Assembly (NCBI GenBank): GCA_013202845.1
Contig: JABMPT010000011.1
Coordinates: 55,478 to 119,477 of the forward strand
DNA: 64,000 nt
Direction: 5' to 3'
Source: Candidatus Woesearchaeota archaeon
GTDB taxonomy: Archaea; Nanobdellota; Nanobdellia; Woesearchaeales; GCA-2686295
Shown: one piece after another, positions 1 through 64,000 of the stretch
How the letters are laid out: each line of letters opens with the position of its first letter
How positions within the stretch are numbered: the stretch's first letter is position 1
Notes under the pieces: generated by a model
The model's input: only the letters and a program-made list of their open reading frames with translations
Told to the model about the DNA's origin: nothing
The model's database searches: none
Translations under genes and position numbers: made by a program

Positions 1-604
1 TTCCAGCAACAGTAGCTACTGACTGATAAATAGTTACTGATTCAGATCCATCGGAAACATGTAAACGAACTCTAGTTCCACCATTTACATAATTCCCTAC
101 AGAAGGATTAGATGCAGAGCAAAAAGTTTCTGTAGTCCAACCATTTAAATCATCATCAAAATCTGAATTAGTTGTGAGTTGAGGATCAATACATCCTGCT
201 GGAGAGCTAGGACAACCTGGAGGATCATTGGAGGTGTCATCATCGCAGTCAGGGGTATAACCAGATGGCATGCATGAATCAGAACCTATATTACTATAAT
301 AGCCATCATTATCAAGGTCAGCAACACAAGCACCAGTGCCTGGTTGGTATTCATTACAACATTGTTGAGTACAGGCAGTTATATCAAGTTCACAAAAAGA
401 GTTTTCAAAACAAGAATGTGTCTCCTGATAACCATCAACGCAATCATTCAAAGCAGTACAATCCTGACAATTAAGACCATCGGGTCCACAACTAGTATCA
501 GTATTATCACATGGTCCAACACCAACAACAAGCAAGAAATTAAGCAGAAAAGCTATCACTAAGAGAAATGATAAACGTAATCCCGCAAAGTCTTTAAACC
601 TCAT
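1..604 (-). CDS. Secreted Cys-rich protein, 3' end cut off by window edge
   Basis: Only the first 201 codons are present; the frame stays open to base 1. The ATG at 604 follows the stop of the upstream YD-repeat gene by one base, so the two are co-transcribed. A hydrophobic signal or anchor segment at residues about 10-30 is followed by a Cys-rich stretch (more than ten Cys by residue 140) and an Asp-rich segment (DLDNDGYY, DCDDD) like the calcium-binding MopE/thrombospondin-3 motifs. From about residue 150 a beta-rich stretch resembles the N-terminus of a galactose-binding-like domain. Function unknown; the context (RHS-like secreted proteins) suggests an extracellular partner of the same system. 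It was found by reading the strand, not from a full ORF. Confidence 0.75.
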   Translation of the reverse strand, partial: MRFKDFAGLRLSFLLVIAFLLNFLLVVGVGPCDNTDTSCGPDGLNCQDCTALNDCVDGYQETHSCFENSFCELDITACTQQCCNEYQPGTGACVADLDNDGYYSNIGSDSCMPSGYTPDCDDDTSNDPPGCPSSPAGCIDPQLTTNSDFDDDLNGWTTETFCSASNPSVGNYVNGGTRVRLHVSDGSESVTIYQSVATVAG

Positions 605-605
605 C

Positions 606-3293
606 TTATACCTCGAATCCTGTTATCATTAAACCACTAGTAGAGTTCATTTCTACCCTTATAATCTTACCTGATGTGTCATAAACGAATCTTTTCACTT
701 GGTCATTCTCATCCTTAACAGTTATTGTTGGAAGACCATTATAGCTTCCATACAAGTACTGGATGTCCGCTCCATTCGGCAGAATCTTCTTCTTCACCTT
801 ATTCAAAGGATCTGGATAGTATTGATACTCTGTGAAAGATGTTCCAGCTGATCCTGTATAGTAATTCCCACTTGTTGAACTCTCAAACGGTTGGTACTCC
901 CGATACTTTCTTCCAACCTTATCATATTCTACGATGGCAACTATCCATGTTGAACCTTCCTTTTTTCGCTGTGTTTGAACAACTTTTCCCCAACCATCCG
1001 TGAATTCCTTTACTTCGGAATACACACCTGAAGATATCTTTGTTTTAGTCAGTTGCCAGTTAGGATTATTGCTACTCTCATAGTCATGATAAACATATTC
1101 TCTTGAAGGAGAGTAATATGAGTCGCCTTCATCCACGACTTTCTCAAGTCTTAAGTGACTATCATAGTAGTAATTGATTGTTTTACCATTCTCATCAGTT
1201 ATATTAGCCAATAAACCGTTATCATAATACTTTTTCACCCATGCAGGATTGCCATCAGATCCATACTCTTGGTTCCATCCATGAGAAGGTAATTCTTTCG
1301 AATTATATCTTATAAAAACATTGTTGCCTGAACTGTCTTGTGTCTCTAATGGGTTACCATAATCATCGTAAGAATTAACAGAAGCAACAATATGCAACTC
1401 ATTATTATCAACTACTTCATCGAAATCCGCATCTAACCAGCTCTTTGTAGATGATAAAAAAATCCTGTTTCCAACCCAGAAGCAACCAAGGTTATATTTC
1501 TTTATTGCTTGACAAGCTGATTTTCCATGAGAACTACAAGAAACAATTTCACCTGTTCCCTGAGACCCATCCCAACCACAAGCATTCACATTAATTATAT
1601 CATTTGCATCAGTGATTTCAGAGCATTGGTTATTCCTAAGCCTGCCCATACAATAACCTTCTCCAGAACCAAAGTCAGAGTATTCCATCACAAGATAACT
1701 TTCAGTCTCACCGATATCATCCCAACCGTCATAGATCCTGTGAGTATCTATAAGACTGAACATGTGAGCAGATTCTATTGAAGAGTCAGTCTCGTAAACT
1801 CTTGTTATTCTATCAGTTTTATAATAAACCTGATTACCATCTGAGATCACTTCAGTTATATGATTAGGCGAACCTGTTTTAGCATCTGTTCCTCTATTCA
1901 ATATTTGTACTTTATAATTTCCATCAGGTAAATTATTATATCCATATGTAGTGTAGTAAATATTGTTTATTTCATCAATGTTCATAGTTCCGGATGCAAC
2001 ACCAGAGAAGTAACTGTTTGCATCGTAAGCTGAAAAAATAAGAGGTTCATCAGGATCATCCCTAAACAAAGGATTCTTGCCTAGAAGTTTCATACCGCCA
2101 AAGAACCACTTTAAATTCTCATCAGTCGAATAAATCCTGTTTGTCTCAGCAAGCAACCTTTCTTTGCCAGAAAGAATCTCATCTGAATAAGTCTCGACTT
2201 TGTATTCCAACCCCCTCTTCCAAAGAGCGCTGATTGCCGCAGAGCTAGCTAGTAGATTGTAATCCCTTGGCGTATCCATAGGAAAATAATCCTCTGCAGG
2301 AGTGTCAATTGCTCCATCTGTGTTCTCAGGAGTGCTATCAGTTGTCGTAAAGTAATAAACCTGATAACCGTTGTCATCACCAACCCTCTTAACAACACGG
2401 TTGTAGAGCACACCTCCACTTGTTTGTTCACCACCTGTGTGACTTGGCCTTCTCAAGTCTTCTTCTTCACGTATGCTCTTACTGAAAGGAACAATGTCTA
2501 TCGCTCCTGATGAACGCACACAGCCCATTTCAGGGTCATACATTTCGTAAGAATAATAAGTAGGGATACAGTCACCCATACCATTACAATCAACCTGGCT
2601 ACTAACCCTCAAACCGCCACCATAATTACTGCCAGATATTAGACTACAAGCGTTTGTGCCATCACCATCATTCCTTAACTGCAGATAATAGTTTTTAGAA
2701 ATCGGGTTGACAGGTGACGCCTCATCCCCTCTGGAAGTGTACCACTGATCCACATCATAATGCCAAACAGTAGTAGAACCACTTGGCCAAGTCACCTTCT
2801 TAAGAGTCCATGCATCAGCAGCATCTTTTATATAAGAAAGATAATCAAAAGAACCAGAACCCCAGTCTGTTTGCCAAGAACCAGGAGATGCATGGTCAGT
2901 CTCATCACAGGTAGGACAGTACATTCCAAAGCTATCAACCTTTGTCTTGTTATAACCGAAATTGTTGCTGCAGCTTCCTAGTGGCTGGTTTCCTTGAGTC
3001 AGTGCGTAACAAATCTTTGAAGTGCCAGGATTAGAGTCATGATCATAACAACTGTATGGATAACAATCCATAGATGTCTGACATGGCACAAACCGGTCCA
3101 TATTACAAGTGTATGAGTAATCAATGTACTCCTCAATTACATTACCACTAGCATCTTCAACTTGTACAGAGCAATTACTACTTGCTTTGCAAAGTCTAAT
3201 AGTGTCTTCAGCAGTTATATTACATCCTGAAAGCACTAGCAAAACCACTAATAATACAATCATCAGATTCTTGCTTGTATTTCTTTTATTCAT
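606..3293 (-). CDS. YD-repeat (RHS-like) putative lipoprotein
   Basis: An 895-residue exported protein. The N-terminus has a lipoprotein-like signal ending LVLSGC, so the mature protein may be lipid-anchored through Cys; this lipobox reading is inference. Residues about 30-130 are Cys-rich. The last ~250 residues contain degenerate YD repeats (YYYDSHLRLEKV, VEYDKVGRKYREY, FVYDTSGKIIRV), the hallmark of RHS/teneurin shells. It lacks the RHS core domain, which lies in a separate gene further upstream (5299-6426). The ATG at 3293 was chosen over a TTG at 3299 because it leaves the same 2-base gap (TGA-AA-ATG) seen at neighbouring junctions. The organisation suggests one part of a multi-subunit YD-repeat shell on the cell surface. 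A polymorphic-toxin role is possible but no toxin domain is seen here. Confidence 0.8.
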   Translation of the reverse strand: MNKRNTSKNLMIVLLVVLLVLSGCNITAEDTIRLCKASSNCSVQVEDASGNVIEEYIDYSYTCNMDRFVPCQTSMDCYPYSCYDHDSNPGTSKICYALTQGNQPLGSCSNNFGYNKTKVDSFGMYCPTCDETDHASPGSWQTDWGSGSFDYLSYIKDAADAWTLKKVTWPSGSTTVWHYDVDQWYTSRGDEASPVNPISKNYYLQLRNDGDGTNACSLISGSNYGGGLRVSSQVDCNGMGDCIPTYYSYEMYDPEMGCVRSSGAIDIVPFSKSIREEEDLRRPSHTGGEQTSGGVLYNRVVKRVGDDNGYQVYYFTTTDSTPENTDGAIDTPAEDYFPMDTPRDYNLLASSAAISALWKRGLEYKVETYSDEILSGKERLLAETNRIYSTDENLKWFFGGMKLLGKNPLFRDDPDEPLIFSAYDANSYFSGVASGTMNIDEINNIYYTTYGYNNLPDGNYKVQILNRGTDAKTGSPNHITEVISDGNQVYYKTDRITRVYETDSSIESAHMFSLIDTHRIYDGWDDIGETESYLVMEYSDFGSGEGYCMGRLRNNQCSEITDANDIINVNACGWDGSQGTGEIVSCSSHGKSACQAIKKYNLGCFWVGNRIFLSSTKSWLDADFDEVVDNNELHIVASVNSYDDYGNPLETQDSSGNNVFIRYNSKELPSHGWNQEYGSDGNPAWVKKYYDNGLLANITDENGKTINYYYDSHLRLEKVVDEGDSYYSPSREYVYHDYESSNNPNWQLTKTKISSGVYSEVKEFTDGWGKVVQTQRKKEGSTWIVAIVEYDKVGRKYREYQPFESSTSGNYYTGSAGTSFTEYQYYPDPLNKVKKKILPNGADIQYLYGSYNGLPTITVKDENDQVKRFVYDTSGKIIRVEMNSTSGLMITGFEV

Positions 3294-3295
3294 TT

Positions 3296-5296
3296 TCAAT
3301 ATTCAAAACTTGTTCTTTTACAGTTCGCTCCATTTGCGTCACAAACCTTAACATTTTTCAAAGTGTAAACTCCTCCATCAGGATTATTAGTAACTTCATT
3401 TCCAGGAGTTCCAGGCTTCAAATAATACATATTACTTGTTGAAGTTCCACCATTGAATTTTACAACTCCCATCGGCACTAAAGAACTGTCTCGCGCATAC
3501 AAAGTGATAGTTGTCAGACGATAAGGATAATCAACACTACCAACATCACTATTACAATAATGTTCTCCACAAGTAGTGCTTTCACAAAACTGTTCTGTAA
3601 CAGGATTAAAAGAGTGCGGACCTCTGTAAATTGTTTTGGACTGGGAAGATTCGGTGCCATCACACATCCACCCCGCTTCTAAATCATCATAACATGAACT
3701 GGTACCACAACACGGAATAGAGCCATCACAGTCACTTCCACCACCCAAACAAATAACGACTACCATATTAGTGCTCCAAGCAGAATAATGTTCTCTTCCA
3801 TCATAACGCTCCTCAATAGTGAATTCAGCTTTATGAGTCGGAGTGATTATTGCCTGTAAGTAACTCTTGTCCATCACACCACCAGATTTCATTCTCCAAC
3901 CATCATCACTGCCATCATGCTCACTCATCCATTGCCAGCTGCCATCATAGCTGTTGCCAAAGTTAAAACCACAATTAGGACTATCTTGAGCATACCAATG
4001 AGTCAAATCATACCTGAAAGCCACCCAAGAACCCTTATTGCTACTTTCAGATGCATCATAAGGATTAAGATCACCATTCCCATCAACGTAATCAGAACTC
4101 AGCATGGCCACTAATTTCCAAGACATAGTATGAGAAGCAACATTCAAATTTATATCATCTAACTTGTAAAACTCATCTCCTAGATCTTCATCATACTTTG
4201 CATAACTGCCTGAAGTCCATTGCTTGATGATGCTGCCGCTAATGGATGGATCGCCAAACACGTATCTCTGACCAGAAGAATCAGTTACCACAAAAGACTC
4301 TATAGATTTACCGTCACTACTCATGATGTGCTCAACATCTGTAGCTGGAACCTCAGGAGTGGATGCTAAGAAGAATTTCGCGTCTGTAATCCCAGAAAAC
4401 CTTGCAAGAGTATCCTTTTGTGCAAGCACCAGACTTCCTGATACAGGACCGCTCAAAGTCCAAGTGTCAGGTGCTCCTCCATCGTGAGCAATGTAGTTAT
4501 CATCAGCATACTCCTCTTGGAAAGTAGGATCATGCAAGAACCCGTCCATGGTACGAATCTCCTCATAGTTGCCACTTCCAGGAAAACTCTTACCCTGACC
4601 CTGGACATAAGAAGCAGCCATTGAAACAGCGCTTATAGCCATACCAGCGCATCCTCCAAAAGCCATCAACTGACCTGCAGTATTCATAATGTCTTTAAGG
4701 AACGAAAGGGATTTCAAGTTGGCTAACTCACTAACACCCATAGTGGCTAGTGTTAAAATACCTTTCTGATACATGTGTCTGGCTAAAGTCGCTAAGTCAA
4801 CACCTCCTTGATAATAAGCCATTGATACGGCTTCAGATACAATACTCCAGAGAGCTAAAGCCCAGTACTGTTGCGCAATAACTAAAATTATTGTTATTAT
4901 AAGAAGAATCACAGCAACCAAGTAATCCTCCACAAACCTCTGCCACCACCCTCTAGTATCCTCCGTCTGAGCTAAGTGCTTGAGAAATATTTTACCATCC
5001 TTGACATCATCCGGGAACTCCAGCATACTTCTGGAAACAGCTCCTGAATCAAGCGAGAACCCCAAGCCAACCCAGCCACTGCTTCGTTCCATTTTTATTC
5101 CAGCGCCAGAATAACTAAGGATTATAGGGTAATCTTCCCCCTTAACTCCAGGAACAGTCAAAAGAGGAACAGTCAAACCCATATCACCGGTTGAAGCAGC
5201 TACTTGAACACCTGCAGCGACATCTCTAATAACCACTATACTAAACACTAAGTAAATCATGAACAACGCTGTCAACGGCAATATTTTCTTATTCAT
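3296..5296 (-). CDS. SpvB/TcdB N-terminal-like RHS component with membrane segment
   Basis: A 666-residue protein with an N-terminal hydrophobic signal (residues ~5-30). Residues ~30-85 match the start of SpvB/Tc-B and Bacteroidetes RHS proteins: GDMGLTVPLLTVPG, then YPIILSYSGAGIKM and SGWVGLGFSLDSGAVSRSM. In known RHS/Tc proteins this module begins the chain that carries the YD shell. Two hydrophobic segments (about 125-165 and 195-235) interrupt the pattern, followed by a beta-rich region and a Cys-rich patch near residues 540-600. The gene ends 2 bases before the YD-repeat gene and starts 2 bases after the RHS-core gene. The ATG at 5296 replaces a TTG at 5314 that would overlap the upstream gene. 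The three genes together appear to be one split RHS system. Confidence 0.75.
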   Translation of the reverse strand: MNKKILPLTALFMIYLVFSIVVIRDVAAGVQVAASTGDMGLTVPLLTVPGVKGEDYPIILSYSGAGIKMERSSGWVGLGFSLDSGAVSRSMLEFPDDVKDGKIFLKHLAQTEDTRGWWQRFVEDYLVAVILLIITIILVIAQQYWALALWSIVSEAVSMAYYQGGVDLATLARHMYQKGILTLATMGVSELANLKSLSFLKDIMNTAGQLMAFGGCAGMAISAVSMAASYVQGQGKSFPGSGNYEEIRTMDGFLHDPTFQEEYADDNYIAHDGGAPDTWTLSGPVSGSLVLAQKDTLARFSGITDAKFFLASTPEVPATDVEHIMSSDGKSIESFVVTDSSGQRYVFGDPSISGSIIKQWTSGSYAKYDEDLGDEFYKLDDINLNVASHTMSWKLVAMLSSDYVDGNGDLNPYDASESSNKGSWVAFRYDLTHWYAQDSPNCGFNFGNSYDGSWQWMSEHDGSDDGWRMKSGGVMDKSYLQAIITPTHKAEFTIEERYDGREHYSAWSTNMVVVICLGGGSDCDGSIPCCGTSSCYDDLEAGWMCDGTESSQSKTIYRGPHSFNPVTEQFCESTTCGEHYCNSDVGSVDYPYRLTTITLYARDSSLVPMGVVKFNGGTSTSNMYYLKPGTPGNEVTNNPDGGVYTLKNVKVCDANGANCKRTSFEY

Positions 5297-5298
5297 TT

Positions 5299-6426
5299 TT
5301 AACCAAGTCCACAAGCCTCCTTAGCACTATCTTTTATTGAAGATTTCGACTCTAACGCATCAAGATTATCAAAGTAGGCCATTATCTCACCATCTTGTAG
5401 CTTTAGCGCTTCTTCTCCTGGTATAGTATTAATAACATCACCAGGACGTAAAGTTGCATCCTTATTATGCACATATCCAGTTCCTTCAGCATTAAGTGCT
5501 CCTAACACTTCTTCCCTAGAATAAATCCCAATAACCTCCCCTGCACGATAATGCACAGTTATTGAATCAGGATCCAAAAACCTGTCATACTCAACCCAAC
5601 TACCAAAGCCCTCGGAGATAGTTCGTGCTTCAAAAGGACCTGAAGGACTGCCGGATATCTTGACTCCAAATCCAAAAGGTTGTTCATTAACAGTTGGAAG
5701 ACTTGAAGGAGTAACTGATACAGGAGGAGTGGTAAATCCAGTTGTTGAAGACACAACTTGTTTCGGAGGTACATATGGCAATCTAATACCTGCAAAAGCC
5801 AACACACTAGTACTAGGAGAATCTCTATGAGGAGCTCCTCCAGTCTCATGAGAAGGCAATACTGAAGATGACTGTGTAGGTGATGGTGCTGAACTCAAAG
5901 CAGGCGGCGTATCCATTGCTAGTGATGAAGGATATAATTCCTCTGCTCTCTTAACCCTGTAAGGATTGGTTGTCTTAATATAAGGAGTGTATTTCTCTGG
6001 CAGAAACTTGCTCTTATGGCTAATAGGGATTATGTACCTGGCTGTTTCAGGATTGTAAGCACCCATGTATAGCTGTGATTCTTCATCAAAATCAAGCATT
6101 TTGTATTTGTATATGCTGTCCATTTGATAGGAAGATATCTTACCATAAGGATAGTATTCTTGCAACGCTACTGGCTGACTAGGATCACCATCCTGCTTTA
6201 TCAATGTCCTAACATTTCTCTGGAAATCCAATTGATACAAGTATGCATCATTATCAACGTCAACCTTCGCAACTAATTGATTGTTTCCTCTAATGTAAGA
6301 AACACCTGGTTGCGATGGACGAGCACTAACTACTGAAACCAATAAACAAAGCATTAATAATACTATAAAACCTGACAAAAACATCTTAGTTCTTCCGTGC
6401 TCTCCAATATATCTCTCAGTCACCAT
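5299..6426 (-). CDS. RHS core-domain protein with variable C-terminal region
   Basis: A 375-residue exported protein: signal segment at residues ~18-37, then an RHS-associated core-like domain at ~45-150. Its order is the family order: YLYQLDFQRNVRTL (as YLYHLDHLGSTRAL), YYPYGKISSY, then DFDEESQLYMGAYNPETARY (as DEETGLYYYRARYYDPETGRF). A Pro/Ser/Thr-rich linker (~165-260) leads to a ~110-residue C-terminal domain I do not recognise. In typical RHS toxins the core is followed by a variable toxic tip, so this tail is the candidate effector. Here the core is in the first gene of the operon, not the last. ATG 6426 fits a TATA box centred near 6450 (leaderless); an upstream TTG at 6435 does not. 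Confidence 0.75.
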   Translation of the reverse strand: MVTERYIGEHGRTKMFLSGFIVLLMLCLLVSVVSARPSQPGVSYIRGNNQLVAKVDVDNDAYLYQLDFQRNVRTLIKQDGDPSQPVALQEYYPYGKISSYQMDSIYKYKMLDFDEESQLYMGAYNPETARYIIPISHKSKFLPEKYTPYIKTTNPYRVKRAEELYPSSLAMDTPPALSSAPSPTQSSSVLPSHETGGAPHRDSPSTSVLAFAGIRLPYVPPKQVVSSTTGFTTPPVSVTPSSLPTVNEQPFGFGVKISGSPSGPFEARTISEGFGSWVEYDRFLDPDSITVHYRAGEVIGIYSREEVLGALNAEGTGYVHNKDATLRPGDVINTIPGEEALKLQDGEIMAYFDNLDALESKSSIKDSAKEACGLG

Positions 6427-6445
6427 AATTATCAACTATTCAATC

Positions 6446-6454
6446 TATAAAAAC
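6446..6454 (-). promoter_or_regulatory. TATA box of the RHS operon
   Basis: TTTTTATAG on the minus strand, preceded by a G-rich stretch. It lies about 24 bases before the ATG at 6426, the usual distance for a leaderless archaeal transcript. Confidence 0.5.
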
Positions 6455-6522
6455 AACCGCCCCTTTCAGCTAAGCTTAAACAACAAGCAATCCGTTTATT
6501 AATTTTGTTTATCATTTGAAAG

Positions 6523-7437
6523 TTATTCAACTATTTCAACAAATTCTTCCTCCAAGCTACTACCTTTCTTAATAGTATTAACATCTAAACTACTATCAAC
6601 TAGTAATTTCATTACTTTACTCGATTTTGAGCCCTGTGTTATAACAATTCTTACTTCTTTTCCTTCTATCATAACCTTTTCAACATAGCTTCTCTTCCCT
6701 ATTTTTTTTATTATATCTTTATCTTCCTTTGAAATCTTGTTAAAAGTCACTGTTAAGACTTTTGACTTCTTTAGCGCAGAAATCTTTCCTTCCTTGACTA
6801 GTTTACCCCTATCCAAGATACCAATATGATCACATAATTCTTCGACCTCGTAAAGGTTATGAGAACAAAATATGATAGTGACGTTTTCATCTTTCAGTTT
6901 TCTAACAAGACTCCTGACATTCGCAGCTATTAAGGGGTCAAGGCCAGATGTTGGCTCATCTAAAATCAGAATTTTCGGATTTCCTATCAATGCCTGTGCT
7001 ATCCCAAGTCTCCTTCTCAAACCATGAGAAAGCTTCCTGACAACAACATCCATGTCACGTGTTAAACCTACTTTTTTCAATAATTCTTTTCCAGAATTGA
7101 AAGCTTTTGCCTTTGATAAACCCTGCAATCTACCAAAATAAGTCATGTGTTGAATGGCAGTCATGTTGTTATACAAAAGCGCATCTTGTGGAAGCAAACC
7201 AACAGAGTTCCTAACTTTCTGAATATCCTTATCAATATCATAAGAACCCACAAGAACATTTCCAGAAGTTTTCCTAACAAAACCAGATAATACACCTATA
7301 AAGGTTGTTTTTCCAGCGCCATTAGGTCCTAAAAGCCCATAAACAGAACCTTTTGGAATATTAACAGACACATTATTCAAAGCTAGTTTTTTCCTGTAAT
7401 ACTTCGTTAAATTTTTCGTTTTTATTATATAATTCAT
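6523..7437 (-). CDS. ABC-2 type exporter, ATP-binding subunit
   Basis: A 304-residue ABC ATPase of the daunorubicin/NatA type. Walker A GPNGAGKTT is near residue 38, the signature is LSHGLRRRLGIAQAL (an LSHG variant of LSGGQ) near 135, Walker B ILILDEPTSGLDP near 158, and the switch His is in CSHNLYEVE near 192. About 90 C-terminal residues form the extra domain common in this group. The start overlaps the stop of the permease gene by four bases (ATGA), so the two form one exporter. Its place at the end of a run of secreted and membrane protein genes suggests that it serves surface assembly, but the substrate cannot be told. Confidence 0.93.
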   Translation of the reverse strand: MNYIIKTKNLTKYYRKKLALNNVSVNIPKGSVYGLLGPNGAGKTTFIGVLSGFVRKTSGNVLVGSYDIDKDIQKVRNSVGLLPQDALLYNNMTAIQHMTYFGRLQGLSKAKAFNSGKELLKKVGLTRDMDVVVRKLSHGLRRRLGIAQALIGNPKILILDEPTSGLDPLIAANVRSLVRKLKDENVTIIFCSHNLYEVEELCDHIGILDRGKLVKEGKISALKKSKVLTVTFNKISKEDKDIIKKIGKRSYVEKVMIEGKEVRIVITQGSKSSKVMKLLVDSSLDVNTIKKGSSLEEEFVEIVE

Positions 7438-8228
7438 AAATCTGTCCTCTTTAACTTAATATTTGCTAATATTAAAAACACAACTGTAAGAACACTCATT
7501 CCAACAAAGTTGGTGAGGAACTGTTTAGGAGTTCCTCTAAAAGAGTTTCTTAAGTAATTGAAGATACTAAACCACTTCAACCAATCAACTGATAACATAT
7601 AATTCATAACTATAATACCAACAAATCCTAAGCCAAGTGCTTTGGCTGATGACTTTGGAAAAGTTGAAAGGAAAGTAATGAAAGATATCATAGCTGCTGA
7701 GAAGAAAGTCAAAAAAATCCATGGATAAAACATGTTCCAAAAAGTTAAAGTCTCATTGAATTTGAAAAAGAAATAAACTCCTGAGAAAACATAGAAAACA
7801 AAGGTTGCCAGAAACATTACGAAAAGATTAGCAAGAAATTTTCCTATTAAAATAGAAAAAGTGCTAGTTCTAGTTATAAGATACCTTATAGAGTTATGAT
7901 ATCTTTCTGAAGAAATAACATCAAAAGTCAAGAATAAAACCGTTAAAGGTATAACTACAAAAGAAACTATGAAAGGGACTATGAAGTTTAAACTACCAAA
8001 TTCATTCTCAATAGCTCTATGCAAATCAAGAGAAGACGCAGTTCCACGATAATCACGTGCTCTCATCTCATTAACTCTACCTTCAACAGTATCAACCAAA
8101 TAAAGACTTCCTACAAGAAAAGCGATGTATATAAACAATATCAATACAACCTTCCAATCCTTGAAAGACTGCTTCAACTCATAAGAAAAAATTACTCCCG
8201 TCTGTCTAGCTGTTTCTTTTAAATTCAT
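7434..8228 (-). CDS. ABC-2 type exporter, permease subunit
   Basis: A 264-residue integral membrane protein with about six hydrophobic helices (starting near residues 25, 88, 125, 165, 200 and 240) and a soluble loop after helix 1. This is the layout of NatB/ABC-2 permeases. It has four-base overlaps with the ATPase gene downstream and with the small membrane protein gene upstream, which argues for translational coupling. It pairs with the ATPase at 6523-7437. Substrate unknown. Confidence 0.88.
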   Translation of the reverse strand: MNLKETARQTGVIFSYELKQSFKDWKVVLILFIYIAFLVGSLYLVDTVEGRVNEMRARDYRGTASSLDLHRAIENEFGSLNFIVPFIVSFVVIPLTVLFLTFDVISSERYHNSIRYLITRTSTFSILIGKFLANLFVMFLATFVFYVFSGVYFFFKFNETLTFWNMFYPWIFLTFFSAAMISFITFLSTFPKSSAKALGLGFVGIIVMNYMLSVDWLKWFSIFNYLRNSFRGTPKQFLTNFVGMSVLTVVFLILANIKLKRTDL

Positions 8229-8728
8229 TTTTTCAATTTGTTAGCATCTTTTATAGCTTCTTTTATCACACTCTCCTTCCATCCGGCATTTCTAAGTCTG
8301 TTTATTATAAACTCCTCTGAAAAGTTTTTCTTCAATGAATCATTAACATAATCTATCAAATCAGCATGGGTGTTTATGAATACTTTTTGCTTTCGACTTA
8401 CTAAGAACAAAAAGAATACTAGGACTAAGAACCCAACAACACCTACAACTATGCCTGCAACTGCTGAAGTAGCCACCACCAAACCAGTTGTTTCGGGTCG
8501 AGCAGAACGAAGCTCTTCTGCTTCTTCTTCACCAACAGCCAAGTCCTCACAATTCTCACCTAATTGCCCTTCTAACGAAGAACAGGCATCAAAGTCAGCA
8601 TATTTATCAGCAACCCTGAACTTACACCTAACATTATTACCACATGCAACTAACTCATCTTCCAAAGTTGCATAGACAAAGCTAGTTAAAAGAACAGCCA
8701 ACACCATCATTAAAACTGTTTTTCTCAT
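8225..8728 (-). CDS. Single-pass membrane protein with Cys-rich ectodomain
   Basis: 167 residues. A signal peptide (about 1-20, ending VYA) is followed by a short external domain with Cys at about 28, 34, 48 and 59, a glycine/valine-rich transmembrane helix at ~85-112, and a charged C-terminal tail predicted in the cytoplasm. The tail ('NFSEEFIINRLRNAGWKES') resembles a short three-helix UBA-like fold in which a helix is followed by 'aGW'. The same tail style occurs in the N-terminus of the protein at 15110-15787. Four-base overlaps on both sides place it in the exporter operon. Function unknown. Confidence 0.7.
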   Translation of the reverse strand: MRKTVLMMVLAVLLTSFVYATLEDELVACGNNVRCKFRVADKYADFDACSSLEGQLGENCEDLAVGEEEAEELRSARPETTGLVVATSAVAGIVVGVVGFLVLVFFLFLVSRKQKVFINTHADLIDYVNDSLKKNFSEEFIINRLRNAGWKESVIKEAIKDANKLKK

Positions 8729-9129
8729 CTTATAGTATCAAAGCATTTATTCTTAGTAGCCTCATCAACAATCTGCTCACACAACGAAGCATCATTTGTG
8801 AGCATGGCTCTCCCAAGCAACTTCTTATCAGCAGACGAGGCACCGCCTAACTCCTGCCTCACCTCTTCAGCTGCTTGTTCTAACTCTACTCGATCTTCAA
8901 CAATGCCAAAACATTCATTTCTCTTGGCCTCGTCCTCGATCAACTCGCAAGCAGTTTCATCGGCAGCTTTGTAAGCCTTCTCAACTATATACTCATCACT
9001 AGCACCTTCAGGTATGATGGCCTTTGGCTTTTCAACAACCTCTTCAGGCTTAACATACAAGCTAATAAGATAAACAACTACCACTATCAAAACCAACACT
9101 CCAATTTCCCATAATTTTAGTTTTGCCAT
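8725..9129 (-). CDS. Membrane-anchored protein with C-x11-C helical repeats
   Basis: 134 residues: N-terminal transmembrane anchor (about 8-27), then an external, mostly helical domain. Two repeats of the form C-x11-C are present (CELIEDEAKRNEC and CEQIVDEATKNKC), each with a Lys/Arg about three residues before the second Cys. The same repeats occur three times in the protein at 15110-15787, so the two are related. The paired Cys probably form disulfides outside the cell (inference). ATG 9129 lies 2 bases after the preceding stop; the longer TTG-type start at 9156 would overlap the upstream gene. Confidence 0.72.
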   Translation of the reverse strand: MAKLKLWEIGVLVLIVVVVYLISLYVKPEEVVEKPKAIIPEGASDEYIVEKAYKAADETACELIEDEAKRNECFGIVEDRVELEQAAEEVRQELGGASSADKKLLGRAMLTNDASLCEQIVDEATKNKCFDTIR

Positions 9130-9131
9130 TT

Positions 9132-12100
9132 TCAATTCGCACCTAGCATCGCACAATCACATGCTCCCGGAGTTCCACACATGGTATATGATGTAGAACT
9201 ACAAGGACTGGTGCAAGTATTGGTAGCTGCTATTACATTTAAATTACATTTAGTTTGAGGAGGACTACAAATTGAACACTCTGAACTTACTGCATAGTTT
9301 GCACTACAATCTCCCCAGGTATCATCACTACAATCTACACAAATATTACGGATACCAACACGCTCATAACATTCTGCAGGGGGAGTACAAGTTCCGCAAC
9401 TAACAAATCCCAACCCGCAACCTGCTGCGTGACTGCCACATTCATCATTATTACTCTCGGAACAAGAGACTGAATCACAACAAGTATTTTCATAACCAAC
9501 ATCATATCTACAAATAATACCATTCGTGCTGGTTCTTCCAGGACAATCATTAGCCATCACACATTCAACAATTGAAACAGATGGACAAGCGTCAAGAACC
9601 GAACCAGTATAAGGTATATTGAATTTAGGAGTATAACTACTCATTGAAGGGAAAGAGTAATCATAACCAGAAACAGCCACGTTAGTTTGAACTGGGGACC
9701 CATCAGTTGTATGCTTGTAGAAATCAGCTGTTGCAAATGGTTCGCTGCCAGGACCATACTTTGCCAAAGTGAAAGTAAAAGTATCACTAACTAATCCACT
9801 AACACTTGAAGTGCCATCACCATCAATCTCACATCTCAAGCAAACAGAACTACCATATTGAGTTGCATCATCAGGACAATCAGGGCAAACAGGATCATCA
9901 AAATCAGCCAAACCATTATCATCCTCATCACCAACAAGATTACAATCTTCTTCAACTACATTTACAGGCGGACACTCAGCTATCACATCATAATTAGTAG
10001 TATCTTGGAAAACAGCAGTATGTTCCACTGCGGTTGAATAACTAGCAGTAGTAGCCCATGAAGAAGTTCCAGTGCCCCAGAAATATTGAGCATCACCAGG
10101 TGGTGTATCACCACTATCCTTAAAGAAAGCAGTGTTAGGAGGATTATCTATTGACAGTGGCGGATCAGTACCACCAACCCTTGACAAAGTGAAAGTAATG
10201 GATTCTCCTGTATTAGCAGTTGATGGGACTACAGTACATTCATAACAGGAATTAAGATATTTATTGCGTGGTGCAGGACATGGACACTCAGAATCACTAT
10301 AATCAGTGGCTCCATCACCATCATTGTCATCACCATCATTACAAAGACCAGCTTCTGATAATACAGTAACTGTTGGACAAGTAATACTATCAACAACTCC
10401 ATCAGTATTGATTTCATGGATGGTTGTCACATAAGAACCAGCAGATGTATAAGTATGACTGAATCCTTGACCATTGGTTCTACCAACATCAGTACTTGAA
10501 ACTCCATCTCCGAAAACAGCATGAGCAACTATTATAGTGCTATAACCTGAAGTAAAGTTTATGTTAAAAGTTACAGATTGACCAAGAGGAACAGATGTAG
10601 CAGAAGGAACACAACTAGCACACAAAGTACAACCAAGCCTGTCACCGGTTGCACAATTACATTCTAGATCACAATAATCAATATCATCATCATAACCAGG
10701 CAAGCCAAAGACTTCATCACTCACACCATTATTACAATCAGTTTCCAAACCACCAACAGTTATAGTAGGACAAGATATTTTATCTACAACACCATCGGCA
10801 GATAGTTCTTCCACATAAGGAGAATAAATTCCAGCATTAGCATAACTAAAACTATGAGTCCTGTCTGCACAACCAGAGGTATCATGAATGTTTCCAACAC
10901 CAGAGTATATAGAACAATCATCTCCTGAAGTTCCTTCAGTAATATCAAGACTAAAAGTCACAGACTCACCTTCCTCTATAGAAATAGGAGTAAGAACAGT
11001 ACAAATCCCACATCTAGCACAGCCAAGTCTTTCTCCTGAATCACAGACTGGACAGTCAGAGTCACAATAATCAAAAGTGTCATCATCATCATCATCAACA
11101 GTGTTTTGGCAAGAAGATTCAATACAAAAATTATCCACACAACTCATTCCAGCATCACAGAAAGAATCATCTTCACACAATTCATAGCCCTGACAAAGAT
11201 TGGCTTGACTTGCGAAGGACAATACCAAACCTCGATTATTCTCCCTGACAAGATTTGACATAGGGTCACAAGCTACCTTCAGATTCAAGTCACCCAAGAG
11301 AGTACCTGCTTTTATATTACCATCAGCAAGCAAACCAACCGCTCCAACACCAGAGGTTCTTATATTAGCACCACTCCAAGCCATTACTCTACCCTCAACA
11401 TCCAAGTCTTCACGAACATCAACATTGTTAAATCCAGCGTCACCTTCCAAGTTAAGAGTTCTAGGCTTAAACTTGGATAATTGATTGCCTTCTACAAGTT
11501 GGATGTCATCAAAGAAAACAGAGCCTGCGCCATTAACATCCAATCGAACGCCTAGCTCAACAACATCAGGACTAACAGTAGTTGACAAATAAAATCGAGT
11601 CCAAGCACCAACAGTGTTGTCAAGAACAGAATTACCATCCCAAGCACCTGTAGGATAGTGATCATCATCAGGAGTTGAACTAGTATACCAGAACAAGAAC
11701 AATTCAACACTCGGTCCAGACTCAAGATAATACCAGCCAGAAAGAGTGAACTGCGTTTGCTCATTAATATTAATAGGAATCTTCTCAGACCACCAATACT
11801 CTTCACCACTACTAGAGATAAGCTTCCCACTATAAACTCCACTATGAGCTCTGGCTTCACTAAAGCCACTACCATCATCTCCAGTATTAGTCCAACCGCT
11901 AAAAAACTCGAAACCAGGATCATTAACCAGATTATCTATGCCAAACTGGTCACTAGAAGGCCAGCTACTTCTTTTGATTCCTCCAAGAGTTATACTACCC
12001 GCGTCTAAATTACCAGTTATATCAAGAGTAGGATCAGGAAGAGGATTAACGTCAGGATTTATTTGTGTGTCAAGATAAGTAACTATTCTTTGAAAGATAT

Positions 12101-13196
12101 TCCAATTAGTTTCTTCACCGTTAAAAAATTCATCATAACACCTATTATATGTATAGCCAGAAGCAGGGAATGAGGTACTGCAATCAGCTGCATCAGGCTC
12201 TAGATCACAATAACAGCTATCATCAGGCAGGAAGTTTGGAATATCCATTGTAAAGAAATAATTATAATTAGCATCATAATTCTCCAACAAAGGAACAATT
12301 GTCAAAGTCGATAATCCAAAAACTTCTAAACCTTCATACATCTCAACATTTTCAGGAAAAACAAGAATCGAACCAACAGAGTGAGAAAGACTGCCTGAAA
12401 CACTAAGGTTATCATCAACCACAACTGTTTCAGAAGGATCATGCCAAATAGTGCCAGTAGTCAAACTTAGTGAAGAGTTAACAACAGTGACAACACCTGC
12501 TTGTGTAGTTGGAAAAGTCGCTGCAACATCACTAATAGACATATCAGGTGAAATAAAAGAAGTTCCAAGCAATAATAAAGGACCAGGACCAATAATATCC
12601 ACCAATCGACTAGCTTCAATATAACCCCATATATTACCAGTCCAGGAATGACCTGCCTGCAAATCAGTATCTCCTTGACTATCAACAAAGTTGTAGTAAG
12701 AAGTCAAAGTGTCGAAATCAACATCTCCACAATGAGTGGTGTTCAAAACAAAGCACTCATGCTTGACCGGCATGACATCCAATATTTCAAAATCAGCGCA
12801 AGAACTCCATGTTCCTCCTGGTGTTTGAGCATATACAGTTACAAAAGTAGTTTCGTCAACAAGTGGAAAAGTAACATCAGCATACATTTTATTGTCAGAC
12901 ATTCCTTCATTAAAAAAATTCAAAATTGAACCTGATGAGTACCAATATCTAGTAACAGGACTATCAGAGCTCCATACTGTGTATGTTACTCCTTCCTCAA
13001 CCTGACAAACAACATAATCCTCATTGTCTCTGCTACAGCCTGCATCATAATCGGCTCCACAAATAGCTGAAGTATCCCAAGTTTCACCAATTTTTATGTA
13101 CTTTTCAAACGCTAATACTGGATAAACAGACATAACTACAAGTAGTAAAAAGAAGACAAAAACCCTTTTATGAATTAAGTTCAACACTTTAATCAT
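9132..13196 (-). CDS. Giant secreted protein with CBM-like, D-rich and PKD-like modules
   Basis: 1354 residues with a signal peptide ending near PVLA (residue ~29). Residues ~424-577 form a carbohydrate-binding-like beta-sandwich (NDPGFEFFSGW ... SGWYYLESG ... FFDDIQLVEG), the CBM4/9 pattern. It is followed by a short beta-helix-like stretch. From about 690 to 1200 there are four modules, each an Asp-rich, calcium-binding-like motif between Cys (for example CNDGDDNDGDGATDYSD), a Cys pair, and a PKD-like beta domain ending '...C-P-x-[IV]-x-V'. The last ~140 residues are very Cys-rich. It is probably a surface filament or adhesin. It is paralogous to 13200-15038 in the CBM-like part and lies 3 bases after it. 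No anchor is seen at the C-terminus. Confidence 0.75.
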   Translation of the reverse strand: MIKVLNLIHKRVFVFFLLLVVMSVYPVLAFEKYIKIGETWDTSAICGADYDAGCSRDNEDYVVCQVEEGVTYTVWSSDSPVTRYWYSSGSILNFFNEGMSDNKMYADVTFPLVDETTFVTVYAQTPGGTWSSCADFEILDVMPVKHECFVLNTTHCGDVDFDTLTSYYNFVDSQGDTDLQAGHSWTGNIWGYIEASRLVDIIGPGPLLLLGTSFISPDMSISDVAATFPTTQAGVVTVVNSSLSLTTGTIWHDPSETVVVDDNLSVSGSLSHSVGSILVFPENVEMYEGLEVFGLSTLTIVPLLENYDANYNYFFTMDIPNFLPDDSCYCDLEPDAADCSTSFPASGYTYNRCYDEFFNGEETNWNIFQRIVTYLDTQINPDVNPLPDPTLDITGNLDAGSITLGGIKRSSWPSSDQFGIDNLVNDPGFEFFSGWTNTGDDGSGFSEARAHSGVYSGKLISSSGEEYWWSEKIPININEQTQFTLSGWYYLESGPSVELFLFWYTSSTPDDDHYPTGAWDGNSVLDNTVGAWTRFYLSTTVSPDVVELGVRLDVNGAGSVFFDDIQLVEGNQLSKFKPRTLNLEGDAGFNNVDVREDLDVEGRVMAWSGANIRTSGVGAVGLLADGNIKAGTLLGDLNLKVACDPMSNLVRENNRGLVLSFASQANLCQGYELCEDDSFCDAGMSCVDNFCIESSCQNTVDDDDDDTFDYCDSDCPVCDSGERLGCARCGICTVLTPISIEEGESVTFSLDITEGTSGDDCSIYSGVGNIHDTSGCADRTHSFSYANAGIYSPYVEELSADGVVDKISCPTITVGGLETDCNNGVSDEVFGLPGYDDDIDYCDLECNCATGDRLGCTLCASCVPSATSVPLGQSVTFNINFTSGYSTIIVAHAVFGDGVSSTDVGRTNGQGFSHTYTSAGSYVTTIHEINTDGVVDSITCPTVTVLSEAGLCNDGDDNDGDGATDYSDSECPCPAPRNKYLNSCYECTVVPSTANTGESITFTLSRVGGTDPPLSIDNPPNTAFFKDSGDTPPGDAQYFWGTGTSSWATTASYSTAVEHTAVFQDTTNYDVIAECPPVNVVEEDCNLVGDEDDNGLADFDDPVCPDCPDDATQYGSSVCLRCEIDGDGTSSVSGLVSDTFTFTLAKYGPGSEPFATADFYKHTTDGSPVQTNVAVSGYDYSFPSMSSYTPKFNIPYTGSVLDACPSVSIVECVMANDCPGRTSTNGIICRYDVGYENTCCDSVSCSESNNDECGSHAAGCGLGFVSCGTCTPPAECYERVGIRNICVDCSDDTWGDCSANYAVSSECSICSPPQTKCNLNVIAATNTCTSPCSSTSYTMCGTPGACDCAMLGAN

Positions 13197-13199
13197 TTA

Positions 13200-15038
13200 T
13201 TATATAGTTGGAATACACTGTATAAATGGATATGCAGTACCATCATACAAGTCATCACATACCATGTTTGCCTGACAATCATCCACATCTTCACAAGGAT
13301 CACCATCACCACACTGTCCTGCTTGACCAAGCTCTATAACAAAGTCATCACCATCTTGATACATCCTAGGACTGGAACCATCGCAAGCCTTTCTCAAGTT
13401 AACAGCACCCATTAACCTGCTATCAGTCTGAGTAGCGATTACATTACCAGCCACATCTGCATCACCAGCTTTTATATAGCCAGAAACATCTGCTCTTCCA
13501 GCGACAACAAGGTCACCAATCACACTCGCTCCGCTCATAGCAGTCAGGAACCCTTCTGTATACAATTCACCCATCACATCAAGGTCTCCAAACTCAGCAT
13601 CACCTCTGAAATCAAGGAATCGAGGCCTGAACCTGTTGACAGTCCCTCCCTTCTCTAACTGAACATCATCAAAATAAGCCGTAGTAGTACCTACATTATT
13701 CTCATCATAATTGGCATCCAGCCTGACAACCAAATAGGTAGTGGCTGATGGAACAGTAAAAGTGTAATTTAAACGAGTCCAAGCACCAATAGTAGTTCCT
13801 CTTACATAACTACCACTCCAACCTGTAGGATAATAAGTAGAGCCATCATAGGAAGGATACATTAATAAGAATAAATCAACCTCTCCTGACTCAAGATAAT
13901 ACCAAGCAGAAAAAGTAAACTCAGTATCTTCATACAGAGATATAGGAACTACATCAGACCACCAAAGACTCTCAGGACTCTTAGAAACTAATTTTACACT
14001 ATATTGACCAGTATGAGTTCTAACTGCACTAAAGCCAGAACCAGTATCAGCATTGTCTAAAACCCAAGCATAATCATAATACTCAAATCCAGGATTCCTT
14101 ACAAGGTTCTCAATGCCAACCTCTTCAAAACGCTTCTCCCACTGATCCCTACATTCAACAGGATCAACTCCAAGACATATTTCCCCTGAAACATCAACAT
14201 CACCTTCAACATCAAGGTTTGCATTCACATCAATAGGTGCACCAGCGTTTGACAAGCTTTCAATCTTGTGAAGGGTTGTAGAGCCATAAACAGTCAAGTC
14301 TTTTGGACCTATTAAATCATCATCACCAATCTCAACATTGCTTCCTATTGGCAGTATTCCATCATCCCCTCCTAATATTTGTCCATTAACTTGCAGACTA
14401 TTATCAATCACAACAGCCGAACTCGGGTCAGAGTGGGATATACTAGCTCCAGCTGTCAATATCAAACCATCAGCAGTTAATAAACCACTAACAGTCGTTG
14501 CCGGCAGATCAGCAAGAGTACTAGTAATAGTAACTGTTATCGGGTTTCCTATCTCTATTTTATCATAAGCCCATAAAAAGCCGTAAGAAACAACATCTTG
14601 GGCGCTTAATGAGTCTACAAAAGCAGCTTCTCCATAAGAATAAACATTAGCACAACTCTGCGTATCAACAACAAAGCACTGGTGACCAAAGCCTTTCTCT
14701 GTTAGAACATCACGTACATCAACTGTTATATCTTCGTCGACATCTGTAGCATTTATATGTATATTATAAGTACCTGCCTTCACAGCAGAAAAAGTAATAT
14801 CACAACCTGATTGGTCAGAAAAAGCTGATTGAAAAAGAGGGTCTGTATCATCATAAGGGTAAACAGGACTAGTTATTGTCCAGTCAAAATCAGCAGTAGT
14901 AGGACCACCTGGTGAGGTAAGAACAATACTTTCTCCCTCTAAAATAGGACCATAAGCAGGATCCCCACTACAATCTGCGCTTACAATCCTCAACATTAAT
15001 ACCAACATCAAAAAGATTAATAATATTGCCCTTTTCAT
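13200..15038 (-). CDS. Secreted protein with CBM-like domain and beta-helix repeats
   Basis: 612 residues with an N-terminal signal peptide. An Ig-like or PKD-like segment (to ~110) is followed by low-complexity beta-strand repeats (~160-300), a carbohydrate-binding-like domain at ~313-471 (RNPGFEYYDYAW ... AYFDDVQLEKG) and a short parallel-beta stretch of 'dv.G.v.a.' turns like bactofilin or tail-fibre stems. The C-terminal ~60 residues are Cys-rich. It shares the CBM-like module, the flanking beta turns and the 'C-D-P/G-S' segment with the 1354-residue protein downstream, so one gene probably arose from the other. ATG 15038 is chosen because a GGGTGA ribosome site sits 8 bases upstream; the GTG at 15050 lies inside that site. 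Confidence 0.75.
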   Translation of the reverse strand: MKRAILLIFLMLVLMLRIVSADCSGDPAYGPILEGESIVLTSPGGPTTADFDWTITSPVYPYDDTDPLFQSAFSDQSGCDITFSAVKAGTYNIHINATDVDEDITVDVRDVLTEKGFGHQCFVVDTQSCANVYSYGEAAFVDSLSAQDVVSYGFLWAYDKIEIGNPITVTITSTLADLPATTVSGLLTADGLILTAGASISHSDPSSAVVIDNSLQVNGQILGGDDGILPIGSNVEIGDDDLIGPKDLTVYGSTTLHKIESLSNAGAPIDVNANLDVEGDVDVSGEICLGVDPVECRDQWEKRFEEVGIENLVRNPGFEYYDYAWVLDNADTGSGFSAVRTHTGQYSVKLVSKSPESLWWSDVVPISLYEDTEFTFSAWYYLESGEVDLFLLMYPSYDGSTYYPTGWSGSYVRGTTIGAWTRLNYTFTVPSATTYLVVRLDANYDENNVGTTTAYFDDVQLEKGGTVNRFRPRFLDFRGDAEFGDLDVMGELYTEGFLTAMSGASVIGDLVVAGRADVSGYIKAGDADVAGNVIATQTDSRLMGAVNLRKACDGSSPRMYQDGDDFVIELGQAGQCGDGDPCEDVDDCQANMVCDDLYDGTAYPFIQCIPTI

Positions 15039-15046
15039 TTTTATTT

Positions 15047-15052
15047 TCACCC
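15047..15052 (-). promoter_or_regulatory. Shine-Dalgarno site that fixes the 15038 start
   Basis: GGGTGA on the minus strand, eight bases before ATG 15038. A GTG inside it could be read as a start, but the spacing favours the ATG. Confidence 0.6.
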
Positions 15053-15071
15053 TTTATTTTTACGATGATTT

Positions 15072-15096
15072 ATGACACATGTTTTAGATGTGTCAT
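15072..15096. promoter_or_regulatory. Perfect 9-bp inverted repeat (hairpin or operator)
   Basis: ATGACACAT, a 7-base loop, then ATGTGTCAT. It lies between the stop of 15110-15787 and the start of 13200-15038 on the minus strand. As RNA it would be a 9-bp hairpin that could attenuate transcription or protect an mRNA end. As DNA it could be a repressor site. No T-run follows on the minus strand, so a simple terminator is less likely. Confidence 0.55.
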
Positions 15097-15109
15097 GATC
15101 AAAAAATTT

Positions 15110-15787
15110 TTATGTTTGTGATTTAGCAAAGCACCTCTGTTTTAGGACAGGGTTGCTTATTTGATCGCATAAACTTGAATCGCCTGTTTCTGCTGCTTCA
15201 TAAGTGACATCCTCTATTATTTCAAACTCAGTCTTTGTTTGATTGGTCTCATTATCAAAATATATCGGTGGGTCCTTCTCTACTTCTTTTGCTCCAGTTA
15301 ATATCAGACATCTGTTCTTTTGTATAGCGTTGGTTATCTGTTCACAAAGCAAAGGATCCTGCTGTTCAACAGCTTGCTGGATTACAGACTCGTATTCAGG
15401 AGGCGTAGCAGGGTTATCAGCGCCTAGCTCCCCAAGAATCGTCTTTTGACAAATATTCTTTTTGATAGGGTTGAATTGGTCGCACGCAGATATATCCCCA
15501 CTTTCAATTGCCTCCTTAAGCATGTCGTATGATGATTTAGGTTCCTCTATAACAGGATCTTTTAAATAGTATTTATCGACGAATAAACCAAGAAGTCCAA
15601 TTACTATTATCACTCCTAGAACAATAGCTCCCACCTCTTCGAACTTCTTTCGTCTCACTTTAGAAGCTGCCTCTTCTACATCCTCTTTTTTATTACCAGC
15701 CTGGGTCAGTTGGTCTTTTGCCTGAGCAAGAGTTAGCCCTCTATGTGTCGCTTTTTCTAAATAATCTACCAACTGCTGTTTGACCAT
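15110..15787 (-). CDS. Membrane protein with three Cys-pair helical repeats
   Basis: 225 residues. The N-terminal ~50 residues are a helical cytoplasmic domain, followed by one transmembrane helix (about 52-70) and an external helical domain. Three repeats are visible: CDQFNPIKKNIC (x10), CEQITNAIQKNRC (x11) and CDQISNPVLKQRC (x11), each preceded by 'a/e-x-x-D/Q-x-x'. The protein at 8725-9129 has two more copies. It is the first gene of the leftward surface operon. A TATA element at about 15828-15838 on the minus strand could start the transcript near base 15808. Function unknown; such repeat proteins recur in DPANN genomes (recollection, not checked). Confidence 0.72.
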   Translation of the reverse strand: MVKQQLVDYLEKATHRGLTLAQAKDQLTQAGNKKEDVEEAASKVRRKKFEEVGAIVLGVIIVIGLLGLFVDKYYLKDPVIEEPKSSYDMLKEAIESGDISACDQFNPIKKNICQKTILGELGADNPATPPEYESVIQQAVEQQDPLLCEQITNAIQKNRCLILTGAKEVEKDPPIYFDNETNQTKTEFEIIEDVTYEAAETGDSSLCDQISNPVLKQRCFAKSQT

Positions 15788-15870
15788 CCAACCCTTTACC
15801 CTCTTTTCTACGAATTCAGACCTTTTCCTATATATAATTTTCGATTTGGAAGAGGAGAGAAATAGATAAG

Positions 15871-15880
15871 ATTTTTATAA
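15871..15880 (+). promoter_or_regulatory. TATA box of the CCA-enzyme gene
   Basis: ATTTTTATAA, centred about 26 bases before ATG 15902, so the transcript should be leaderless. The oppositely oriented TATA-like element at 15828-15838 makes the 15788-15901 gap a divergent promoter region. Confidence 0.6.
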
Positions 15881-15901
15881 TCGCAAGCATTCGAACAGGG
15901 T

Positions 15902-17131
15902 ATGAAAGAAGTTTTGGAAAAAATCAGAAAAGAACTAAAGCCTGACACGAGGGTAATCTCTGAAATAGATGAAACTATGGAGAAAATCAACTCTTTGCTC
16001 AAGAAAGAAGGAGTCAAAGCAGAGTGTGTAAAAGGTGGAAGTATTGCAAAAGGAACTTTTTTGAAAAACGACTATGATGTCGACTTATTCGTGAGATTTG
16101 ACTATTCTATGAAGGATAAAAGACTGTCTGATATACTTGAGAAAGTGCTTAGAAAAGGTTTCAAAATCTTCAGAGTCCATGGAAGCAGGGATTATTTTCA
16201 GATGCAGAACAAATTATTGTTTGAGATAGTTCCTGTACTGAAGATCTCCAATTATAAGAAGGCTGAAAACGTCACAGACATGAGCCCTTTGCACGTAGAT
16301 TATGTCAAGAAAAAACTGAAAAAAGGACAGGCAGATGAGATAAGGCTAGCAAAACAATTTTGCAAAGCAGCAAAGGTCTATGGTGCAGAGAGCTATATCA
16401 AAGGTTTTTCAGGCCACATTCTCGATTTGTTGATAATACATCATGGTTCTTTCGAGAAACTGGTTAAAGCAGCAGTTGATTGGGAGCCAAAAGTGATTAT
16501 AGACATTGAAAAGCATTTGAAAAACCCATTGAAAGAATTGGACAAGGCAAAGACACATGCTCCATTGATAATAGTTGATCCAATGCAACCAGATAGGAAT
16601 GCAGCTGCAGCTCTAAGCAGAGAAAAGCATGATTATTTTGTAGAGAGATGTAAAAAGTTTTTACTAAATCCAACTGCAGAATTCTTTAAGATAAAGAAAT
16701 TAGACAAAGAAAAACTTGCAAGAAAAACATTGTCTAATGAACAATTATTTTTCATAGAGGCAACTCCTTTGAAAGGCAAGAGAGATGTTGTCGGTGCAAA
16801 GATTATGAAGGCATACAATCATATGAAAAGGAGTTTGAAAGCAAAAGGTTTCACAATAACAAATACAGGATGGGAATTCAAGGATAAAGGACAGATATAC
16901 TTCATAATCAAAAAAGAAAAATTATCAGAGAAAGAAATACTCAGAGGTCCACCACTAAGCAAAGAGATAGGAGTGCAAAGGTTCAAAGAAAAGCACAAGA
17001 AAACCTTTGTAAAAGGAGATAGAGTCTTTGCAGAAGAGAAAAGAAAGTATAGATTAGTTAAAGACTTAGTTAAAGATTTATTGAAAGATAAATACGTTCA
17101 AGAAAGGGTTAAGAAAATTGAAATTAGATGA
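15902..17131 (+). CDS. cca: CCA-adding tRNA nucleotidyltransferase, archaeal class I
   Basis: 409 residues, close to the usual length of archaeal CCA enzymes. It adds or repairs the CCA 3' end of tRNAs. The nucleotidyltransferase signature GGSIAKGTFLKNDYDVDLFV is near residues 40-60, with the two catalytic carboxylates in DYDVD. A central domain carries ARKTL/PLKGKRDVVG-type sequence and the C-terminal part is Lys-rich and tRNA-binding. The TATA box at 15871 and the ATG distance support this start. It overlaps the next gene by 14 bases. Confidence 0.93.
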   Translation: MKEVLEKIRKELKPDTRVISEIDETMEKINSLLKKEGVKAECVKGGSIAKGTFLKNDYDVDLFVRFDYSMKDKRLSDILEKVLRKGFKIFRVHGSRDYFQMQNKLLFEIVPVLKISNYKKAENVTDMSPLHVDYVKKKLKKGQADEIRLAKQFCKAAKVYGAESYIKGFSGHILDLLIIHHGSFEKLVKAAVDWEPKVIIDIEKHLKNPLKELDKAKTHAPLIIVDPMQPDRNAAAALSREKHDYFVERCKKFLLNPTAEFFKIKKLDKEKLARKTLSNEQLFFIEATPLKGKRDVVGAKIMKAYNHMKRSLKAKGFTITNTGWEFKDKGQIYFIIKKEKLSEKEILRGPPLSKEIGVQRFKEKHKKTFVKGDRVFAEEKRKYRLVKDLVKDLLKDKYVQERVKKIEIR

Positions 17132-17495
17132 TTATTTTAAAGATGCAAAAGCATATGTTTGGAAAGAGAAGTACGCTATCTGTAAAAGCAAAAAAACAAT
17201 TCCAGATGCATTTGTAAATATTATTGATAACAAAGAAATAACAGTAATAATAGACCAAGAAAAATTAAATAGTGATATTATAGAAAATGAAAAAGACTGG
17301 CGAATTTTGACTTTAGACATTATCTTTCCAATGAATGTTGCAGGAGTAACTGCAAAGGTTGCAACAGCCTTGGCAAAAGAAGGAATTACAATAATGCCAA
17401 TAGCAGCTTATTCCAGAGATCATTTCTTGATAAAAGATAAAGATATTGAGAAAGCAATAAAGGTTCTTGAGAAACTAGGAATTACTATTACCTAA
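17118..17495 (+). CDS. ACT-domain protein (COG3602-like)
   Basis: 125 residues. N-terminal part (1-60): a domain with WKEKYAICKSKK and ITVIID. C-terminal part (62-125): an ACT domain, LDIIFPMNVAGVTAKVATALAKEGI, the ligand-binding fold of amino-acid sensors. No catalytic domain is fused. The start is a TTG at 17118 inside the end of the CCA gene; no in-frame ATG occurs before residue 71, and AAGGGTT lies just upstream. Likely a small-molecule-binding regulator, ligand unknown. Its 3' end overlaps the convergent DUF368 gene by 8 bases. Confidence 0.75.
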   Translation: MKLDDYFKDAKAYVWKEKYAICKSKKTIPDAFVNIIDNKEITVIIDQEKLNSDIIENEKDWRILTLDIIFPMNVAGVTAKVATALAKEGITIMPIAAYSRDHFLIKDKDIEKAIKVLEKLGITIT

Positions 17496-18327
17496 ACTTT
17501 TTTTCTAAAACAAAAACAATACCAAAGCCAACAATAGCCGCAACTATAGGATATGCCAAGTTTCCAATGGATTCAACAATTCTTCCATAAGGCAGTCTCA
17601 AAGAGCCAAGCATCAGGCCAGTAAGGAAGGACATTGTTTTGCCCCTATGTTTTTTCAGCAGATAATTCAAGAGTTTAGAGAAAGACAGTATTCCAACAAT
17701 TGCTCCGGCAATGAAAAGACCCATCTTATCCCACAATAGATTCTTGATGCTGTTTATCATGAACTCATATTGATTCAACAAAACAAGTATGAATGCTCCT
17801 GAAATACCAGGTAATATCATTGCACAGATAGCAATAGCCCCAGCTAAAATTATGATTGGAGTTGAATGATTTGCCTCTAAAGCTTTCAAACCCACAAACC
17901 AGAAAGCAAACACAAAACCAATTAACAGAAATATGACTTTCTTAAAATTATCCTTATCAGCTTGCTTGTAAACAAAGAAAGCAGATGAGAGTATCAATCC
18001 AAAGAAGAAAGCATAAGTGATGGCTGTCAACTCAGACAACAAATAAGACATGACATGGGACAAGGAAAACATCGCAAGCATTATACCCAGAAGCAAAGGA
18101 ACAAACAAAGCAAAGTCGATCTTTTTGATGTTTTTGAAAGCCCTGTCAACTTTCCTGTTGAAAACCTCTTTCACAAATAATTTGTTTATGCCGTTGATAG
18201 CAGTGATAAGCCTGTCATATATCCCTGTTATCAAAGCGATTGTTCCACCAGATACTCCAGGGATTGCATCAGCTATGCCCATGAACAAACCGCGCAAGAA
18301 TATCATGAAAGATTCTTTGAAAGCCAT
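17488..18327 (-). CDS. DUF368 polyprenyl-phosphate translocase (PopT-like)
   Basis: 279 residues with about eight to nine transmembrane helices. The two internally repeated signatures of DUF368 are present: GIADAIPGVSGGTIALITGIY near residue 18 and AICAMILPGISGAFILVLLNQY near residue 170. Bacterial members recycle undecaprenyl phosphate across the membrane. In an archaeon the natural cargo would be dolichyl phosphate, the carrier for S-layer and glycan assembly (inference). ATG 18327 is preferred to TTG 18342 because a TATA box at 18353-18360 lies about 28 bases upstream. Confidence 0.87.
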   Translation of the reverse strand: MAFKESFMIFLRGLFMGIADAIPGVSGGTIALITGIYDRLITAINGINKLFVKEVFNRKVDRAFKNIKKIDFALFVPLLLGIMLAMFSLSHVMSYLLSELTAITYAFFFGLILSSAFFVYKQADKDNFKKVIFLLIGFVFAFWFVGLKALEANHSTPIIILAGAIAICAMILPGISGAFILVLLNQYEFMINSIKNLLWDKMGLFIAGAIVGILSFSKLLNYLLKKHRGKTMSFLTGLMLGSLRLPYGRIVESIGNLAYPIVAAIVGFGIVFVLEKKFR

Positions 18328-18352
18328 GAAAAGAGGATACAAAACAAGTGCA

Positions 18353-18360
18353 ATATAAAT
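18353..18360 (-). promoter_or_regulatory. TATA box of the DUF368 gene
   Basis: ATTTATAT on the minus strand, about 28 bases before ATG 18327. It fits a leaderless mRNA and decides the start. Confidence 0.5.
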
Positions 18361-18368
18361 CTTTTGTT

Positions 18369-18578
18369 TTAAACAAACACTTCTTCTTCCAATTTTTCAA
18401 ACTTCAGATCAAGCTTCAGGTTCAAATCTTTATTGATGAAGTTCTTGCCATGTTTTTCAAAGCCATGCGGAACTAAAATGTCATATATAGATATTATTAT
18501 ATGGTTCTTAGTAAGGAATATTTCTCGCTTATGTTTTCTGTAATCTTGTATTTTATTATTGATTTTTATGAATGTCAT
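18369..18578 (-). CDS. Hypothetical small protein, 69 aa
   Basis: The C-terminal half reads like real coding sequence, with codon use like that of the neighbours (DILVPHGFEKHGKNFINKD, then alternating charged and hydrophobic residues ending EEEVFV). The N-terminal half is weaker and no ribosome site is visible, so the true start may be further in or the gene may be a 5'-truncated remnant. No family recognised. It fills most of the otherwise empty 18343-18744 stretch. Confidence 0.4.
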   Translation of the reverse strand: MTFIKINNKIQDYRKHKREIFLTKNHIIISIYDILVPHGFEKHGKNFINKDLNLKLDLKFEKLEEEVFV

Positions 18579-18744
18579 ATGTCCTATTCATCGATGTTTC
18601 TTAATATACCCTACGACGCTGTATGTCCTGTGACTAGTGTTTCTCGTCTTGAAAATATTCCGGGTGACCTGTGTTTTTCTTCGGGAAAAGCTTTATATAC
18701 TTTCAACACATGCCCCTGACCCTATAGAGTTTTGGAGGGAAAAA
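18579..18744 (+). promoter_or_regulatory. Promoter region of the MoxR operon
   Basis: A TATA box CTTTATATAC lies at 18691-18700, predicting a start near 18720-18725. The ribosome site GGAGGG (18734-18739) is five bases before ATG 18745. Just upstream of the TATA box, bases 18674-18689 can fold into a six-pair stem closed by a UUCG tetraloop. The rest (18579-18670) has no coding pattern I trust; an ORF reading through it from 18501 looks like noise. Confidence 0.55.
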
Positions 18745-19641
18745 ATGAAGTACAAAGAAATAATTAACAAGGATTTTCAAGACATACTAGGACAGGATGA
18801 TACAAAGAAGCATTTGAAAAGTGCATTGCTCAGTGAGAGAAATATTATTCTTGTTGGCGCACCAGGAATTGGAAAGACAACCTTAGCTAAGAATGTTTCT
18901 AAGCTAATGCCAAAAACTGGTAATAAGCAAGCTCCATTTGTCAGAGTGCAGGGAAGCCCAGACCTGACTGCAGAAGACCTTATCGGAGACATTGATCCAA
19001 TCAAGGCATTGAAGTTTGGTCCGACAAGCAAGGAAGCATTCTCGCCTGGAAAAATCTTTCAAGCCAACAACGGAGTGCTGTTCTTTGACGAGATCAACCG
19101 TTGCTCTGAAAAGCTGCAGAACTCAATGTTGCAGGCTTTGGAAGAGAAGAAAGTTACTATTGGCAGCTACAAAGTGGACTTCGAAGCAGACTTTGTATTC
19201 ATAGGTACTATGAACCCTGAAGATACAAGCACAGAGCCATTGTCAGATGTTTTCCTGGACAGATTCGACCTTATTTACATGGAGTATCCGGAAACAGCAG
19301 AGATTGAAAAAGAGATAATTCATATGTCAGGAAAGAATATGATTGATTTCCCAGACAAATTAATGAATGTCTGCTTGAGATTCATCAGGATGCTGAGAGA
19401 GGACGAGAACGTTGAGAAGAAGCCAAGTGTCAGGGCAAGCATTGGATTGTATGAAAGGGCACAGACTCATGCTATATTAAGTAATAGAAAAAATGTCTCT
19501 ATCAAGGATGTGCAAGCAGTTCTTATATCTGTTATCAGCCACAGGATAAGGTTGAAGCCATCCATCAAGTATTTGAAGAAACCAGAGGACTATGTAAAGG
19601 AAGAGTTTGAAAAGTTCTGCGATAAGGGTGGTTATCTTTGA
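18745..19641 (+). CDS. MoxR-family AAA+ ATPase
   Basis: 298 residues from ATG 18745; a longer in-frame ORF from 18637 lacks a ribosome site and runs through the promoter. Walker A GAPGIGKTT is near residue 38, Walker B VLFFDEINR near 115, sensor 1 FIGTMNPED near 155 and the arginine-finger region DRFDL near 170. MoxR ATPases act as chaperones that remodel partner complexes and almost always sit next to a VWA-domain gene, as here. Target unknown. Confidence 0.9.
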   Translation: MKYKEIINKDFQDILGQDDTKKHLKSALLSERNIILVGAPGIGKTTLAKNVSKLMPKTGNKQAPFVRVQGSPDLTAEDLIGDIDPIKALKFGPTSKEAFSPGKIFQANNGVLFFDEINRCSEKLQNSMLQALEEKKVTIGSYKVDFEADFVFIGTMNPEDTSTEPLSDVFLDRFDLIYMEYPETAEIEKEIIHMSGKNMIDFPDKLMNVCLRFIRMLREDENVEKKPSVRASIGLYERAQTHAILSNRKNVSIKDVQAVLISVISHRIRLKPSIKYLKKPEDYVKEEFEKFCDKGGYL

Positions 19642-20830
19642 CAGCCTACAAAATGATTATGAGGAAGTGGAAGTAAAGAGTGCTGAACCAATAGATGAGA
19701 TTTCTGGTAAGCTCAAGAAAGATGACAAACTAGATAAGTTGATGAGTTCTGTCTTGCAGGGCGACAAGGACCAGATAGATGACGGTAAGTTGATTCTTGA
19801 AAGCATTAATCAAGGTGTAGGTTCATTTACACCTGACTTGATGATGAAGAACTTAGTGAGTAATTACAAATTAGCCAATAAGATGTATGGTGAAGTTATA
19901 ATTCGCAGATTAACAAATTATTCTCCTAACTATGTTGAAAAAAATATTAACATTCCTGAGTTTCAAAGAGAGATAAGAAAGAATATTGAAGAGAATGTTG
20001 AAAGCCTGAAGAAGAAAGACTTGGTTTCGAAAGAGAATCATATTACTGATGATGGTTTGTTCTTAAGCTCTCTGGTCATGTACACAGAAGAACTGGATAA
20101 ATTGATTGCTAAAGGTTTTGGTGAGAAGAGGAAAAAAGAAAAGGATGTTCATGGCGAGAAAGAAGATACCCGTGGCTTTCAAAAATCAAGGTATAAAGAT
20201 ATTGCTATAAGGAGAACAATTAAAACAACTATTAGGAGAAGCCATGATGAAATATTGAAAGAAGATATCAAGATATATGACAGGCGCAGAAAAGGAAAGA
20301 TTTCAATCATTTACGGACTTGATTCAAGCGGCAGCATGAAAGGTGATAAATTAGCAACTGCAAAGAAAGCAGGGGTTGCATTGGCTTTCAAAGCAATCCA
20401 GGAAAAGAATTCTGTTGGCTTGATTGTCTTTGGCTCTGACATAAAGAACGTTGTTCAGCCAACAAATGACTTCATGAGTCTTTTAAGGAATCTGACAAGT
20501 ATCAGAGCATCCATGGAAACAGACATTGAGAAGACAATAAAGAAGTCAATAGAGTTGTTTCCAGCCAGAAAAGAGACAAAGCATTTGATCTTGTTGACAG
20601 ATGCCCTTCCAACAAAGGGCAAGAGGCCTGAGGAAGATACTATGAAAGCAGTATCCCTTGCAAGGAATTCAGGCATAACAATCTCAGTCATAGGCATAGA
20701 GCTTGACAAGAAAGGAGAGAAACTCGCAAAGAGGATAACAGAAGTTGGAGACGGAAAGCTCTACAGAGTTAAAGATTTAGAGAATATTGACAAGGTTATA
20801 TTGGAGGATTACTATTCTTTAGACGCGTAA
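19607..20830 (+). CDS. VWA-domain partner of the MoxR ATPase
   Basis: Up to 407 residues. The C-terminal ~200 residues are a von Willebrand A domain with an intact MIDAS site: DSSGSM near residue 239, a Thr in the ETDIEKT region, and LLTDALPT. The N-terminal half is helical and charged and probably contacts the ATPase. The start is uncertain: TTG 19607 overlaps the MoxR gene by 35 bases, GTG 19628 by 14 bases, and there is no ATG before residue ~47. Translational coupling with MoxR is likely either way. The 3' end overlaps the convergent dehydrogenase gene by 12 bases. Confidence 0.87.
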   Translation: MKSSAIRVVIFDSLQNDYEEVEVKSAEPIDEISGKLKKDDKLDKLMSSVLQGDKDQIDDGKLILESINQGVGSFTPDLMMKNLVSNYKLANKMYGEVIIRRLTNYSPNYVEKNINIPEFQREIRKNIEENVESLKKKDLVSKENHITDDGLFLSSLVMYTEELDKLIAKGFGEKRKKEKDVHGEKEDTRGFQKSRYKDIAIRRTIKTTIRRSHDEILKEDIKIYDRRRKGKISIIYGLDSSGSMKGDKLATAKKAGVALAFKAIQEKNSVGLIVFGSDIKNVVQPTNDFMSLLRNLTSIRASMETDIEKTIKKSIELFPARKETKHLILLTDALPTKGKRPEEDTMKAVSLARNSGITISVIGIELDKKGEKLAKRITEVGDGKLYRVKDLENIDKVILEDYYSLDA

Positions 20831-21802
20831 TAAAGTCTTAATTCTTTTATCTATTATTTGTCCTTCATAAACATGTGTAGCTCTCTCAAGCATTTCATTG
20901 AGTTTTCCTTTCTTAGGTTCTCCTTTCATAACCATATCTAAGAAAGGAGTTAGTGCTTTGCTAATAGCCTCTGATGATTCTAAAGGCCAAACACTTGGTG
21001 TGTGCGGATTGTTATAAATCAGAATCTGTCCAAAACGACCTAAGTGATAAAAGGGCGCTGTTGGAGGATGTGGAACACTTCCTTCAACACCATCACTACA
21101 AACATCTACAAACAAAGAACCTGATTTCATATCCTGTAAATCATCAATTGTTAAATAATTGCCACATGCAGGGTCATAATACCAACAATTAAAGACTACA
21201 TCAAAATTTCTTATTTTGGACAAAAAATCATCAAAGCCATCACGACCAACAAACTCATATTCTGCTCCTGCTTCTTTAAGTTTATCAAAAACACCTTGAG
21301 CGATTCTACCTCTTCCCAAGACTCCTATCTCTAGGTTTTCAGGAGAAGCTCTAGCAAAAGGCAATGCTTGATTTGCAGCTATATATCCAGCAAACCAACG
21401 ATTCTTCTCAAATAAATAATCACATTTACCGCCATTAGAATTATCACTATAAGTGTCTTCCCATGCAATACCAGTCATTCTGTGTTCTAAGACTGCACGA
21501 GCAACATCCTTCTTCTCAGATAAATACAACCAACCCATTAAAGTTTGACCATCTTGGAAGAATGCCACATCATCAATCCATGGTTTAGGAATGCATAAAA
21601 TATCATGTCCATAAGCTTCAAGCTTACTCTCAACATTAGCACCAGCGTCTCGGTAATCATTATCGGATAAATTTATATGTGCACCGTAACCAGTTTGAAA
21701 GAATAATTTTTGAGGATTCTCAATTCTCTCAACATCTTTCGGCAATAGAGCAACTCTAAATTCTTCAGGCATACCTGAGTTAACAAAACCTACTTCTTTC
21801 AT
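20819..21802 (-). CDS. Alanine dehydrogenase/PNT-type protein, carboxyethylornithine-synthase-like
   Basis: 327 residues. It resembles N5-(carboxyethyl)ornithine synthase, which reductively joins an amino acid to pyruvate. The N-terminal substrate domain has PEEFRVALLPKDVE near residue 12 and GYGAHINLSDNDYRDAG near residue 38. The Rossmann motif is VLGRGRIAQGVFDKL near residue 165, and the conserved end includes IYNNPHTPSVWPLESS. An AGGTTT site precedes ATG 21802. It is the last gene of the racemase/ATP-grasp/amidotransferase operon, so it may reduce or modify an amino-acid conjugate made by its neighbours (inference). Plain alanine dehydrogenase is less likely given the short length and this context. 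Confidence 0.75.
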   Translation of the reverse strand: MKEVGFVNSGMPEEFRVALLPKDVERIENPQKLFFQTGYGAHINLSDNDYRDAGANVESKLEAYGHDILCIPKPWIDDVAFFQDGQTLMGWLYLSEKKDVARAVLEHRMTGIAWEDTYSDNSNGGKCDYLFEKNRWFAGYIAANQALPFARASPENLEIGVLGRGRIAQGVFDKLKEAGAEYEFVGRDGFDDFLSKIRNFDVVFNCWYYDPACGNYLTIDDLQDMKSGSLFVDVCSDGVEGSVPHPPTAPFYHLGRFGQILIYNNPHTPSVWPLESSEAISKALTPFLDMVMKGEPKKGKLNEMLERATHVYEGQIIDKRIKTLLRV

Positions 21803-21816
21803 TTTAAACCTCTCAG

Positions 21817-22368
21817 CTAAATTTTCATATCCTTACCATAATTTTTGACATATCTTTCTATAAATAAATCTCTTATGTGTTCACCAAATTCGCCAGATGC
21901 TTCGGGGTGACCTTGAACTCCAAAAAAAGGTTTTGTCTTATGACTCATAACTTCAATTATATCGCCTTCTTTTTTTAGAACATTAAATTCTTTTGGCGCA
22001 TCTTTCAAGAATTGTTCATGAGTGTAAAAGAGTCTTCCCTTTTTCCCTAATAACTCGAAATTAAAAAAACCTTCTCTACGATAACCTAAATTATACAAAG
22101 TTGCACCAAAAATAACTCCAAACAGCTGATGACCTAAACAAATTCCAAAAATAGGCTTATCAGTGGTTTTGATGAATTTCTTTTCATCAGTAAGCTCCGA
22201 TCTTTTTGGTATATCTATAGGACCACCTGAAAGCACGATGAAATCAAATCTTACAGTGTTTACATCTATAAAATCTGCATGATTCACAAGTACAGGTGAA
22301 TAATCAGCAAACAAATTCAATAGCTCATTCTCAAAAGCTGTTTCATGGGATACAATCAAACATCTCAT
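21817..22368 (-). CDS. Class I glutamine amidotransferase
   Basis: 183 residues. The catalytic triad is visible: Cys in PIFGICLGHQLFG (near residue 76) and His-x-Glu in FGVQGHPEASG (near 153). It is a lone GATase1 domain of TrpG/GuaA size, so it should release ammonia from glutamine for a partner enzyme. The nearest candidate is the ATP-grasp ligase 14 bases upstream in the same operon. GuaA or TrpG subunits proper are less likely, because no synthetase partner of those pathways is nearby. Confidence 0.85.
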   Translation of the reverse strand: MRCLIVSHETAFENELLNLFADYSPVLVNHADFIDVNTVRFDFIVLSGGPIDIPKRSELTDEKKFIKTTDKPIFGICLGHQLFGVIFGATLYNLGYRREGFFNFELLGKKGRLFYTHEQFLKDAPKEFNVLKKEGDIIEVMSHKTKPFFGVQGHPEASGEFGEHIRDLFIERYVKNYGKDMKI

Positions 22369-22382
22369 TTCTTTATACCTTT

Positions 22383-23399
22383 TTATTGCAATAGATTTTC
22401 CTGAATTTTTTTATGTAACAAAGAAACAGTAGATTCTACTTTATCTGGATATGGATAACTATTAAGTTCCAAAAAAACAGGTTCAAAATTCTCACCTTCA
22501 AAAATGACGTCAACACCTGAATAGTTTAGGCCTAAAATCTCTGAACTTTTCCTTATTAGCTCAAACGCTTCCTTAATTTGTCCTTCAATCGGAGAAATGG
22601 AAAGCAAAGCATATACAGGATCTCTTGTAGTTCCTTGAGAAGCACTGGTAATGGAACCGGTTGTTCTACGACTATAACCAAAGAACGGATCAACTTCACC
22701 AAAAAAATATCTTCCCCTTAAGTCAAAATTCACTTGGTCAGTTAAAGGGTTCGTAACAGCTTTCTCTACGATAACTTCATGCTCTAAAAGCTTTTTTAAA
22801 AAATCAGTATCGCCTGTGATATCTACCTCTCTCCAAGAATGATCATCTTCACAATTAGAAATGACATTACCATCATACTTAAAATTAGTGGTCCATTTGC
22901 CAGGGCTTATATAAGAGATTCCTTTCCCACAACTACCATAACGGACCTTTATGTAAACAGCTCCGCCTGATTCAACCTCCGACATTACAGCATCCAGGGA
23001 CTTGTCAAGATTCTCTGCAACCCTTATTCCATGCTTAGCCAACAATTCCTTTGGTTGAAACTTATCCCTTTCCATTAGCATGATTTCAGGTTTGTTGACA
23101 TACATAGCGTTAGGAAAAGAATTTTCGAACAACTCTCTCATATTATTAACAAGTTCTACTATAGAATTCCCAAAAGTTTCACAGCCATACAACTCTCCAT
23201 TTTGTGTATCAACTATTTCATCCCAAAGAGAATAAGGAAAACAAAACAATAGGGGAACATCTGAAGCGATTCTACTAGAATTCGCTAGTTCCTGATATGT
23301 AAATGATCTAACTCCAGAAAGTTTACTGAAATACGGAAAAGTCAGATCTAAATCTGAATTAAGAGTTCTCTCATCACCGACAACAAATATATCATTCAT
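22383..23399 (-). CDS. ATP-grasp ligase of unknown substrate
   Basis: 338 residues. It shows the ATP-grasp pattern: a lysine in VYIKVRYGSCGKGISYI (residue ~150) followed by the glycine-rich loop, HEVIVEKAV, and the metal-binding end VDVIFEGENFEPVFLELNSYPYPD. The N-terminal ~110 residues form the family pre-grasp domain. ATP-grasp enzymes join a carboxylate to an amine. The start overlaps the racemase stop by four bases, so the two are coupled. Together with the amidotransferase and dehydrogenase it suggests a short peptide or amidated amino acid as product (inference). Confidence 0.8.
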   Translation of the reverse strand: MNDIFVVGDERTLNSDLDLTFPYFSKLSGVRSFTYQELANSSRIASDVPLLFCFPYSLWDEIVDTQNGELYGCETFGNSIVELVNNMRELFENSFPNAMYVNKPEIMLMERDKFQPKELLAKHGIRVAENLDKSLDAVMSEVESGGAVYIKVRYGSCGKGISYISPGKWTTNFKYDGNVISNCEDDHSWREVDITGDTDFLKKLLEHEVIVEKAVTNPLTDQVNFDLRGRYFFGEVDPFFGYSRRTTGSITSASQGTTRDPVYALLSISPIEGQIKEAFELIRKSSEILGLNYSGVDVIFEGENFEPVFLELNSYPYPDKVESTVSLLHKKIQENLLQ

Positions 23400-24151
23400 T
23401 CTTCCTCTTCTTCAGCAAGCAAAAAAAGCTTATCAGTCCTTATTGAAGTTGACAGCTGAACAGCTTTCTCTGCCAGAATTTTAGTTGGATTTATAAGAAT
23501 ACAATTAACATGTTTCTGTTCCAAAGCCAAAGGTATCTCTGTGCAACCTAAAATAATTGCTTCGGCTCCTCTTTTGAGAAGCTTTGAAACTGCTTTTAGC
23601 AAGAATATTCTGGGGACATTTTTCCTGCCTGATTTAATTCCTCTTGAGCCATAGATTGCTTCCATAACCAATCCTTCCTGGTTGAATTGATCAAGAGTTA
23701 CAATTTCTATTCCTTCCTTTCTAAAGGCATTAGTATAAATTCCGGTTTCCACAGTTCCTGTAGTTGCCAAAAGCCCAATCATTTTCATATCAGGGTAATT
23801 GTTCTTAACAAAAAAAACCGTTTCCTCAATCATGCTGAGAAAAGGCAAGTTGACAAAAGGCCTTATCTCATTAATAAAAAAATGTGAAGTGTTGCATGGC
23901 ATGATCAAGAAATCAGCTCCAATCTCTTCAAGTTTCCTTGCAGAGTTCAAAATAGCAGGAACAGGGGACTCGCCACCAAAAAGAATAGCATCTGTCCTGT
24001 CAGGAACCTGTGGTACCCCTGCAATAAATACAGGGACATGCTCCTGGTCTTTTTTTGCAGGAGTTGCCTTTATAACTTCAGCATAAAGATTTGCCGTCGC
24101 TTCCGGACCCATTCCTCCAACAATGCCAATAGTTCCAAAATCGTTAATCAT
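23396..24151 (-). CDS. Aspartate/glutamate racemase family protein
   Basis: 251 residues. It starts with the family motif GIVGGMGPEATANLY, and both catalytic cysteines are in place: MPCNTSHFF (near residue 92) and ILGCTEIPL (near 205). These enzymes invert Asp, Glu or related amino acids without a cofactor. ATG 24151 was chosen because a TATA box at 24170-24181 lies about 25 bases upstream; the longer form from 24193 has no signal. It is the first gene of a four-gene operon and divergent from a two-module Lrp-like regulator, so it probably supplies a D-amino acid to the ATP-grasp ligase (inference). Confidence 0.88.
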   Translation of the reverse strand: MINDFGTIGIVGGMGPEATANLYAEVIKATPAKKDQEHVPVFIAGVPQVPDRTDAILFGGESPVPAILNSARKLEEIGADFLIMPCNTSHFFINEIRPFVNLPFLSMIEETVFFVKNNYPDMKMIGLLATTGTVETGIYTNAFRKEGIEIVTLDQFNQEGLVMEAIYGSRGIKSGRKNVPRIFLLKAVSKLLKRGAEAIILGCTEIPLALEQKHVNCILINPTKILAEKAVQLSTSIRTDKLFLLAEEEEE

Positions 24152-24169
24152 ATCATATATAAGTAAGAA

Positions 24170-24181
24170 TAATATATAAAA
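24170..24181 (-). promoter_or_regulatory. TATA box of the racemase operon
   Basis: TTTATATATTAT on the minus strand, about 25 bases before ATG 24151. It predicts a leaderless operon mRNA. Confidence 0.5.
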
Positions 24182-24212
24182 ACAACCACTCATATTTTTG
24201 TAGAAAAGGCAG

Positions 24213-24228
24213 AATATTTATAAATATT
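24213..24228. promoter_or_regulatory. 16-bp perfect palindrome over the regulator's TATA box
   Basis: AATATTTATAAATATT is fully self-complementary and contains the TATA element for ATG 24247 (centre about 26 bases upstream). Lrp-type proteins bind palindromic AT-rich sites, so this may be the autoregulatory operator, and it could also act on the divergent operon. AT-rich palindromes also arise by chance. Confidence 0.45.
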
Positions 24229-24246
24229 GAAAGATTTACAAACAAT

Positions 24247-25191
24247 ATGAACAAAAAAATTAGTAAATTGTTATTTCTTCTCTCGGAGAATAGTCGGATA
24301 ACGACTCAGGCATTGAGTAAAAAGATACGTTCCAGTCAGCAATCAGCGTCATATCTCATCAAACAACTTAGCAAGAAAAAAATCATTCAAAACTACAACG
24401 CAATAGTTGATCCTATCAAGTTAGGATTCACAAACGTTTTTGTAGGTCTGAATTATTTGGTTTTTGATACCCAAACAAAGAGAGAAATTCTTGGAGAATT
24501 AAAAAAAATAGACTCAATAATAAGCATAGAAGAAGGAAGCCAGGGAGCAGATCTCATCTTAGAATATTGTATCAACAATCTATCAGCATTTAACAAAATA
24601 CACTCAGAAATAACCCATAAATTCCACAAAAGTATAGAAACTAAATTCATATTCCCAGTAGTTGTAAAGCACAAGTATCCAAAATCTTATTTGATAAACA
24701 AGAATAATATAGAAGAAATAATATTATGTGGTGATAGAGAGACTAGGAGACTAAACGAGAAGGAGATGACAGTGCTCAAAGAACTTATCAAAGAATCTAA
24801 TATAACATATGCAAAACTATCTCAGAAAGCAGATTCTGCAGCCAGAACAATAGTGAATATCAAAAGAAGATTAGAAAAAAACCGAATAATAAGAGGATAC
24901 AGTTGCATTTTAAACTACAAAAAACTAGGAATAAACAGACAATTATTGTTTTTAAAGCTCCCGAGCATCGGAATAAAAGAGATGAGCAAGATGCTGGCAT
25001 ACTGTTTAACGCATAAAAACATAACTGAACTAATCAAGGTTATTGGAGAATACCAATTATGCATTGTTTTTGAAAGCATGGGAAAAAACCATCTAATAAA
25101 CGAATTAAGATCAATATTTCCAATAAAAGAATACTTGATAGTGGACATCGACAATATAGTAAAGAAAACATATATACCAGAAAATATTTGA
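24247..25191 (+). CDS. Tandem Lrp/AsnC-type transcription regulator
   Basis: 314 residues in two Lrp-like halves. Residues 1-55 form a winged helix-turn-helix (NSRITTQALSKKIRSSQQSA), followed by a RAM-like alpha/beta domain to ~150. A second HTH at ~175-225 (ESNITYAKLSQKADSAARTI) is followed by a second RAM-like domain. Ordinary Lrp proteins are ~150 residues, so this is a fused dimer. It is divergent from the amino-acid operon with only 95 bases between, so local control of that operon by an amino acid ligand is the simplest idea (inference). Confidence 0.83.
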   Translation: MNKKISKLLFLLSENSRITTQALSKKIRSSQQSASYLIKQLSKKKIIQNYNAIVDPIKLGFTNVFVGLNYLVFDTQTKREILGELKKIDSIISIEEGSQGADLILEYCINNLSAFNKIHSEITHKFHKSIETKFIFPVVVKHKYPKSYLINKNNIEEIILCGDRETRRLNEKEMTVLKELIKESNITYAKLSQKADSAARTIVNIKRRLEKNRIIRGYSCILNYKKLGINRQLLFLKLPSIGIKEMSKMLAYCLTHKNITELIKVIGEYQLCIVFESMGKNHLINELRSIFPIKEYLIVDIDNIVKKTYIPENI

Positions 25192-25266
25192 TATTTTCTG
25201 TATATTGATGAAGACACACCAACATTCCAGAAAACCTTTAAATAAACAACAAAAGTTCAAAGAAAA

Positions 25267-25854
25267 ATGAAGATACTGGCATTCGCAGACCATCATGGAA
25301 GCCCTGAAGATTTTAAAGAGATAGCTAAGAAAGCAAAGAAAGCAGATATCATCATCTGCGCAGGAGACTTCACAATCTTTGAGAACGAGATAGAGTATAT
25401 CATGGAGCAGATGAACAAGCTGTCTAAAACAGTTCTGTTGATACACGGAAACCATGAAGATGAAGACACTGTAAGGTTTTTAGCAAAGCATTTCAAGAAC
25501 ATAGAATTCATACATGGCGGATACTTTGAAACTGATGAATATATCTTTATCGGATACGGCGGAGGTGGATTCGCAACCACAGACCCATTATTTGAAGAAT
25601 TATCTAAGAAATTTAAGGAAGTAATGAAAGGAAAAAAGACAATAATGATAACACATGGCCCACCATACGGCACAAAAACAGACTTATTAGGTATGGGTTA
25701 TGTGGGCAACAAGAGTTTTACAAGATTCATCAAGAAAGAACAGCCAGAACTATTTCTATGCGGACACCTACATGAGACATTCCACAAGCATGACAAGATA
25801 GGAAAGACTAGAGTTATTAATCCAGGCCCAGATGGAGAGATTATTGACCTTTGA
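25267..25854 (+). CDS. Calcineurin-like metallophosphoesterase
   Basis: 195 residues. All metal-binding motifs of the family are there: DHHG (residue ~8), CAGDFT (~32), IHGNHEDE (~60), THGPPYGT (~128) and CGHLHETF (~159). Small stand-alone members of this group hydrolyse phosphodiesters or phosphomonoesters. The precise substrate cannot be told. A TTTAAATAA element about 25 bases upstream fits a leaderless start. Taw1 begins 2 bases after its stop. Confidence 0.9.
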   Translation: MKILAFADHHGSPEDFKEIAKKAKKADIIICAGDFTIFENEIEYIMEQMNKLSKTVLLIHGNHEDEDTVRFLAKHFKNIEFIHGGYFETDEYIFIGYGGGGFATTDPLFEELSKKFKEVMKGKKTIMITHGPPYGTKTDLLGMGYVGNKSFTRFIKKEQPELFLCGHLHETFHKHDKIGKTRVINPGPDGEIIDL

Positions 25855-25856
25855 AA

Positions 25857-26942
25857 ATGTTATCTAAATCTGCAAAAGAAGAATTGAAGAAACAAGTATA
25901 TAGAGTCATAGGTAATCACAGCGCTGTAAAAGTCTGCGGCTGGACAAAAAGCATGATAAGAGGTCTTGGAGGCTGTTACAAACTAAAATTCTACGGTATC
26001 CAAAGCCATCAATGCATGCAGATGACAACTTCGATGTCATGCGCAAACAGATGTGTTTTCTGCTGGAGAGGATACAAAGCACCAGTATCCAAGGAATGGG
26101 AGTGGGAAGTTGATGATCCAGAGATGATACTCGAAGAAAGCGAGAAAGCACACCATAATTTGCTTGTAGGTTTCAAAGGCAATAAAGAAGCAAATAAAGC
26201 AATATATGAAAAGTCAAAAACAGTGAAGCACGTAGCATTATCACTAACAGGCGAACCGATAATATATCCTAAGATAAACGAGCTAATAGACCTGTTTCAT
26301 AAAAAAGGCATATCAACATTCCTGGTAACAAATGCTCAATATCCAGAGCAGATTAGAGATTTGAAACCAATAACACAGCTATACATAAGCCTGGACGCAC
26401 CAACAAAAGAATTATTGAAAAAGATAGATCTTCCATTGTTCAAAGATTACTGGGAAAGACTGAATAAAAGCCTGGAATGCATGGCAGAGAAGAAAGGAAG
26501 AACATGCATCAGGCTGACAATCATTAAAGGCATTAATGACAATCATTTGAAAGAATACGCTGCACTTTTAGAAAAAGGAGACCCAGACTTCATAGAAGTA
26601 AAAGCCTATATGCATATTGGTGAATCAAGAGAAAGACTAAAAAGAGAGAATATGCCAATTCATGAAGAAATAGTAGCTTTCAGCAAAGAATTAGTGAAAG
26701 AACTGCCAGAGTATGACATAGTATCAGAACACATACCATCTCGCGTAATATTGCTTGCAAAAAAGAAATTCAAAAAGCAAGGCAAATGGCATACCTGGAT
26801 AAACTTCAAAAAGTTTCATGAAAACAACAATCTAAAAACAGAAGACTTCTTACTCCCAACGCCACAAACAGGATTGAGTGGAAAAGGGACTAAGGATTTG
26901 ATTCGGGAAAGGAGAAAGGAAGAAATAGAACTTCAAGATTAA
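25857..26942 (+). CDS. taw1: tRNA 4-demethylwyosine synthase (Taw1), radical SAM
   Basis: 361 residues. It makes the tricyclic 4-demethylwyosine base from m1G37 in tRNA-Phe, using pyruvate and SAM. The radical-SAM cluster CANRCVFCWRG is near residue 60. An N-terminal Cys (VKVCGWTKS, near 24) and GCYKLKFYGIQSHQCMQ provide the second cluster ligands known in TYW1/Taw1. SLTGEPIIYPKI is the family version of the GGE motif. ATG 25857 follows the preceding stop by 2 bases; TTG 25851 would overlap it. It has no fused flavodoxin domain, as in other archaea. Confidence 0.93.
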   Translation: MLSKSAKEELKKQVYRVIGNHSAVKVCGWTKSMIRGLGGCYKLKFYGIQSHQCMQMTTSMSCANRCVFCWRGYKAPVSKEWEWEVDDPEMILEESEKAHHNLLVGFKGNKEANKAIYEKSKTVKHVALSLTGEPIIYPKINELIDLFHKKGISTFLVTNAQYPEQIRDLKPITQLYISLDAPTKELLKKIDLPLFKDYWERLNKSLECMAEKKGRTCIRLTIIKGINDNHLKEYAALLEKGDPDFIEVKAYMHIGESRERLKRENMPIHEEIVAFSKELVKELPEYDIVSEHIPSRVILLAKKKFKKQGKWHTWINFKKFHENNNLKTEDFLLPTPQTGLSGKGTKDLIRERRKEEIELQD

Positions 26943-26984
26943 TTCTACCAAAACCCTTATATACTATATATATAACAAACAAGT

Positions 26985-27476
26985 ATGTTATTAAAGACTG
27001 CAATAAAGAATATCGAAGCTTCTAAAGAGTTCAAGGATTTCAAAAAGAACAATCAAGATTTCTATTTGGTACACGCATTCACATTAATAGATAAGGTTCA
27101 ACAAGATTGGCAGGTAGGGTATTACAGCAAGACAAAGGACAAGGTTGTTGTTTTCCTGACAGGAAAAGAGATTACAAAAAGCCCTGAAGAAGAGGTTTTC
27201 AAGAAACCAGGGCATAAAGTGAAAGAACTCAACATGAAAAACATAAAGTTAAACCTTGAACAAGCAATAAAGAAAGCTAATGAATTGGTAAAGAAGAAGT
27301 ACTCTGCAGAACTAGTTAACAAAACAATCTGCATCTTGCAAAACCTAGAGACAGAACTGTACAACTTAACATTAGTTTCTCAAGCTTTTAACATCATAAA
27401 CATAAAGATTGATGCAAAGACTGGTGAAGTCTTGCATGAATCAAGGCAATCAATTCTAGGCTTAAAAAAACAATGA
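26985..27476 (+). CDS. PepSY-like hypothetical protein
   Basis: 163 residues, no signal peptide, Lys-rich. The C-terminal half has the helix-strand pattern of PepSY-type domains, ending FNIINIKIDAKTGEVLHES, where 'D..TG.v' is the typical PepSY turn. A TATA-like element (TATATATATAA, about 26960-26970) is just upstream, giving a very short or absent leader. The four-base overlap with the hydrolase gene implies coupling. Function unknown. Confidence 0.7.
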   Translation: MLLKTAIKNIEASKEFKDFKKNNQDFYLVHAFTLIDKVQQDWQVGYYSKTKDKVVVFLTGKEITKSPEEEVFKKPGHKVKELNMKNIKLNLEQAIKKANELVKKKYSAELVNKTICILQNLETELYNLTLVSQAFNIINIKIDAKTGEVLHESRQSILGLKKQ

Positions 27477-28246
27477 TCGAGGAATTAAACATAAGTGGAG
27501 GATACTTCCACAGCATAAGAGTATTCTTGGAAGTTCCTGAAGGAGAACCACCATTTCCCACAATAATAATCTGCCATGGATTGACATCCAACCCGATGTA
27601 CCCTGTTGACAGCCACCCAATCTATCATGAAATCAGCAAGACACTAGCTCAATCAGGTTTCTTAACAGTTAGATTTAATTTTACAATGAGTTTGGAAAAA
27701 GACATAGCAACATTCCATATTAAGTCAGAAGAGCATGACTTGAAGAGAATAATGGAGTACATCCTGGATGACAGCAGAGTCAATCATAAGAAGATAGGAG
27801 CAGTTGGACATTCTCTAGGAGGAACAATATTATTACTGACAGCTCATGAGAACAGGAAGATAAGAGCATTGATAACATTATCACCTAAATTCGAGCTAGG
27901 TGAAGAATACAGTGATCATCCATGGCACCAGGAAGCACAGGAAAAAGGGTACTTCACACATGTTGACAGCATAGAGAATGAGCATAAGATAAGCAAGGAA
28001 TTCCTCGAGGAGAACTTCAAGCACAACAAGAGACTGAAGAAAGCCATAAAGAAGATAAAAGCTCCCCTGCTACTAATATATGGCTCTGAGAATGAAGAAG
28101 ATGTTAGAGAAGCTGAAGCCATAAAAGACCTTGCAAGACATGCAAAAACACTCCCAATACAAGGGGCAGACCACAAGTTCTCAGACATAGCCACTCTCAT
28201 ATACACCTCAAGAGAATGCGTAAACTTCTTCGTCGAGAACCTTTAA
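27473..28246 (+). CDS. Alpha/beta hydrolase (esterase/acyl-hydrolase-like)
   Basis: 257 residues. The oxyanion-region motif ICHGLTSNP is near residue 36 and the nucleophile elbow GAVGHSLGGTILLL near 105. The late acid and base follow in LLIYGSENEEDV and the His of GADHKFSD (near 238). This is an intact Ser-Asp/Glu-His triad of the dienelactone-hydrolase/serine aminopeptidase S33 type. Cytoplasmic, no signal peptide. Substrate unknown. Confidence 0.87.
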   Translation: MIEELNISGGYFHSIRVFLEVPEGEPPFPTIIICHGLTSNPMYPVDSHPIYHEISKTLAQSGFLTVRFNFTMSLEKDIATFHIKSEEHDLKRIMEYILDDSRVNHKKIGAVGHSLGGTILLLTAHENRKIRALITLSPKFELGEEYSDHPWHQEAQEKGYFTHVDSIENEHKISKEFLEENFKHNKRLKKAIKKIKAPLLLIYGSENEEDVREAEAIKDLARHAKTLPIQGADHKFSDIATLIYTSRECVNFFVENL

Positions 28247-28419
28247 AACAATTAATAATATTTAACCCACTGAGCCTTTATAAATAGAGTTGCTTGTAAA
28301 CTAGCTTTTCAAAAGATAACTGTTTAAAAGACATGGTTTAATGTTTATACTTTCAAAGCCCACCATCTTTATAAATGAAAGAGTTCTAACAGAAGTAGCC
28401 AAGTTCAAGAGATGATAAA
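28247..28419. other. Non-coding stretch with two TATA-like elements
   Basis: No reliable ORF on either strand. Two similar elements, CCTTTATAAATAGAG (~28275) and TCTTTATAAATGAAAG (~28370), look like TATA boxes on the plus strand. The second lies about 47 bases before the small ORF at 28420; the first has no obvious gene and could start a small RNA. Confidence 0.4.
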
Positions 28420-28500
28420 ATGTCCGCAATCAGCTACAAAGCAAAGATTTCCAGTAAGAACCTAAGTAAATTCTTTAATTCTGAAGAGGAAGAAGAGTAA
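28420..28500 (+). CDS. Candidate 26-residue microprotein
   Basis: The ORF begins MSAISYKAKISSKNL and ends in an acidic run EEEEE. It has a plausible promoter (TATA at ~28370) and an upstream purine-rich GAGATGAT. Lys-rich first half, acidic tail; no family recognised. It may be a real small protein, or the transcript may be a non-coding RNA. Confidence 0.4.
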   Translation: MSAISYKAKISSKNLSKFFNSEEEEE

Positions 28501-28583
28501 ACAGAGGCTATTTCTGAGTTTCATACCCTACTATAATTCTAAAATATTAAACTTAATAAATGGTTGATAACTACTTCTAGCTC
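28501..28583. other. Short AT-rich gap before the NrdG-like gene
   Basis: It contains AATATTAAACTTAATAAATGG, with TATA-like runs about 30 bases before ATG 28584, consistent with a promoter. Nothing else is seen. Confidence 0.35.
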
Positions 28584-29321
28584 ATGCAAGCTTTCATAGC
28601 AGAGATAATACCAGCAGGGGGTGTGGAATTCACAAATGAATTGTACACAAAGATATACTTCTCAGGCTGCGATTTCAAATGCCCATACTGCAACACCCCA
28701 GACATGCTAGAGACAAAGTTCGAGCACCAAATAGACTTAAGAGAAGTAAAGAGAGAATTGGAAAACCAGAGGGGAACTGTTGAAGGAGTCTTGCTGACAG
28801 GCGGAGAGCCATGCTTCCAGAAACAAGCATTACTAGAAGTATTAAGGAAAGCAAAAGAGCTGGAATTAAAGACAGTTCTTGACACAAATGGTTCAAAGCC
28901 AGAAGTAATAGAAGCATTGCTAAAGAACGAACTGATAGACATAATCATAATGGACTTCAAAGCGCCATTCAACCAAGACTTTGACAAAGTGACAAAGTCA
29001 TCAACATTCTTCAAACCAGCAGAAAACATAATGGAAGATATAAAACAAACACTGCAGATACTGAAATCATACGATGAAAAAGTTGAGATAGTGTTCAAGA
29101 CAACAATAGTGCCAGGGCTAGTCTTCAGAAAGGAAGATTTATTGAAAATGGCTGAAGAGATAGAAGGAATAAACGCTGTCTGGGAACTGCAAGCTTTCAG
29201 AAGTGGAGTGGTGACAGACAGGATGTACAGGGAGATCAACAGCCCAACAAACTCATTCTTGGAAAACTTGAGAGATGCAGTAAAGAAAGAAATACCAGAC
29301 ATCAACATAAGGCTAAAATGA
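28584..29321 (+). CDS. Anaerobic ribonucleotide reductase activase-like radical SAM protein
   Basis: 245 residues. The radical-SAM cluster SGCDFKCPYCNTPDM is near residue 30 (CX3CX2C), followed by the GGE motif GVLLTGGEPCF (near 70) and the NrdG2-type 'ELKTVLDTNGS' and 'IIIMDFKAPF'. NrdG-type activases make the glycyl radical of NrdD. No nrdD is in this window, so it may act on a distant partner. QueE is a weaker alternative because the cluster spacing and the absence of its extra helix do not fit. It overlaps folC by four bases. Confidence 0.78.
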   Translation: MQAFIAEIIPAGGVEFTNELYTKIYFSGCDFKCPYCNTPDMLETKFEHQIDLREVKRELENQRGTVEGVLLTGGEPCFQKQALLEVLRKAKELELKTVLDTNGSKPEVIEALLKNELIDIIIMDFKAPFNQDFDKVTKSSTFFKPAENIMEDIKQTLQILKSYDEKVEIVFKTTIVPGLVFRKEDLLKMAEEIEGINAVWELQAFRSGVVTDRMYREINSPTNSFLENLRDAVKKEIPDINIRLK

Positions 29322-30544
29322 ACATTGAAGAATTACTGGATTACATGTACGCCTTGGAGAGATTTGGAATAAAACCAGGACTGGAAGTCATAAAGTCATT
29401 GTTGAAACATCTAGATAATCCAGAAAAAGAACTGAAAGTCATACATATTGCAGGCACAAATGGAAAGGGCTCAACAGCAGCAATGCTTGAATCAATACTG
29501 AGAACTGCTGGTTACTCCACAGGATTATACACTTCTCCACATCTTGTAAGATTCAATGAAAGGATAAAAGTCAATGGAGAAGAAATAAGTGATGAAGAAA
29601 TAGCTGAACTTGTCAAGAGAATAAAAGAAACCTGTGAAAGCAACAACATTCAATCAACTTTTTTTGAATTCACAACTGCATTAGCTTTCTTATACTTTGC
29701 AAAGAAAAAACCTGATTATGTAATACTGGAGACAGGCATGGGTGGAAGATTAGATGCAACCAATGTTGTCATGCCAATTATCTCTGTGATAACAAACATT
29801 GCAATAGATCATGTAGATCACCTGGGAAAAACTGAAAAAGAAATTGCAATGGAAAAAGCAAAGATTATCAAACAAAACATTCCTTTAGTAACTGCTGAAA
29901 CAAATGAAGAAATAATTAACTTGTTCAAAGAAGAATGTAAAAAAAACAATTCTGATTATTATAACATAAACAATGATTTCAACATAAAAATCTCAGAGTC
30001 AGACACTAAACATCAATTGTTCAGCACCAATGGAGAAAACTATGAAATAAAACTTGTCGGAGAACACCAGGTCATGAACGCTTGTTTAGCAGTCAGAGTT
30101 GCAGAAATGCTGAAAGTTGAAAAACAAGACATAAAAGAAGGCCTGAAAAATACTGAATGGTCTGGAAGACTTGAGACAGTAAGCAAAAATCCATTGGTAA
30201 TAATTGATGGAGCTCACAATGTAGCAGGAATGAAAGCATTAAGGAAGTTTATAGATAAATATTATCCAAAAGTGTTTCTGGTTTTTGGAATTATTGATGG
30301 AGATCACAAGAAAGAAATGTTAAAAGAAATAATCCCTATAGCAGACAAGATAATTCTAACAAAAGGAAAATACAGAGGAGAAGATCCAGAAGACTACAAA
30401 GATCTAATTGACAAAGAAGTAATAATAATCAAAGATGTAAAGGAAGCTGTTAAGAAAGCAATGGGGATGAATGGGAGCTTACCAATATTAATAACAGGAT
30501 CTATCTATATGATTGGAGAAGCAGAGGAATTATTTCTTCCTTAA
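29318..30544 (+). CDS. folC: Folylpolyglutamate/dihydrofolate synthase (Mur-ligase family)
   Basis: 408 residues. It attaches glutamate to folates or dihydropteroate. The Mur-type P-loop HIAGTNGKGSTAAML is near residue 48, then FEFTTALAFLYF, ETGMGGRLDATNV (near 143), and the ligase-domain DGAHNVAGM (near 293). Use of folate, not only methanopterin, is supported by thyA and folA downstream. Its 3' end overlaps the convergent transporter gene by 15 bases. Confidence 0.9.
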   Translation: MNIEELLDYMYALERFGIKPGLEVIKSLLKHLDNPEKELKVIHIAGTNGKGSTAAMLESILRTAGYSTGLYTSPHLVRFNERIKVNGEEISDEEIAELVKRIKETCESNNIQSTFFEFTTALAFLYFAKKKPDYVILETGMGGRLDATNVVMPIISVITNIAIDHVDHLGKTEKEIAMEKAKIIKQNIPLVTAETNEEIINLFKEECKKNNSDYYNINNDFNIKISESDTKHQLFSTNGENYEIKLVGEHQVMNACLAVRVAEMLKVEKQDIKEGLKNTEWSGRLETVSKNPLVIIDGAHNVAGMKALRKFIDKYYPKVFLVFGIIDGDHKKEMLKEIIPIADKIILTKGKYRGEDPEDYKDLIDKEVIIIKDVKEAVKKAMGMNGSLPILITGSIYMIGEAEELFLP

Positions 30545-31156
30545 CCACCAAACTCCTGCATAGACAAACGGAGTATCAATGATGGCAAACACTATCTTGA
30601 ACAGCCAATAAGGGATTATCAAAGAAAAGATAAAAGGTACTGTGAACTTTGGCGCAACCATGTAAAATGCTAAAAACATGAAAATGGTTGTATCTATGAA
30701 CTGACTTATCATTGTAGAGACATTGTTTCGCAGCCACAAATACTTACCTTTCATTTTCTTCTTCAAGAAATCAAATGTGTAAACATCATGCAGCTGACTA
30801 ATCAAAAAAGCAACAATGCTAGCAAGGGTCATCCTGAGAGTTGCTCCAAAAACAGAAGCAAAAGCTGCTTGATTCCCCCATGTAGAATTAGGAGGCATCA
30901 AAATAGAAACATAAATCATAATTAATCCAAAAGTCATAATTATCAAAGCGATATATACAAAGCTCTTGGCTTTTTTCCTGCCATGAACCTCAGCGATTAT
31001 ATCAGTGACTAAAAATAAGATTGGAACAAAGAATATTCCAACAGAAACTCTCACTCCAAGGATAGATGTTATCTTAGTTCCAAGAGTATTTGCTAATATC
31101 AGAGCACCAATAAACAACCCCAACAACAAATCAGTTTTGAACTCTTTAGACACCAT
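30530..31156 (-). CDS. Queuosine-precursor-type transporter (VUT/YhhQ family)
   Basis: 208 residues, about six transmembrane helices. The family marks are present: NTLGTKIT in helix 1, FLVTDIIAEVHGRKKA near residue 50, and SQLHDVYTFDFLKKK near 120 followed by RNNVSTMISQFIDTTIF. Bacterial YhhQ imports preQ0/preQ1. In an archaeon the likely use is salvage for archaeosine in tRNA (inference). The gene stands alone on the minus strand between folC and thyA. Confidence 0.88.
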   Translation of the reverse strand: MVSKEFKTDLLLGLFIGALILANTLGTKITSILGVRVSVGIFFVPILFLVTDIIAEVHGRKKAKSFVYIALIIMTFGLIMIYVSILMPPNSTWGNQAAFASVFGATLRMTLASIVAFLISQLHDVYTFDFLKKKMKGKYLWLRNNVSTMISQFIDTTIFMFLAFYMVAPKFTVPFIFSLIIPYWLFKIVFAIIDTPFVYAGVWWLRKK

Positions 31157-31235
31157 TTTAGAAATGAAAAAAACATTTTGTTTAAATGATTTTTGATTTA
31201 GATAAAATTATCTCCATTTTGCATCACAACAATTT

Positions 31236-31245
31236 TTTTAAATAG
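31236..31245 (+). promoter_or_regulatory. TATA box of the thyA operon
   Basis: TTTAAATAGA-type element. It predicts a start near 31262, leaving a ~65-base leader that includes a 14-codon ORF, unlike the leaderless genes around it. Confidence 0.45.
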
Positions 31246-31273
31246 AAAATATTTTTTGTAAGCCAGGGGGAAA

Positions 31274-31318
31274 ATGAAACAACAAAAAACAAAGTTTTTT
31301 GTGTTCCATAAATTTTGA
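31274..31318 (+). CDS. Leader ORF (14 codons) upstream of thyA
   Basis: Begins MKQQKTKFF, with a GGGGG ribosome site six bases before its ATG. Its TGA (31316-31318) overlaps the ribosome site GAGGGAA of thyA. The stop/site overlap could couple translation. It may be a regulatory leader peptide or a chance ORF. Confidence 0.4.
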   Translation: MKQQKTKFFVFHKF

Positions 31319-31328
31319 GGGAAAATTT

Positions 31329-32195
31329 ATGAAAGCATATCTTGACATCATAAAAAACATTCTAGAGAAAGGAGAGTGGAAGGATAACAGAACAGGCGTC
31401 AGGACAATAGCTTTAGCAGGGGCGATGTTCGAGCATGACATGGCAAAAGGTTTTCCACTGTTAACAACCAAAAAAACCCATCTTAGACTTGTTGCTTCAG
31501 AACTTGAGTTTTTCATAAAAGGAATAACCGACAAGAAATGGCTTCAAGATAGAAAGAATTTTATCTGGAATGAATGGTGCAATCCAGAAATAGTTTCATA
31601 CGGCCATGATGAAGAGACAAAGAAGAAAATGAGGGAAGAAAGGGATTTAGGAGCAATCTACGGTTTTCAATGGAGACATTTCGGAGCAGAGTACAAAGAT
31701 TACAAAACTGATTATGAAGAACAAGGAGTTGATCAGCTGAAAATAGTTGTAGAAAAGCTTAAATCAGATCCAACTGACAGGAGGATGATAGTGAGTGCAT
31801 GGAATCCGACAAAACTTCATCAGATGGCTCTGCCGCCATGCCATTATGGCTTCCAAGTAACAGTCATCGGAGACAAACTAAACCTGATGTGGAACCAACG
31901 CTCAGTTGACTCTGCACTCGGCTTGCCATTCAACATTGCAAGCTACGCATTACTACTGCATTTACTGGCAAAAGAAACTGGTTTCAAAGAGGGAAAACTC
32001 ATTGGATTCCTGGGAGATGTGCATATTTACGAGCCACATATAAAAGGATTGAAAGAGCAGCTGAAAAGAAAACCTATGAAACTGCCAAAAATAAAAACTA
32101 ACAATTTCAAATCAATATTTAACTGGGAGTATGAGGACACAGAAGTGCTTGATTATGAAAGCCATCCGCCAATAAAATTCGAGATAGCAGTATGA
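31329..32195 (+). CDS. thyA: Thymidylate synthase
   Basis: 288 residues. It methylates dUMP to dTMP with methylene-tetrahydrofolate. Motifs: RTGVRT (residue ~22), FPLLTTKK (~44), DRRMIVSAWNP (~150), the catalytic Cys in ALPPCHYGFQV (~169), and GLPFNIASYALL (~198). ATG 31329 follows GAGGGAA; the longer form from 31299 overlaps the leader ORF. First structural gene of the dTTP-supply operon; folA follows after 8 bases. Confidence 0.95.
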   Translation: MKAYLDIIKNILEKGEWKDNRTGVRTIALAGAMFEHDMAKGFPLLTTKKTHLRLVASELEFFIKGITDKKWLQDRKNFIWNEWCNPEIVSYGHDEETKKKMREERDLGAIYGFQWRHFGAEYKDYKTDYEEQGVDQLKIVVEKLKSDPTDRRMIVSAWNPTKLHQMALPPCHYGFQVTVIGDKLNLMWNQRSVDSALGLPFNIASYALLLHLLAKETGFKEGKLIGFLGDVHIYEPHIKGLKEQLKRKPMKLPKIKTNNFKSIFNWEYEDTEVLDYESHPPIKFEIAV

Positions 32196-32203
32196 GGTGA
32201 AAA

Positions 32204-32701
32204 ATGAGTGAAGTAATAATAATCGTAGCGGTTGCAAAGAACAACGTGATAGGTAACAAAGGAGATATTCCATGGCATATAAGTGAAGATTTCCAACATT
32301 TCAAAGAAGAAACAATGGATTATCCCTGCGTTATGGGAGACGTGACTTACGAGTCCTTACCTATCAAACCTCTGCCAGGAAGAGAGAATGTTGTATTGAC
32401 ATTTGACAAGGATTATCATCCGCCTGGAACCACTGTGTTTTATGACTTTAATGACGGAATACAATACTGTAAGGACAAAGGATATAAAAAAATATTCATC
32501 ACAGGAGGAGCAACTATTTACAAGATAGGAATGAAAATCGCAGATAAGCTCATGATTACAAGAGTTCACAAAGATTATAAAGGTGATGCTTTTTTCCCAG
32601 AGATAAGAGATGATGAATGGGAATTGAAAGAAAGCAAGAAGCATCACAGTGAAAAAGAAGATGTTGACTTTTCATTCACAATTTATACAAGAAAAAAATA
32701 A
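32204..32701 (+). CDS. folA: Dihydrofolate reductase
   Basis: 165 residues. It regenerates tetrahydrofolate used by ThyA. Motifs: VAVAKNNVIGNKGDIPWHISEDF with the catalytic acid in the first helix, LPGRENVVLTF, and FITGGATIY. GAGGTGAAAA precedes the ATG. The thyA-folA pairing is the textbook arrangement and supports folate-based thymidylate synthesis. Confidence 0.94.
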   Translation: MSEVIIIVAVAKNNVIGNKGDIPWHISEDFQHFKEETMDYPCVMGDVTYESLPIKPLPGRENVVLTFDKDYHPPGTTVFYDFNDGIQYCKDKGYKKIFITGGATIYKIGMKIADKLMITRVHKDYKGDAFFPEIRDDEWELKESKKHHSEKEDVDFSFTIYTRKK

Positions 32702-32743
32702 ACAAAAAAGAGGGGTGAGGTAAAGAGTAAAGGAGATTAATAA

Positions 32744-33427
32744 ATGATAAGACCAAAAAAAAGAATTGGCGTTGCAGGGAACATTGGTTCCGGCAAGACT
32801 CTTGTTTCAGGACTTATTTCTTCCTTTCTTGATTTCAATTTGCAACAAGAAGTCGTTAACAAACAAATACTTGATTTATATTATAGTGATATGAAAAAAT
32901 ATGCATTTCCAACACAGATGTTCTTTCTGTCAACAAGATATCAAAGTCTTGCTCAAATGGAGTCAAGCTTAAAATCTTCTGTAATAGACAGATTAATGCA
33001 CGAAGATGTCTGGATATTCTCATACCAACTAATGAGACAGGGAGATATGACCGAGGAACAATTCAATATGATAAAAAGTATCAGAGAATACATGAGTGCT
33101 TCGCTAACACCACTTGATTTGGTTATTTATCTACAAGCAGATGTTGAAGTATTAAAAGACAGAATCGCAAAGAGAATAGAGCTAAATCCTGAAAGAGAGA
33201 ACGAAAGAGAACTTACAGGGTCTGAAAATCCTTACCTTGAAAATCTTAATGTTCTTTACGAAGAATGGTTTGAAAAGTATTCTCATAAAAAAATATTGAT
33301 GAACACAAACAAGTTAATCTTGGCTGATGGAAGCGGTGAAGCACCTTTCTATCATGGGGATATAATGCCAACTCTAGAAAAAATAACCCATGAGTTATAC
33401 AACAATAATGAGAATCATTCACAATAA
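32744..33427 (+). CDS. Deoxynucleoside kinase
   Basis: 227 residues of the deoxyadenosine/deoxycytidine/thymidine kinase family. P-loop GVAGNIGSGKTLVSG at residue ~10, the acidic 'DR' region (VIDRLMHEDVWIFSYQL) near 82, and the lid RIAKRIELNPERENERE near 145. It phosphorylates salvaged deoxynucleosides. GGAGAT lies before the ATG. The purine-rich 42-base gap to folA has no promoter signal, so it belongs to the operon. Confidence 0.87.
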   Translation: MIRPKKRIGVAGNIGSGKTLVSGLISSFLDFNLQQEVVNKQILDLYYSDMKKYAFPTQMFFLSTRYQSLAQMESSLKSSVIDRLMHEDVWIFSYQLMRQGDMTEEQFNMIKSIREYMSASLTPLDLVIYLQADVEVLKDRIAKRIELNPERENERELTGSENPYLENLNVLYEEWFEKYSHKKILMNTNKLILADGSGEAPFYHGDIMPTLEKITHELYNNNENHSQ

Positions 33428-33470
33428 ATTTTTTAAATAAGCTATCTTCTCTTAAGATTAAGGGGATGTT

Positions 33471-34148
33471 ATGAAAGGAAAATTCATAGTAATCGATGGA
33501 ACTGATGGCAGCGGTAAAGCTACTCAGACAAAACTTCTTGTTGAAAGATTGAAAAAAGAAGGATATGATGTTGAAACAATAGATTTTCCTCAGCATGGTC
33601 AAAAGAGTGCTGCATTGGTTGAAGAATATCTAAATGGAAAGTTTGGCACTGCTGATGAAGTAAGTCCCTATCAGGCATCATTATTCTACGCAGTTGACAG
33701 GTACGCTGCTGCAAGAAAGATAAGGACCTGGTTAGTAGAAGGAAAAATAGTTATTGGTGATAGATACTGTTCTTCAAACATGGGTCATCAGACAGGCAAG
33801 ATAAAAGGAAAAGAAGAACAGGACAAATTCCTTGACTGGGTAGAAGATCTGGAATTTAACGTATTAAACATACCTAAGCCAGACATGACTGTATTGTTAT
33901 TCGTACCTCCTGAGAAAAATCAGGAGTTAGTTGAGAAAAAAGGCAAGAAAGAATACATAGAAGGGGAAAGTCCGTATGATATTCACACAAAGGATCTGAA
34001 CCATCTGAAAAAAGCTTCAGAAGCATACAGATACTGCGCAGAGAAATTCGGCTGGCCAATAATTGAATGCACAAAAGACAATAAACTTATGAGTGTTGAA
34101 GCTATTCATGAAATGGTTTGGGAAAAAGTAAAGGAAATTATAAAATGA
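33471..34148 (+). CDS. tmk: Thymidylate kinase
   Basis: 225 residues. It phosphorylates dTMP to dTDP. P-loop IDGTDGSGKATQT at residue ~8 (Ala replaces the usual Ser/Thr directly after Lys), FPQHGQKSA near 40, AVDRYAAARKI near 75, and VIGDRYCSSN near 95. The TTTTTTAAATAAG element just upstream could be an internal promoter. It overlaps the next kinase gene by four bases. Confidence 0.92.
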   Translation: MKGKFIVIDGTDGSGKATQTKLLVERLKKEGYDVETIDFPQHGQKSAALVEEYLNGKFGTADEVSPYQASLFYAVDRYAAARKIRTWLVEGKIVIGDRYCSSNMGHQTGKIKGKEEQDKFLDWVEDLEFNVLNIPKPDMTVLLFVPPEKNQELVEKKGKKEYIEGESPYDIHTKDLNHLKKASEAYRYCAEKFGWPIIECTKDNKLMSVEAIHEMVWEKVKEIIK

Positions 34149-34708
34149 TAATCGGAGTAACAGGAACACTCGGAGCTGGCAAAGGAACAATAGTCGACTA
34201 CTTAGTTAAAGAAAAAGAATTCAAACATTATTCTTGCAGCGGATTTATTACTGAGGAGATTGTAAGAAGAGGATTAGAAGTTAACAGAGATTCGATGGTA
34301 TCAGTCGGGAATGATTTAAGAATGAAATACGGTCCTGGATATGTTGCTGCATCCTTATATGACCAAGCAAAGAAAAAAGGATGCAACGCAGTCATTGAAA
34401 GCATCCGAACAGAAGGAGAGGTTAATACCTTAAAAGAAAAAGACAAATTTACTCTTTTTGCAGTTGATGCGAATCAAAGAATCAGATATGAGCGGAATAA
34501 AAAAAGAGAAAGTTCAAAAGACAACATATCATATGAGAAATTCCAAGAACAAGAAGCAACCGAGATGACTTCAACAGATCCACACAAACAAAACCTTTCC
34601 AGATGCAAAGAACTAGCAGATTACACTTTCATAAATGACGGCACGTTTGAGGAATTATACCAAAAGATTGAAAAAGCTCTGGAGAATTTTGGTTATAAAA
34701 ATGAGTAA
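34145..34708 (+). CDS. P-loop nucleotide-kinase-like protein
   Basis: 187 residues from ATG 34145, which overlaps the tmk stop (ATGA); a longer form from 34118 lies inside tmk. P-loop GVTGTLGAGKGTIVDYL at the N-terminus, then SCSGFITEEIVRRG and AVIESIRTEGEVN, a dephospho-CoA-kinase/AAA_18-like pattern. In this operon a role on (deoxy)nucleoside monophosphates such as dCMP is plausible, but the family also contains CoA-pathway enzymes. Confidence 0.75.
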   Translation: MIIGVTGTLGAGKGTIVDYLVKEKEFKHYSCSGFITEEIVRRGLEVNRDSMVSVGNDLRMKYGPGYVAASLYDQAKKKGCNAVIESIRTEGEVNTLKEKDKFTLFAVDANQRIRYERNKKRESSKDNISYEKFQEQEATEMTSTDPHKQNLSRCKELADYTFINDGTFEELYQKIEKALENFGYKNE

Positions 34709-35189
34709 AAAATATGTCAGGCCTAGTTGGGATGAATATTTCATGGAAGTTGCTAGGGCTATTGCTAAGAGAGCCACTTGTGACAGAGGAAGAAGTGGTT
34801 GCGTAATTGCAAGAGATAAACAGCTTTTAGTAACTGGTTATGTTGGTTCACCAATTGGTTTACCTCATTGCGATGATGTTGGCCATCAGATGAAGAAAGT
34901 CATTCACGAAGATGACTCTATTTCTCAGCATTGCGTAAGAACAGTGCATGCAGAGCAGAACGCAATAGCACAGGCAGCAAAGCTAGGAGTTTCGATAAAA
35001 GGAGCTACTCTATACGCAAAGATGACACCTTGTAGGGTTTGTGCAATGATAATAATTAATGCGGGAATTGAGAGAGTCGTTTGTGAGAAGAGGTATCATG
35101 CAGGACAAGAATCTGAAGGACTCTTCAAAAAAGCAGGTGTGAAGATAGAATACTTTGATAAGACAACAGAGCCATATCCTAACCAATAA
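34701..35189 (+). CDS. dCMP deaminase
   Basis: 162 residues from ATG 34701; the longer form from 34635 lies inside the preceding gene. It deaminates dCMP to dUMP, the ThyA substrate. The zinc site is complete: HAEQNAIAQ (near residue 77) and PCRVCAM (near 110). CDRGRSGCVIARD near 28 matches the T4-like dCMP deaminases. It overlaps the kinase gene by 8 bases and ends the operon; the 3' end overlaps the convergent DUF167 gene by 11 bases. Confidence 0.92.
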   Translation: MSKKYVRPSWDEYFMEVARAIAKRATCDRGRSGCVIARDKQLLVTGYVGSPIGLPHCDDVGHQMKKVIHEDDSISQHCVRTVHAEQNAIAQAAKLGVSIKGATLYAKMTPCRVCAMIIINAGIERVVCEKRYHAGQESEGLFKKAGVKIEYFDKTTEPYPNQ

Positions 35190-35415
35190 CTAATGTTTTT
35201 TCCTTGCTTTTCAATCCTTTTTTTATCTTAACTTTCTTCTTCAATAACTTAGAAAAATACTTTACAACTTCAAGGTTAGCTTTGTTCTTGTCAGGAGGAG
35301 CAGCTACATTAACCAATAATAAATCATCCTTGACTCCTTTCACCTCAGTTTTTTTAGCATTAGGAGTTACTCTTATCTTTAACTTAGAATCAACAACATA
35401 ATCATTTACTTCCAT
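35179..35415 (-). CDS. DUF167 (YggU-like) family protein
   Basis: 78 residues from ATG 35415; a TTG at 35433 has no support, whereas a TATA-like AAATAAATAC about 26 bases upstream of 35415 fits a leaderless start. Family motif: LKIRVTPNAKKTEV near residue 13 and VAAPPDKNKANLEVVKYFS near 38. It is a small conserved fold of unknown biochemical role. Confidence 0.88.
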   Translation of the reverse strand: MEVNDYVVDSKLKIRVTPNAKKTEVKGVKDDLLLVNVAAPPDKNKANLEVVKYFSKLLKKKVKIKKGLKSKEKTLVIG

Positions 35416-35440
35416 AAAAGAATCAAAGAACAAATAGTAT

Positions 35441-35653
35441 TTATTTCTTTACCTTTTTAGGCTCGCCCTTGACTTCAGGATAAGGATCATAAGTCCCCCA
35501 CCAGAACATGCAATCAATGCAGTAATAACCCCAAACACCAAGTTCACGGCAAACCATTAATTCGCCGCATTTAGGGCATTTCTTAGGAACAAAAGTCACT
35601 CTGATGTTTTCCATCTCTTCATTAGAAAGCTCGTCGTACTCAATCTTTGACAT
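35441..35653 (-). CDS. Small zinc-ribbon protein
   Basis: 70 residues with two CxxC knuckles: CPKCGELMVC (near 27) and YYCIDCMFWWG (near 44). Four Cys suit one zinc ion. It begins just after the stop of the TFS gene (1 base between), so the pair are co-transcribed. Probably nucleic-acid- or protein-binding; no specific family recognised. Confidence 0.72.
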   Translation of the reverse strand: MSKIEYDELSNEEMENIRVTFVPKKCPKCGELMVCRELGVWGYYCIDCMFWWGTYDPYPEVKGEPKKVKK

Positions 35654-35654
35654 T

Positions 35655-35978
35655 TTAGCTTTGATCCCTCCAAGTATGTCGACATCTCTCGCACTTTAAA
35701 AACTTTGTTTCTGGCTCATCTCCACCTCTCATCTGTGCAAGCCAAAAATGTGCTTTTTTATGTTTGCACTTTGGACACACTTCGCTTGTCAATGGAAGGA
35801 CTGCATCATCTTGTTCTTCAGAAACAACTTCTACTTCTTTTTCCTGCTTAGAAACAACTTCTTTTATCTCTGCTCCTTCGACTTCCTTGTTTGTATAGCC
35901 ACAAGAGCAGTACAGAACCTTCTTTCCTTTATCGGTCTTAGGTTTCAATATCGAGCCACATTTAGGGCAAAATAGCAT
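35655..35978 (-). CDS. tfs: Transcription factor S (TFIIS/RPB9-like)
   Basis: 107 residues. N-terminal zinc ribbon CPKCGSIL...CSCG (residues 4-27), an acidic linker, and a C-terminal TFIIS-type zinc ribbon CPKCKHKKAHFWLAQ then CERCRHTW (residues ~69-104). The acidic hairpin RGGDEPETKF carries the Asp-Glu pair that stimulates RNA cleavage by stalled RNA polymerase. This layout and length are typical of archaeal TFS. Confidence 0.92.
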   Translation of the reverse strand: MLFCPKCGSILKPKTDKGKKVLYCSCGYTNKEVEGAEIKEVVSKQEKEVEVVSEEQDDAVLPLTSEVCPKCKHKKAHFWLAQMRGGDEPETKFLKCERCRHTWRDQS

Positions 35979-36019
35979 ATTAGAAATTTGTTTTTAGAAG
36001 TAATTTAAAAAGCTTTTGA

Positions 36020-36676
36020 TTATCTCTTGGTTTTAACATCTATCTGGTTACAATAATCAATTATAAAGCATTTACTGCACCAAGGGCTTATAGGAGCACA
36101 TAGATGCTGTCCATACGCAACCAATAAAGAATTTATCTTCTCCCAATACTTGACAGGTAACTTCTTCCTTAAAGCCATCTCCGTCTCAAAAGGAGTTTTT
36201 GTCTTAACATATCCCCATCTGTTACTTATTCTATGTACATGGGTATCAACGCAAACAGCAGGTTTTTTGAAACCAACTGCTACAACCAAGTTAGCTGTTT
36301 TCCTGCCAACACCCGGCAGTTCAACAAGCTCTTCAACAGTGTCAGGGATAATTCCACTAAACTTTTCTTTTAAAACTTTGGGTAATTTCTTCAAATGCTT
36401 TGCTTTAGTCTTGTAAAAGCCCACTGGAAAGATGAGCTTCTCAACCTCTTTAACACTAAGTTTATTCAAATCATCAATCTTATTGACTTTCTTGAATAGC
36501 CTAGAACTCGCCTGAACAGTGACTTCATCCTTTGTCCTGGCAGAAAGAATAGTGCCAAGCAAAACCTTTGAGGGGTCATTTGTCTGCAAGTCTATCAAGT
36601 CAACAACAGGGACCCTGAAGTTGGCAGATTCTTTTTTTAGAATTTTGTATATCTTGTCAATATCAATCTTTTTCAT
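36020..36676 (-). CDS. nth: Endonuclease III (base-excision repair glycosylase)
   Basis: 218 residues from ATG 36676; a TTG at 36685 overlaps the upstream gene. The helix-hairpin-helix ELPGVGRKTANLV is near residue 112, with the lysine nucleophile in GRK and the catalytic Asp in VCVDTHVHRISNRWG (near 138). The 4Fe-4S loop C-x6-C-x2-C-x5-C is at the C-terminus (CAPISPWCSKCFIIDYC). It removes oxidised pyrimidines. Full length. Confidence 0.93.
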   Translation of the reverse strand: MKKIDIDKIYKILKKESANFRVPVVDLIDLQTNDPSKVLLGTILSARTKDEVTVQASSRLFKKVNKIDDLNKLSVKEVEKLIFPVGFYKTKAKHLKKLPKVLKEKFSGIIPDTVEELVELPGVGRKTANLVVAVGFKKPAVCVDTHVHRISNRWGYVKTKTPFETEMALRKKLPVKYWEKINSLLVAYGQHLCAPISPWCSKCFIIDYCNQIDVKTKR

Positions 36677-36681
36677 AATTC

Positions 36682-37377
36682 TCAAGAATATCGTTCGAAT
36701 TTTATATTTTCCGGGTCAACACCCTTCTCTATCAAAAGGCCTTTTGTTGTCAGAACCATCTCTTTCAAGCCGCAGATGTAGAAAGTTGTGTCTGAAAAAT
36801 CACCTTCCAGATGCTGCTGCACTCTTCCCTGTCTCCCGTCCCATTCCTCTCTTGTGATTGTCGGCAAATATTCAAAATTATCATTGCTCTTCTCCAATTC
36901 CAAGAATTGCTCGTGATAAACCAAGTCTTTTCTTGTCCTGGCACCAAACAATAATTTAAACTTCTTATCAGGATACTTATGCAGACACTCTACTAACATG
37001 CTGTGAAGAGGAGCAATACCAGTACCTGCACAAATAAAGAACTGCACAGTGCTTGTGTTGTTTTCATCAAAGAAAAATCTTCCAAAAGGACCCTTCATCT
37101 CAAACTCTGTCTCTTCTTCAACCTTATCAAAAACTTCAGATGCAAAACCGCCTTCAATAATTTTTATGCATAAGTCAATAGTATCTTTCTGTGATGGAGG
37201 ACTGAAAACAGAATATGCCTTTAACTTACTTGAGTCTCCATCATTTACCTTTACCATCACATATTGTCCTGCCTTAAAAGAAAACTCCTCATCCAGTTTA
37301 AATGATAATAGAACAATATCAGGAGCAAGCCTTTCCTTCTTAACCAAGGTTCCCTTAAATTCAATTATCTCTACCAT
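36682..37377 (-). CDS. Ferredoxin-NADP reductase-type flavoprotein
   Basis: 231 residues. FAD-binding motif KAYSVFSPPSQ near residue 55 and FEMKGPFGRFFF near 93; NAD(P)-binding motif FFICAGTGIAPLHSML near 113; C-terminal YICGLKEMV near 200. There is no fused iron-sulfur domain, so it probably works with a separate ferredoxin or other carrier; it could supply electrons to the radical-SAM enzymes of this genome (inference). It precedes nth by 5 bases. Confidence 0.87.
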   Translation of the reverse strand: MVEIIEFKGTLVKKERLAPDIVLLSFKLDEEFSFKAGQYVMVKVNDGDSSKLKAYSVFSPPSQKDTIDLCIKIIEGGFASEVFDKVEEETEFEMKGPFGRFFFDENNTSTVQFFICAGTGIAPLHSMLVECLHKYPDKKFKLLFGARTRKDLVYHEQFLELEKSNDNFEYLPTITREEWDGRQGRVQQHLEGDFSDTTFYICGLKEMVLTTKGLLIEKGVDPENIKFERYS

Positions 37378-37398
37378 TTTTCACTATAAAAAATTCTC

Positions 37399-38025
37399 TC
37401 AAGTAACTATTCCTCCCAAACCAAACCAGCTCATGAACTGAACAAACCAAATCTTTACATAGCCAATAAAAGGAATTCTCAGAACAGCCTTTCCAATGTA
37501 TTGCTCTTTGGAAACATTTCTCTCATCTAACTCACTACTTACTATGATGTTAGGATTATTATCTCCTTTCGTGGTAAAGTAAAGCTCACCACCGGTATCT
37601 CTGATGTGGATAACCCTGTGAATGATGGGATAAGGCTTTTTGGCGTGATACACAATGACATCACCAATCTCTATTTTTTCAGGATCTGTACCTATTAACA
37701 CCATTATGTCTCCCTTGTTAAAACCGTTTATGAATGAGAACTCACGAAAATCAATATCAGTTATGTTGCTCTTCAGATAGAAATCCTCATTAGCATTCCA
37801 CCAATCATAGAACTTGGCATTATGCTCCATACTGTCACTAACAACAGCTACAACAGGGTAAGTAGTTCCAAAGATTGCACCCATTCCAGGATAAACCAAG
37901 AATTTAATGATAATAAAAGCCAAGATTACATTAACTAATAAACTAAGAATTGATTCATCGTGCCAAATAAAATACCAAATCTTACCAGTAGTAGTCGTTG
38001 GTTTTTTGACTTTCTTCTTAGACAT
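37399..38025 (-). CDS. Signal peptidase I, archaeal/SipW type
   Basis: 208 residues with an N-terminal transmembrane segment (~28-52) and a C-terminal hydrophobic stretch. The catalytic Ser is in VVSDSMEHN (near 63). The position held by Lys in bacteria is His, in PIIHRVIH (near 133), and the conserved Asp is in TKGDNNP. It cleaves signal peptides of exported proteins such as those at 1-15 kb. Confidence 0.9.
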   Translation of the reverse strand: MSKKKVKKPTTTTGKIWYFIWHDESILSLLVNVILAFIIIKFLVYPGMGAIFGTTYPVVAVVSDSMEHNAKFYDWWNANEDFYLKSNITDIDFREFSFINGFNKGDIMVLIGTDPEKIEIGDVIVYHAKKPYPIIHRVIHIRDTGGELYFTTKGDNNPNIIVSSELDERNVSKEQYIGKAVLRIPFIGYVKIWFVQFMSWFGLGGIVT

Positions 38026-38103
38026 AATCTGTGGAGAAATAATGATTATTTATAAGCTTATTGTTTGAAAAAATATTTATAGTCTTAATTCTCAAATAAT
38101 AAA

Positions 38104-38391
38104 ATGCATCATAAGATTTATTTCAACCATGGTCATAAAAGCATTCCAATATTTGTTGTACTTGTATGGGTTGCATTTGTTATTTTTGTCAAACCATGCC
38201 ACAAACTATGTTCTGGAATTGGTGAATGCATTCAACCAACAATAGGCCAATGTTTTGCAGAACTTTTAACAACACCTGCTTTCTGGATAGTAACTATAAT
38301 AATGAAGATAGTTCTATTTGGAATTGTAACTCTTTTTTCATATCATTACGTTAAAGGCAAACTTGAAGAAAGAAAAGAAAAAATATCATAA
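38104..38391 (+). CDS. Small two-helix membrane protein
   Basis: 95 residues, His-rich start (MHHKIYFNHGHK), transmembrane helices at ~14-30 and ~58-82, and three Cys between them (residues ~32-49). Charged C-terminal tail. An ATATTTATAG element about 27 bases before the ATG fits a leaderless start. No family recognised. Confidence 0.65.
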   Translation: MHHKIYFNHGHKSIPIFVVLVWVAFVIFVKPCHKLCSGIGECIQPTIGQCFAELLTTPAFWIVTIIMKIVLFGIVTLFSYHYVKGKLEERKEKIS

Positions 38392-38399
38392 CTTTGATT

Positions 38400-38963
38400 C
38401 TACAATTTTGTTAAGAGTTTGATAACTTCAGGATTCTTCTCTTTAATTTCATCATAAGATAAACCCATTAATTCATGAGGAAAAATCAACCAATCATCAG
38501 TTTCATGAATATAAAAATCTGGTTTAATATTTGTCTGGTTTCTATTTGGTTTATAGTAAATAGTTGCAATTTTTGTTTCAGGAAAATTCTTTCTCATCTT
38601 TTTTTCAAGCGTGTGTAAAACTCCTTCTCCACTATGTCCTCTGTCAAAAACATCATCAATTAATAACAACTTATTATGTGAATTAGCTTTGTCAACAATA
38701 TATCCCTCTCCATGAACTCTTATAGAATCTGATTCTTTATCTATTTCTGTATTGTCATATCTGGAAGTTCTGATAGCTATATGATCTGTTATGACACCAT
38801 GATAAGCCAAATATTCTTGTACTGCAATTCCAACAGGTGTTCCTCCTCTCCAAATACCAACAATGAAATCTGGTCTGAAATCTGATTCTAATATTTGTTT
38901 TCCCAATCTAAAAGAATCTAATAAGAACTCTTCGGCTTGAATATAAAGTTTTTTTTCACTCAT
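38400..38963 (-). CDS. Phosphoribosyltransferase (hypoxanthine/xanthine type)
   Basis: 187 residues from ATG 38963; the longer ORF from 39047 extends into the next gene. The PRPP-binding loop is KLLLIDDVFDRGHSGEGV (near residue 90), and FIVGIWRGGTPVGI (near 36) is the N-terminal hood and loop. It converts a purine base and PRPP to a nucleotide. WLIFPHEL near the end is typical of xanthine/hypoxanthine PRTs. Base specificity is not resolvable by eye. Confidence 0.86.
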   Translation of the reverse strand: MSEKKLYIQAEEFLLDSFRLGKQILESDFRPDFIVGIWRGGTPVGIAVQEYLAYHGVITDHIAIRTSRYDNTEIDKESDSIRVHGEGYIVDKANSHNKLLLIDDVFDRGHSGEGVLHTLEKKMRKNFPETKIATIYYKPNRNQTNIKPDFYIHETDDWLIFPHELMGLSYDEIKEKNPEVIKLLTKL

Positions 38964-39006
38964 TTTAATTTTTAGAATATTGCTTTGTTTATTTAATTTT
39001 TGAATT

Positions 39007-39339
39007 TTAAATATAATAAAGGATGAATTGATAGATATACAACGCAACTAAAACAAAAAAGAAAGAAAAAAGCAGTATTACATTCTTTCTAAAAACAGCG
39101 TAATTTTCGTCTAAAAAACTATCATTTGGTAAATCTTTAGACTTTCTCATAATACGCTTTCCTAAAATAAATTTAAAATCATCATGATTAGGTAAAGCAA
39201 TAGATAATTCTTTATACTCTTCAGGATGATTTAATTGAATATGTTTTAGCATTCTCTTTTCTAATGAATTAGTTTTTCGGTAAAAATAAAGAAGTACAAT
39301 AATTAAAACAAAAGATATTATTGATATAAGATTAATCAT
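39007..39339 (-). CDS. Small membrane protein, UspB-like architecture
   Basis: 110 residues: transmembrane helix at 2-20, a ~65-residue soluble middle (HPEEYKEL ... FILGKRIMRK ... VFRKN) and a second helix at ~88-108. The layout resembles UspB-like proteins, which share a short 'hPe.y..l' then 'r..' middle; this is a resemblance only. Divergent from the NMD3-like gene. Confidence 0.6.
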   Translation of the reverse strand: MINLISIISFVLIIVLLYFYRKTNSLEKRMLKHIQLNHPEEYKELSIALPNHDDFKFILGKRIMRKSKDLPNDSFLDENYAVFRKNVILLFSFFFVLVALYIYQFILYYI

Positions 39340-39417
39340 ATTTCTAATTATTAAAAGTTAGATATTAAATACTTTTTTAATTAATTTTTTAAATCCGCAT
39401 ACATTTTTAACTTCATC

Positions 39418-40053
39418 ATGAGATTTTGTCCTGAATGCGGAATAGAAATAGAAAAAGGAACTTTTTGCGAAGAACATCAAAAGATTGACTTCCAATATAA
39501 AGATATCAATATTAAATTCTGTCCTTGTGGCAAATATTTCTACAAAAATAAATGGATTAAATTTGAAGATATTAAGGAATCAATAAGAAAAGTTGCAAAG
39601 GAAGCAACCAAAGTAAAAGTAGAAATTGCATCTGTCAGCGAAATAGAACTAAAACCAGGGATTCAAAGAAAAGGAGAACTTGAAATTATTTATCAAGAGC
39701 AAGAATTTACTATTCCATTCAAATATGAAGTCACAACTTGTAATGCTTGTGCAAAGAAAAGCGGACAATACTACGAAGCAATTCTCCAATTAAGACCTAA
39801 CGATCAAGAATTAGAAGAGTTTGTTGATCATCAACTTAAGAAAAATCCTGATGTGTTTGTGCCAAAAAAAGTCGAGCTCAAAGAAGGAATAGACTATTTT
39901 TTAACAGACAGAAAGTTTGCATTAAGAATTGGAAATAAACTTAATAAATCCTTTAAAGGCGAATTGAAAACTTCTAAAAAATTGCACACATTCGACAGAC
40001 AAAAAAGTAAAGATGTTTTTAGAGTTACAGTTCTTTTTAGAAAAGAAAATTAA
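39418..40053 (+). CDS. nmd3: NMD3-like ribosome-associated protein
   Basis: 211 residues. N-terminal zinc-binding part FCPECGIEI and KFCPCGKYF, later CNACAKKSGQYYEAILQLR (near 115), then the typical C-terminal RKFALRIGNKLNKSF and FRVTVLFRK. Eukaryotic NMD3 is a 60S export adaptor; the archaeal form is the conserved core, probably involved with the large ribosomal subunit. Its TATA (TTTTTTAAAT) is about 26 bases upstream (leaderless). Confidence 0.87.
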   Translation: MRFCPECGIEIEKGTFCEEHQKIDFQYKDINIKFCPCGKYFYKNKWIKFEDIKESIRKVAKEATKVKVEIASVSEIELKPGIQRKGELEIIYQEQEFTIPFKYEVTTCNACAKKSGQYYEAILQLRPNDQELEEFVDHQLKKNPDVFVPKKVELKEGIDYFLTDRKFALRIGNKLNKSFKGELKTSKKLHTFDRQKSKDVFRVTVLFRKEN

Positions 40054-40068
40054 AATTAAAAAACTTGA

Positions 40069-41502
40069 TTAAAACATTTTTATGACTTGATCTCTTCTAG
40101 GACCAACTGATATAAATCCTATTTTTAAGTCTTGAGCATTATAAGCTCTTTGATGTTCTTCTAAAATCACATCAACATAACGTTTAGCGTTTTTTGGAAG
40201 ACCAGCATATTTTCTAGCACTAGTTATGTCTTCTTTCCAACCCGGATGTATTTCAACAATTGGATTAACTCTTTCAAGGTCTGAAATTGAAGCAGGATAA
40301 GTTTCTAAAACTTCACCATCAAGTTCATAATCATAACATACAGGAATTTGTTCCATGCCTGTCAAAACATCCAATTTAGTAATTGCCAAATGTGTAAATC
40401 CGTTGATTTCTTGCGCAGTTCGAGCCATTACACCATCGAAATATCCACAATCTCTTGGTCTACCAGTTGTTGCACCATATTCTTTACCAATTTGTCTAAT
40501 TTTCTCTGCAATAGAATCTTCAAACTTTGTTGGGAAAGGACCTGCACCAACTCTAGTAACATAAGCTTTTACAACACCAAAGATTCTATCAACAAGCATC
40601 GGGCTTATACCTGAACCCAAAACTGCTCCTTGAGAAATAGGATGACTACTAGTTACAAACTTTCTTGTTCCATATATTTTGTCTAGAAAATGACCTTGAG
40701 AAGCTTCAAGAACAATCTTTTTACCTTCAGAGATAAGTCTATTGGCCAAGTGACTTGTATTGGTTAAATAAGGTTTCATATGTTCTGAAACTCTTAAAAG
40801 CTCTTCATACATGATTTCATAATTAAGAAGACTATTTTTATCAAAATATTTGTTATAATCTAAATCCTCTTCTCTAACCAGCCCTTTCTCTAATAAGGAT
40901 TTGTTATCTCTTAATTGATTATTAGTTAATTGTTGTAAAATTCCTTTCATAACATCAGAAGTAACACCATTTTTTCCTCTAAATAAAGAAATTTTATCTT
41001 CAGCAATATTAAAAAAGTTTTCTTCAAAACCCTTTATAAAATCAACAAACATAATATCTGTATGTCTATTTGCTTGGTCAGTATAAGCAGGACCAATTCC
41101 ATGTCCTGTCGTTCCAATTTTGCCGCCTTGTTTTGATTTAGTCCATTCTTCAACGAAATCTTGAATTCTGTGATAAGGCATCAACATGGAAACTCTTTCA
41201 TCAACAAAGAATCGATCATCAAGTTTTAAACCCATATTTTGAGCAGCTGCTCTTTCATTCATCAAACATTTAGGATTTACAACTGAACCAGGACCTGTTG
41301 CTAAAATAATATTTGGTCTCATCATCGCACTTGAAAGATAATGAAATATAACTTCCATACCTGTTTCATCAATAACAGTATGACCCGCATTTCCACCACC
41401 ATTAGGTTTTATAGATCCATCAGCCGTTTCAGCAAGAATATCTGTAAGTTTTCCTTTTCCTTCGTCGCCCCATTGAGCTCCAATAACAATATCTGCACCC
41501 AT
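40069..41502 (-). CDS. purA: Adenylosuccinate synthetase
   Basis: 477 residues, longer than the ~340-residue short archaeal form and slightly longer than bacterial enzymes. It joins IMP and aspartate using GTP. Motifs: IVIGAQWGDEGKGKLTDIL (N-terminus), NGGGNAGHTV (~33), GTTGHGIGPAYTDQ (~130), VTRVGAGPFPTKF and TTGRPRDCGYFD (~315-350), and ITKLDVLTG. An unusually strong ribosome site (GGGGGTG) lies before ATG 41502. Confidence 0.94.
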   Translation of the reverse strand: MGADIVIGAQWGDEGKGKLTDILAETADGSIKPNGGGNAGHTVIDETGMEVIFHYLSSAMMRPNIILATGPGSVVNPKCLMNERAAAQNMGLKLDDRFFVDERVSMLMPYHRIQDFVEEWTKSKQGGKIGTTGHGIGPAYTDQANRHTDIMFVDFIKGFEENFFNIAEDKISLFRGKNGVTSDVMKGILQQLTNNQLRDNKSLLEKGLVREEDLDYNKYFDKNSLLNYEIMYEELLRVSEHMKPYLTNTSHLANRLISEGKKIVLEASQGHFLDKIYGTRKFVTSSHPISQGAVLGSGISPMLVDRIFGVVKAYVTRVGAGPFPTKFEDSIAEKIRQIGKEYGATTGRPRDCGYFDGVMARTAQEINGFTHLAITKLDVLTGMEQIPVCYDYELDGEVLETYPASISDLERVNPIVEIHPGWKEDITSARKYAGLPKNAKRYVDVILEEHQRAYNAQDLKIGFISVGPRRDQVIKMF

Positions 41503-41611
41503 TAAAATGCACCCCCTAAAAAATAGTGACAGAGAAATGCTTCTAGTATTTATAGTTTTTGATAGAGAAAAAGAAAAAGTTTAAAATGAATAAAAAGAAT
41601 AAATAAGATTA

Positions 41612-41809
41612 ATGAAATTTTTAACAATCATTGCATTAATTTTATTAATAATAATAATTTTATTGTCCCATTCTGAAGACATAGAAGATTTTTTAGTAAA
41701 AGATAATACAAACGAATCTTCTTTTAATTTAAATCAAGAACAAATAATAACTGAAGAAGAAAAAGTAGAACTTCTTAAAAGATTAAAAGAATTGGGTTAT
41801 GTTGAATGA
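41612..41809 (+). CDS. Small single-pass membrane protein
   Basis: 65 residues: N-terminal helix of Ile/Leu (about 4-20), then an acidic, soluble tail ending KELGYVE. No family recognised. The AATAAATAAG stretch just upstream may be its promoter. It lies at the left edge of the AT-rich island and overlaps the sulfatase remnant by 13 bases. Confidence 0.5.
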   Translation: MKFLTIIALILLIIIILLSHSEDIEDFLVKDNTNESSFNLNQEQIITEEEKVELLKRLKELGYVE

Positions 41810-41958
41810 ATATTTTTTAGAAAAATATTTAATTTTTCTTGTAAAGAAATTACTATGCTAGGATAATCTTCAATAAGATTTTCTTGTTCATAAAAATCTA
41901 CTTTAATATCATATAATTCTTCAGACCCATCAATATTAAGAATATATTTCCAATCATG
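41797..41958 (-). pseudogene. 3' remnant of a sulfatase gene
   Basis: The minus strand encodes 53 residues with the C-terminal signature of alkaline-phosphatase-fold sulfatases: HDWKYILNIDGSEELYDIK, then YEQENLIED and a helical end, closed by TAA. In the family this reads 'W-K-Y-I .. d-G .. E-L-Y-D-L .. D-x-x-E .. N-L'. All of the catalytic part is missing; the homology stops at about 41958, where the aminotransferase remnant begins on the other strand. It is therefore a decayed gene end and a recombination scar. Confidence 0.72.
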
Positions 41959-42195
41959 TCTAAAAAGAAAAAGAAAATAGTAAAAGATTTGAAAAGAAAC
42001 AGAATTGAAACAAGAAACATGTTTGGCCCTGTAACAGAACTTTATTACTATAAAAAATTGTTTAAGAAAGTAAGAACAAAATTTTCTAATGCTGAATTAG
42101 TTCACAAACAAGGGTTCTACATTAATTGTTCAAGCACTTTGAAAGAAGAAGAACAAAACAAGATTATCAAAGTGATAAAAACATCTATAAAATAA
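41956..42195 (+). pseudogene. C-terminal fragment of a DegT/DnrJ/EryC1 aminotransferase
   Basis: 79 residues that match only the end of sugar aminotransferases: DLKRNRIETRNMFGPV (family 'L...gIetR..f.Pi'), FSNAELVHKQGFYINC ('fp.ae.....Gfyi.c') and KEEEQNKIIKVIK ('l.eee...i...ik'). The ~290 residues with the PLP lysine are absent, so it cannot be an active aminotransferase. It may still be translated, since an ATG opens it. It abuts the sulfatase remnant head to head and precedes a GT2 gene by 4 bases. Confidence 0.78.
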
Positions 42196-42199
42196 TCCA

Positions 42200-42916
42200 A
42201 TGACTATTTCAATAATAACAATTACATATAACGAAGCGGGTAACATTCACAGATTCATAAACACTATTTCTTCAACCATGAAAAAAATAAAACATGAATT
42301 AATAATAGTTGATGATAAAAGCAAGGATAAAACAATAAAAATTATAAAAAAAGAACAAAAAAAACAAACAAATATTAATCTTATAATAAGAGAAAAAGAA
42401 CGAGGAATAGGAAGTGCTTTCAAAAGAGGCATTTCAGAAACAAAAGGAGACACGATTGTATTAATGGATGCAGACTTTAGCCATTCACCTAAAGATATTT
42501 TTAAGTTGATAAAAATAGCAAACCAAGGAAAGATTGCAATTGGAAATAGATTCATAAGAAATGAAGATTTAAAAAATAAATATTATAGAATTATAGGAAC
42601 AAAATTCCTTAATAAAATATTAAAAATATTCACAGGAAAAAAAGACAATACTAATGGTTTTCTAGCAATCCGAAAGAAAAACTTAGAAGAAATGAATAAA
42701 CTAGCAAAAAAACTAAAGATTAATATCTTTTCAAACGCATTATACACCCCAAAAGTAATTTTGTTAGGGAAAAAACTAAATTTAGAAACAGAAGAGATAA
42801 GAACAAAATATATTCCAAGAGTAACAGGAAAAAGTAAAATAAATTTCATAAAATCAATAATTCTATCAATACAAACAATTGTTGAAACAATCAAAACCGT
42901 TAAACTTTTACAATAG
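42200..42916 (+). CDS. GT2 glycosyltransferase (dolichyl-phosphate mannose synthase-like)
   Basis: 238 residues. GT-A motifs: ISIITITYNEAGNIHRF, IIVDDKSKDKT (near 35), GIGSAFKRGI and VLMDADFSHSP (near 92), the DxD-type metal site. No C-terminal membrane domain. It probably loads a sugar onto dolichyl phosphate for the GT-C enzymes of the island (inference). Confidence 0.88.
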   Translation: MTISIITITYNEAGNIHRFINTISSTMKKIKHELIIVDDKSKDKTIKIIKKEQKKQTNINLIIREKERGIGSAFKRGISETKGDTIVLMDADFSHSPKDIFKLIKIANQGKIAIGNRFIRNEDLKNKYYRIIGTKFLNKILKIFTGKKDNTNGFLAIRKKNLEEMNKLAKKLKINIFSNALYTPKVILLGKKLNLETEEIRTKYIPRVTGKSKINFIKSIILSIQTIVETIKTVKLLQ

Positions 42917-42944
42917 AATAAAATAATCTCTAAGAAAGAAATCA

Positions 42945-44336
42945 TTAACTTATTTCTTGAATAATACCATTTTTATAGCCTATAATCAAAAAATCCTCAA
43001 GATTTCTATTTACTAATTTTAGGTGATCTATTTTACAAATAAAAGTTAAATTATCTACTTCATAAAAAACTTGTATTCCTCTCCTCAAATGAGAACAAGA
43101 AAAATCATCGTTTTTAAAAAATAATAAGGCATTATCTTTAAGAAGATGTTCTACATTACTAAAATCTAAAATTATTTTTTCCGATACATATCCGCCAAAC
43201 TCATATTCTTGTTCATCAATATTTACTAAAAACACATTTGTTAAAACAATTGTTACTATTATAATTGACAAAACCACATTCTTTAAAGTTTTATTAATCT
43301 GATTTAATTTCATTGAAATTTGAAAAAGAAGCAAACCAATTAAGATAGAAAAACCAACTAAAGGAATATAACTATAACGAGGAACATTAGATGACGTAAA
43401 AAAAGAGTAAGGAATAAAAGTTATGTAAATCCAAGAAATCAAGAATCTTATTCTCTTAGAACCTTTAATAAACAAAATAATTGTGATTACAATTATTAAC
43501 AAAGAAAGTATTATACTTATAGAATCATAAAAGAAAATCTTGTGAGAAGCATCAATAAATTTTTTTATAGGAATTAGTAAACCAATAATGTAATTTAACA
43601 TATTAATAACTGCATGATAACCAAAAGAATAATAATTATATTTTAGTAAATAACTTCTCTGTTGGATTATTACTTGAAATATCAAATAAATAAACGTGAC
43701 TATTGCAAAAGGAACATACTTCCTAAATATTTCTTTTTTAAAATCAAAATCAGAAAACAGATATTCAAATAAAAAATAAATAAACAGTAACAACGCAGCA
43801 GATTCTTTACTCAAAATAGCAAGTAAAAAAACAATTAACCATAACCAATAATTTCTCTTTGTTTTATTATTCAAATAATTTATGAAAAACACAAAAGAAA
43901 ACAAATAAAAAAACACTGAAATTGAATTATCTAATACACTCAATCCACTTGCAAGACGAGCATTATGTCTATAAACTAAAAAAATTAAAGATGATACAAA
44001 TGAAAAAAACTTGTTATTAATAATAAACTTTGATAACTGATAAACTAAAATAGAATTAATAATATGAACACATATACTTGTGAAATAAAACCAAAAAGGG
44101 TTAAACTGAAATAACTTAAGAAAAATTATAAGGAAAAAAATTGGTACAGGCATAAAAAAATGTCCTATATCCAAAGAAATAAGTTTATAGAAGAAAGGTT
44201 TAGAACTACTCACAATATCTAAAATAGGGAAGTCATCAGAAATTATAAAGTAATTATCAAGAAAACTATGAAAAGAACCAAAACCAACTATCACAATAAA
44301 AATTATGTAGAAGAAATCTCTATTTATTCTTTTCAT
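42945..44336 (-). CDS. GT-C-fold membrane glycosyltransferase-like protein
   Basis: 463 residues with about eleven hydrophobic helices. The first external loop holds ISDDFPILD followed by GHFFMPVP, the acidic motif of lipid-sugar-using GT-C enzymes, and SKESAALLL near 175 recalls the TMTC/PMT family. ATG 44336 is used; a TTG at 44339 precedes it directly. Probably transfers sugar from a dolichyl carrier outside the cell. Acceptor unknown. Confidence 0.68.
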   Translation of the reverse strand: MKRINRDFFYIIFIVIVGFGSFHSFLDNYFIISDDFPILDIVSSSKPFFYKLISLDIGHFFMPVPIFFLIIFLKLFQFNPFWFYFTSICVHIINSILVYQLSKFIINNKFFSFVSSLIFLVYRHNARLASGLSVLDNSISVFFYLFSFVFFINYLNNKTKRNYWLWLIVFLLAILSKESAALLLFIYFLFEYLFSDFDFKKEIFRKYVPFAIVTFIYLIFQVIIQQRSYLLKYNYYSFGYHAVINMLNYIIGLLIPIKKFIDASHKIFFYDSISIILSLLIIVITIILFIKGSKRIRFLISWIYITFIPYSFFTSSNVPRYSYIPLVGFSILIGLLLFQISMKLNQINKTLKNVVLSIIIVTIVLTNVFLVNIDEQEYEFGGYVSEKIILDFSNVEHLLKDNALLFFKNDDFSCSHLRRGIQVFYEVDNLTFICKIDHLKLVNRNLEDFLIIGYKNGIIQEIS

Positions 44337-44620
44337 CAATAAATTAGCAAAGAATAATATTATATTAATATTTCCATTATCTTTAAACGTAAATTAAATA
44401 TTATTATAAACAAACATCGTTCCTAATTTTATTCTCTAATGTTTTTGTAAAAGTAATAAATATGAAAATAAGTACTTATTTTTTCAACAAATAATAGTTT
44501 CATCACAATATTTATTAAGAGATCATAATTTATAATTGTTTGGGAAAAACTATTCAAAAAATTAAACTATCTACATGTTTAATTTTAAAAGATGAAGGGG
44601 GAAAAATAAGACTATAAATA
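44337..44620. other. AT-rich divergent intergenic stretch
   Basis: No ORF of note on either strand. A purine-rich GAAGGGGGAAAAA (~44594-44606) precedes ATG 44621 by about 15 bases and TATAAATA touches the ATG. Several TTTATTA/TATAATT elements could be promoters for both flanking genes. Confidence 0.35.
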
Positions 44621-45385
44621 ATGAATAAAACAACCTTTGCTTACTGGAATAAAATAGCAGAAAAAAACAAGAAGCATCATTTAGAAAAAAACATTGCAAA
44701 ATACAAAAAAGAAGAGCACATAAGTCTAATAAAGAAATGGACTAATAACAACCTTAAGAACAAAAAAATATTGAAAACAGATCTTTACGAAGAAACATTT
44801 AAGACAGACTCATTTATGGACTGGCTACAAAAGGAATCAGATGAAGTATTTGGGATTGATGTTTCAGAAACAATTGTTAATAAAGCTACAAATAATTATC
44901 CTAAAACAAAATTCTTTAGAAGTGATATAGAAAAACTTCCTTTCAAAGATAATTATTTTAATGTAATAATATCTAACTCAACCTTAGACCATTTTCCAAA
45001 ATATAAAATGATAAAAGCTCTAAAAGAAATGAAAAGAGTATTAAAACCAAAAGGCAAACTAATATTGACATTAGATAATAAAGAAAACAAAAAATATTAC
45101 TTTTTTTATCAAATAAGAAAATTATTTTCAAAGCCATATTATCAAGAAAGATGTTACTCAGTTAAAGAAGTACAAGAAATAATAGGTGAATTAAACTTAA
45201 AAATAAATAATTATACATCCATAGTTCATATTCCAACACCTTTTAACAAAATTGCTAACATATTGAACTCTCTCAAACTAAAAATCATAGATAAATTAAT
45301 AAAAAAACTTATTATAGTATTTAAATCAAGGGAAAAAAGCATTAGAACTGGTTGGTTTTTAGCTTTTGAAATAACCAAAAAATGA
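44621..45385 (+). CDS. SAM-dependent methyltransferase with unusual motif I
   Basis: 254 residues. Class I fold: VFGIDVSETIV (motif II, near 87), FFRSDIEKLPFKDNYFNVIISNSTLDHF (motif III-IV) and MKRVLKPKGKLILTLDN. The glycine-rich motif I (normally GxGxG) is replaced by KKILKTDLYEETF. I recall this 'lkTDlfeea' variant from other bacterial proteins, so it need not be dead. The gene overlaps the next radical-SAM gene by four bases, so they act together. Confidence 0.75.
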   Translation: MNKTTFAYWNKIAEKNKKHHLEKNIAKYKKEEHISLIKKWTNNNLKNKKILKTDLYEETFKTDSFMDWLQKESDEVFGIDVSETIVNKATNNYPKTKFFRSDIEKLPFKDNYFNVIISNSTLDHFPKYKMIKALKEMKRVLKPKGKLILTLDNKENKKYYFFYQIRKLFSKPYYQERCYSVKEVQEIIGELNLKINNYTSIVHIPTPFNKIANILNSLKLKIIDKLIKKLIIVFKSREKSIRTGWFLAFEITKK

Positions 45386-46839
45386 AATCTATATTATTAT
45401 TAGAAACAAGCAAATTATTTTTCCCTAAAGCCCCACCATTTGGATTGATAACATTATATGAACATTTAAAATCAAATAAAATCAAGAGTGAATATTTAGA
45501 TGTGTATAATGTTTTAGATAATAAAGTCATTACTAAAAAAAACTCGAATGAATTAATCAAATTACTAATAAACAAACTAGATGATAAAATTCTAAAATTT
45601 GATGTCATTGGTATATCAATCCCATTTGAATCTTGTTTTGAGTTTGTAAAAACTTTAGGTAAAAAAATTAAGAATTTGTTTCCAGAAAAAAAGATAATTA
45701 TTGGTGGAAAATATATTTCATTTCTTTTTATGAATGGTTTTATTGATGAGAATTTGTTTGAAAATAGATTTGATTACGCAGTTATTTTAGATGGAGAAAG
45801 AGCAATAACTAAATTACTAAAATCATCTTTAGGGGAAAAAGATTTAGGAAAAATTCCAAACCTGATATTCTATAAGGATAAACAAATAAACGTTAATTCA
45901 ATAAACAATGATTTTGATATAAACAAACAAACAATAATAAAACAAAATAATGAGAATCTTATTTTTGAATATGAAATTGGAAGAGGTTGTTACTATAATA
46001 AATGTACTTTTTGTGCGTATAAATATGGAAATAAAATAAATTATAGAGAAAAAAGTTTATCAATAATAAAGAAGGATCTAAAAAAGAATAAAAAAGAACT
46101 TATGAACAAAAATGTTTTTTTTATAACTGATGCAATTAATCCAAACCAAATAAGAATAATTTCTGAAACTTTAATTAAAGAAAAGATTAAGATTAAATGG
46201 TTTGGCTTCTTAAGATTTGACAAAGATTTTTCTTATGAACTTTTGAGTTTAATGAAAAAATCCGGATGTTCAGAATTAGTTTTTGGATTAGAATCAGGAG
46301 ATAAAAGGATAAACAATAAGATAATCAAAAAAGGAATAAAGTTAAAAGAAGCAGAAAGAATAATAAAAGAATGTAATCAATTAGGAATTGAAACAATAGT
46401 GGCAGTTGTAACAGGATTTCCAACTGAAACTATTTTTAATGCATTTAACACATTTAAATTCATTTATAAAAATAGAAGACATATTCCTATTTGTGAAATT
46501 TATACTTTTAAACTACTAAAGTTCTCAGAATTATATAAAAATCCAAAAAAGTATGGGATAACAAAAATATATGAAAAAAATAATGAGTTTAAATTCCTTG
46601 CAAAAAAAGGAAATATTTACCAAAAATATTTAATTAATTTATTCGTTGCTTTTTTTTACACTTTTTTTAATCTTTTCTCTCCAATGATTATCTCGATAGA
46701 TACCAATAAAAAAATGCTGGGTTTCATTAAAGAAAAAATAATTGATAATCTTTCCAAAATAAACTCTTCGAAAAACAGGGTTCACAAACATAAATGTTTG
46801 TATAAATATTATACTAATGTTCAAATGAAAACAGAATAA
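45382..46839 (+). CDS. B12-binding-type radical SAM protein with CX4CX2C cluster
   Basis: 485 residues. The N-terminal ~170 residues have the Rossmann-like B12-binding arrangement (PPFGLITLYEHLKSNKIKS ... IGGKYISF). The radical-SAM site is IGRGCYYNKCTFCAYK, that is C-x4-C-x2-C, not the usual C-x3-C-x2-C. LVFGLESGDKRI and ATxxGFPTE-like 'VVTGFPTET' follow. The C-terminal ~110 residues are hydrophobic, ending in a basic tail. Coupled to the methyltransferase upstream. Substrate unknown. Confidence 0.8.
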   Translation: MKSILLLETSKLFFPKAPPFGLITLYEHLKSNKIKSEYLDVYNVLDNKVITKKNSNELIKLLINKLDDKILKFDVIGISIPFESCFEFVKTLGKKIKNLFPEKKIIIGGKYISFLFMNGFIDENLFENRFDYAVILDGERAITKLLKSSLGEKDLGKIPNLIFYKDKQINVNSINNDFDINKQTIIKQNNENLIFEYEIGRGCYYNKCTFCAYKYGNKINYREKSLSIIKKDLKKNKKELMNKNVFFITDAINPNQIRIISETLIKEKIKIKWFGFLRFDKDFSYELLSLMKKSGCSELVFGLESGDKRINNKIIKKGIKLKEAERIIKECNQLGIETIVAVVTGFPTETIFNAFNTFKFIYKNRRHIPICEIYTFKLLKFSELYKNPKKYGITKIYEKNNEFKFLAKKGNIYQKYLINLFVAFFYTFFNLFSPMIISIDTNKKMLGFIKEKIIDNLSKINSSKNRVHKHKCLYKYYTNVQMKTE

Positions 46840-46842
46840 ATT

Positions 46843-48162
46843 TCAGATAAACTTCTTTATAACATAAATAATTGTTTTCTTAATTCCTTCATTCTTAATT
46901 AAATTATAAGTATCAAATAATTTTCTTGTTAAAATCAAAACAAAAGGATGAATTTTAGAAAAATTAAAAGTCAATTTATCTTCATCATAAATCTTATAAA
47001 TATAATCATTTAAAGATTCTGGTTTAGTGAAACCATATTTTTTTGTTAAGTCAAATAATTCAGTTCCAGAAAATGGTTTTAAAAAAGAAATCCTGTAATA
47101 ATTCGCTCTTATCTTTAATAATAAAATAATTGTTTGTAATAAATCTTTATATGTTTCTGAAGGATTATCTAAAAGAATAAATGCAAATGTTTTTATTCCT
47201 ACATTTCTACAAAGATAAAATGCTTTTTTTATTTGAGAAGGAGAAATTCCTTTTTTCATTAATTTAAGTATTTTAGGAGAACCAGATTCAACACCAAAAT
47301 TTATCCATTCAAATCCAGTTAATTTAAGTTCATGAATTATCTCTTCATCTACACAATCAACTCTTGTATCGCAAGTATAAGAAAAATTTAAATCTTCTTT
47401 CCTTATGGCTTTTAAAAGTTTAATAGTTCTAGATTTATTCGCAGTAAAGGTATTATCAATAATAAAAATTCTTTTTAGATTTGGAAATCTCTTTTTAAGA
47501 TTTTTAAGTTCAATTATTACTCTTTGAATGGATTTATATCTAAGCTTTTTACCAAAAGATATTGGTCGTCTACAAAAGAAACAATTATAATTACAACCTC
47601 TGCTTGTTTCAATTAAAGGATTTGAATAAGTTAATAAATCCTCATCTAAACAACTATCATCCAATAAATTCCAGTCAGGAACAGGAAGAGTATCTAAATC
47701 TAAAAAATCTAAACTTGGAGTTTTGATAATTAATCCTTTTTCTTTGTAGATAACACCTTGTAGATTCTTTTTTGGAATTTTTTTTGCAATAAAATTACAT
47801 AAAGAAAGAAAAGGAAGTTCGCCTTCACCAGGAATTACATAATCAACAAAATCGTTTTTGATTGCGATTTCTGGAAGTTCTGTAGGATGAGGTCCACCCC
47901 AACAAACAGGTAAGCCTTGTTTCTTAGCAATCTTGCTAATTTTTATAGAGCGAAATATTGAACTATTTGTTCCAGCATAAACTCCAACAAGATTTGAGCC
48001 TTCAATATCTTTTATAACCTCTAAAGATGAAATCTTTCTTTTCGAATAATCTTTCAAAGAAACATCAAAACCTTTTTCTTTCAGAAAAGTTGCTAAATAA
48101 ACAAGACCAAGTGGTGGAGTCACCCAATTCTCAAATCCAGGATATAATAAAGATATTTTCAT
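46843..48162 (-). CDS. B12-binding radical SAM protein (BchE/HpnP type)
   Basis: 439 residues. B12-binding domain at 1-150 (PPLGLVYLATFLKEKGFDVSLKDYS, GVYAGTNSS, CWGGPHPTELPE, IPGEGE) and a radical-SAM domain with SRGCNYNCFFCRRP (near 195), INFGVESGSP and LDNPSETYKD. Typical members methylate unactivated carbons or rearrange rings. It stands alone on the minus strand, convergent with the preceding radical-SAM gene (3 bases between). Substrate unknown; lipid or glycan are both possible. Confidence 0.86.
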   Translation of the reverse strand: MKISLLYPGFENWVTPPLGLVYLATFLKEKGFDVSLKDYSKRKISSLEVIKDIEGSNLVGVYAGTNSSIFRSIKISKIAKKQGLPVCWGGPHPTELPEIAIKNDFVDYVIPGEGELPFLSLCNFIAKKIPKKNLQGVIYKEKGLIIKTPSLDFLDLDTLPVPDWNLLDDSCLDEDLLTYSNPLIETSRGCNYNCFFCRRPISFGKKLRYKSIQRVIIELKNLKKRFPNLKRIFIIDNTFTANKSRTIKLLKAIRKEDLNFSYTCDTRVDCVDEEIIHELKLTGFEWINFGVESGSPKILKLMKKGISPSQIKKAFYLCRNVGIKTFAFILLDNPSETYKDLLQTIILLLKIRANYYRISFLKPFSGTELFDLTKKYGFTKPESLNDYIYKIYDEDKLTFNFSKIHPFVLILTRKLFDTYNLIKNEGIKKTIIYVIKKFI

Positions 48163-48216
48163 TTTAATTTATTCTAAACAACAAAATATAAAAGTATTTA
48201 TAATTTTCCAAAGAAG

Positions 48217-49515
48217 ATGAATAATAAACATGATTTCTTCAGAAGAATAGTAAACAAAAAAGAACTACTAACAAAAGCAGCAAGTAAATTTGGAACTCCT
48301 CTATATTTCATTGATAAAGAAGAAATAGAAAAAAATATTGATAGAATAAAGACTGCCTTTATGTCTAAATATAGAAAAGTAAAGATTTATTATCCTTATA
48401 AAACAAATGATTTACCATATATTTGTAGAATAATTCATAAGAAAAAAATAGGTAGTGAGATTAGCTCTCTTCTAGAACTTGAATTAGCTAAAAAACTTGG
48501 GGTGAAGGATATCATATTTAATGGCCCTGGTAAAACAGAAGAAGAAATAATTTCTGCAATAGAAAACAAAGTACTAATTATTTGTGATAGTAAAGAAGAG
48601 ATTGAAAAAGTTAATTCTATAGCTAAGAAACTTAAAAAAAATATTGGCGTGGGAATTAGGATTCAACCAACAAATATTGAAGATAATTTATGGAATAAGT
48701 TTGGAATAACAATTAAATATTTACATAAAGAAGTAGAAAAAGAATATTCAAATATTGAAATTGAAGGATTCCATTTTCATATTGGGACTCAAATCAGAGA
48801 TCATAAAGTTATTTGTAAAGCAATAAAAAATGTTGGTAATGCTCTAAAAAACATAAACAAGAATAAACTTAAAAGTTTTAAACATTTCAATATAGGTGGG
48901 GGGTTTGGAGTAGAATCAATGAGTTTCATGGGTAAAAAAGATTTTTTCGTAAAATATCTTGCTAGAAAGAATCCTTTTTTCATAAAATATATGAAAAGAA
49001 AATTTTTAACTCAAAAAACAGAAAACATTAATCTTATAGCTTCAAAAATAGTTGATAGCTTTAAAAAAAATATTTGCTTACAATTTCCTAAAGAAATAGA
49101 ATTAAGAATTGAACCTGGAAGATTTATTGTTAATTCATCAACAAGTTTGTTATTAAAAGTTCTTTACAAGAAAAAAAATTCAATAATACTTAATGGAGGC
49201 ATAAATCTTGTTCCAAATATCATTTATACTTATCATCCAATTATCAATATCTCAAAACCAAGCATTAAAACAACTCATGAAACAATCTACGGACCTCTTT
49301 GCTTAACCGATGACTTTTTTGGAAACTACTACTTTGGGGAAAAATCCAAAACAGGTGATTTGTTTTGTATATCCAATATTGGTGCATATAATATCAATGT
49401 TTCTTGGCAATTCATAAAACCAAAAGAGAAAATAGTTATTTTGGAAGAAAATAAGCTTCTTAAGATTAGAGAAAAAGAAGATTTTAACTATCGATATAAA
49501 AGAGATACTTTTTAG
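48217..49515 (+). CDS. PLP-dependent decarboxylase, LysA-like (fold III)
   Basis: 432 residues. The PLP lysine is in YYPYKTNDLPY (near 68), followed by GSEISSLLELELA, the His of GFHFHIGTQI (near 190), the glycine loop NIGGGFG (near 225), and the acidic region RIEPGRFIV. GPLCLTDD (near 353) holds the Cys/Asp of the second active site, and IGAYN the Tyr. DAP decarboxylase makes lysine, but the sequence is divergent and near a Ddl-like gene, so another amino acid, or a cell-surface/peptide role, is possible. Confidence 0.8.
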   Translation: MNNKHDFFRRIVNKKELLTKAASKFGTPLYFIDKEEIEKNIDRIKTAFMSKYRKVKIYYPYKTNDLPYICRIIHKKKIGSEISSLLELELAKKLGVKDIIFNGPGKTEEEIISAIENKVLIICDSKEEIEKVNSIAKKLKKNIGVGIRIQPTNIEDNLWNKFGITIKYLHKEVEKEYSNIEIEGFHFHIGTQIRDHKVICKAIKNVGNALKNINKNKLKSFKHFNIGGGFGVESMSFMGKKDFFVKYLARKNPFFIKYMKRKFLTQKTENINLIASKIVDSFKKNICLQFPKEIELRIEPGRFIVNSSTSLLLKVLYKKKNSIILNGGINLVPNIIYTYHPIINISKPSIKTTHETIYGPLCLTDDFFGNYYFGEKSKTGDLFCISNIGAYNINVSWQFIKPKEKIVILEENKLLKIREKEDFNYRYKRDTF

Positions 49516-50597
49516 TTCTTTTTTAAAGATAATCTTATTAGTTTTAAAATTAAATCTTCATATGAGACATTTGAATATTTTGCAGAAAGAGTAAAAATGC
49601 TTTTTTCAAAAATACTTGGAAGAGTGTTTATTTCTAAAAAAAATATTTTTTCATTCTTATCAATAATAAAATCAATTCTTGAGAGGACTTGACAACCAAC
49701 TAACCTATGAATTTTTAATGCTAAAGATTGAACTTTTTTATATAAGTCAACGTCAATATTTGAATGAAATACTTTTACAGAATCATATTTCTCTAAGTGT
49801 TTTGAATAAGTTGAAAAGAAACTTTTATTTGAAGATTTCTGGACTTCAATTATAGATAATGCTGAAGGTTCATTATTTCCTAATACACCAATGCTTAATT
49901 CTCTTCCTTTAACAAATTCTTCAATTAAAACATTATCTTCATACATAAAAGATTTCTTTAAAAAAAATTTAAGTTTAAAAAAAGTTTCTACAAAATAAAC
50001 ACCCATACTTGAGCTTGAATGAACAGGTTTTATTATTAAAGGGAATTTTAAATCAAAGTTATCAAATTTTTTATTCAGAAAATCATATTTTGACAATTTA
50101 TAGTACTTTGGTGTTAAAACATTATTTTTCTCAAGTAGAACATTGGATAAGTATTTATCAAAGCCCATCATTGTAGATTCAATATTTGATCCTAAATAAG
50201 GAATTTCTAACATATTAAGAATAGATTGAACACTCCCATCAATTTTATGGTCTAAAGAAGATATGATAAAACAACAATTAATCTTATTTTGTTTAATATT
50301 ATTAAAAAAACTCCTATTAAAATCAATTATTTTAACATTTAAACCCATAAGTTTCATCTTATAACAAATTCTTTTTCCTTGCCTTAAAGACACACCTCTT
50401 TCAACAGATTCTCCTGAAGTGATAATGCCCATTCTCAAATGTTTAAGATTGGTTTTAACATCCAATTTACTTCTTTGAAAAATAAAGAATTTCTCAAAAA
50501 AAATAGTGACTAACCATTGAATAAAAATAGTGCATTTAATAGAATAAAAATGAATTCCTAAAATAAATTTATAAGTAAGGCTGATTAAATTTTTCAT
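49512..50597 (-). CDS. D-alanine-D-alanine-ligase-like ATP-grasp protein
   Basis: 361 residues. The Ddl core starts at about residue 56 (MGIITSGESVERGVSLRQGKRI) and shows FPLIIKPVHSSSSMGVYFV (~185), LIEEFVKGRELSIGVLGN and RIDFIIDKNEKIFFLEINTLPS. The ~55 residues before it are hydrophobic and basic and may anchor it to the membrane; a start at residue 56 is an alternative. Archaea lack murein, so a Ddl-like ligase here probably joins amino acids in another product. The 3' end overlaps the LysA-like gene by 4 bases. Confidence 0.82.
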   Translation of the reverse strand: MKNLISLTYKFILGIHFYSIKCTIFIQWLVTIFFEKFFIFQRSKLDVKTNLKHLRMGIITSGESVERGVSLRQGKRICYKMKLMGLNVKIIDFNRSFFNNIKQNKINCCFIISSLDHKIDGSVQSILNMLEIPYLGSNIESTMMGFDKYLSNVLLEKNNVLTPKYYKLSKYDFLNKKFDNFDLKFPLIIKPVHSSSSMGVYFVETFFKLKFFLKKSFMYEDNVLIEEFVKGRELSIGVLGNNEPSALSIIEVQKSSNKSFFSTYSKHLEKYDSVKVFHSNIDVDLYKKVQSLALKIHRLVGCQVLSRIDFIIDKNEKIFFLEINTLPSIFEKSIFTLSAKYSNVSYEDLILKLIRLSLKKN

Positions 50598-50654
50598 TAA
50601 CTTATAAAATATACCTAATATTTATAAACCTTTTCGAATTAAAATAATTATAAT

Positions 50655-52193
50655 ATGAAAAAAATTGCTAAGAAAGAGATTATAATCCTAATTTTAATAT
50701 TAGCTTATTCTCTTTTTGTAAGAACTATAAATCTACACTCATTGCCTTTTGGATCTGCATGGGATGAAGGATACTACGCCAAAGCTACAAAAAACATTCT
50801 AGAAGAAAAAACGAATTTGTTGTTTCCTGATATTGGAACTGGCGAAATTAGACTTGGAAAACCACCTATTTTCATTTGGTTAGGTGCAATATCAATAAAA
50901 TTATTCAATATTGATGAGTTCAATTATCGAATCTTATCTGTTATTATTGGCTGTCTTTCAATTCTAGCATTCTATTTTCTAATAAAACATCAATTCAACA
51001 AAAAAATAGCTATTATTTCTTCAATTATTCTTTCTTCTCTACCACTCCACATAGTTTTTTCAAGAATTTATCAAGTAGAGATTTTAGTATTATTAATAAC
51101 TATTATTTCATCTATTGTAATAATTAAATCAGCAGATAAATTTAATCCAAAAAGTATATGTCTTATTTCTATTTTAATAATAATAAATTGGTATATAAAA
51201 ACAATTTCAGGATTAATAACTATTGCAGGAGTCTTTTTATTTGTAATTCTAACAAGATTTAAACATAATAAGAAGGTAATTATAAAAACAAGTATTTATT
51301 TTATCATTCTAATAATAATAATTAATTTCACATACAATCTTTTATCAATCTCTATCTTAAATATTAATATTGAAAATCAAACAAGTTTAGAAACTGCAAT
51401 AGGGTTTAACTATGAAAAAAAGTTCTTTCCTAAATATTATGACTTTAAAACAATTACTCCTTTTCAAAAATTAACCGACTTTTCAATTATACACCTAGGA
51501 CATTTTTTTCAAGAAAACATATTTACTAAAATTCACCTATTTTTTTTACTAATTGGAACCTTAATAATAACATATAAATCATTTATTTATTTTATACATC
51601 GGAATAAGACTGAAGAGAAACATCTTTTCTGGATGATATGGTTGATATTTTTCTTACCATTTCAATTTGGGAAAAATCATTTCATGCAATATTATGTTAT
51701 ATTAACACCCTTCTTCTCTATAACCATAGGAATAGCAATTTATTTTATCTTTAAACAATTACTTAAAATAAAAAACAAAATCATCAATTATTCTGTAATA
51801 ACAATTTTTATATTAATATTAATAATTATCATAATTAATCCTTTCAAACTTATTTTTGAAAGCAATGAAATATTATATCAAACTCATTATGACAAAATAG
51901 GCAAATATATCAATAATAAAACTGAGGGATACAACTATAGTATAATAGCAAGATATTATCCTGGAATGTTTTATTACACTGAAAAACCACCTATAAGCAC
52001 AGATTATTTGAGAAAGAGTTTACAGGAATATGTTACAAACAAAGAAGTAAGATTTGTAGAGATTAAAACTGATGAAAGAGATAATCCTCTTAACCAAAAG
52101 GATATTATTTGGTTTAAAGAAGAATGTACCAATATTGATAAAGAAGCCAACATTCCAGAAGATAGTATACACCATTTATATGATTGCGAATAA
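50655..52193 (+). CDS. GT-C glycosyltransferase (ArnT/PMT-like)
   Basis: 512 residues with ~11 transmembrane helices. First external loop: GSAWDEGYYAKATKNIL, the acidic 'DEg.Ya..a' catalytic motif of ArnT/PMT enzymes, followed by RLGKPPIFIW. A ~100-residue soluble C-terminal domain starts near 410. Transfers sugar from a dolichyl-type carrier to an external acceptor. It heads in the same direction as the kinase-led cluster but is separated from it by 238 bases. Confidence 0.85.
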   Translation: MKKIAKKEIIILILILAYSLFVRTINLHSLPFGSAWDEGYYAKATKNILEEKTNLLFPDIGTGEIRLGKPPIFIWLGAISIKLFNIDEFNYRILSVIIGCLSILAFYFLIKHQFNKKIAIISSIILSSLPLHIVFSRIYQVEILVLLITIISSIVIIKSADKFNPKSICLISILIIINWYIKTISGLITIAGVFLFVILTRFKHNKKVIIKTSIYFIILIIIINFTYNLLSISILNINIENQTSLETAIGFNYEKKFFPKYYDFKTITPFQKLTDFSIIHLGHFFQENIFTKIHLFFLLIGTLIITYKSFIYFIHRNKTEEKHLFWMIWLIFFLPFQFGKNHFMQYYVILTPFFSITIGIAIYFIFKQLLKIKNKIINYSVITIFILILIIIIINPFKLIFESNEILYQTHYDKIGKYINNKTEGYNYSIIARYYPGMFYYTEKPPISTDYLRKSLQEYVTNKEVRFVEIKTDERDNPLNQKDIIWFKEECTNIDKEANIPEDSIHHLYDCE

Positions 52194-52431
52194 TTAAATC
52201 CTCATATATTCTTTAAATATACTCAACAACTATTTCAGAGAATAGATTTTTTAATTCTGCAGTTGCAATACATATCTAAAAGAATATCTTTTTCAAAAAA
52301 AAACATAATAAATCTAAATAATAATCATGCCTTTTAAACACAAAAATTTTAAAACAAAGAACTATTTATAGAAAGAAACTAACAGAATAACTAAATAAAA
52401 CTTATAAAAATAAAGTGACCACATAATTAAA
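52194..52431. other. AT-rich gap before the RiPP-like cluster
   Basis: No convincing gene. TATAAAAATAAAG at ~52400-52413 lies about 25 bases before ATG 52432 and is a good TATA box for a leaderless cluster mRNA. A 23-codon minus-strand ORF (52235-52306) with a CxC pair lacks the leader motif and looks accidental. Confidence 0.4.
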
Positions 52432-53250
52432 ATGAAAACATGTAATATTTGCGTTGCCGACAAAACAGTAAAAATCAAATCTACAGATACAAATATCAAT
52501 CTGATAAAGAAAGAGATGAAAGATTTTCTAACTTCAAAGAAATCAAAGTATGAAATTATAATATCCGAGTCAAAAAAGAAAATAATAAATAAAGTTGTTA
52601 AGAAAAACGGTAAAATTATAGAATTCTGGATTCCTGAAGGAATAAAAAGCATTAAGGACAGATATATCATAAAAACTCCTCATATGGATGGAGAGATATA
52701 TGAACAAAAAGCTTTTTTTATAGATAAAGAAAACAAAAACATATTTCTTTGTATTAGAAACGCCATAAGAATTTGTTATCTTTTATGGTTTTTGAAAGAT
52801 CTAATGGCAATGCATGGAGCAGGCATTGAAAGAAATAAAAAAGGTTATTTATTTTGTGGTCCTCCTAAAGAAGGAAAAACAACTATAGCAAAACAAGCAA
52901 AAAAAGTGATTAGTGACGAGTGCATTTTTGTGAAAAGAGTAAAAGGAAAACTCTATATGTACGGAACTCCATTTGGAGGAGAGATAAAACCTTTAAATAA
53001 AAAGATTCTACTGACAAAGATTTTCTTTATAAAAAAATCAAACAATACTGAAATAAAAAAACTTTCTAAATCAGAGAAATTCCTCAAAATAATAGAGAAT
53101 AATCATTTATTTAATAAAATCATTTGCAAAGAAGAAAGATTTTTAATGAAAAACATATTTTACAAAACAAAAAAAACATTTGAAGAAGTTCTTGCGTATG
53201 AACTAGAATTTAGTTTGGAAGAAGATTTTTGGAGGAAAATAGATGAGTGA
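52432..53250 (+). CDS. HprK-like kinase of a RiPP-type cluster
   Basis: 272 residues. The C-terminal half matches HPr kinase/phosphorylase: MAMHGAGIERNKKGYLFCG (near 125) with the family His, Walker A GPPKEGKTTIAK (near 143), and KVISDECIFVKR (near 158), the second acidic motif. Short HprK-like kinases beside PqqD-like proteins and nucleotidyltransferases are known from lasso peptide clusters, where they phosphorylate the precursor. The next gene overlaps by 8 bases. Proposed role: phosphorylation of the peptide at 56148-56249 (inference). Confidence 0.8.
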   Translation: MKTCNICVADKTVKIKSTDTNINLIKKEMKDFLTSKKSKYEIIISESKKKIINKVVKKNGKIIEFWIPEGIKSIKDRYIIKTPHMDGEIYEQKAFFIDKENKNIFLCIRNAIRICYLLWFLKDLMAMHGAGIERNKKGYLFCGPPKEGKTTIAKQAKKVISDECIFVKRVKGKLYMYGTPFGGEIKPLNKKILLTKIFFIKKSNNTEIKKLSKSEKFLKIIENNHLFNKIICKEERFLMKNIFYKTKKTFEEVLAYELEFSLEEDFWRKIDE

Positions 53251-54571
53251 TATAACCATTGTAAATATGAATGTTAGAAGACAAACATCTAAAGAACTTC
53301 CAACAGGTGCACTCACTCTTGTATCTGTGTTTGAAAATGAAGGAATAGAAGTTGATTTTAAGGATTATGCAGAAAAAAAAAGGAATCTAGACTTGTTTAA
53401 TATCAAAAACACATACAATTATTTGAGGAATACAAAAAGATTTTTACTAATAAGTTATTTAGCAAACATGCGACCAAACTTATTACTTGCTTTGGAAAAA
53501 CTTAAGGAAACAAATCCAGAAAAGAAGATAATCCTTGGAGGATATATACAAGAAAAGACTGCAATACATATGATTGAACAATTCCCATTTATAGATGTTA
53601 TATATTTAGGTTATGCAGATAAAACAATTTGCGAAGTATACAAAAGATTAAAGGATGGACAAAGCTTAAGAGGAATTGGATCAATAGTTTTCTCAGAAAA
53701 TAATAGAATAATAATAAGTAAAAAAATAAATAGAACAGATATAAACATACCAAAACCAGCATACCATAAAATAAAAATAAAAGATTATGATACCGTGTGC
53801 ATAAGTGACTCTGTAGGATGCCCTTATAAATGCACCTTTTGCGCAACACCAACAACTATGGGATCAAAAATATATTACTCCCCAATAAGTCAATTAAGAA
53901 AAGAGATAACTACTCTTTACGATAAAGGAGTTAAAAAAATCAACTTTATCGGAGAATCATTTGGAATAAATAAAAAAAAAGTAAATGAAATATGTAATTT
54001 TTTCAATGAAGAAAAAATGGATTTAAAATGGAGCTGTTATGGAAGAATAAACTACATGACTAAAGAAATATTGCAAAAAATATCAAAAGCAGGCTGCTAT
54101 AACATATTTTATGGTGTAGAATCTGGTTCAAACAAGGTACTTAGAACAATTAAAAAAGGATTCAACACAACAGAAGCTATGGAAAAAATTATTGAAACAA
54201 AAAAATACATAGAAGGAGTCCGCCTAAATTTAATGTGGGGATATCCATTTGAAACAATGAAAGACTTCATGAAAACAATATTGCTATCAGCCAAATTAAA
54301 TGCCATGGGAATGGACACAGGATTATGGTTGTTATCACCAGTTACAGACACTCCTATCTATGAAAAATACAATCACAGGATGAGATTCTCACCAGATAAG
54401 ATATGCATAAGATATGATTATAAGGAAATTAAAAAAGACGAAAAGCTAAGAAAGATTATAAGCAATCATCCTGAAATATTCACAGATTTCTATCATTATC
54501 ATTCAAAAAACATAGATAAAAAAGCAGCAATGATAAAAATAACATCTGGAGGTAAGAAATATGAAATCTAA
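53243..54571 (+). CDS. B12-type radical SAM enzyme A of the RiPP-like cluster
   Basis: 442 residues. N-terminal B12-binding-like domain (1-~170: LPTGALTLVSVFENEGIEVDF, IILGGYIQEKT; no DxHxxG seen), then the cluster GCPYKCTFCATP (near 193), FIGESFGINKKK, IFYGVESGSNKVL and MWGYPFETMKDF. A strong GGAGG lies before the ATG. It is clearly paralogous to 54833-56131 (for example both share 'KLKETN.EKK.ILGG'). It probably methylates or cross-links a peptide or lipid substrate; the link to the peptide comes from the neighbouring RRE gene. Confidence 0.85.
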   Translation: MSDITIVNMNVRRQTSKELPTGALTLVSVFENEGIEVDFKDYAEKKRNLDLFNIKNTYNYLRNTKRFLLISYLANMRPNLLLALEKLKETNPEKKIILGGYIQEKTAIHMIEQFPFIDVIYLGYADKTICEVYKRLKDGQSLRGIGSIVFSENNRIIISKKINRTDINIPKPAYHKIKIKDYDTVCISDSVGCPYKCTFCATPTTMGSKIYYSPISQLRKEITTLYDKGVKKINFIGESFGINKKKVNEICNFFNEEKMDLKWSCYGRINYMTKEILQKISKAGCYNIFYGVESGSNKVLRTIKKGFNTTEAMEKIIETKKYIEGVRLNLMWGYPFETMKDFMKTILLSAKLNAMGMDTGLWLLSPVTDTPIYEKYNHRMRFSPDKICIRYDYKEIKKDEKLRKIISNHPEIFTDFYHYHSKNIDKKAAMIKITSGGKKYEI

Positions 54572-54836
54572 CAACATAATCTACAAAAAGAGTACAACTG
54601 TTGAATACAACATCTTAGATGAAGAAGCAGTCATTCTCATACCTAAGAAAGGCGAGTTTTTTTCACTTAACAAAACAGGGACAAGAATATTCAAACTCAT
54701 AAATGGAAAGAATGATGTTAAAACAATAATAAAAAGAATATCTAAAGATTTCAACTTAAAAGAAGAAAAAGCAAAAAAAGATGTGATTGAATTCTTGAAC
54801 CAATTAAAGGAGAAAAATATTCTAAAAACAAAATGA
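54561..54836 (+). CDS. PqqD-like RiPP recognition element (RRE)
   Basis: 91 residues, the stand-alone PqqD size. The pattern fits: VEYNILDEEAVILIPKKGEFFSLNKTGTRIFKLI, where a beta hairpin is followed by 'lN.tG..i..li.g', then the winged-helix DVKTIIKRISKDFNL and a C-terminal helix ending LKEKNILK. RREs bind leader peptides of RiPP precursors and deliver them to tailoring enzymes. GGAGGT sits before the ATG. It overlaps both flanking radical-SAM genes (11 and 4 bases), so all three are made together. Confidence 0.87.
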   Translation: MKSNNIIYKKSTTVEYNILDEEAVILIPKKGEFFSLNKTGTRIFKLINGKNDVKTIIKRISKDFNLKEEKAKKDVIEFLNQLKEKNILKTK

Positions 54837-56131
54837 GTGATGCTACACTTATAAGCATGCAAGTTTCAGAAAGAAACTTAAAACATGTTCCTACCAACAC
54901 ACTTCAAGTTCTATCAATATTTGAAGATGAAAATATAAACATTGAGTTCAAAGATTACAACTTAGAGAAAGGCAATCTTTATGATGTTGATAAAATCTGT
55001 AATTTCTTAAAAAAATGTGAAGACTATTTGTTCCTAACTTCAGTTATAAGTGTACTACCAAATCTTCTTCTCGCTTTGAAAAAACTTAAAGAAACAAATC
55101 AAGAAAAGAAAGTGATTCTAGGAGGACACATGGCCCCAGAATTAGCAAAATATATTATCAAACATTTCTCCTTTGTAGATGTAATAACTCTTGGTTTTGC
55201 AGATAAGCGCATATGTGAAGTTTATAGACGATTAAAGAAAGGAGAAAGTTTAAAAGGAATAAACGGAATAGTTTTTTCTGAGAATAATAAAACTATTATC
55301 ACAGAAGGAAAAGTCAATGCTTCTAATGTTTCTAAACCTGCATTTGATAAGATCAATATGCAAGATTATGACATAGCTTACATAAATGACTCGATAGGCT
55401 GCCCATACAATTGTACTTTCTGCAACATTCCTATAATGCCAGGAAGAAAATTATATTACACGCCAATAAAGCAACTAAGAAAAGAGATAACCACTCTTTA
55501 TGATAAAGGAATAAAGAACATTATGTTAAGCGGAGAAGCATTTACTATAAACAAAAAAAGAGTTATAGAAGTCTGTGACCTGTTTTCAAAAGAAGGGAGA
55601 GACATCAAATGGAGATGTTATGGAAGGGTAAATCACATGAATGAAGAAATGCTACAAAAGATGTCAAAAGCAGGTTGTTATAGAATATTTTATGGCATAG
55701 AATCAGCTTCGAATAAAATCCTTAGAAGAATAAAAAAAGGATTCACAATAAATGAAGCTTTTAAAAAAATCTCTATCAGTAACAAATATATAGAAGAAGT
55801 TGTAGCAAGTATGATGTGGGGGTTTCCATTCGAAACAATGAAAGATTTCAATAAAACAGTTTTGTTCATTATGAAGTTAAAAAACATAAAAGTAACTCCT
55901 GCACTCTTGCATTTGGCTCCTCAAAGAAACACGTCCCTTTATAATGAATATAAAAAAAGAATAAGATTTTCAAAAGATTTGATATCAAACGTGACTTTCA
56001 ATTATGAAATACTAAAAAGAAAAGAATTAGCAACTCTAATACAATCTCATCCAGAAGCGTTCTTGGAATTCCATCATTATCATTCTAACAATCTAAGAAA
56101 AAAAGCAAACATGATAAATTATTTAGACTAA
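54833..56131 (+). CDS. B12-type radical SAM enzyme B of the RiPP-like cluster
   Basis: 432 residues, paralogue of enzyme A. B12-binding-like domain, then GCPYNCTFCNIP (near 190), LSGEAFTINKKR, IFYGIESASNKIL and MWGFPFETMKDF. Both copies end in a similar 'HPE.F..FHHYHS.N..KKA.MI' tail, which suggests an extra conserved C-terminal domain. The 3' end faces the precursor gene across 16 bases containing a run of nine A. Differences from enzyme A in the B12 domain and after the cluster suggest that the two act on different residues or steps. Confidence 0.85.
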   Translation: MSDATLISMQVSERNLKHVPTNTLQVLSIFEDENINIEFKDYNLEKGNLYDVDKICNFLKKCEDYLFLTSVISVLPNLLLALKKLKETNQEKKVILGGHMAPELAKYIIKHFSFVDVITLGFADKRICEVYRRLKKGESLKGINGIVFSENNKTIITEGKVNASNVSKPAFDKINMQDYDIAYINDSIGCPYNCTFCNIPIMPGRKLYYTPIKQLRKEITTLYDKGIKNIMLSGEAFTINKKRVIEVCDLFSKEGRDIKWRCYGRVNHMNEEMLQKMSKAGCYRIFYGIESASNKILRRIKKGFTINEAFKKISISNKYIEEVVASMMWGFPFETMKDFNKTVLFIMKLKNIKVTPALLHLAPQRNTSLYNEYKKRIRFSKDLISNVTFNYEILKRKELATLIQSHPEAFLEFHHYHSNNLRKKANMINYLD

Positions 56132-56134
56132 GTT

Positions 56135-56143
56135 AAAAAAAAA
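56135..56143 (-). terminator. Oligo-T terminator after the precursor peptide gene
   Basis: Nine T in a row on the minus strand, four bases after the TGA of the precursor ORF. Archaeal RNA polymerase stops at such runs, so the precursor mRNA should end here. Confidence 0.55.
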
Positions 56144-56147
56144 TTAA

Positions 56148-56249
56148 TCAAGCTTCAGTTCCAGTAGTGGTGCAAACCTTGTTTGCTAAATCTGATAAAT
56201 TACCAATCTTCTTGATAGTCGGCTTCTCATAAGAATCTTTCTTAATCAT
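56148..56249 (-). CDS. Candidate RiPP precursor peptide, 33 residues
   Basis: A Lys-rich leader contains YEKPTIKKIG at residues 7-16, an exact match to YxxPx[L/I]xxxG, the motif that lasso-type RREs read. After it come LSDLA and the C-terminal part NKVCTTTGTEA, with one Cys, four Thr and a penultimate Glu. It is read on the minus strand from ATG 56249 to TGA 56148. A TATA element (AATTTAAATAGT) lies ~29 bases upstream and an oligo-T run follows the stop, so it looks like an independently expressed, leaderless gene. It sits between radical-SAM enzyme B and a SPASM-like radical-SAM gene, and the matching RRE is 1.3 kb away. The modified residues and cleavage site are unknown. Confidence 0.72.
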   Translation of the reverse strand: MIKKDSYEKPTIKKIGNLSDLANKVCTTTGTEA

Positions 56250-56271
56250 TTCAATATTATAAAAGCTTTTT

Positions 56272-56284
56272 ACTATTTAAATTT
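56272..56284 (-). promoter_or_regulatory. TATA box of the precursor peptide gene
   Basis: AAATTTAAATAGT on the minus strand, centred about 29 bases before ATG 56249. It overlaps nothing but the few bases before the upstream gene's stop (56287), so the precursor may be expressed both alone and by read-through. Confidence 0.45.
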
Positions 56285-56286
56285 TT

Positions 56287-57318
56287 TCAATTAAAAAGCA
56301 TCTCATAAGCCTTAACTAATTTCTCTTTAATGCTAGTTTTTTCAGCAGATCCAATCAAACCAACCCTAGTACAAATCTTGCTGTCTTCCTTCAACTTAGA
56401 AAGTTTTGAAGTATACAAATCTTTTAAATTAGCAGAGTTAATATTTCCAAGATTAAAACAACACGTTTTAACATCGCCATTACACAAAATTGTTAATCTT
56501 TTAAAAGGAAGAAAACAATTGCCTTTTCCAGATATTTTTAAACCTAAATCAGAAAAATAATAATCAAAAATAAAATTCAGATTGTTATATGAATTAATAA
56601 CATTAAAACCGCTTCTTTTTAATTTTTTTATTTTATTTAAACATTTGAGTAATAATTTTTTATTTTTTATCCATAAATCGTAATTATCATATCTTTTCAT
56701 CAAATTGACATTATATGTAAGTGGTCTAAAAATAACTCCGTCAAAACTCTCTTTTTTGATAAAAGATATGATTTGATTAATTTCTGAAAGATTTTTATTG
56801 TGAATTATGATTCTTGCAAAGATTTTTGTTTTAGAAGAAAGTTTTTCTCGAGAAATTAATAGATTTCTAACACCACTAACTATTTTTTTGTAATTATGTC
56901 TTTGCATTAAACTATTTTGAGTTTTTTCTGTACCATAAAAAGAAATGATTATTTTATCAAGATTAATACTCATCAATTGATTTGCTATTTTTTTCGTTAT
57001 TAAAGAAGCATTAGTTGACAAACTTGTAACTAAGCCAATATTATTTGAATATTTAAGTATTTCAAGACAATCTTTATTCAACAAAGGTTCTCCACAACTA
57101 AAATCAATAAAAACAGTTCCCAACCAATTTTTTATCTGATTCAAAAGATGCTTCCATTGTTCTAATGATAAAACACTTTTTTTATTTTTATCTGCATGAC
57201 AAAAAATACAATCAGCATTGCATTTGTAAGTCAAATCAACAAGAACAATCCTCGGTCTTTTCAAAAATATTGATTTGCTAATATTATAAATCTGTAACAA
57301 ATTTTTTAAATAAGACAT
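56287..57318 (-). CDS. Radical SAM protein with SPASM/twitch-like C-terminus
   Basis: 343 residues. Cluster LTYKCNADCIFCHADK near residue 32 (CX3CX2C), SCGEPLLN (a variant GGE motif, near 80), LSTNASLI. C-terminal auxiliary-cluster region: GNCFLPFKRLTILCNGDVKTCCFN then Cys in SKICTRVG, the SPASM-like pattern with at least four Cys. SPASM enzymes typically modify peptides (sactionine, quinone, ether bonds). The precursor ORF starts 38 bases after its stop, on the same strand, making it a direct candidate for core modification. Confidence 0.82.
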   Translation of the reverse strand: MSYLKNLLQIYNISKSIFLKRPRIVLVDLTYKCNADCIFCHADKNKKSVLSLEQWKHLLNQIKNWLGTVFIDFSCGEPLLNKDCLEILKYSNNIGLVTSLSTNASLITKKIANQLMSINLDKIIISFYGTEKTQNSLMQRHNYKKIVSGVRNLLISREKLSSKTKIFARIIIHNKNLSEINQIISFIKKESFDGVIFRPLTYNVNLMKRYDNYDLWIKNKKLLLKCLNKIKKLKRSGFNVINSYNNLNFIFDYYFSDLGLKISGKGNCFLPFKRLTILCNGDVKTCCFNLGNINSANLKDLYTSKLSKLKEDSKICTRVGLIGSAEKTSIKEKLVKAYEMLFN

Positions 57319-57360
57319 TATTTAACCAATATAAGAATTATCTTTATTAATCTTACTAAA

Positions 57361-58419
57361 ATGAACGACGAAGAAAAACTATTATTAAACATTCTAAAAA
57401 CTAGAAAAAACAGATTTACTTATTTTAACATAGAAGATATTAATTGGGGAAAATTTTTGAAATTAAACAAATATCATTTTACTTGGTATAGATCACATAA
57501 TTATTTAAAGGAAAAAGAAGAAACACCTGAAAAAGTAAAAAAAGAATTAAAATCATTAACATTAAGCAATTCTAAAAGAAATCTAGTTCTTTTAAGCGAG
57601 ACAAAGGAACTTTGTAAAAAATTAAAAGAAAAGAAAATAGATTTTATTTTGCTAAAAGGATTGTCTATAATAAAGCAAGCAAAAGAAAATGAATCTTCTA
57701 GATTTATGGTTGATATTGATTTGTTAGTAAAGAAAAAAGAATTAGAAAAAATAACGTCTGCATTAAAAGATTATAATATAATCAAAACTAACAAAAATTA
57801 CTGGCGAAATTGGAAAAAATATTATGGACATCATGAACCAGTTCTTGTAAAAAGTAAAAATAATCAAAAAATATTATTAGAAATTCATACAAATATCGTC
57901 CCAAACATCAATCCTTTTAAAATAAAAAAAGAATTATTGTGGGAAAATATTTCAGAAATAAGATTAAAAAAAGAAAAACTAAAGAGTTTCAATCTAGAAC
58001 TACAAATAATATATTTATGCATACAAACTTCTTTTCATAACAAATTCTTACAAGGACTAAGAAATTTAAAAGACATAGACTTAATAATAACAAATAATAA
58101 AATAAATTGGGGAAGAATAGTTTCTCTAAGTCTAGAAACAAAAACTCAAGAATTTGTGTATGTAACATTAAAAACAACCAAAAAACTTTTATCAACAACA
58201 ATTCCTACAGATGTGTTAACAAAATTAAGAAAACAAAGTAATTTTAGACAAATAAAAAGAATAGAAAAGATTGCTAGAAACGTTTTAAAGATTCACAATT
58301 TTCCAAAATTAATAGATTGGAAGTATAATATAATACTTGCAAAAGATTTTAGGACAAAGTTAAAAGTGATAATTATAAGTGTAAAATTTTTAATAGAAAA
58401 AATTATTCAAAATAAATGA
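57361..58419 (+). CDS. Nucleotidyltransferase family protein (NTP_transf_5-like)
   Basis: 352 residues. The central motif FILLKGLSIIK followed by SRFMVDIDLLVKKKEL (near 90-130) matches the nucleotidyltransferases found with HprK-like kinases in lasso peptide clusters (the 'LKG ... R ... DIDLLV' pattern, with the Asp pair binding metal). HEPVLV and LEIHTNIVP follow (near 155-180). It is likely to attach a nucleotide or phosphate-linked group to a peptide or sugar. It overlaps the next radical-SAM gene by 4 bases. Confidence 0.8.
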   Translation: MNDEEKLLLNILKTRKNRFTYFNIEDINWGKFLKLNKYHFTWYRSHNYLKEKEETPEKVKKELKSLTLSNSKRNLVLLSETKELCKKLKEKKIDFILLKGLSIIKQAKENESSRFMVDIDLLVKKKELEKITSALKDYNIIKTNKNYWRNWKKYYGHHEPVLVKSKNNQKILLEIHTNIVPNINPFKIKKELLWENISEIRLKKEKLKSFNLELQIIYLCIQTSFHNKFLQGLRNLKDIDLIITNNKINWGRIVSLSLETKTQEFVYVTLKTTKKLLSTTIPTDVLTKLRKQSNFRQIKRIEKIARNVLKIHNFPKLIDWKYNIILAKDFRTKLKVIIISVKFLIEKIIQNK

Positions 58420-59372
58420 AATTTCTAAAACTATTTTATAAAAGTATTGGGAAAAAACCATTCAAACTAACTATAAAAGTTAATAACTTTTGTAATAGCC
58501 ACTGTAAAACCTGTAATGTTTGGAAAAAAAAGAAAACAAAAGAATTATCTATAAAAAATTATGAAAAAATAATCAATAAATTAAAGAATAACATTACATG
58601 GATAAGTTTAGTTGGTGGAGAACCATTTTTAAGAAAAGATATAACTGAACTTATAAACTATCTTTACAAAGAATTAAAGAATTTAATTTATGTAGATATT
58701 TCAACAAATGGATGGAATCCTAAATTAATATACCACAAAATAAACAAAATACTAACCAGTAATAAAAAAATCCATGTTAGTCTTGGCATTAGTATTGATG
58801 GACCTAAAAAAATCAATGACTTTATTAGAGGTAAACAAGGTTCATTTGATAAAGCTATTCAAACATACAATCTTATTAAAACAATAAAGAAAAACAATTT
58901 CTCACAACATATTAATTACACACTTTCAAATTTAAATGTTGGAGAATTCAGTAGATTCTTAACTGAGATGAAAAAAAACAACATATCTATACAAAATATT
59001 AATGTTGGATTTCAACATAAAGGATTCTTTTATGAAGATTTCTCAAAAACTAATTACGATTCAAGAAAAATTTTAGATGAAACTAGAAATATTATGAGGA
59101 AAAAGATATTTTCTTTTGGAATAATTAATCCTAAGGAAGTATTTAATATATATTTCTTATGGCGAATAAAAAACTATCTAAGAGGCTCAAAGATAAAAGA
59201 TTGTCAAGCAGGTACAAAATCATTATTTGTTGATTATAATGGTAAGATAAAACCTTGTATTCAATGGAACAAAAATATTGGAGATATAAAAAAAGGAAAT
59301 ATAAAAAAAGTAGATACAAAGAATTGTCCTGGATGCTGGACGTTTTGTGAAGTCTCAACTAATTCAATTTAA
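58416..59372 (+). CDS. Radical SAM protein with SPASM-like C-terminus
   Basis: 318 residues. Cluster VNNFCNSHCKTCNVWKK near residue 27 (CX3CX2C), SLVGGEPFLRKDI (near 68), GISIDGPKKIND (near 127). C-terminal Cys region CQAGTKSLFVDYNGKIKPCIQW and CPGCWTFCEV, the SPASM pattern. Translationally coupled to the nucleotidyltransferase. A peptide substrate is plausible from the family and the neighbours. Confidence 0.84.
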   Translation: MKFLKLFYKSIGKKPFKLTIKVNNFCNSHCKTCNVWKKKKTKELSIKNYEKIINKLKNNITWISLVGGEPFLRKDITELINYLYKELKNLIYVDISTNGWNPKLIYHKINKILTSNKKIHVSLGISIDGPKKINDFIRGKQGSFDKAIQTYNLIKTIKKNNFSQHINYTLSNLNVGEFSRFLTEMKKNNISIQNINVGFQHKGFFYEDFSKTNYDSRKILDETRNIMRKKIFSFGIINPKEVFNIYFLWRIKNYLRGSKIKDCQAGTKSLFVDYNGKIKPCIQWNKNIGDIKKGNIKKVDTKNCPGCWTFCEVSTNSI

Positions 59373-61384
59373 TATCTAAAAAAATAAGACCTATTTTTTC
59401 TAGTGAATAAAATAAAAAAAGAAATAAGTAATAAAAAAACTACATTCAAAAAAGGAGGTAATCGAAACCAAAGAATATTTTTTAATAAAGTACTTTCAGG
59501 ACCATTTATAAAAAACAGAGGCAAATAATAATTAAATAAAGGATTACCTATTGACTTCCAAGAATAAACCGCATTCCAAAGTTCACCTTCTATGAAAACT
59601 TGTCCATTACCTATAGGCACACTTACTTGTTCTAATTGTTGCATACCACATAAATTAATCAAAATAGAAAAGAATGTAATCAACAAAACAATTTTTATAT
59701 TGATTTTCTTCAATGCAAAAACAAAAGGAATCATTAAAAAAGGGATGACTGGTAATAAATGTCTAGGTCCAAATGCAGTTCCACCCCACCAAAGAAACAA
59801 AGATGACTGGAAAAATAGCAAACTTAAGAAAATAAGAAATATGAAAACTGTTTCCAATTTGTTTTTTTTAAACATAAAAAACAATCCTAAAAAAGAAAAT
59901 AATAATACTGGAGAATAAAATAATAATCCTCTGTAAGGATAAAACATCAATTTTATCAGGTTAATAAATAGATTGTTTTTTTCATATTGTTTATTCCAAG
60001 AAAACTTAAATTCTCTTAAAGTAGTATTGATTGTTTTCGTTTCATTGAGAAGAATATACTCTTTTCTGTGCTTTTTTGTAATAATACCATCCAAAGAAAC
60101 TACCATCCGATTACAAGAAACATCTTGCTCTATAAGTCTTTTATCAAAAGGACAATCACTCTCACGTACAAGCCCTCTCTCATAATCAATTATTGTATAA
60201 CCACTATCTTTAATAGACAAATAAAATATTTTAATCCAAACATCAGAAATATGTTTTCTAAAAAAAATCGAAATATTTGAATTAGTTTTTACATATTTAA
60301 AGAAATAAGGCTTCAACTCATTATTTGTTAAATAATGTTTAGTAAAATAATAAGAATCTTCTTCAACATTTGTTAATAAAAAAGATTCACCAACGGAGTT
60401 AGTTTCCATAATTGGAAAAAAATCATCCTCATTATTAGAATACAAAACACTAAAATTAGTCTCACAGTCAGTTCTGGTGTATTTATTATAATAAAATCTT
60501 AGAAATAACTTGTGAATAAAGTTTTTGTCCATAAGTTCTTTAATACAACCAGACTCCTCAATTAGTAAAGGTTTAGTACCAAAAATTTCTTTATCAATAT
60601 AATTATAAGTAAAATCAAAACTTTTAAAAATAGAAAAATTGTAAATAAACAATAAACTAATAACAAGTGATGAAGCAACAATAAAATATAATGTCTGTCG
60701 ATATGCTTTTTTAAATAATAAATAAAAAAATAGACCAAACAAAACAACTAAAGTGAAAGGTGATGTAATAACTGCAAAACCAATGGATAAACCTGCAAGT
60801 ACAAATCTCCAAATAGATAAATCACTTTTCTTTAAAGAACTATAAATAATATAAAAAGCCAAGAACGAAAAAAAAGTAGAGATTGCATGATCATAAAACA
60901 AAGTTGCATAATTAAAAGCAATCGTTCCTAAACCATAAGTAACAGCAGCAATATATCTGTGAGTTTTTTTCTTTGTGAAAAAAATAGTGATTTTATAAAC
61001 GAGAACAACTGTTAAAGCTGAAAACAAAGCAGAAGTAAAAATGATTATAAAAAAAACCATCCCATTATAAAGTGGATCAGGATTTGTTTCATAGAAATCA
61101 TCATTTATGTTTGGAGTGCCAAAAATATGCTTAAAAACAAAGTATGGAGGGACGGCTAGAAAAGAGGCTCCTGGAAACTTATCTGTATAATAATGACCAT
61201 TGTAATAAGCTCTATCACCAGTATTATTAGCATAACTATCAATCTTAAAAGTACCTTCATCAACAATTGCTCTTGTAAGATCTAAACGAGAATTCTCAAC
61301 CCATCCATCAATTCTTGCAAATGTTATGAAAATAATCCAAAAAATCAAAAAAAGTTTGAAAAGAGACTTATCAAAAATAGCCAT
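59369..61384 (-). CDS. Large GT-C-like membrane glycosyltransferase
   Basis: 671 residues, ~12 transmembrane helices with a ~190-residue external domain in the middle (about 270-460). The first external loop carries SRLDLTRAIVDEGTFKID and NTGDRAYYNGHYYTDKFPG, a conserved signature of dolichyl-phosphate-dependent GT-C-type proteins found in archaea and bacteria. Acceptor unknown. The 3' ends of this gene and the SPASM radical-SAM gene overlap by 4 bases. Its position in the island suggests glycosylation of a surface product. Confidence 0.78.
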   Translation of the reverse strand: MAIFDKSLFKLFLIFWIIFITFARIDGWVENSRLDLTRAIVDEGTFKIDSYANNTGDRAYYNGHYYTDKFPGASFLAVPPYFVFKHIFGTPNINDDFYETNPDPLYNGMVFFIIIFTSALFSALTVVLVYKITIFFTKKKTHRYIAAVTYGLGTIAFNYATLFYDHAISTFFSFLAFYIIYSSLKKSDLSIWRFVLAGLSIGFAVITSPFTLVVLFGLFFYLLFKKAYRQTLYFIVASSLVISLLFIYNFSIFKSFDFTYNYIDKEIFGTKPLLIEESGCIKELMDKNFIHKLFLRFYYNKYTRTDCETNFSVLYSNNEDDFFPIMETNSVGESFLLTNVEEDSYYFTKHYLTNNELKPYFFKYVKTNSNISIFFRKHISDVWIKIFYLSIKDSGYTIIDYERGLVRESDCPFDKRLIEQDVSCNRMVVSLDGIITKKHRKEYILLNETKTINTTLREFKFSWNKQYEKNNLFINLIKLMFYPYRGLLFYSPVLLFSFLGLFFMFKKNKLETVFIFLIFLSLLFFQSSLFLWWGGTAFGPRHLLPVIPFLMIPFVFALKKINIKIVLLITFFSILINLCGMQQLEQVSVPIGNGQVFIEGELWNAVYSWKSIGNPLFNYYLPLFFINGPESTLLKNILWFRLPPFLNVVFLLLISFFILFTRKNRSYFFRY

Positions 61385-61514
61385 GCAAGTAATAAACTTA
61401 ATTAATTTATTAAAACTTTTCTAAAAAGTCCTGAAGATTTATTAGAACTTAAAACAAATAAACTGCCTCAGATTTACAAAAATATAAAAAAGCGGATGTA
61501 ATTATAATATTGTA

Positions 61515-62381
61515 ATGAATGTATCTATTGGAGTAATGGCATATAATGAAGAAAGAAATATCTCTAAACTTTTAGATTCACTTTTAAAACAAAAAACAAA
61601 TACTGCTAATATAAAAGAAATAATTGTTGTTTCTTCTGGAAGTACAGATAAAACAAACGAAATAGTAAACAATTTCTCTAAAAAAAACAAAAAGATAAAA
61701 CTGATAGTTGAAGAAGAAAGAAGAGGGAAAAGTTCTGCTATCAACATTTTTCTAAAAAAAGCAAAATCAAATATTCTAATTTTAGAAAGTGCAGATACAA
61801 TTCCAAAAGAGAATACTATAGAGATTCTTTGTTCTAAATTTCATGATAAAATAATGGGTGTTGTTGGAGGAAAGTCAATACCAGTAAAAAATAAGAATAA
61901 ACTAATAAACTTCATAGTTCAATTACAATGGCAATTACATCATGAGTTATCTAAAAATAATCCTAAATTTGGAGAATTAATCGCTTTTAGAAAAATCATG
62001 AAACAAATCCCAAAAACAATTGTAGATGAAGAAGAAATCGCTTCAATAATAAAGAAGAAAAAATTAAAATTAATCTATGAACCAAACGCGATTGTTTATA
62101 ACAAAGGTCCAGAAACAATAAAAGATTTCATAAGACAAAGAAGAAGAATTTATTGCGGGCATCTTGAATTAAGAAAAAGAAAACAGTATAATGCTTCATC
62201 ATTAAATTCTATTAAAATATTTAAGATATTGTTACAATTAAAAGTGTTTAGAAAAAATATTCTATTTTCTATAATAGCAATAACTTTAGAAGGATTTGGG
62301 AGGGTTTTGGGATGTATGGACAATTATTTTAAAAAAAATCATGCAGTCTGGAGAGTTTCCGAAAGCACAAAAAAATTCTAA
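61515..62381 (+). CDS. GT2 glycosyltransferase
   Basis: 288 residues. N-terminal GT-A fold: VSIGVMAYNEERNISKLLDS, IIVVSSGSTDKTNEI, then the DxD-like region ILESADTIP (near 92) and GVVGGKSIPV. RRRIYCGHLEL near 215 is the QxxRW-like acceptor-site region. No membrane anchor except a weak hydrophobic segment near 255-268. Sugar and acceptor unknown. Confidence 0.85.
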   Translation: MNVSIGVMAYNEERNISKLLDSLLKQKTNTANIKEIIVVSSGSTDKTNEIVNNFSKKNKKIKLIVEEERRGKSSAINIFLKKAKSNILILESADTIPKENTIEILCSKFHDKIMGVVGGKSIPVKNKNKLINFIVQLQWQLHHELSKNNPKFGELIAFRKIMKQIPKTIVDEEEIASIIKKKKLKLIYEPNAIVYNKGPETIKDFIRQRRRIYCGHLELRKRKQYNASSLNSIKIFKILLQLKVFRKNILFSIIAITLEGFGRVLGCMDNYFKKNHAVWRVSESTKKF

Positions 62382-62434
62382 TAAAAAACAAAAACTATTT
62401 TAATAAGAGTCCAATCTCAGAACAAGTGGTAATC

Positions 62435-63472
62435 ATGCAAGAAGAATATTCTCCATTTAAAGCAGCGCATCATACAGACAGAATTAAACAATTAAAAAAA
62501 GGCGAACTTCCTGGTCCTGTTCAGATGCAAATTGATCTTACTAATGTTTGTAATCATGATTGTTTATATTGTACTCATAGAAACCCAAATAAAAGGTCTG
62601 GGACTGACTTTGATGAAAAAAGCATGATTACAACAGATAGAATTATCTCTTTGATTTCTGAAGCAAAAGAAGTTGGTGTAAAAGCTATTCTTCTTCTGGG
62701 TGGTGGCGAACCTTTAATTCATCCCAAAATTGAAGAAATTGTTAAGCACATCGAAGATCTTGGTTTGGAATTTGCTTTAGTATCCAATGGAAGTCTTTTT
62801 AACGAAGAAAAAGCTGCTCTTTTCAAAAACGCTTCTTGGATTAGAATTAGTATTGATGCTGCAACTGATAAGACTTATAAATTGGTTCAAGGTTCAAAAC
62901 ATGGAATTCCAAAAGACAAAATAACACTTATAAGACAAGTTTGCAAAGATACTGTTCTTGGAATTTCTTTTTTAACAAAACCTGAAAATTTTCATGAAGC
63001 TTATGATGCTGCAATCATGGCTAAAGAACTAGGGGCAGATAACATTAGATTCTCAATTGTTCAAACTATGGATGGTAAAGATATTATGTTGCCTTTTTAT
63101 GAAGAATATTTTAAACTTCTGAAACAAGCTAAATCACTTGAAGATAAAAATTTTAAAATATTTGGTTTAACTGAAAGAAAAATTGCACTTGAAAACAATA
63201 AAGATTATGAAAAATGTTTATTTCAACATTTTGTTGCAGTAGTTGGTGCTAATGGTAATGTTTATTCTTGTTGTTGGACTAAAAATTTAACTCCACATAT
63301 TTTAGGCTCTATTAATGAACAAAATTTTAAAGATATTTGGTTTGGAGAAAAAAGAAAAAAATACTTGAGAAGTCAAAATCTTAAACATTGTCCTCCATGT
63401 TGGTTTGACAAAAACAATGAACTCTTGAACTATTTAGTTAAAGATAAACCTCGACATGTTAACTTTGTATGA
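62435..63472 (+). CDS. Radical SAM/SPASM protein
   Basis: 345 residues from ATG 62435; a GTG at 62426 is possible. Cluster LTNVCNHDCLYCTHRNP near residue 38, LGGGEPLIHP (near 92), RISIDAATDKTY (near 135). SPASM part: KCLFQHFVAVVGANGNVYSCCWTK, then HCPPCWFDK. The pattern is close to that of the MoaA/PqqE-like proteins of glycan clusters. Base composition is less AT-rich than in its neighbours, so it could have a separate origin. Confidence 0.86.
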   Translation: MQEEYSPFKAAHHTDRIKQLKKGELPGPVQMQIDLTNVCNHDCLYCTHRNPNKRSGTDFDEKSMITTDRIISLISEAKEVGVKAILLLGGGEPLIHPKIEEIVKHIEDLGLEFALVSNGSLFNEEKAALFKNASWIRISIDAATDKTYKLVQGSKHGIPKDKITLIRQVCKDTVLGISFLTKPENFHEAYDAAIMAKELGADNIRFSIVQTMDGKDIMLPFYEEYFKLLKQAKSLEDKNFKIFGLTERKIALENNKDYEKCLFQHFVAVVGANGNVYSCCWTKNLTPHILGSINEQNFKDIWFGEKRKKYLRSQNLKHCPPCWFDKNNELLNYLVKDKPRHVNFV

Positions 63473-63506
63473 AAACGTTTAAATAAAAAAACATACTCGC
63501 TTCTTA

Positions 63507-63627
63507 GATGAATCGTTTTTTCAAATTTATAGTTTTATTATTCTTACTTGGGTTAACTTTAGCTCTTGATGTGTTTTTATTATTTTGGGAAAGAATTAGG
63601 AGGCACAAGATTTTCCCAGGATCATAA
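63507..63627 (+). CDS. Possible small hydrophobic protein
   Basis: An ATG at 63507 opens MNRFFKFIVLL, and the following bases read as a transmembrane helix plus a basic tail ending HKIFPGS, closed by TAA at 63625-63627. The two parts are not certainly in one frame: the count from ATG to stop is not a clean multiple of three in my reading, so this may be a frameshifted remnant. Confidence 0.3.
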
Positions 63628-63628
63628 A

Positions 63629-64000
63629 ATGAAACAAAAACTCAAAATTTTAATGGTTCATCCACATGATATCTACTCTGCTTCAGAACCTTGGACTATA
63701 AGAATCACACATATTGCAGAAGAATTTGTTAAACTTGGTCATGAAGTAAAGCTCGTTTATTTTCCACTTCCATCTCACGAAAGAGGTAAAATCCTAAAAG
63801 AAAAACATAAAGAGTTTGAAACTATTCCTTTTAAGAGAAGTAAATGGTTTTTACCTTACAATATTGGTAGAATGTACAAACTTTCTAAACAGGCAGATAT
63901 CATTCATTTCCAGAAATGTTTTTCCATTGCATCATTACCTTCTTTATTCTCTGCTTATCTTCGAAGAAAACCAGTTCATTATGATTGGGATGATTGGGAA
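63629..64000 (+). CDS. GT4-type glycosyltransferase, cut off by window edge
   Basis: The first 124 codons of a gene running off the right edge. ILMVHPHDIYSASEPWTIR, HIAEEFVKLGHEVKLVYFP and ADIIHFQKC are the N-terminal pattern of GT4/GT1 glycosyltransferases (nucleotide-sugar GT-B fold). The donor-binding half is not in view. Confidence 0.75.
   Translation, partial: MKQKLKILMVHPHDIYSASEPWTIRITHIAEEFVKLGHEVKLVYFPLPSHERGKILKEKHKEFETIPFKRSKWFLPYNIGRMYKLSKQADIIHFQKCFSIASLPSLFSAYLRRKPVHYDWDDWE

Follow-up and report, generated by a model that had tools for sequence, protein, structure and literature searches.

What might be made by a compact gene cluster in which a kinase, a discrete RRE, radical SAM enzymes and a nucleotidyltransferase surround a single very small peptide gene, and does such a set recur in archaea? 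These questions are raised by the window analysed here, a stretch of 64,000 nucleotides from a Candidatus Woesearchaeota archaeon. Four genes overlap on its forward strand in the order kinase, B12-type radical SAM, RRE, B12-type radical SAM, and encode a predicted peptide Ser/Thr kinase of HprK/PEPCK fold (272 aa, 52432–53250), B12-type enzyme a (442 aa, 53243–54571, with a CxxxCxxC motif), a discrete RRE of the PqqD family (91 aa, 54561–54836; PF05402, 63.5 bits) and B12-type enzyme b (432 aa, 54833–56131; Radical_SAM, 80.9 bits). Convergent to these lie, on the reverse strand, the gene of a predicted 33-aa precursor peptide with a short C-terminal tail (56148–56249) and, directly upstream of it, that of a radical SAM/SPASM enzyme (343 aa, 56287–57318; Radical_SAM 52.4 and SPASM 28.5 bits, both above cut-off). 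The forward strand further carries a PF14907 nucleotidyltransferase resembling PsmN and LppN (352 aa, 57361–58419; 129.7 bits, cut-off 31.2) and, overlapping its gene by 4 bases, a SPASM-like radical SAM enzyme (318 aa, 58416–59372; Radical_SAM 57.2 bits; SPASM 19.9 bits, below the cut-off of 21.5). The gene set had been proposed in an earlier sequence-only reading and was confirmed on the sequence; the SPASM enzymes and the nucleotidyltransferase, which that reading had let follow on from the overlapping four, stand outside their operon. Further radical SAM genes of the same island are located at 45382, 46843 and 62426. No ABC exporter or ABC domain was found among the 13 ORFs of more than 200 aa and the RRE between 46.8 and 63.5 kb.

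A neighbourhood search around the RRE had been set beforehand as the test able to refute the sequence-only reading, and its outcome was favourable. PqqD proteins occur in six of the 352 genomes of the order, and an HprK-like kinase and a PF14907 protein are encoded within 4 kb of PqqD in all six, five of which (the window's included) also hold one short Lys-rich YxxP/FxxP peptide gene. PF14907 matches above 50 bits were found in every PqqD genome versus 3 of the 346 others (p 3e-11), the latter (G091, G390 and G522) making up three of the nine genomes with a strong match; the relevant contigs of G390 and G522 are only 5.6 and 9.2 kb long. Full-length kinase matches are confined to five of the 352 genomes, all PqqD-positive, and are the very rows from which the kinase profile was built, while in the sixth genome (G012) the kinase beside PqqD was recognised as HprK-like on reading and scores weakly against the profile (22.6 bits). 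Other P-loop matches of this profile in the order do not exceed 32.1 bits and for the most part cover the region of the P-loop; one of them (L148) is accompanied by a below-cut-off Hpr_kinase_C match. Loci L011 (G148), L012 (G315) and L013 (G344) possess PqqD with neither kinase nor PF14907 as judged by home-made HMMs, G315 being unjudgeable owing to its contig of 3.6 kb; L010–L013 stand outside the five-locus counts because each has no separate peptide or no kinase. In a wider archaeal search PqqD was found in none of the five genomes behind five archaeal loci, and a further search in the phylum, covering 10 genomes, returned one distant match, at a contig end. Additionally, PMT_2 glycosyltransferase-like genes flank four of the five loci.

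Each of these five loci, including that of the window, holds one Lys-rich YxxP/FxxP peptide of 29–36 aa. The window peptide carries YEKPTI in its leader (YxxPx[L/I]), and its tail of about 10 residues contains one Cys and four Thr; with the leader Tyr counted as −17, predicted tails range from about 4 to 12 residues across the loci, and their sequences are not conserved. In 80 control loci, of a base composition unmatched to the cluster loci, 16 motif ORFs were found in 1,055,172 bases (0.18 per 12.2 kb), and positions 1–48000 of the window contain none. Without the Lys requirement, 2–3 motif ORFs were observed per region against means of 0.75–2.6 in composition-matched shuffles, so that, once genic space is included, the motif by itself does not exceed chance expectation; for the Lys-rich subset, which was defined after the peptides had been seen, one per region was observed versus shuffled means of 0.15–0.5. 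TATA-like boxes were recognised by reading upstream of all five peptide genes. In the window, the TATA-like TTTAAATA (56274–56281, reverse strand) and a 24-nt spacer precede the precursor ATG (56250–56281 in full), which suggests that the precursor may have its own leaderless transcript.

The RRE retains features of proteins that grip such leaders. In alignments its residues N37 and D74 show the same spacing (37) as N33 and D70 of LppB, whose Asn supports the proline kink of the leader and whose Asp bonds the leader Tyr, according to the available portion of PMC13381572. The Asn is kept in all five RREs and the Asp in four, the exception (L018) having Ile at this position and Phe replacing the leader Tyr; in L011, L012 and L013, where PqqD has no accompanying kinase, the two residues never occur together. 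The closest solved chain to the window RRE is the lasso RRE TbiB1 (5v1u, E 1.1e-5), and lasso-type PqqD models are the top NCBIfam matches of all five RREs, each below cut-off. As the window protein also narrowly misses the PQQ PqqD equivalog (TIGR03859, 45.6 bits, cut-off 46), its kinship with lasso and LPP proteins is not exclusive.

The window kinase is of HprK/PEPCK fold on the evidence of its AF2 model (pLDDT 93.2), with which a fold search placed PEPCK and HprK structures at the top. Its sequence yielded P-loop-type matches and one PEPCK among the 60 matches listed of 424 to solved structures, and its best NCBIfam match, ScmC, is weak (28.1 bits, cut-off 125). Alignment of the window protein with 45 of its 46 matches revealed that H128 and K149 are invariant and that D162 is at least 90% conserved; Asp162 is followed by Glu in the window kinase, and thus the His-Lys-Asp-Asp set reported for lasso kinases may be incomplete in it. 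Ser is the residue phosphorylated by the bacterial kinases LppK and PadeK, and in LPP phosphorylation was lost when Ser3 was replaced by Thr (S3T), in the part of PMC13381572 consulted. The window tail has no Ser, and the peptides of L017 and L019 (two of the five) contain no Ser at all. In the nucleotidyltransferase, K99-G100, D118-I119-D120 and H176 are invariant in the five loci, and the only match to a solved structure was a lincosamide nucleotidyltransferase (E 0.45).

A candidate leader peptidase is present at the related loci. In four of five genomes an S24/signal-peptidase-like protease (PF00717, E <= 0.001) is encoded at the cluster and nowhere else in the genome, above cut-off in G405, G368 and G461 and below it in G387; at the same E, the domain occurs in 34 of the 352 genomes (p 3e-4). 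No PF00717 protease was found in the window's genome (G000, 91% complete), where the only match to a home-made profile built from the four proteases at the related clusters is a signal-peptidase-like ORF 14 kb away (37399–38025; 25.4 bits).

That the cluster is a RiPP-like, apparently archaeal peptide-modification cluster akin to the set of kinase, nucleotidyltransferase and RRE that accompanies phosphorylated lasso peptides, as first read from the sequence, is favoured by the neighbourhood test. The accompanying claim that no described class has this combination holds only in part: kinase, NTP transferase, discrete RRE and YxxP peptide without a cyclase form the central gene set of linear polyphosphorylated peptides (LPP; Popov et al. 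2026), which the accessible text of PMC13381572 describes as restricted to Bacillota and as sitting in polysaccharide loci. The window shares with LPP the discrete RRE with conserved Asn/Asp, the HprK-like kinase, the uncharacterised NTP transferase, the YxxP leader, the absent cyclase and surroundings rich in glycosyltransferases, and the four proteases mentioned above are LppS-like. It differs in its likely archaeal host, in lacking an LppS-type protease in the cluster and an MsbA-like exporter, in its 33-aa peptide with a short Ser-free tail as opposed to a 45-aa core with Ser3, in a leader that has YxxPxI and none of the remaining LPP consensus (YxxPxVLxHQxIxFETxxS), and in its additional B12-type and SPASM radical SAM enzymes, insofar as LPP is covered by the available portion of that source. 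Phosphorylated or glycosylated lasso peptides (paeninodin, pseudomycoidin and Bsf; PMC9266682, PMC8498205 and PMC10368454, each consulted in part) have in common with the window the YxxPx[L/I] leader, a B1-type RRE, an HprK-like kinase and a nucleotidyltransferase; in contrast, the window tail is too short to thread. A lasso peptide was ruled out since the B2 protease (PF13471) is absent from the five genomes and there is no Asn-synthetase-like cyclase (PF00733) at the locus, G000 having such matches only on contig C4 and not on C11. The SynChlorMet cassette (NCBIfam TIGR04248–TIGR04251) likewise contains an HprK-like ScmC, a PqqD-like ScmD and radical SAM/SPASM enzymes, but all scores are far below cut-off (ScmD, 36.0 bits against 100, besides ScmC), and the B12-type pair and PF14907 are not among the Scm models matched; a literature search found no paper naming this cassette. 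Similarly, nothing relevant was found on Woesearchaeota and ribosomally synthesized peptides, nor was the window gene set found in the parts seen of PMC8939145, PMC12710340 and PMC10105419.

The B12-type enzymes a and b are 52.7% identical to each other. Enzyme a matches Radical_SAM with 64.7 bits and the B12-binding domain with 15.9 bits (below cut-off), and the CxxxCxxC motif is joined by the fold of cobalamin enzymes in a predicted model, that of enzyme b falling in the MgmA/AprD4/CysS/OxsB/TsrM group and most closely resembling MgmA (PDB 9ccb), an enzyme that methylates glutamine in proteins. ApyD is the best NCBIfam match of both (121.4 and 144.5 bits, cut-off 750), with PhpK second for enzyme a (118.3 bits, also far below cut-off); the alignments comprised 13 of 65 matches in one case and 38 of 65 in the other. 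Like MgmA, ApyD belongs to the B12-dependent radical SAM family associated with peptide or protein methylation; it beta-methylates Tyr in a RiPP but has its own RRE and P450 and MNIO partner enzymes, as far as the consulted part of PMC10635010 goes. The SPASM-type enzymes of L009 and L019 have PapB, a RiPP maturase, as their best-scoring model, though below its cut-off. Two other SPASM enzymes (L009, 7583–9004, and L018, 445–1767; 41% mutual identity) were dropped as cluster members, as they adjoin prepilin-peptidase-like/pilin-like genes by reading.

It might be argued that an LPP-like kinase/RRE/nucleotidyltransferase pathway operates alone, and that the radical SAM enzymes are part of the surrounding glycan or lipid island and leave the peptide untouched. 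At L018 no radical SAM gene adjoins the RRE, kinase, PF14907 and peptide genes, and the B12-type enzymes of three related loci are only 22–28% identical to the window pair, so that a tie to the peptide exists by neighbourhood only; the window's island has other radical SAM genes, as listed above. Furthermore, none of 80 loci encoding relatives of the pair (the best 80 of 518) has PqqD, kinase, PF14907 or S24 nearby by home-made HMMs (E <= 0.01), which find untrained members elsewhere (PF14907 in L138–L140, PqqD in L176 and S24 in L139). The B12-type pair was consequently ruled out as a marker of the system, and these enzymes are not a fixed part of it. Against a purely LPP-like pathway, however, the B12-type genes overlap those of the kinase and RRE in alternating order, and at four of the five loci the peptide gene has a radical SAM gene directly beside it; this explanation is regarded as unlikely.

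RRE and SPASM enzymes also occur together in the PQQ and mycofactocin systems, and the short tail might be excised to become a redox or signalling molecule, a reading in line with the tail lengths and with the near miss of the RRE to the PQQ model. We know of no report of kinase and PF14907-type enzymes with PQQ, and the tails vary between loci, unlike a cofactor precursor. In the sources consulted in part, such enzymes accompany phosphorylated lasso and LPP peptides (PMC9266682, PMC13381572), and a cofactor-like product appears quite improbable. Still less credence is given to the view that the system modifies glycans or lipids, with sugars as the targets of the kinase and nucleotidyltransferase and the peptide being incidental. 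The cluster is bordered by PMT_2 and GT2 genes, the kinase of L017 carries a fused GT2 domain, a third of the strong PF14907 genomes are without PqqD and the bare motif is matched by shuffles, yet the leader-gripping Asn is kept and the Lys-rich peptide recurs at all five loci; to our knowledge, no role exists for an RRE without a peptide.

The cluster is probably a RiPP-like pathway that works along LPP lines, with radical chemistry added. The predicted role of the RRE is to bind the YxxP leader of the 33-residue peptide, which would be the substrate of the cluster enzymes; the kinase may phosphorylate Thr in the short Thr/Cys-containing tail, the B12-type pair may C-methylate this tail, and the PF14907 enzyme would attach a sugar or a nucleotide at the phosphate group, in the manner reported for PsmN. 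The likeliest product would be a linear peptide bearing phosphate, C-methyl groups and perhaps sugar, possibly linked to the surrounding cell-surface glycan genes. The new element is an LPP-like pathway in likely DPANN archaea; its tails are tiny and often have no Ser, and four of the five loci carry radical SAM enzymes. More speculatively, and with considerable doubt, these archaea may have a class of their own, in which a precursor of about 30 residues on a leaderless transcript, bearing a lasso/LPP-type leader, would have its tail of 4–12 residues Thr-phosphorylated by the HprK-fold kinase and sugar-capped by PF14907, with C-methylation or cross-linking left to B12 and SPASM enzymes that differ from locus to locus; such a swappable radical SAM toolbox, acting on a phosphopeptide core that is conserved, would serve interactions at the cell surface or between cells.

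An archaeal version recurring in small genomes would extend the LPP family to a second domain of life and would tie it to radical chemistry, which is not reported for LPP in the available part of PMC13381572. It would also provide a compact genetic system for testing whether peptide Thr is modified by HprK-fold kinases and what PF14907 enzymes attach to the phosphate, and the small, uncharacterised peptides of DPANN archaea are candidates for surface or cell-cell interaction.

The cluster begins with four overlapping forward-strand genes, encoding an HprK-like kinase (52432-53250), a B12-type radical SAM enzyme (53243-54571), the PqqD-family leader-binding protein or RRE (54561-54836) and a second B12-type radical SAM enzyme (54833-56131). 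On the reverse strand, convergent to these, the 33-codon ORF of the peptide (56148-56249) is preceded by a radical SAM/SPASM gene (56287-57318), while a PF14907 nucleotidyltransferase gene (57361-58419) and an overlapping SPASM-like radical SAM gene (58416-59372) return to the forward strand. The window belongs to contig C11 in a 1.20-Mb genome (14 contigs, 91% complete), probably that of a DPANN archaeon, and its GC content is 25% at 42-64 kb versus 36% at 1-42 kb; the former part also encodes PMT_2 and GT2 glycosyltransferase-like proteins and additional radical SAM genes.

This AT-rich part (42000-64000) runs to the contig end; its radical SAM genes number at least seven and its PMT_2 genes three, alongside GT2 genes. 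Genes in its right part have relatives at locus L138 of genome G091, in which PqqD and the kinase were looked for and gave no match. At 48217-50597, a LysA-like PLP decarboxylase gene and a D-Ala-D-Ala-ligase-like ATP-grasp gene are convergent and overlapping, an unusual pair beside archaeal surface genes, and by reading of the sequence the left end (606-6435) holds neighbouring large ORFs that contain YD/Rhs-like repeats and whose starts resemble signal peptides.

PqqD was detected in six out of 371 genomes drawn from the phylum (five over the cut-off) and in six out of 352 from the order (every one over the cut-off), or nine distinct genomes combined. The sequence-only reading had treated RRE, kinase and nucleotidyltransferase as one set, and the neighbourhood check in the order bears this out, as all six PqqD genomes have genes for an HprK-like kinase and for PF14907 no more than 4 kb from PqqD. 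PF14907 exceeded its cut-off in 12/352 order genomes and 50 bits in nine, six being the PqqD genomes (Fisher p 3e-11). The kinase profile matched 21/352 order genomes at E <= 0.001, full length only in the five whose own sequences had been used to build it, the other matches scoring at most 32.1 bits. The remaining three PqqD genomes, from outside the order, did not yield this set; in one of them PqqD is on a 3.6 kb contig. At the sixth PqqD locus of the order (L010, genome G012), a YETPRL tail is joined to the RRE, and the kinase is more distant.

This fused gene (L010, 9809-10252) carries a leader-like tail of approximately 40 residues, adjoined by PF14907, a GT2-like gene and the HprK-like kinase, and is possibly an RRE-precursor fusion. 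At L017 (9716-11338, G405), a 540-aa protein joins a GT2 glycosyltransferase domain to an HprK-like kinase, a hint that phosphorylation and glycosylation may be coupled. HprK-like proteins of about 250 aa at L147, L148 and L149, in order genomes without PqqD, match mainly in the P-loop region. At L013 (G344), a small YEEPEI-motif ORF (9260-9358) overlaps the start of the PqqD gene (9270-10591 region), followed by a SPASM-type radical SAM gene; this may be another archaeal peptide system, one with two enzymes.

One Lys-rich YxxP/FxxP peptide ORF of 29-36 aa is present at each of five loci, namely the window and the related loci L009, L017, L018 and L019. With the leader Tyr/Phe set at -17, the leader tyrosine position in lasso peptides (PMC10368454), the predicted tails comprise approximately 10, 12, 4, 5 and 12 residues, respectively. 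Every tail contains Ser or Thr (Thr only in the window) and two of the five peptides lack Ser altogether; TATA-like elements were read upstream of all five. Across 80 control loci of unmatched base composition, intergenic motif ORFs of this kind averaged 0.18 per 12.2 kb, and window 1-48000 had none. Markov shuffles of the five regions, genic space counted, gave 0.75-2.6 motif ORFs of any kind per region versus 2-3 observed, and the bare motif is therefore not above chance. Lys-rich motif ORFs numbered 0.15-0.5 in shuffles versus one in each region, under a Lys filter chosen post hoc; the window and L017 regions each hold one extra, Lys-poor motif ORF.

The closest described system is that of the linear polyphosphorylated peptides (LPP), whose RRE, LppB, contacts its leader through N33, which fixes the backbone where the proline sits, and through D70, which forms a bond to the tyrosine (PMC13381572). 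Alignment revealed that the Asn is kept in 5/5 archaeal RREs and the Asp in 4/5; L018 has Ile in its place, and its peptide has Phe in place of Tyr. This pairing is a single event and no more than suggestive. Among the three PqqD proteins without a kinase, those of L011 and L013 have only the Asn and that of L012 only the Asp; both are missing from the fused RRE of L010.

An S24/signal-peptidase-like gene, its Ser, His and Asp conserved on alignment, is found at all four related loci, always at the cluster and as the sole PF00717 match per genome (below the cut-off in G387), against an order background of 34/352 genomes at E <= 0.001 (p 3e-4). The window cluster appears to work like an LPP cluster, but its genome (91% complete) has no PF00717 match, so it is not filed as one. 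According to PMC13381572, LPP clusters are set among polysaccharide genes and occur in Bacillota alone, and most of the protease set likewise comes from that phylum. As to PF14907, PsmN is reported to add hexoses to phosphorylated Ser of pseudomycoidin in vivo (PMC9266682), whereas lppN deletion had no visible effect (PMC13381572).

A radical SAM gene adjoins the peptide gene at four of the five loci: SPASM-type on one side and B12-type on the other in the window, SPASM-type at L019 and B12-type at L009 and L017; L018 has none at its core. For the SPASM-type enzymes at L009 and L019 the best match is the ranthipeptide maturase PapB, and for the window's first it is NirJ1/AhbC, all under the cut-offs. 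We interpret the radical enzymes as tailoring additions, particular to each locus, to a shared core; for the B12 pair, C-methylation is the most probable candidate reaction, by analogy with MgmA and ApyD (PMC10635010). Additionally, a 41%-identical radical SAM/SPASM-type enzyme adjoins prepilin-peptidase-like genes in two families, at L009 (7583-10931) and L018 (445-3441), and is perhaps pilus-associated.

In the open-access literature on archaeal RiPPs and on these genes, no description of the set in archaea was found among the matches listed, which is weak evidence. The proposal of a new archaeal peptide pathway is upheld as to a real and recurrent system and tempered as to novelty, the core being LPP-like: the cluster represents a likely archaeal peptide-modification system in which radical SAM enzymes are added to that core.
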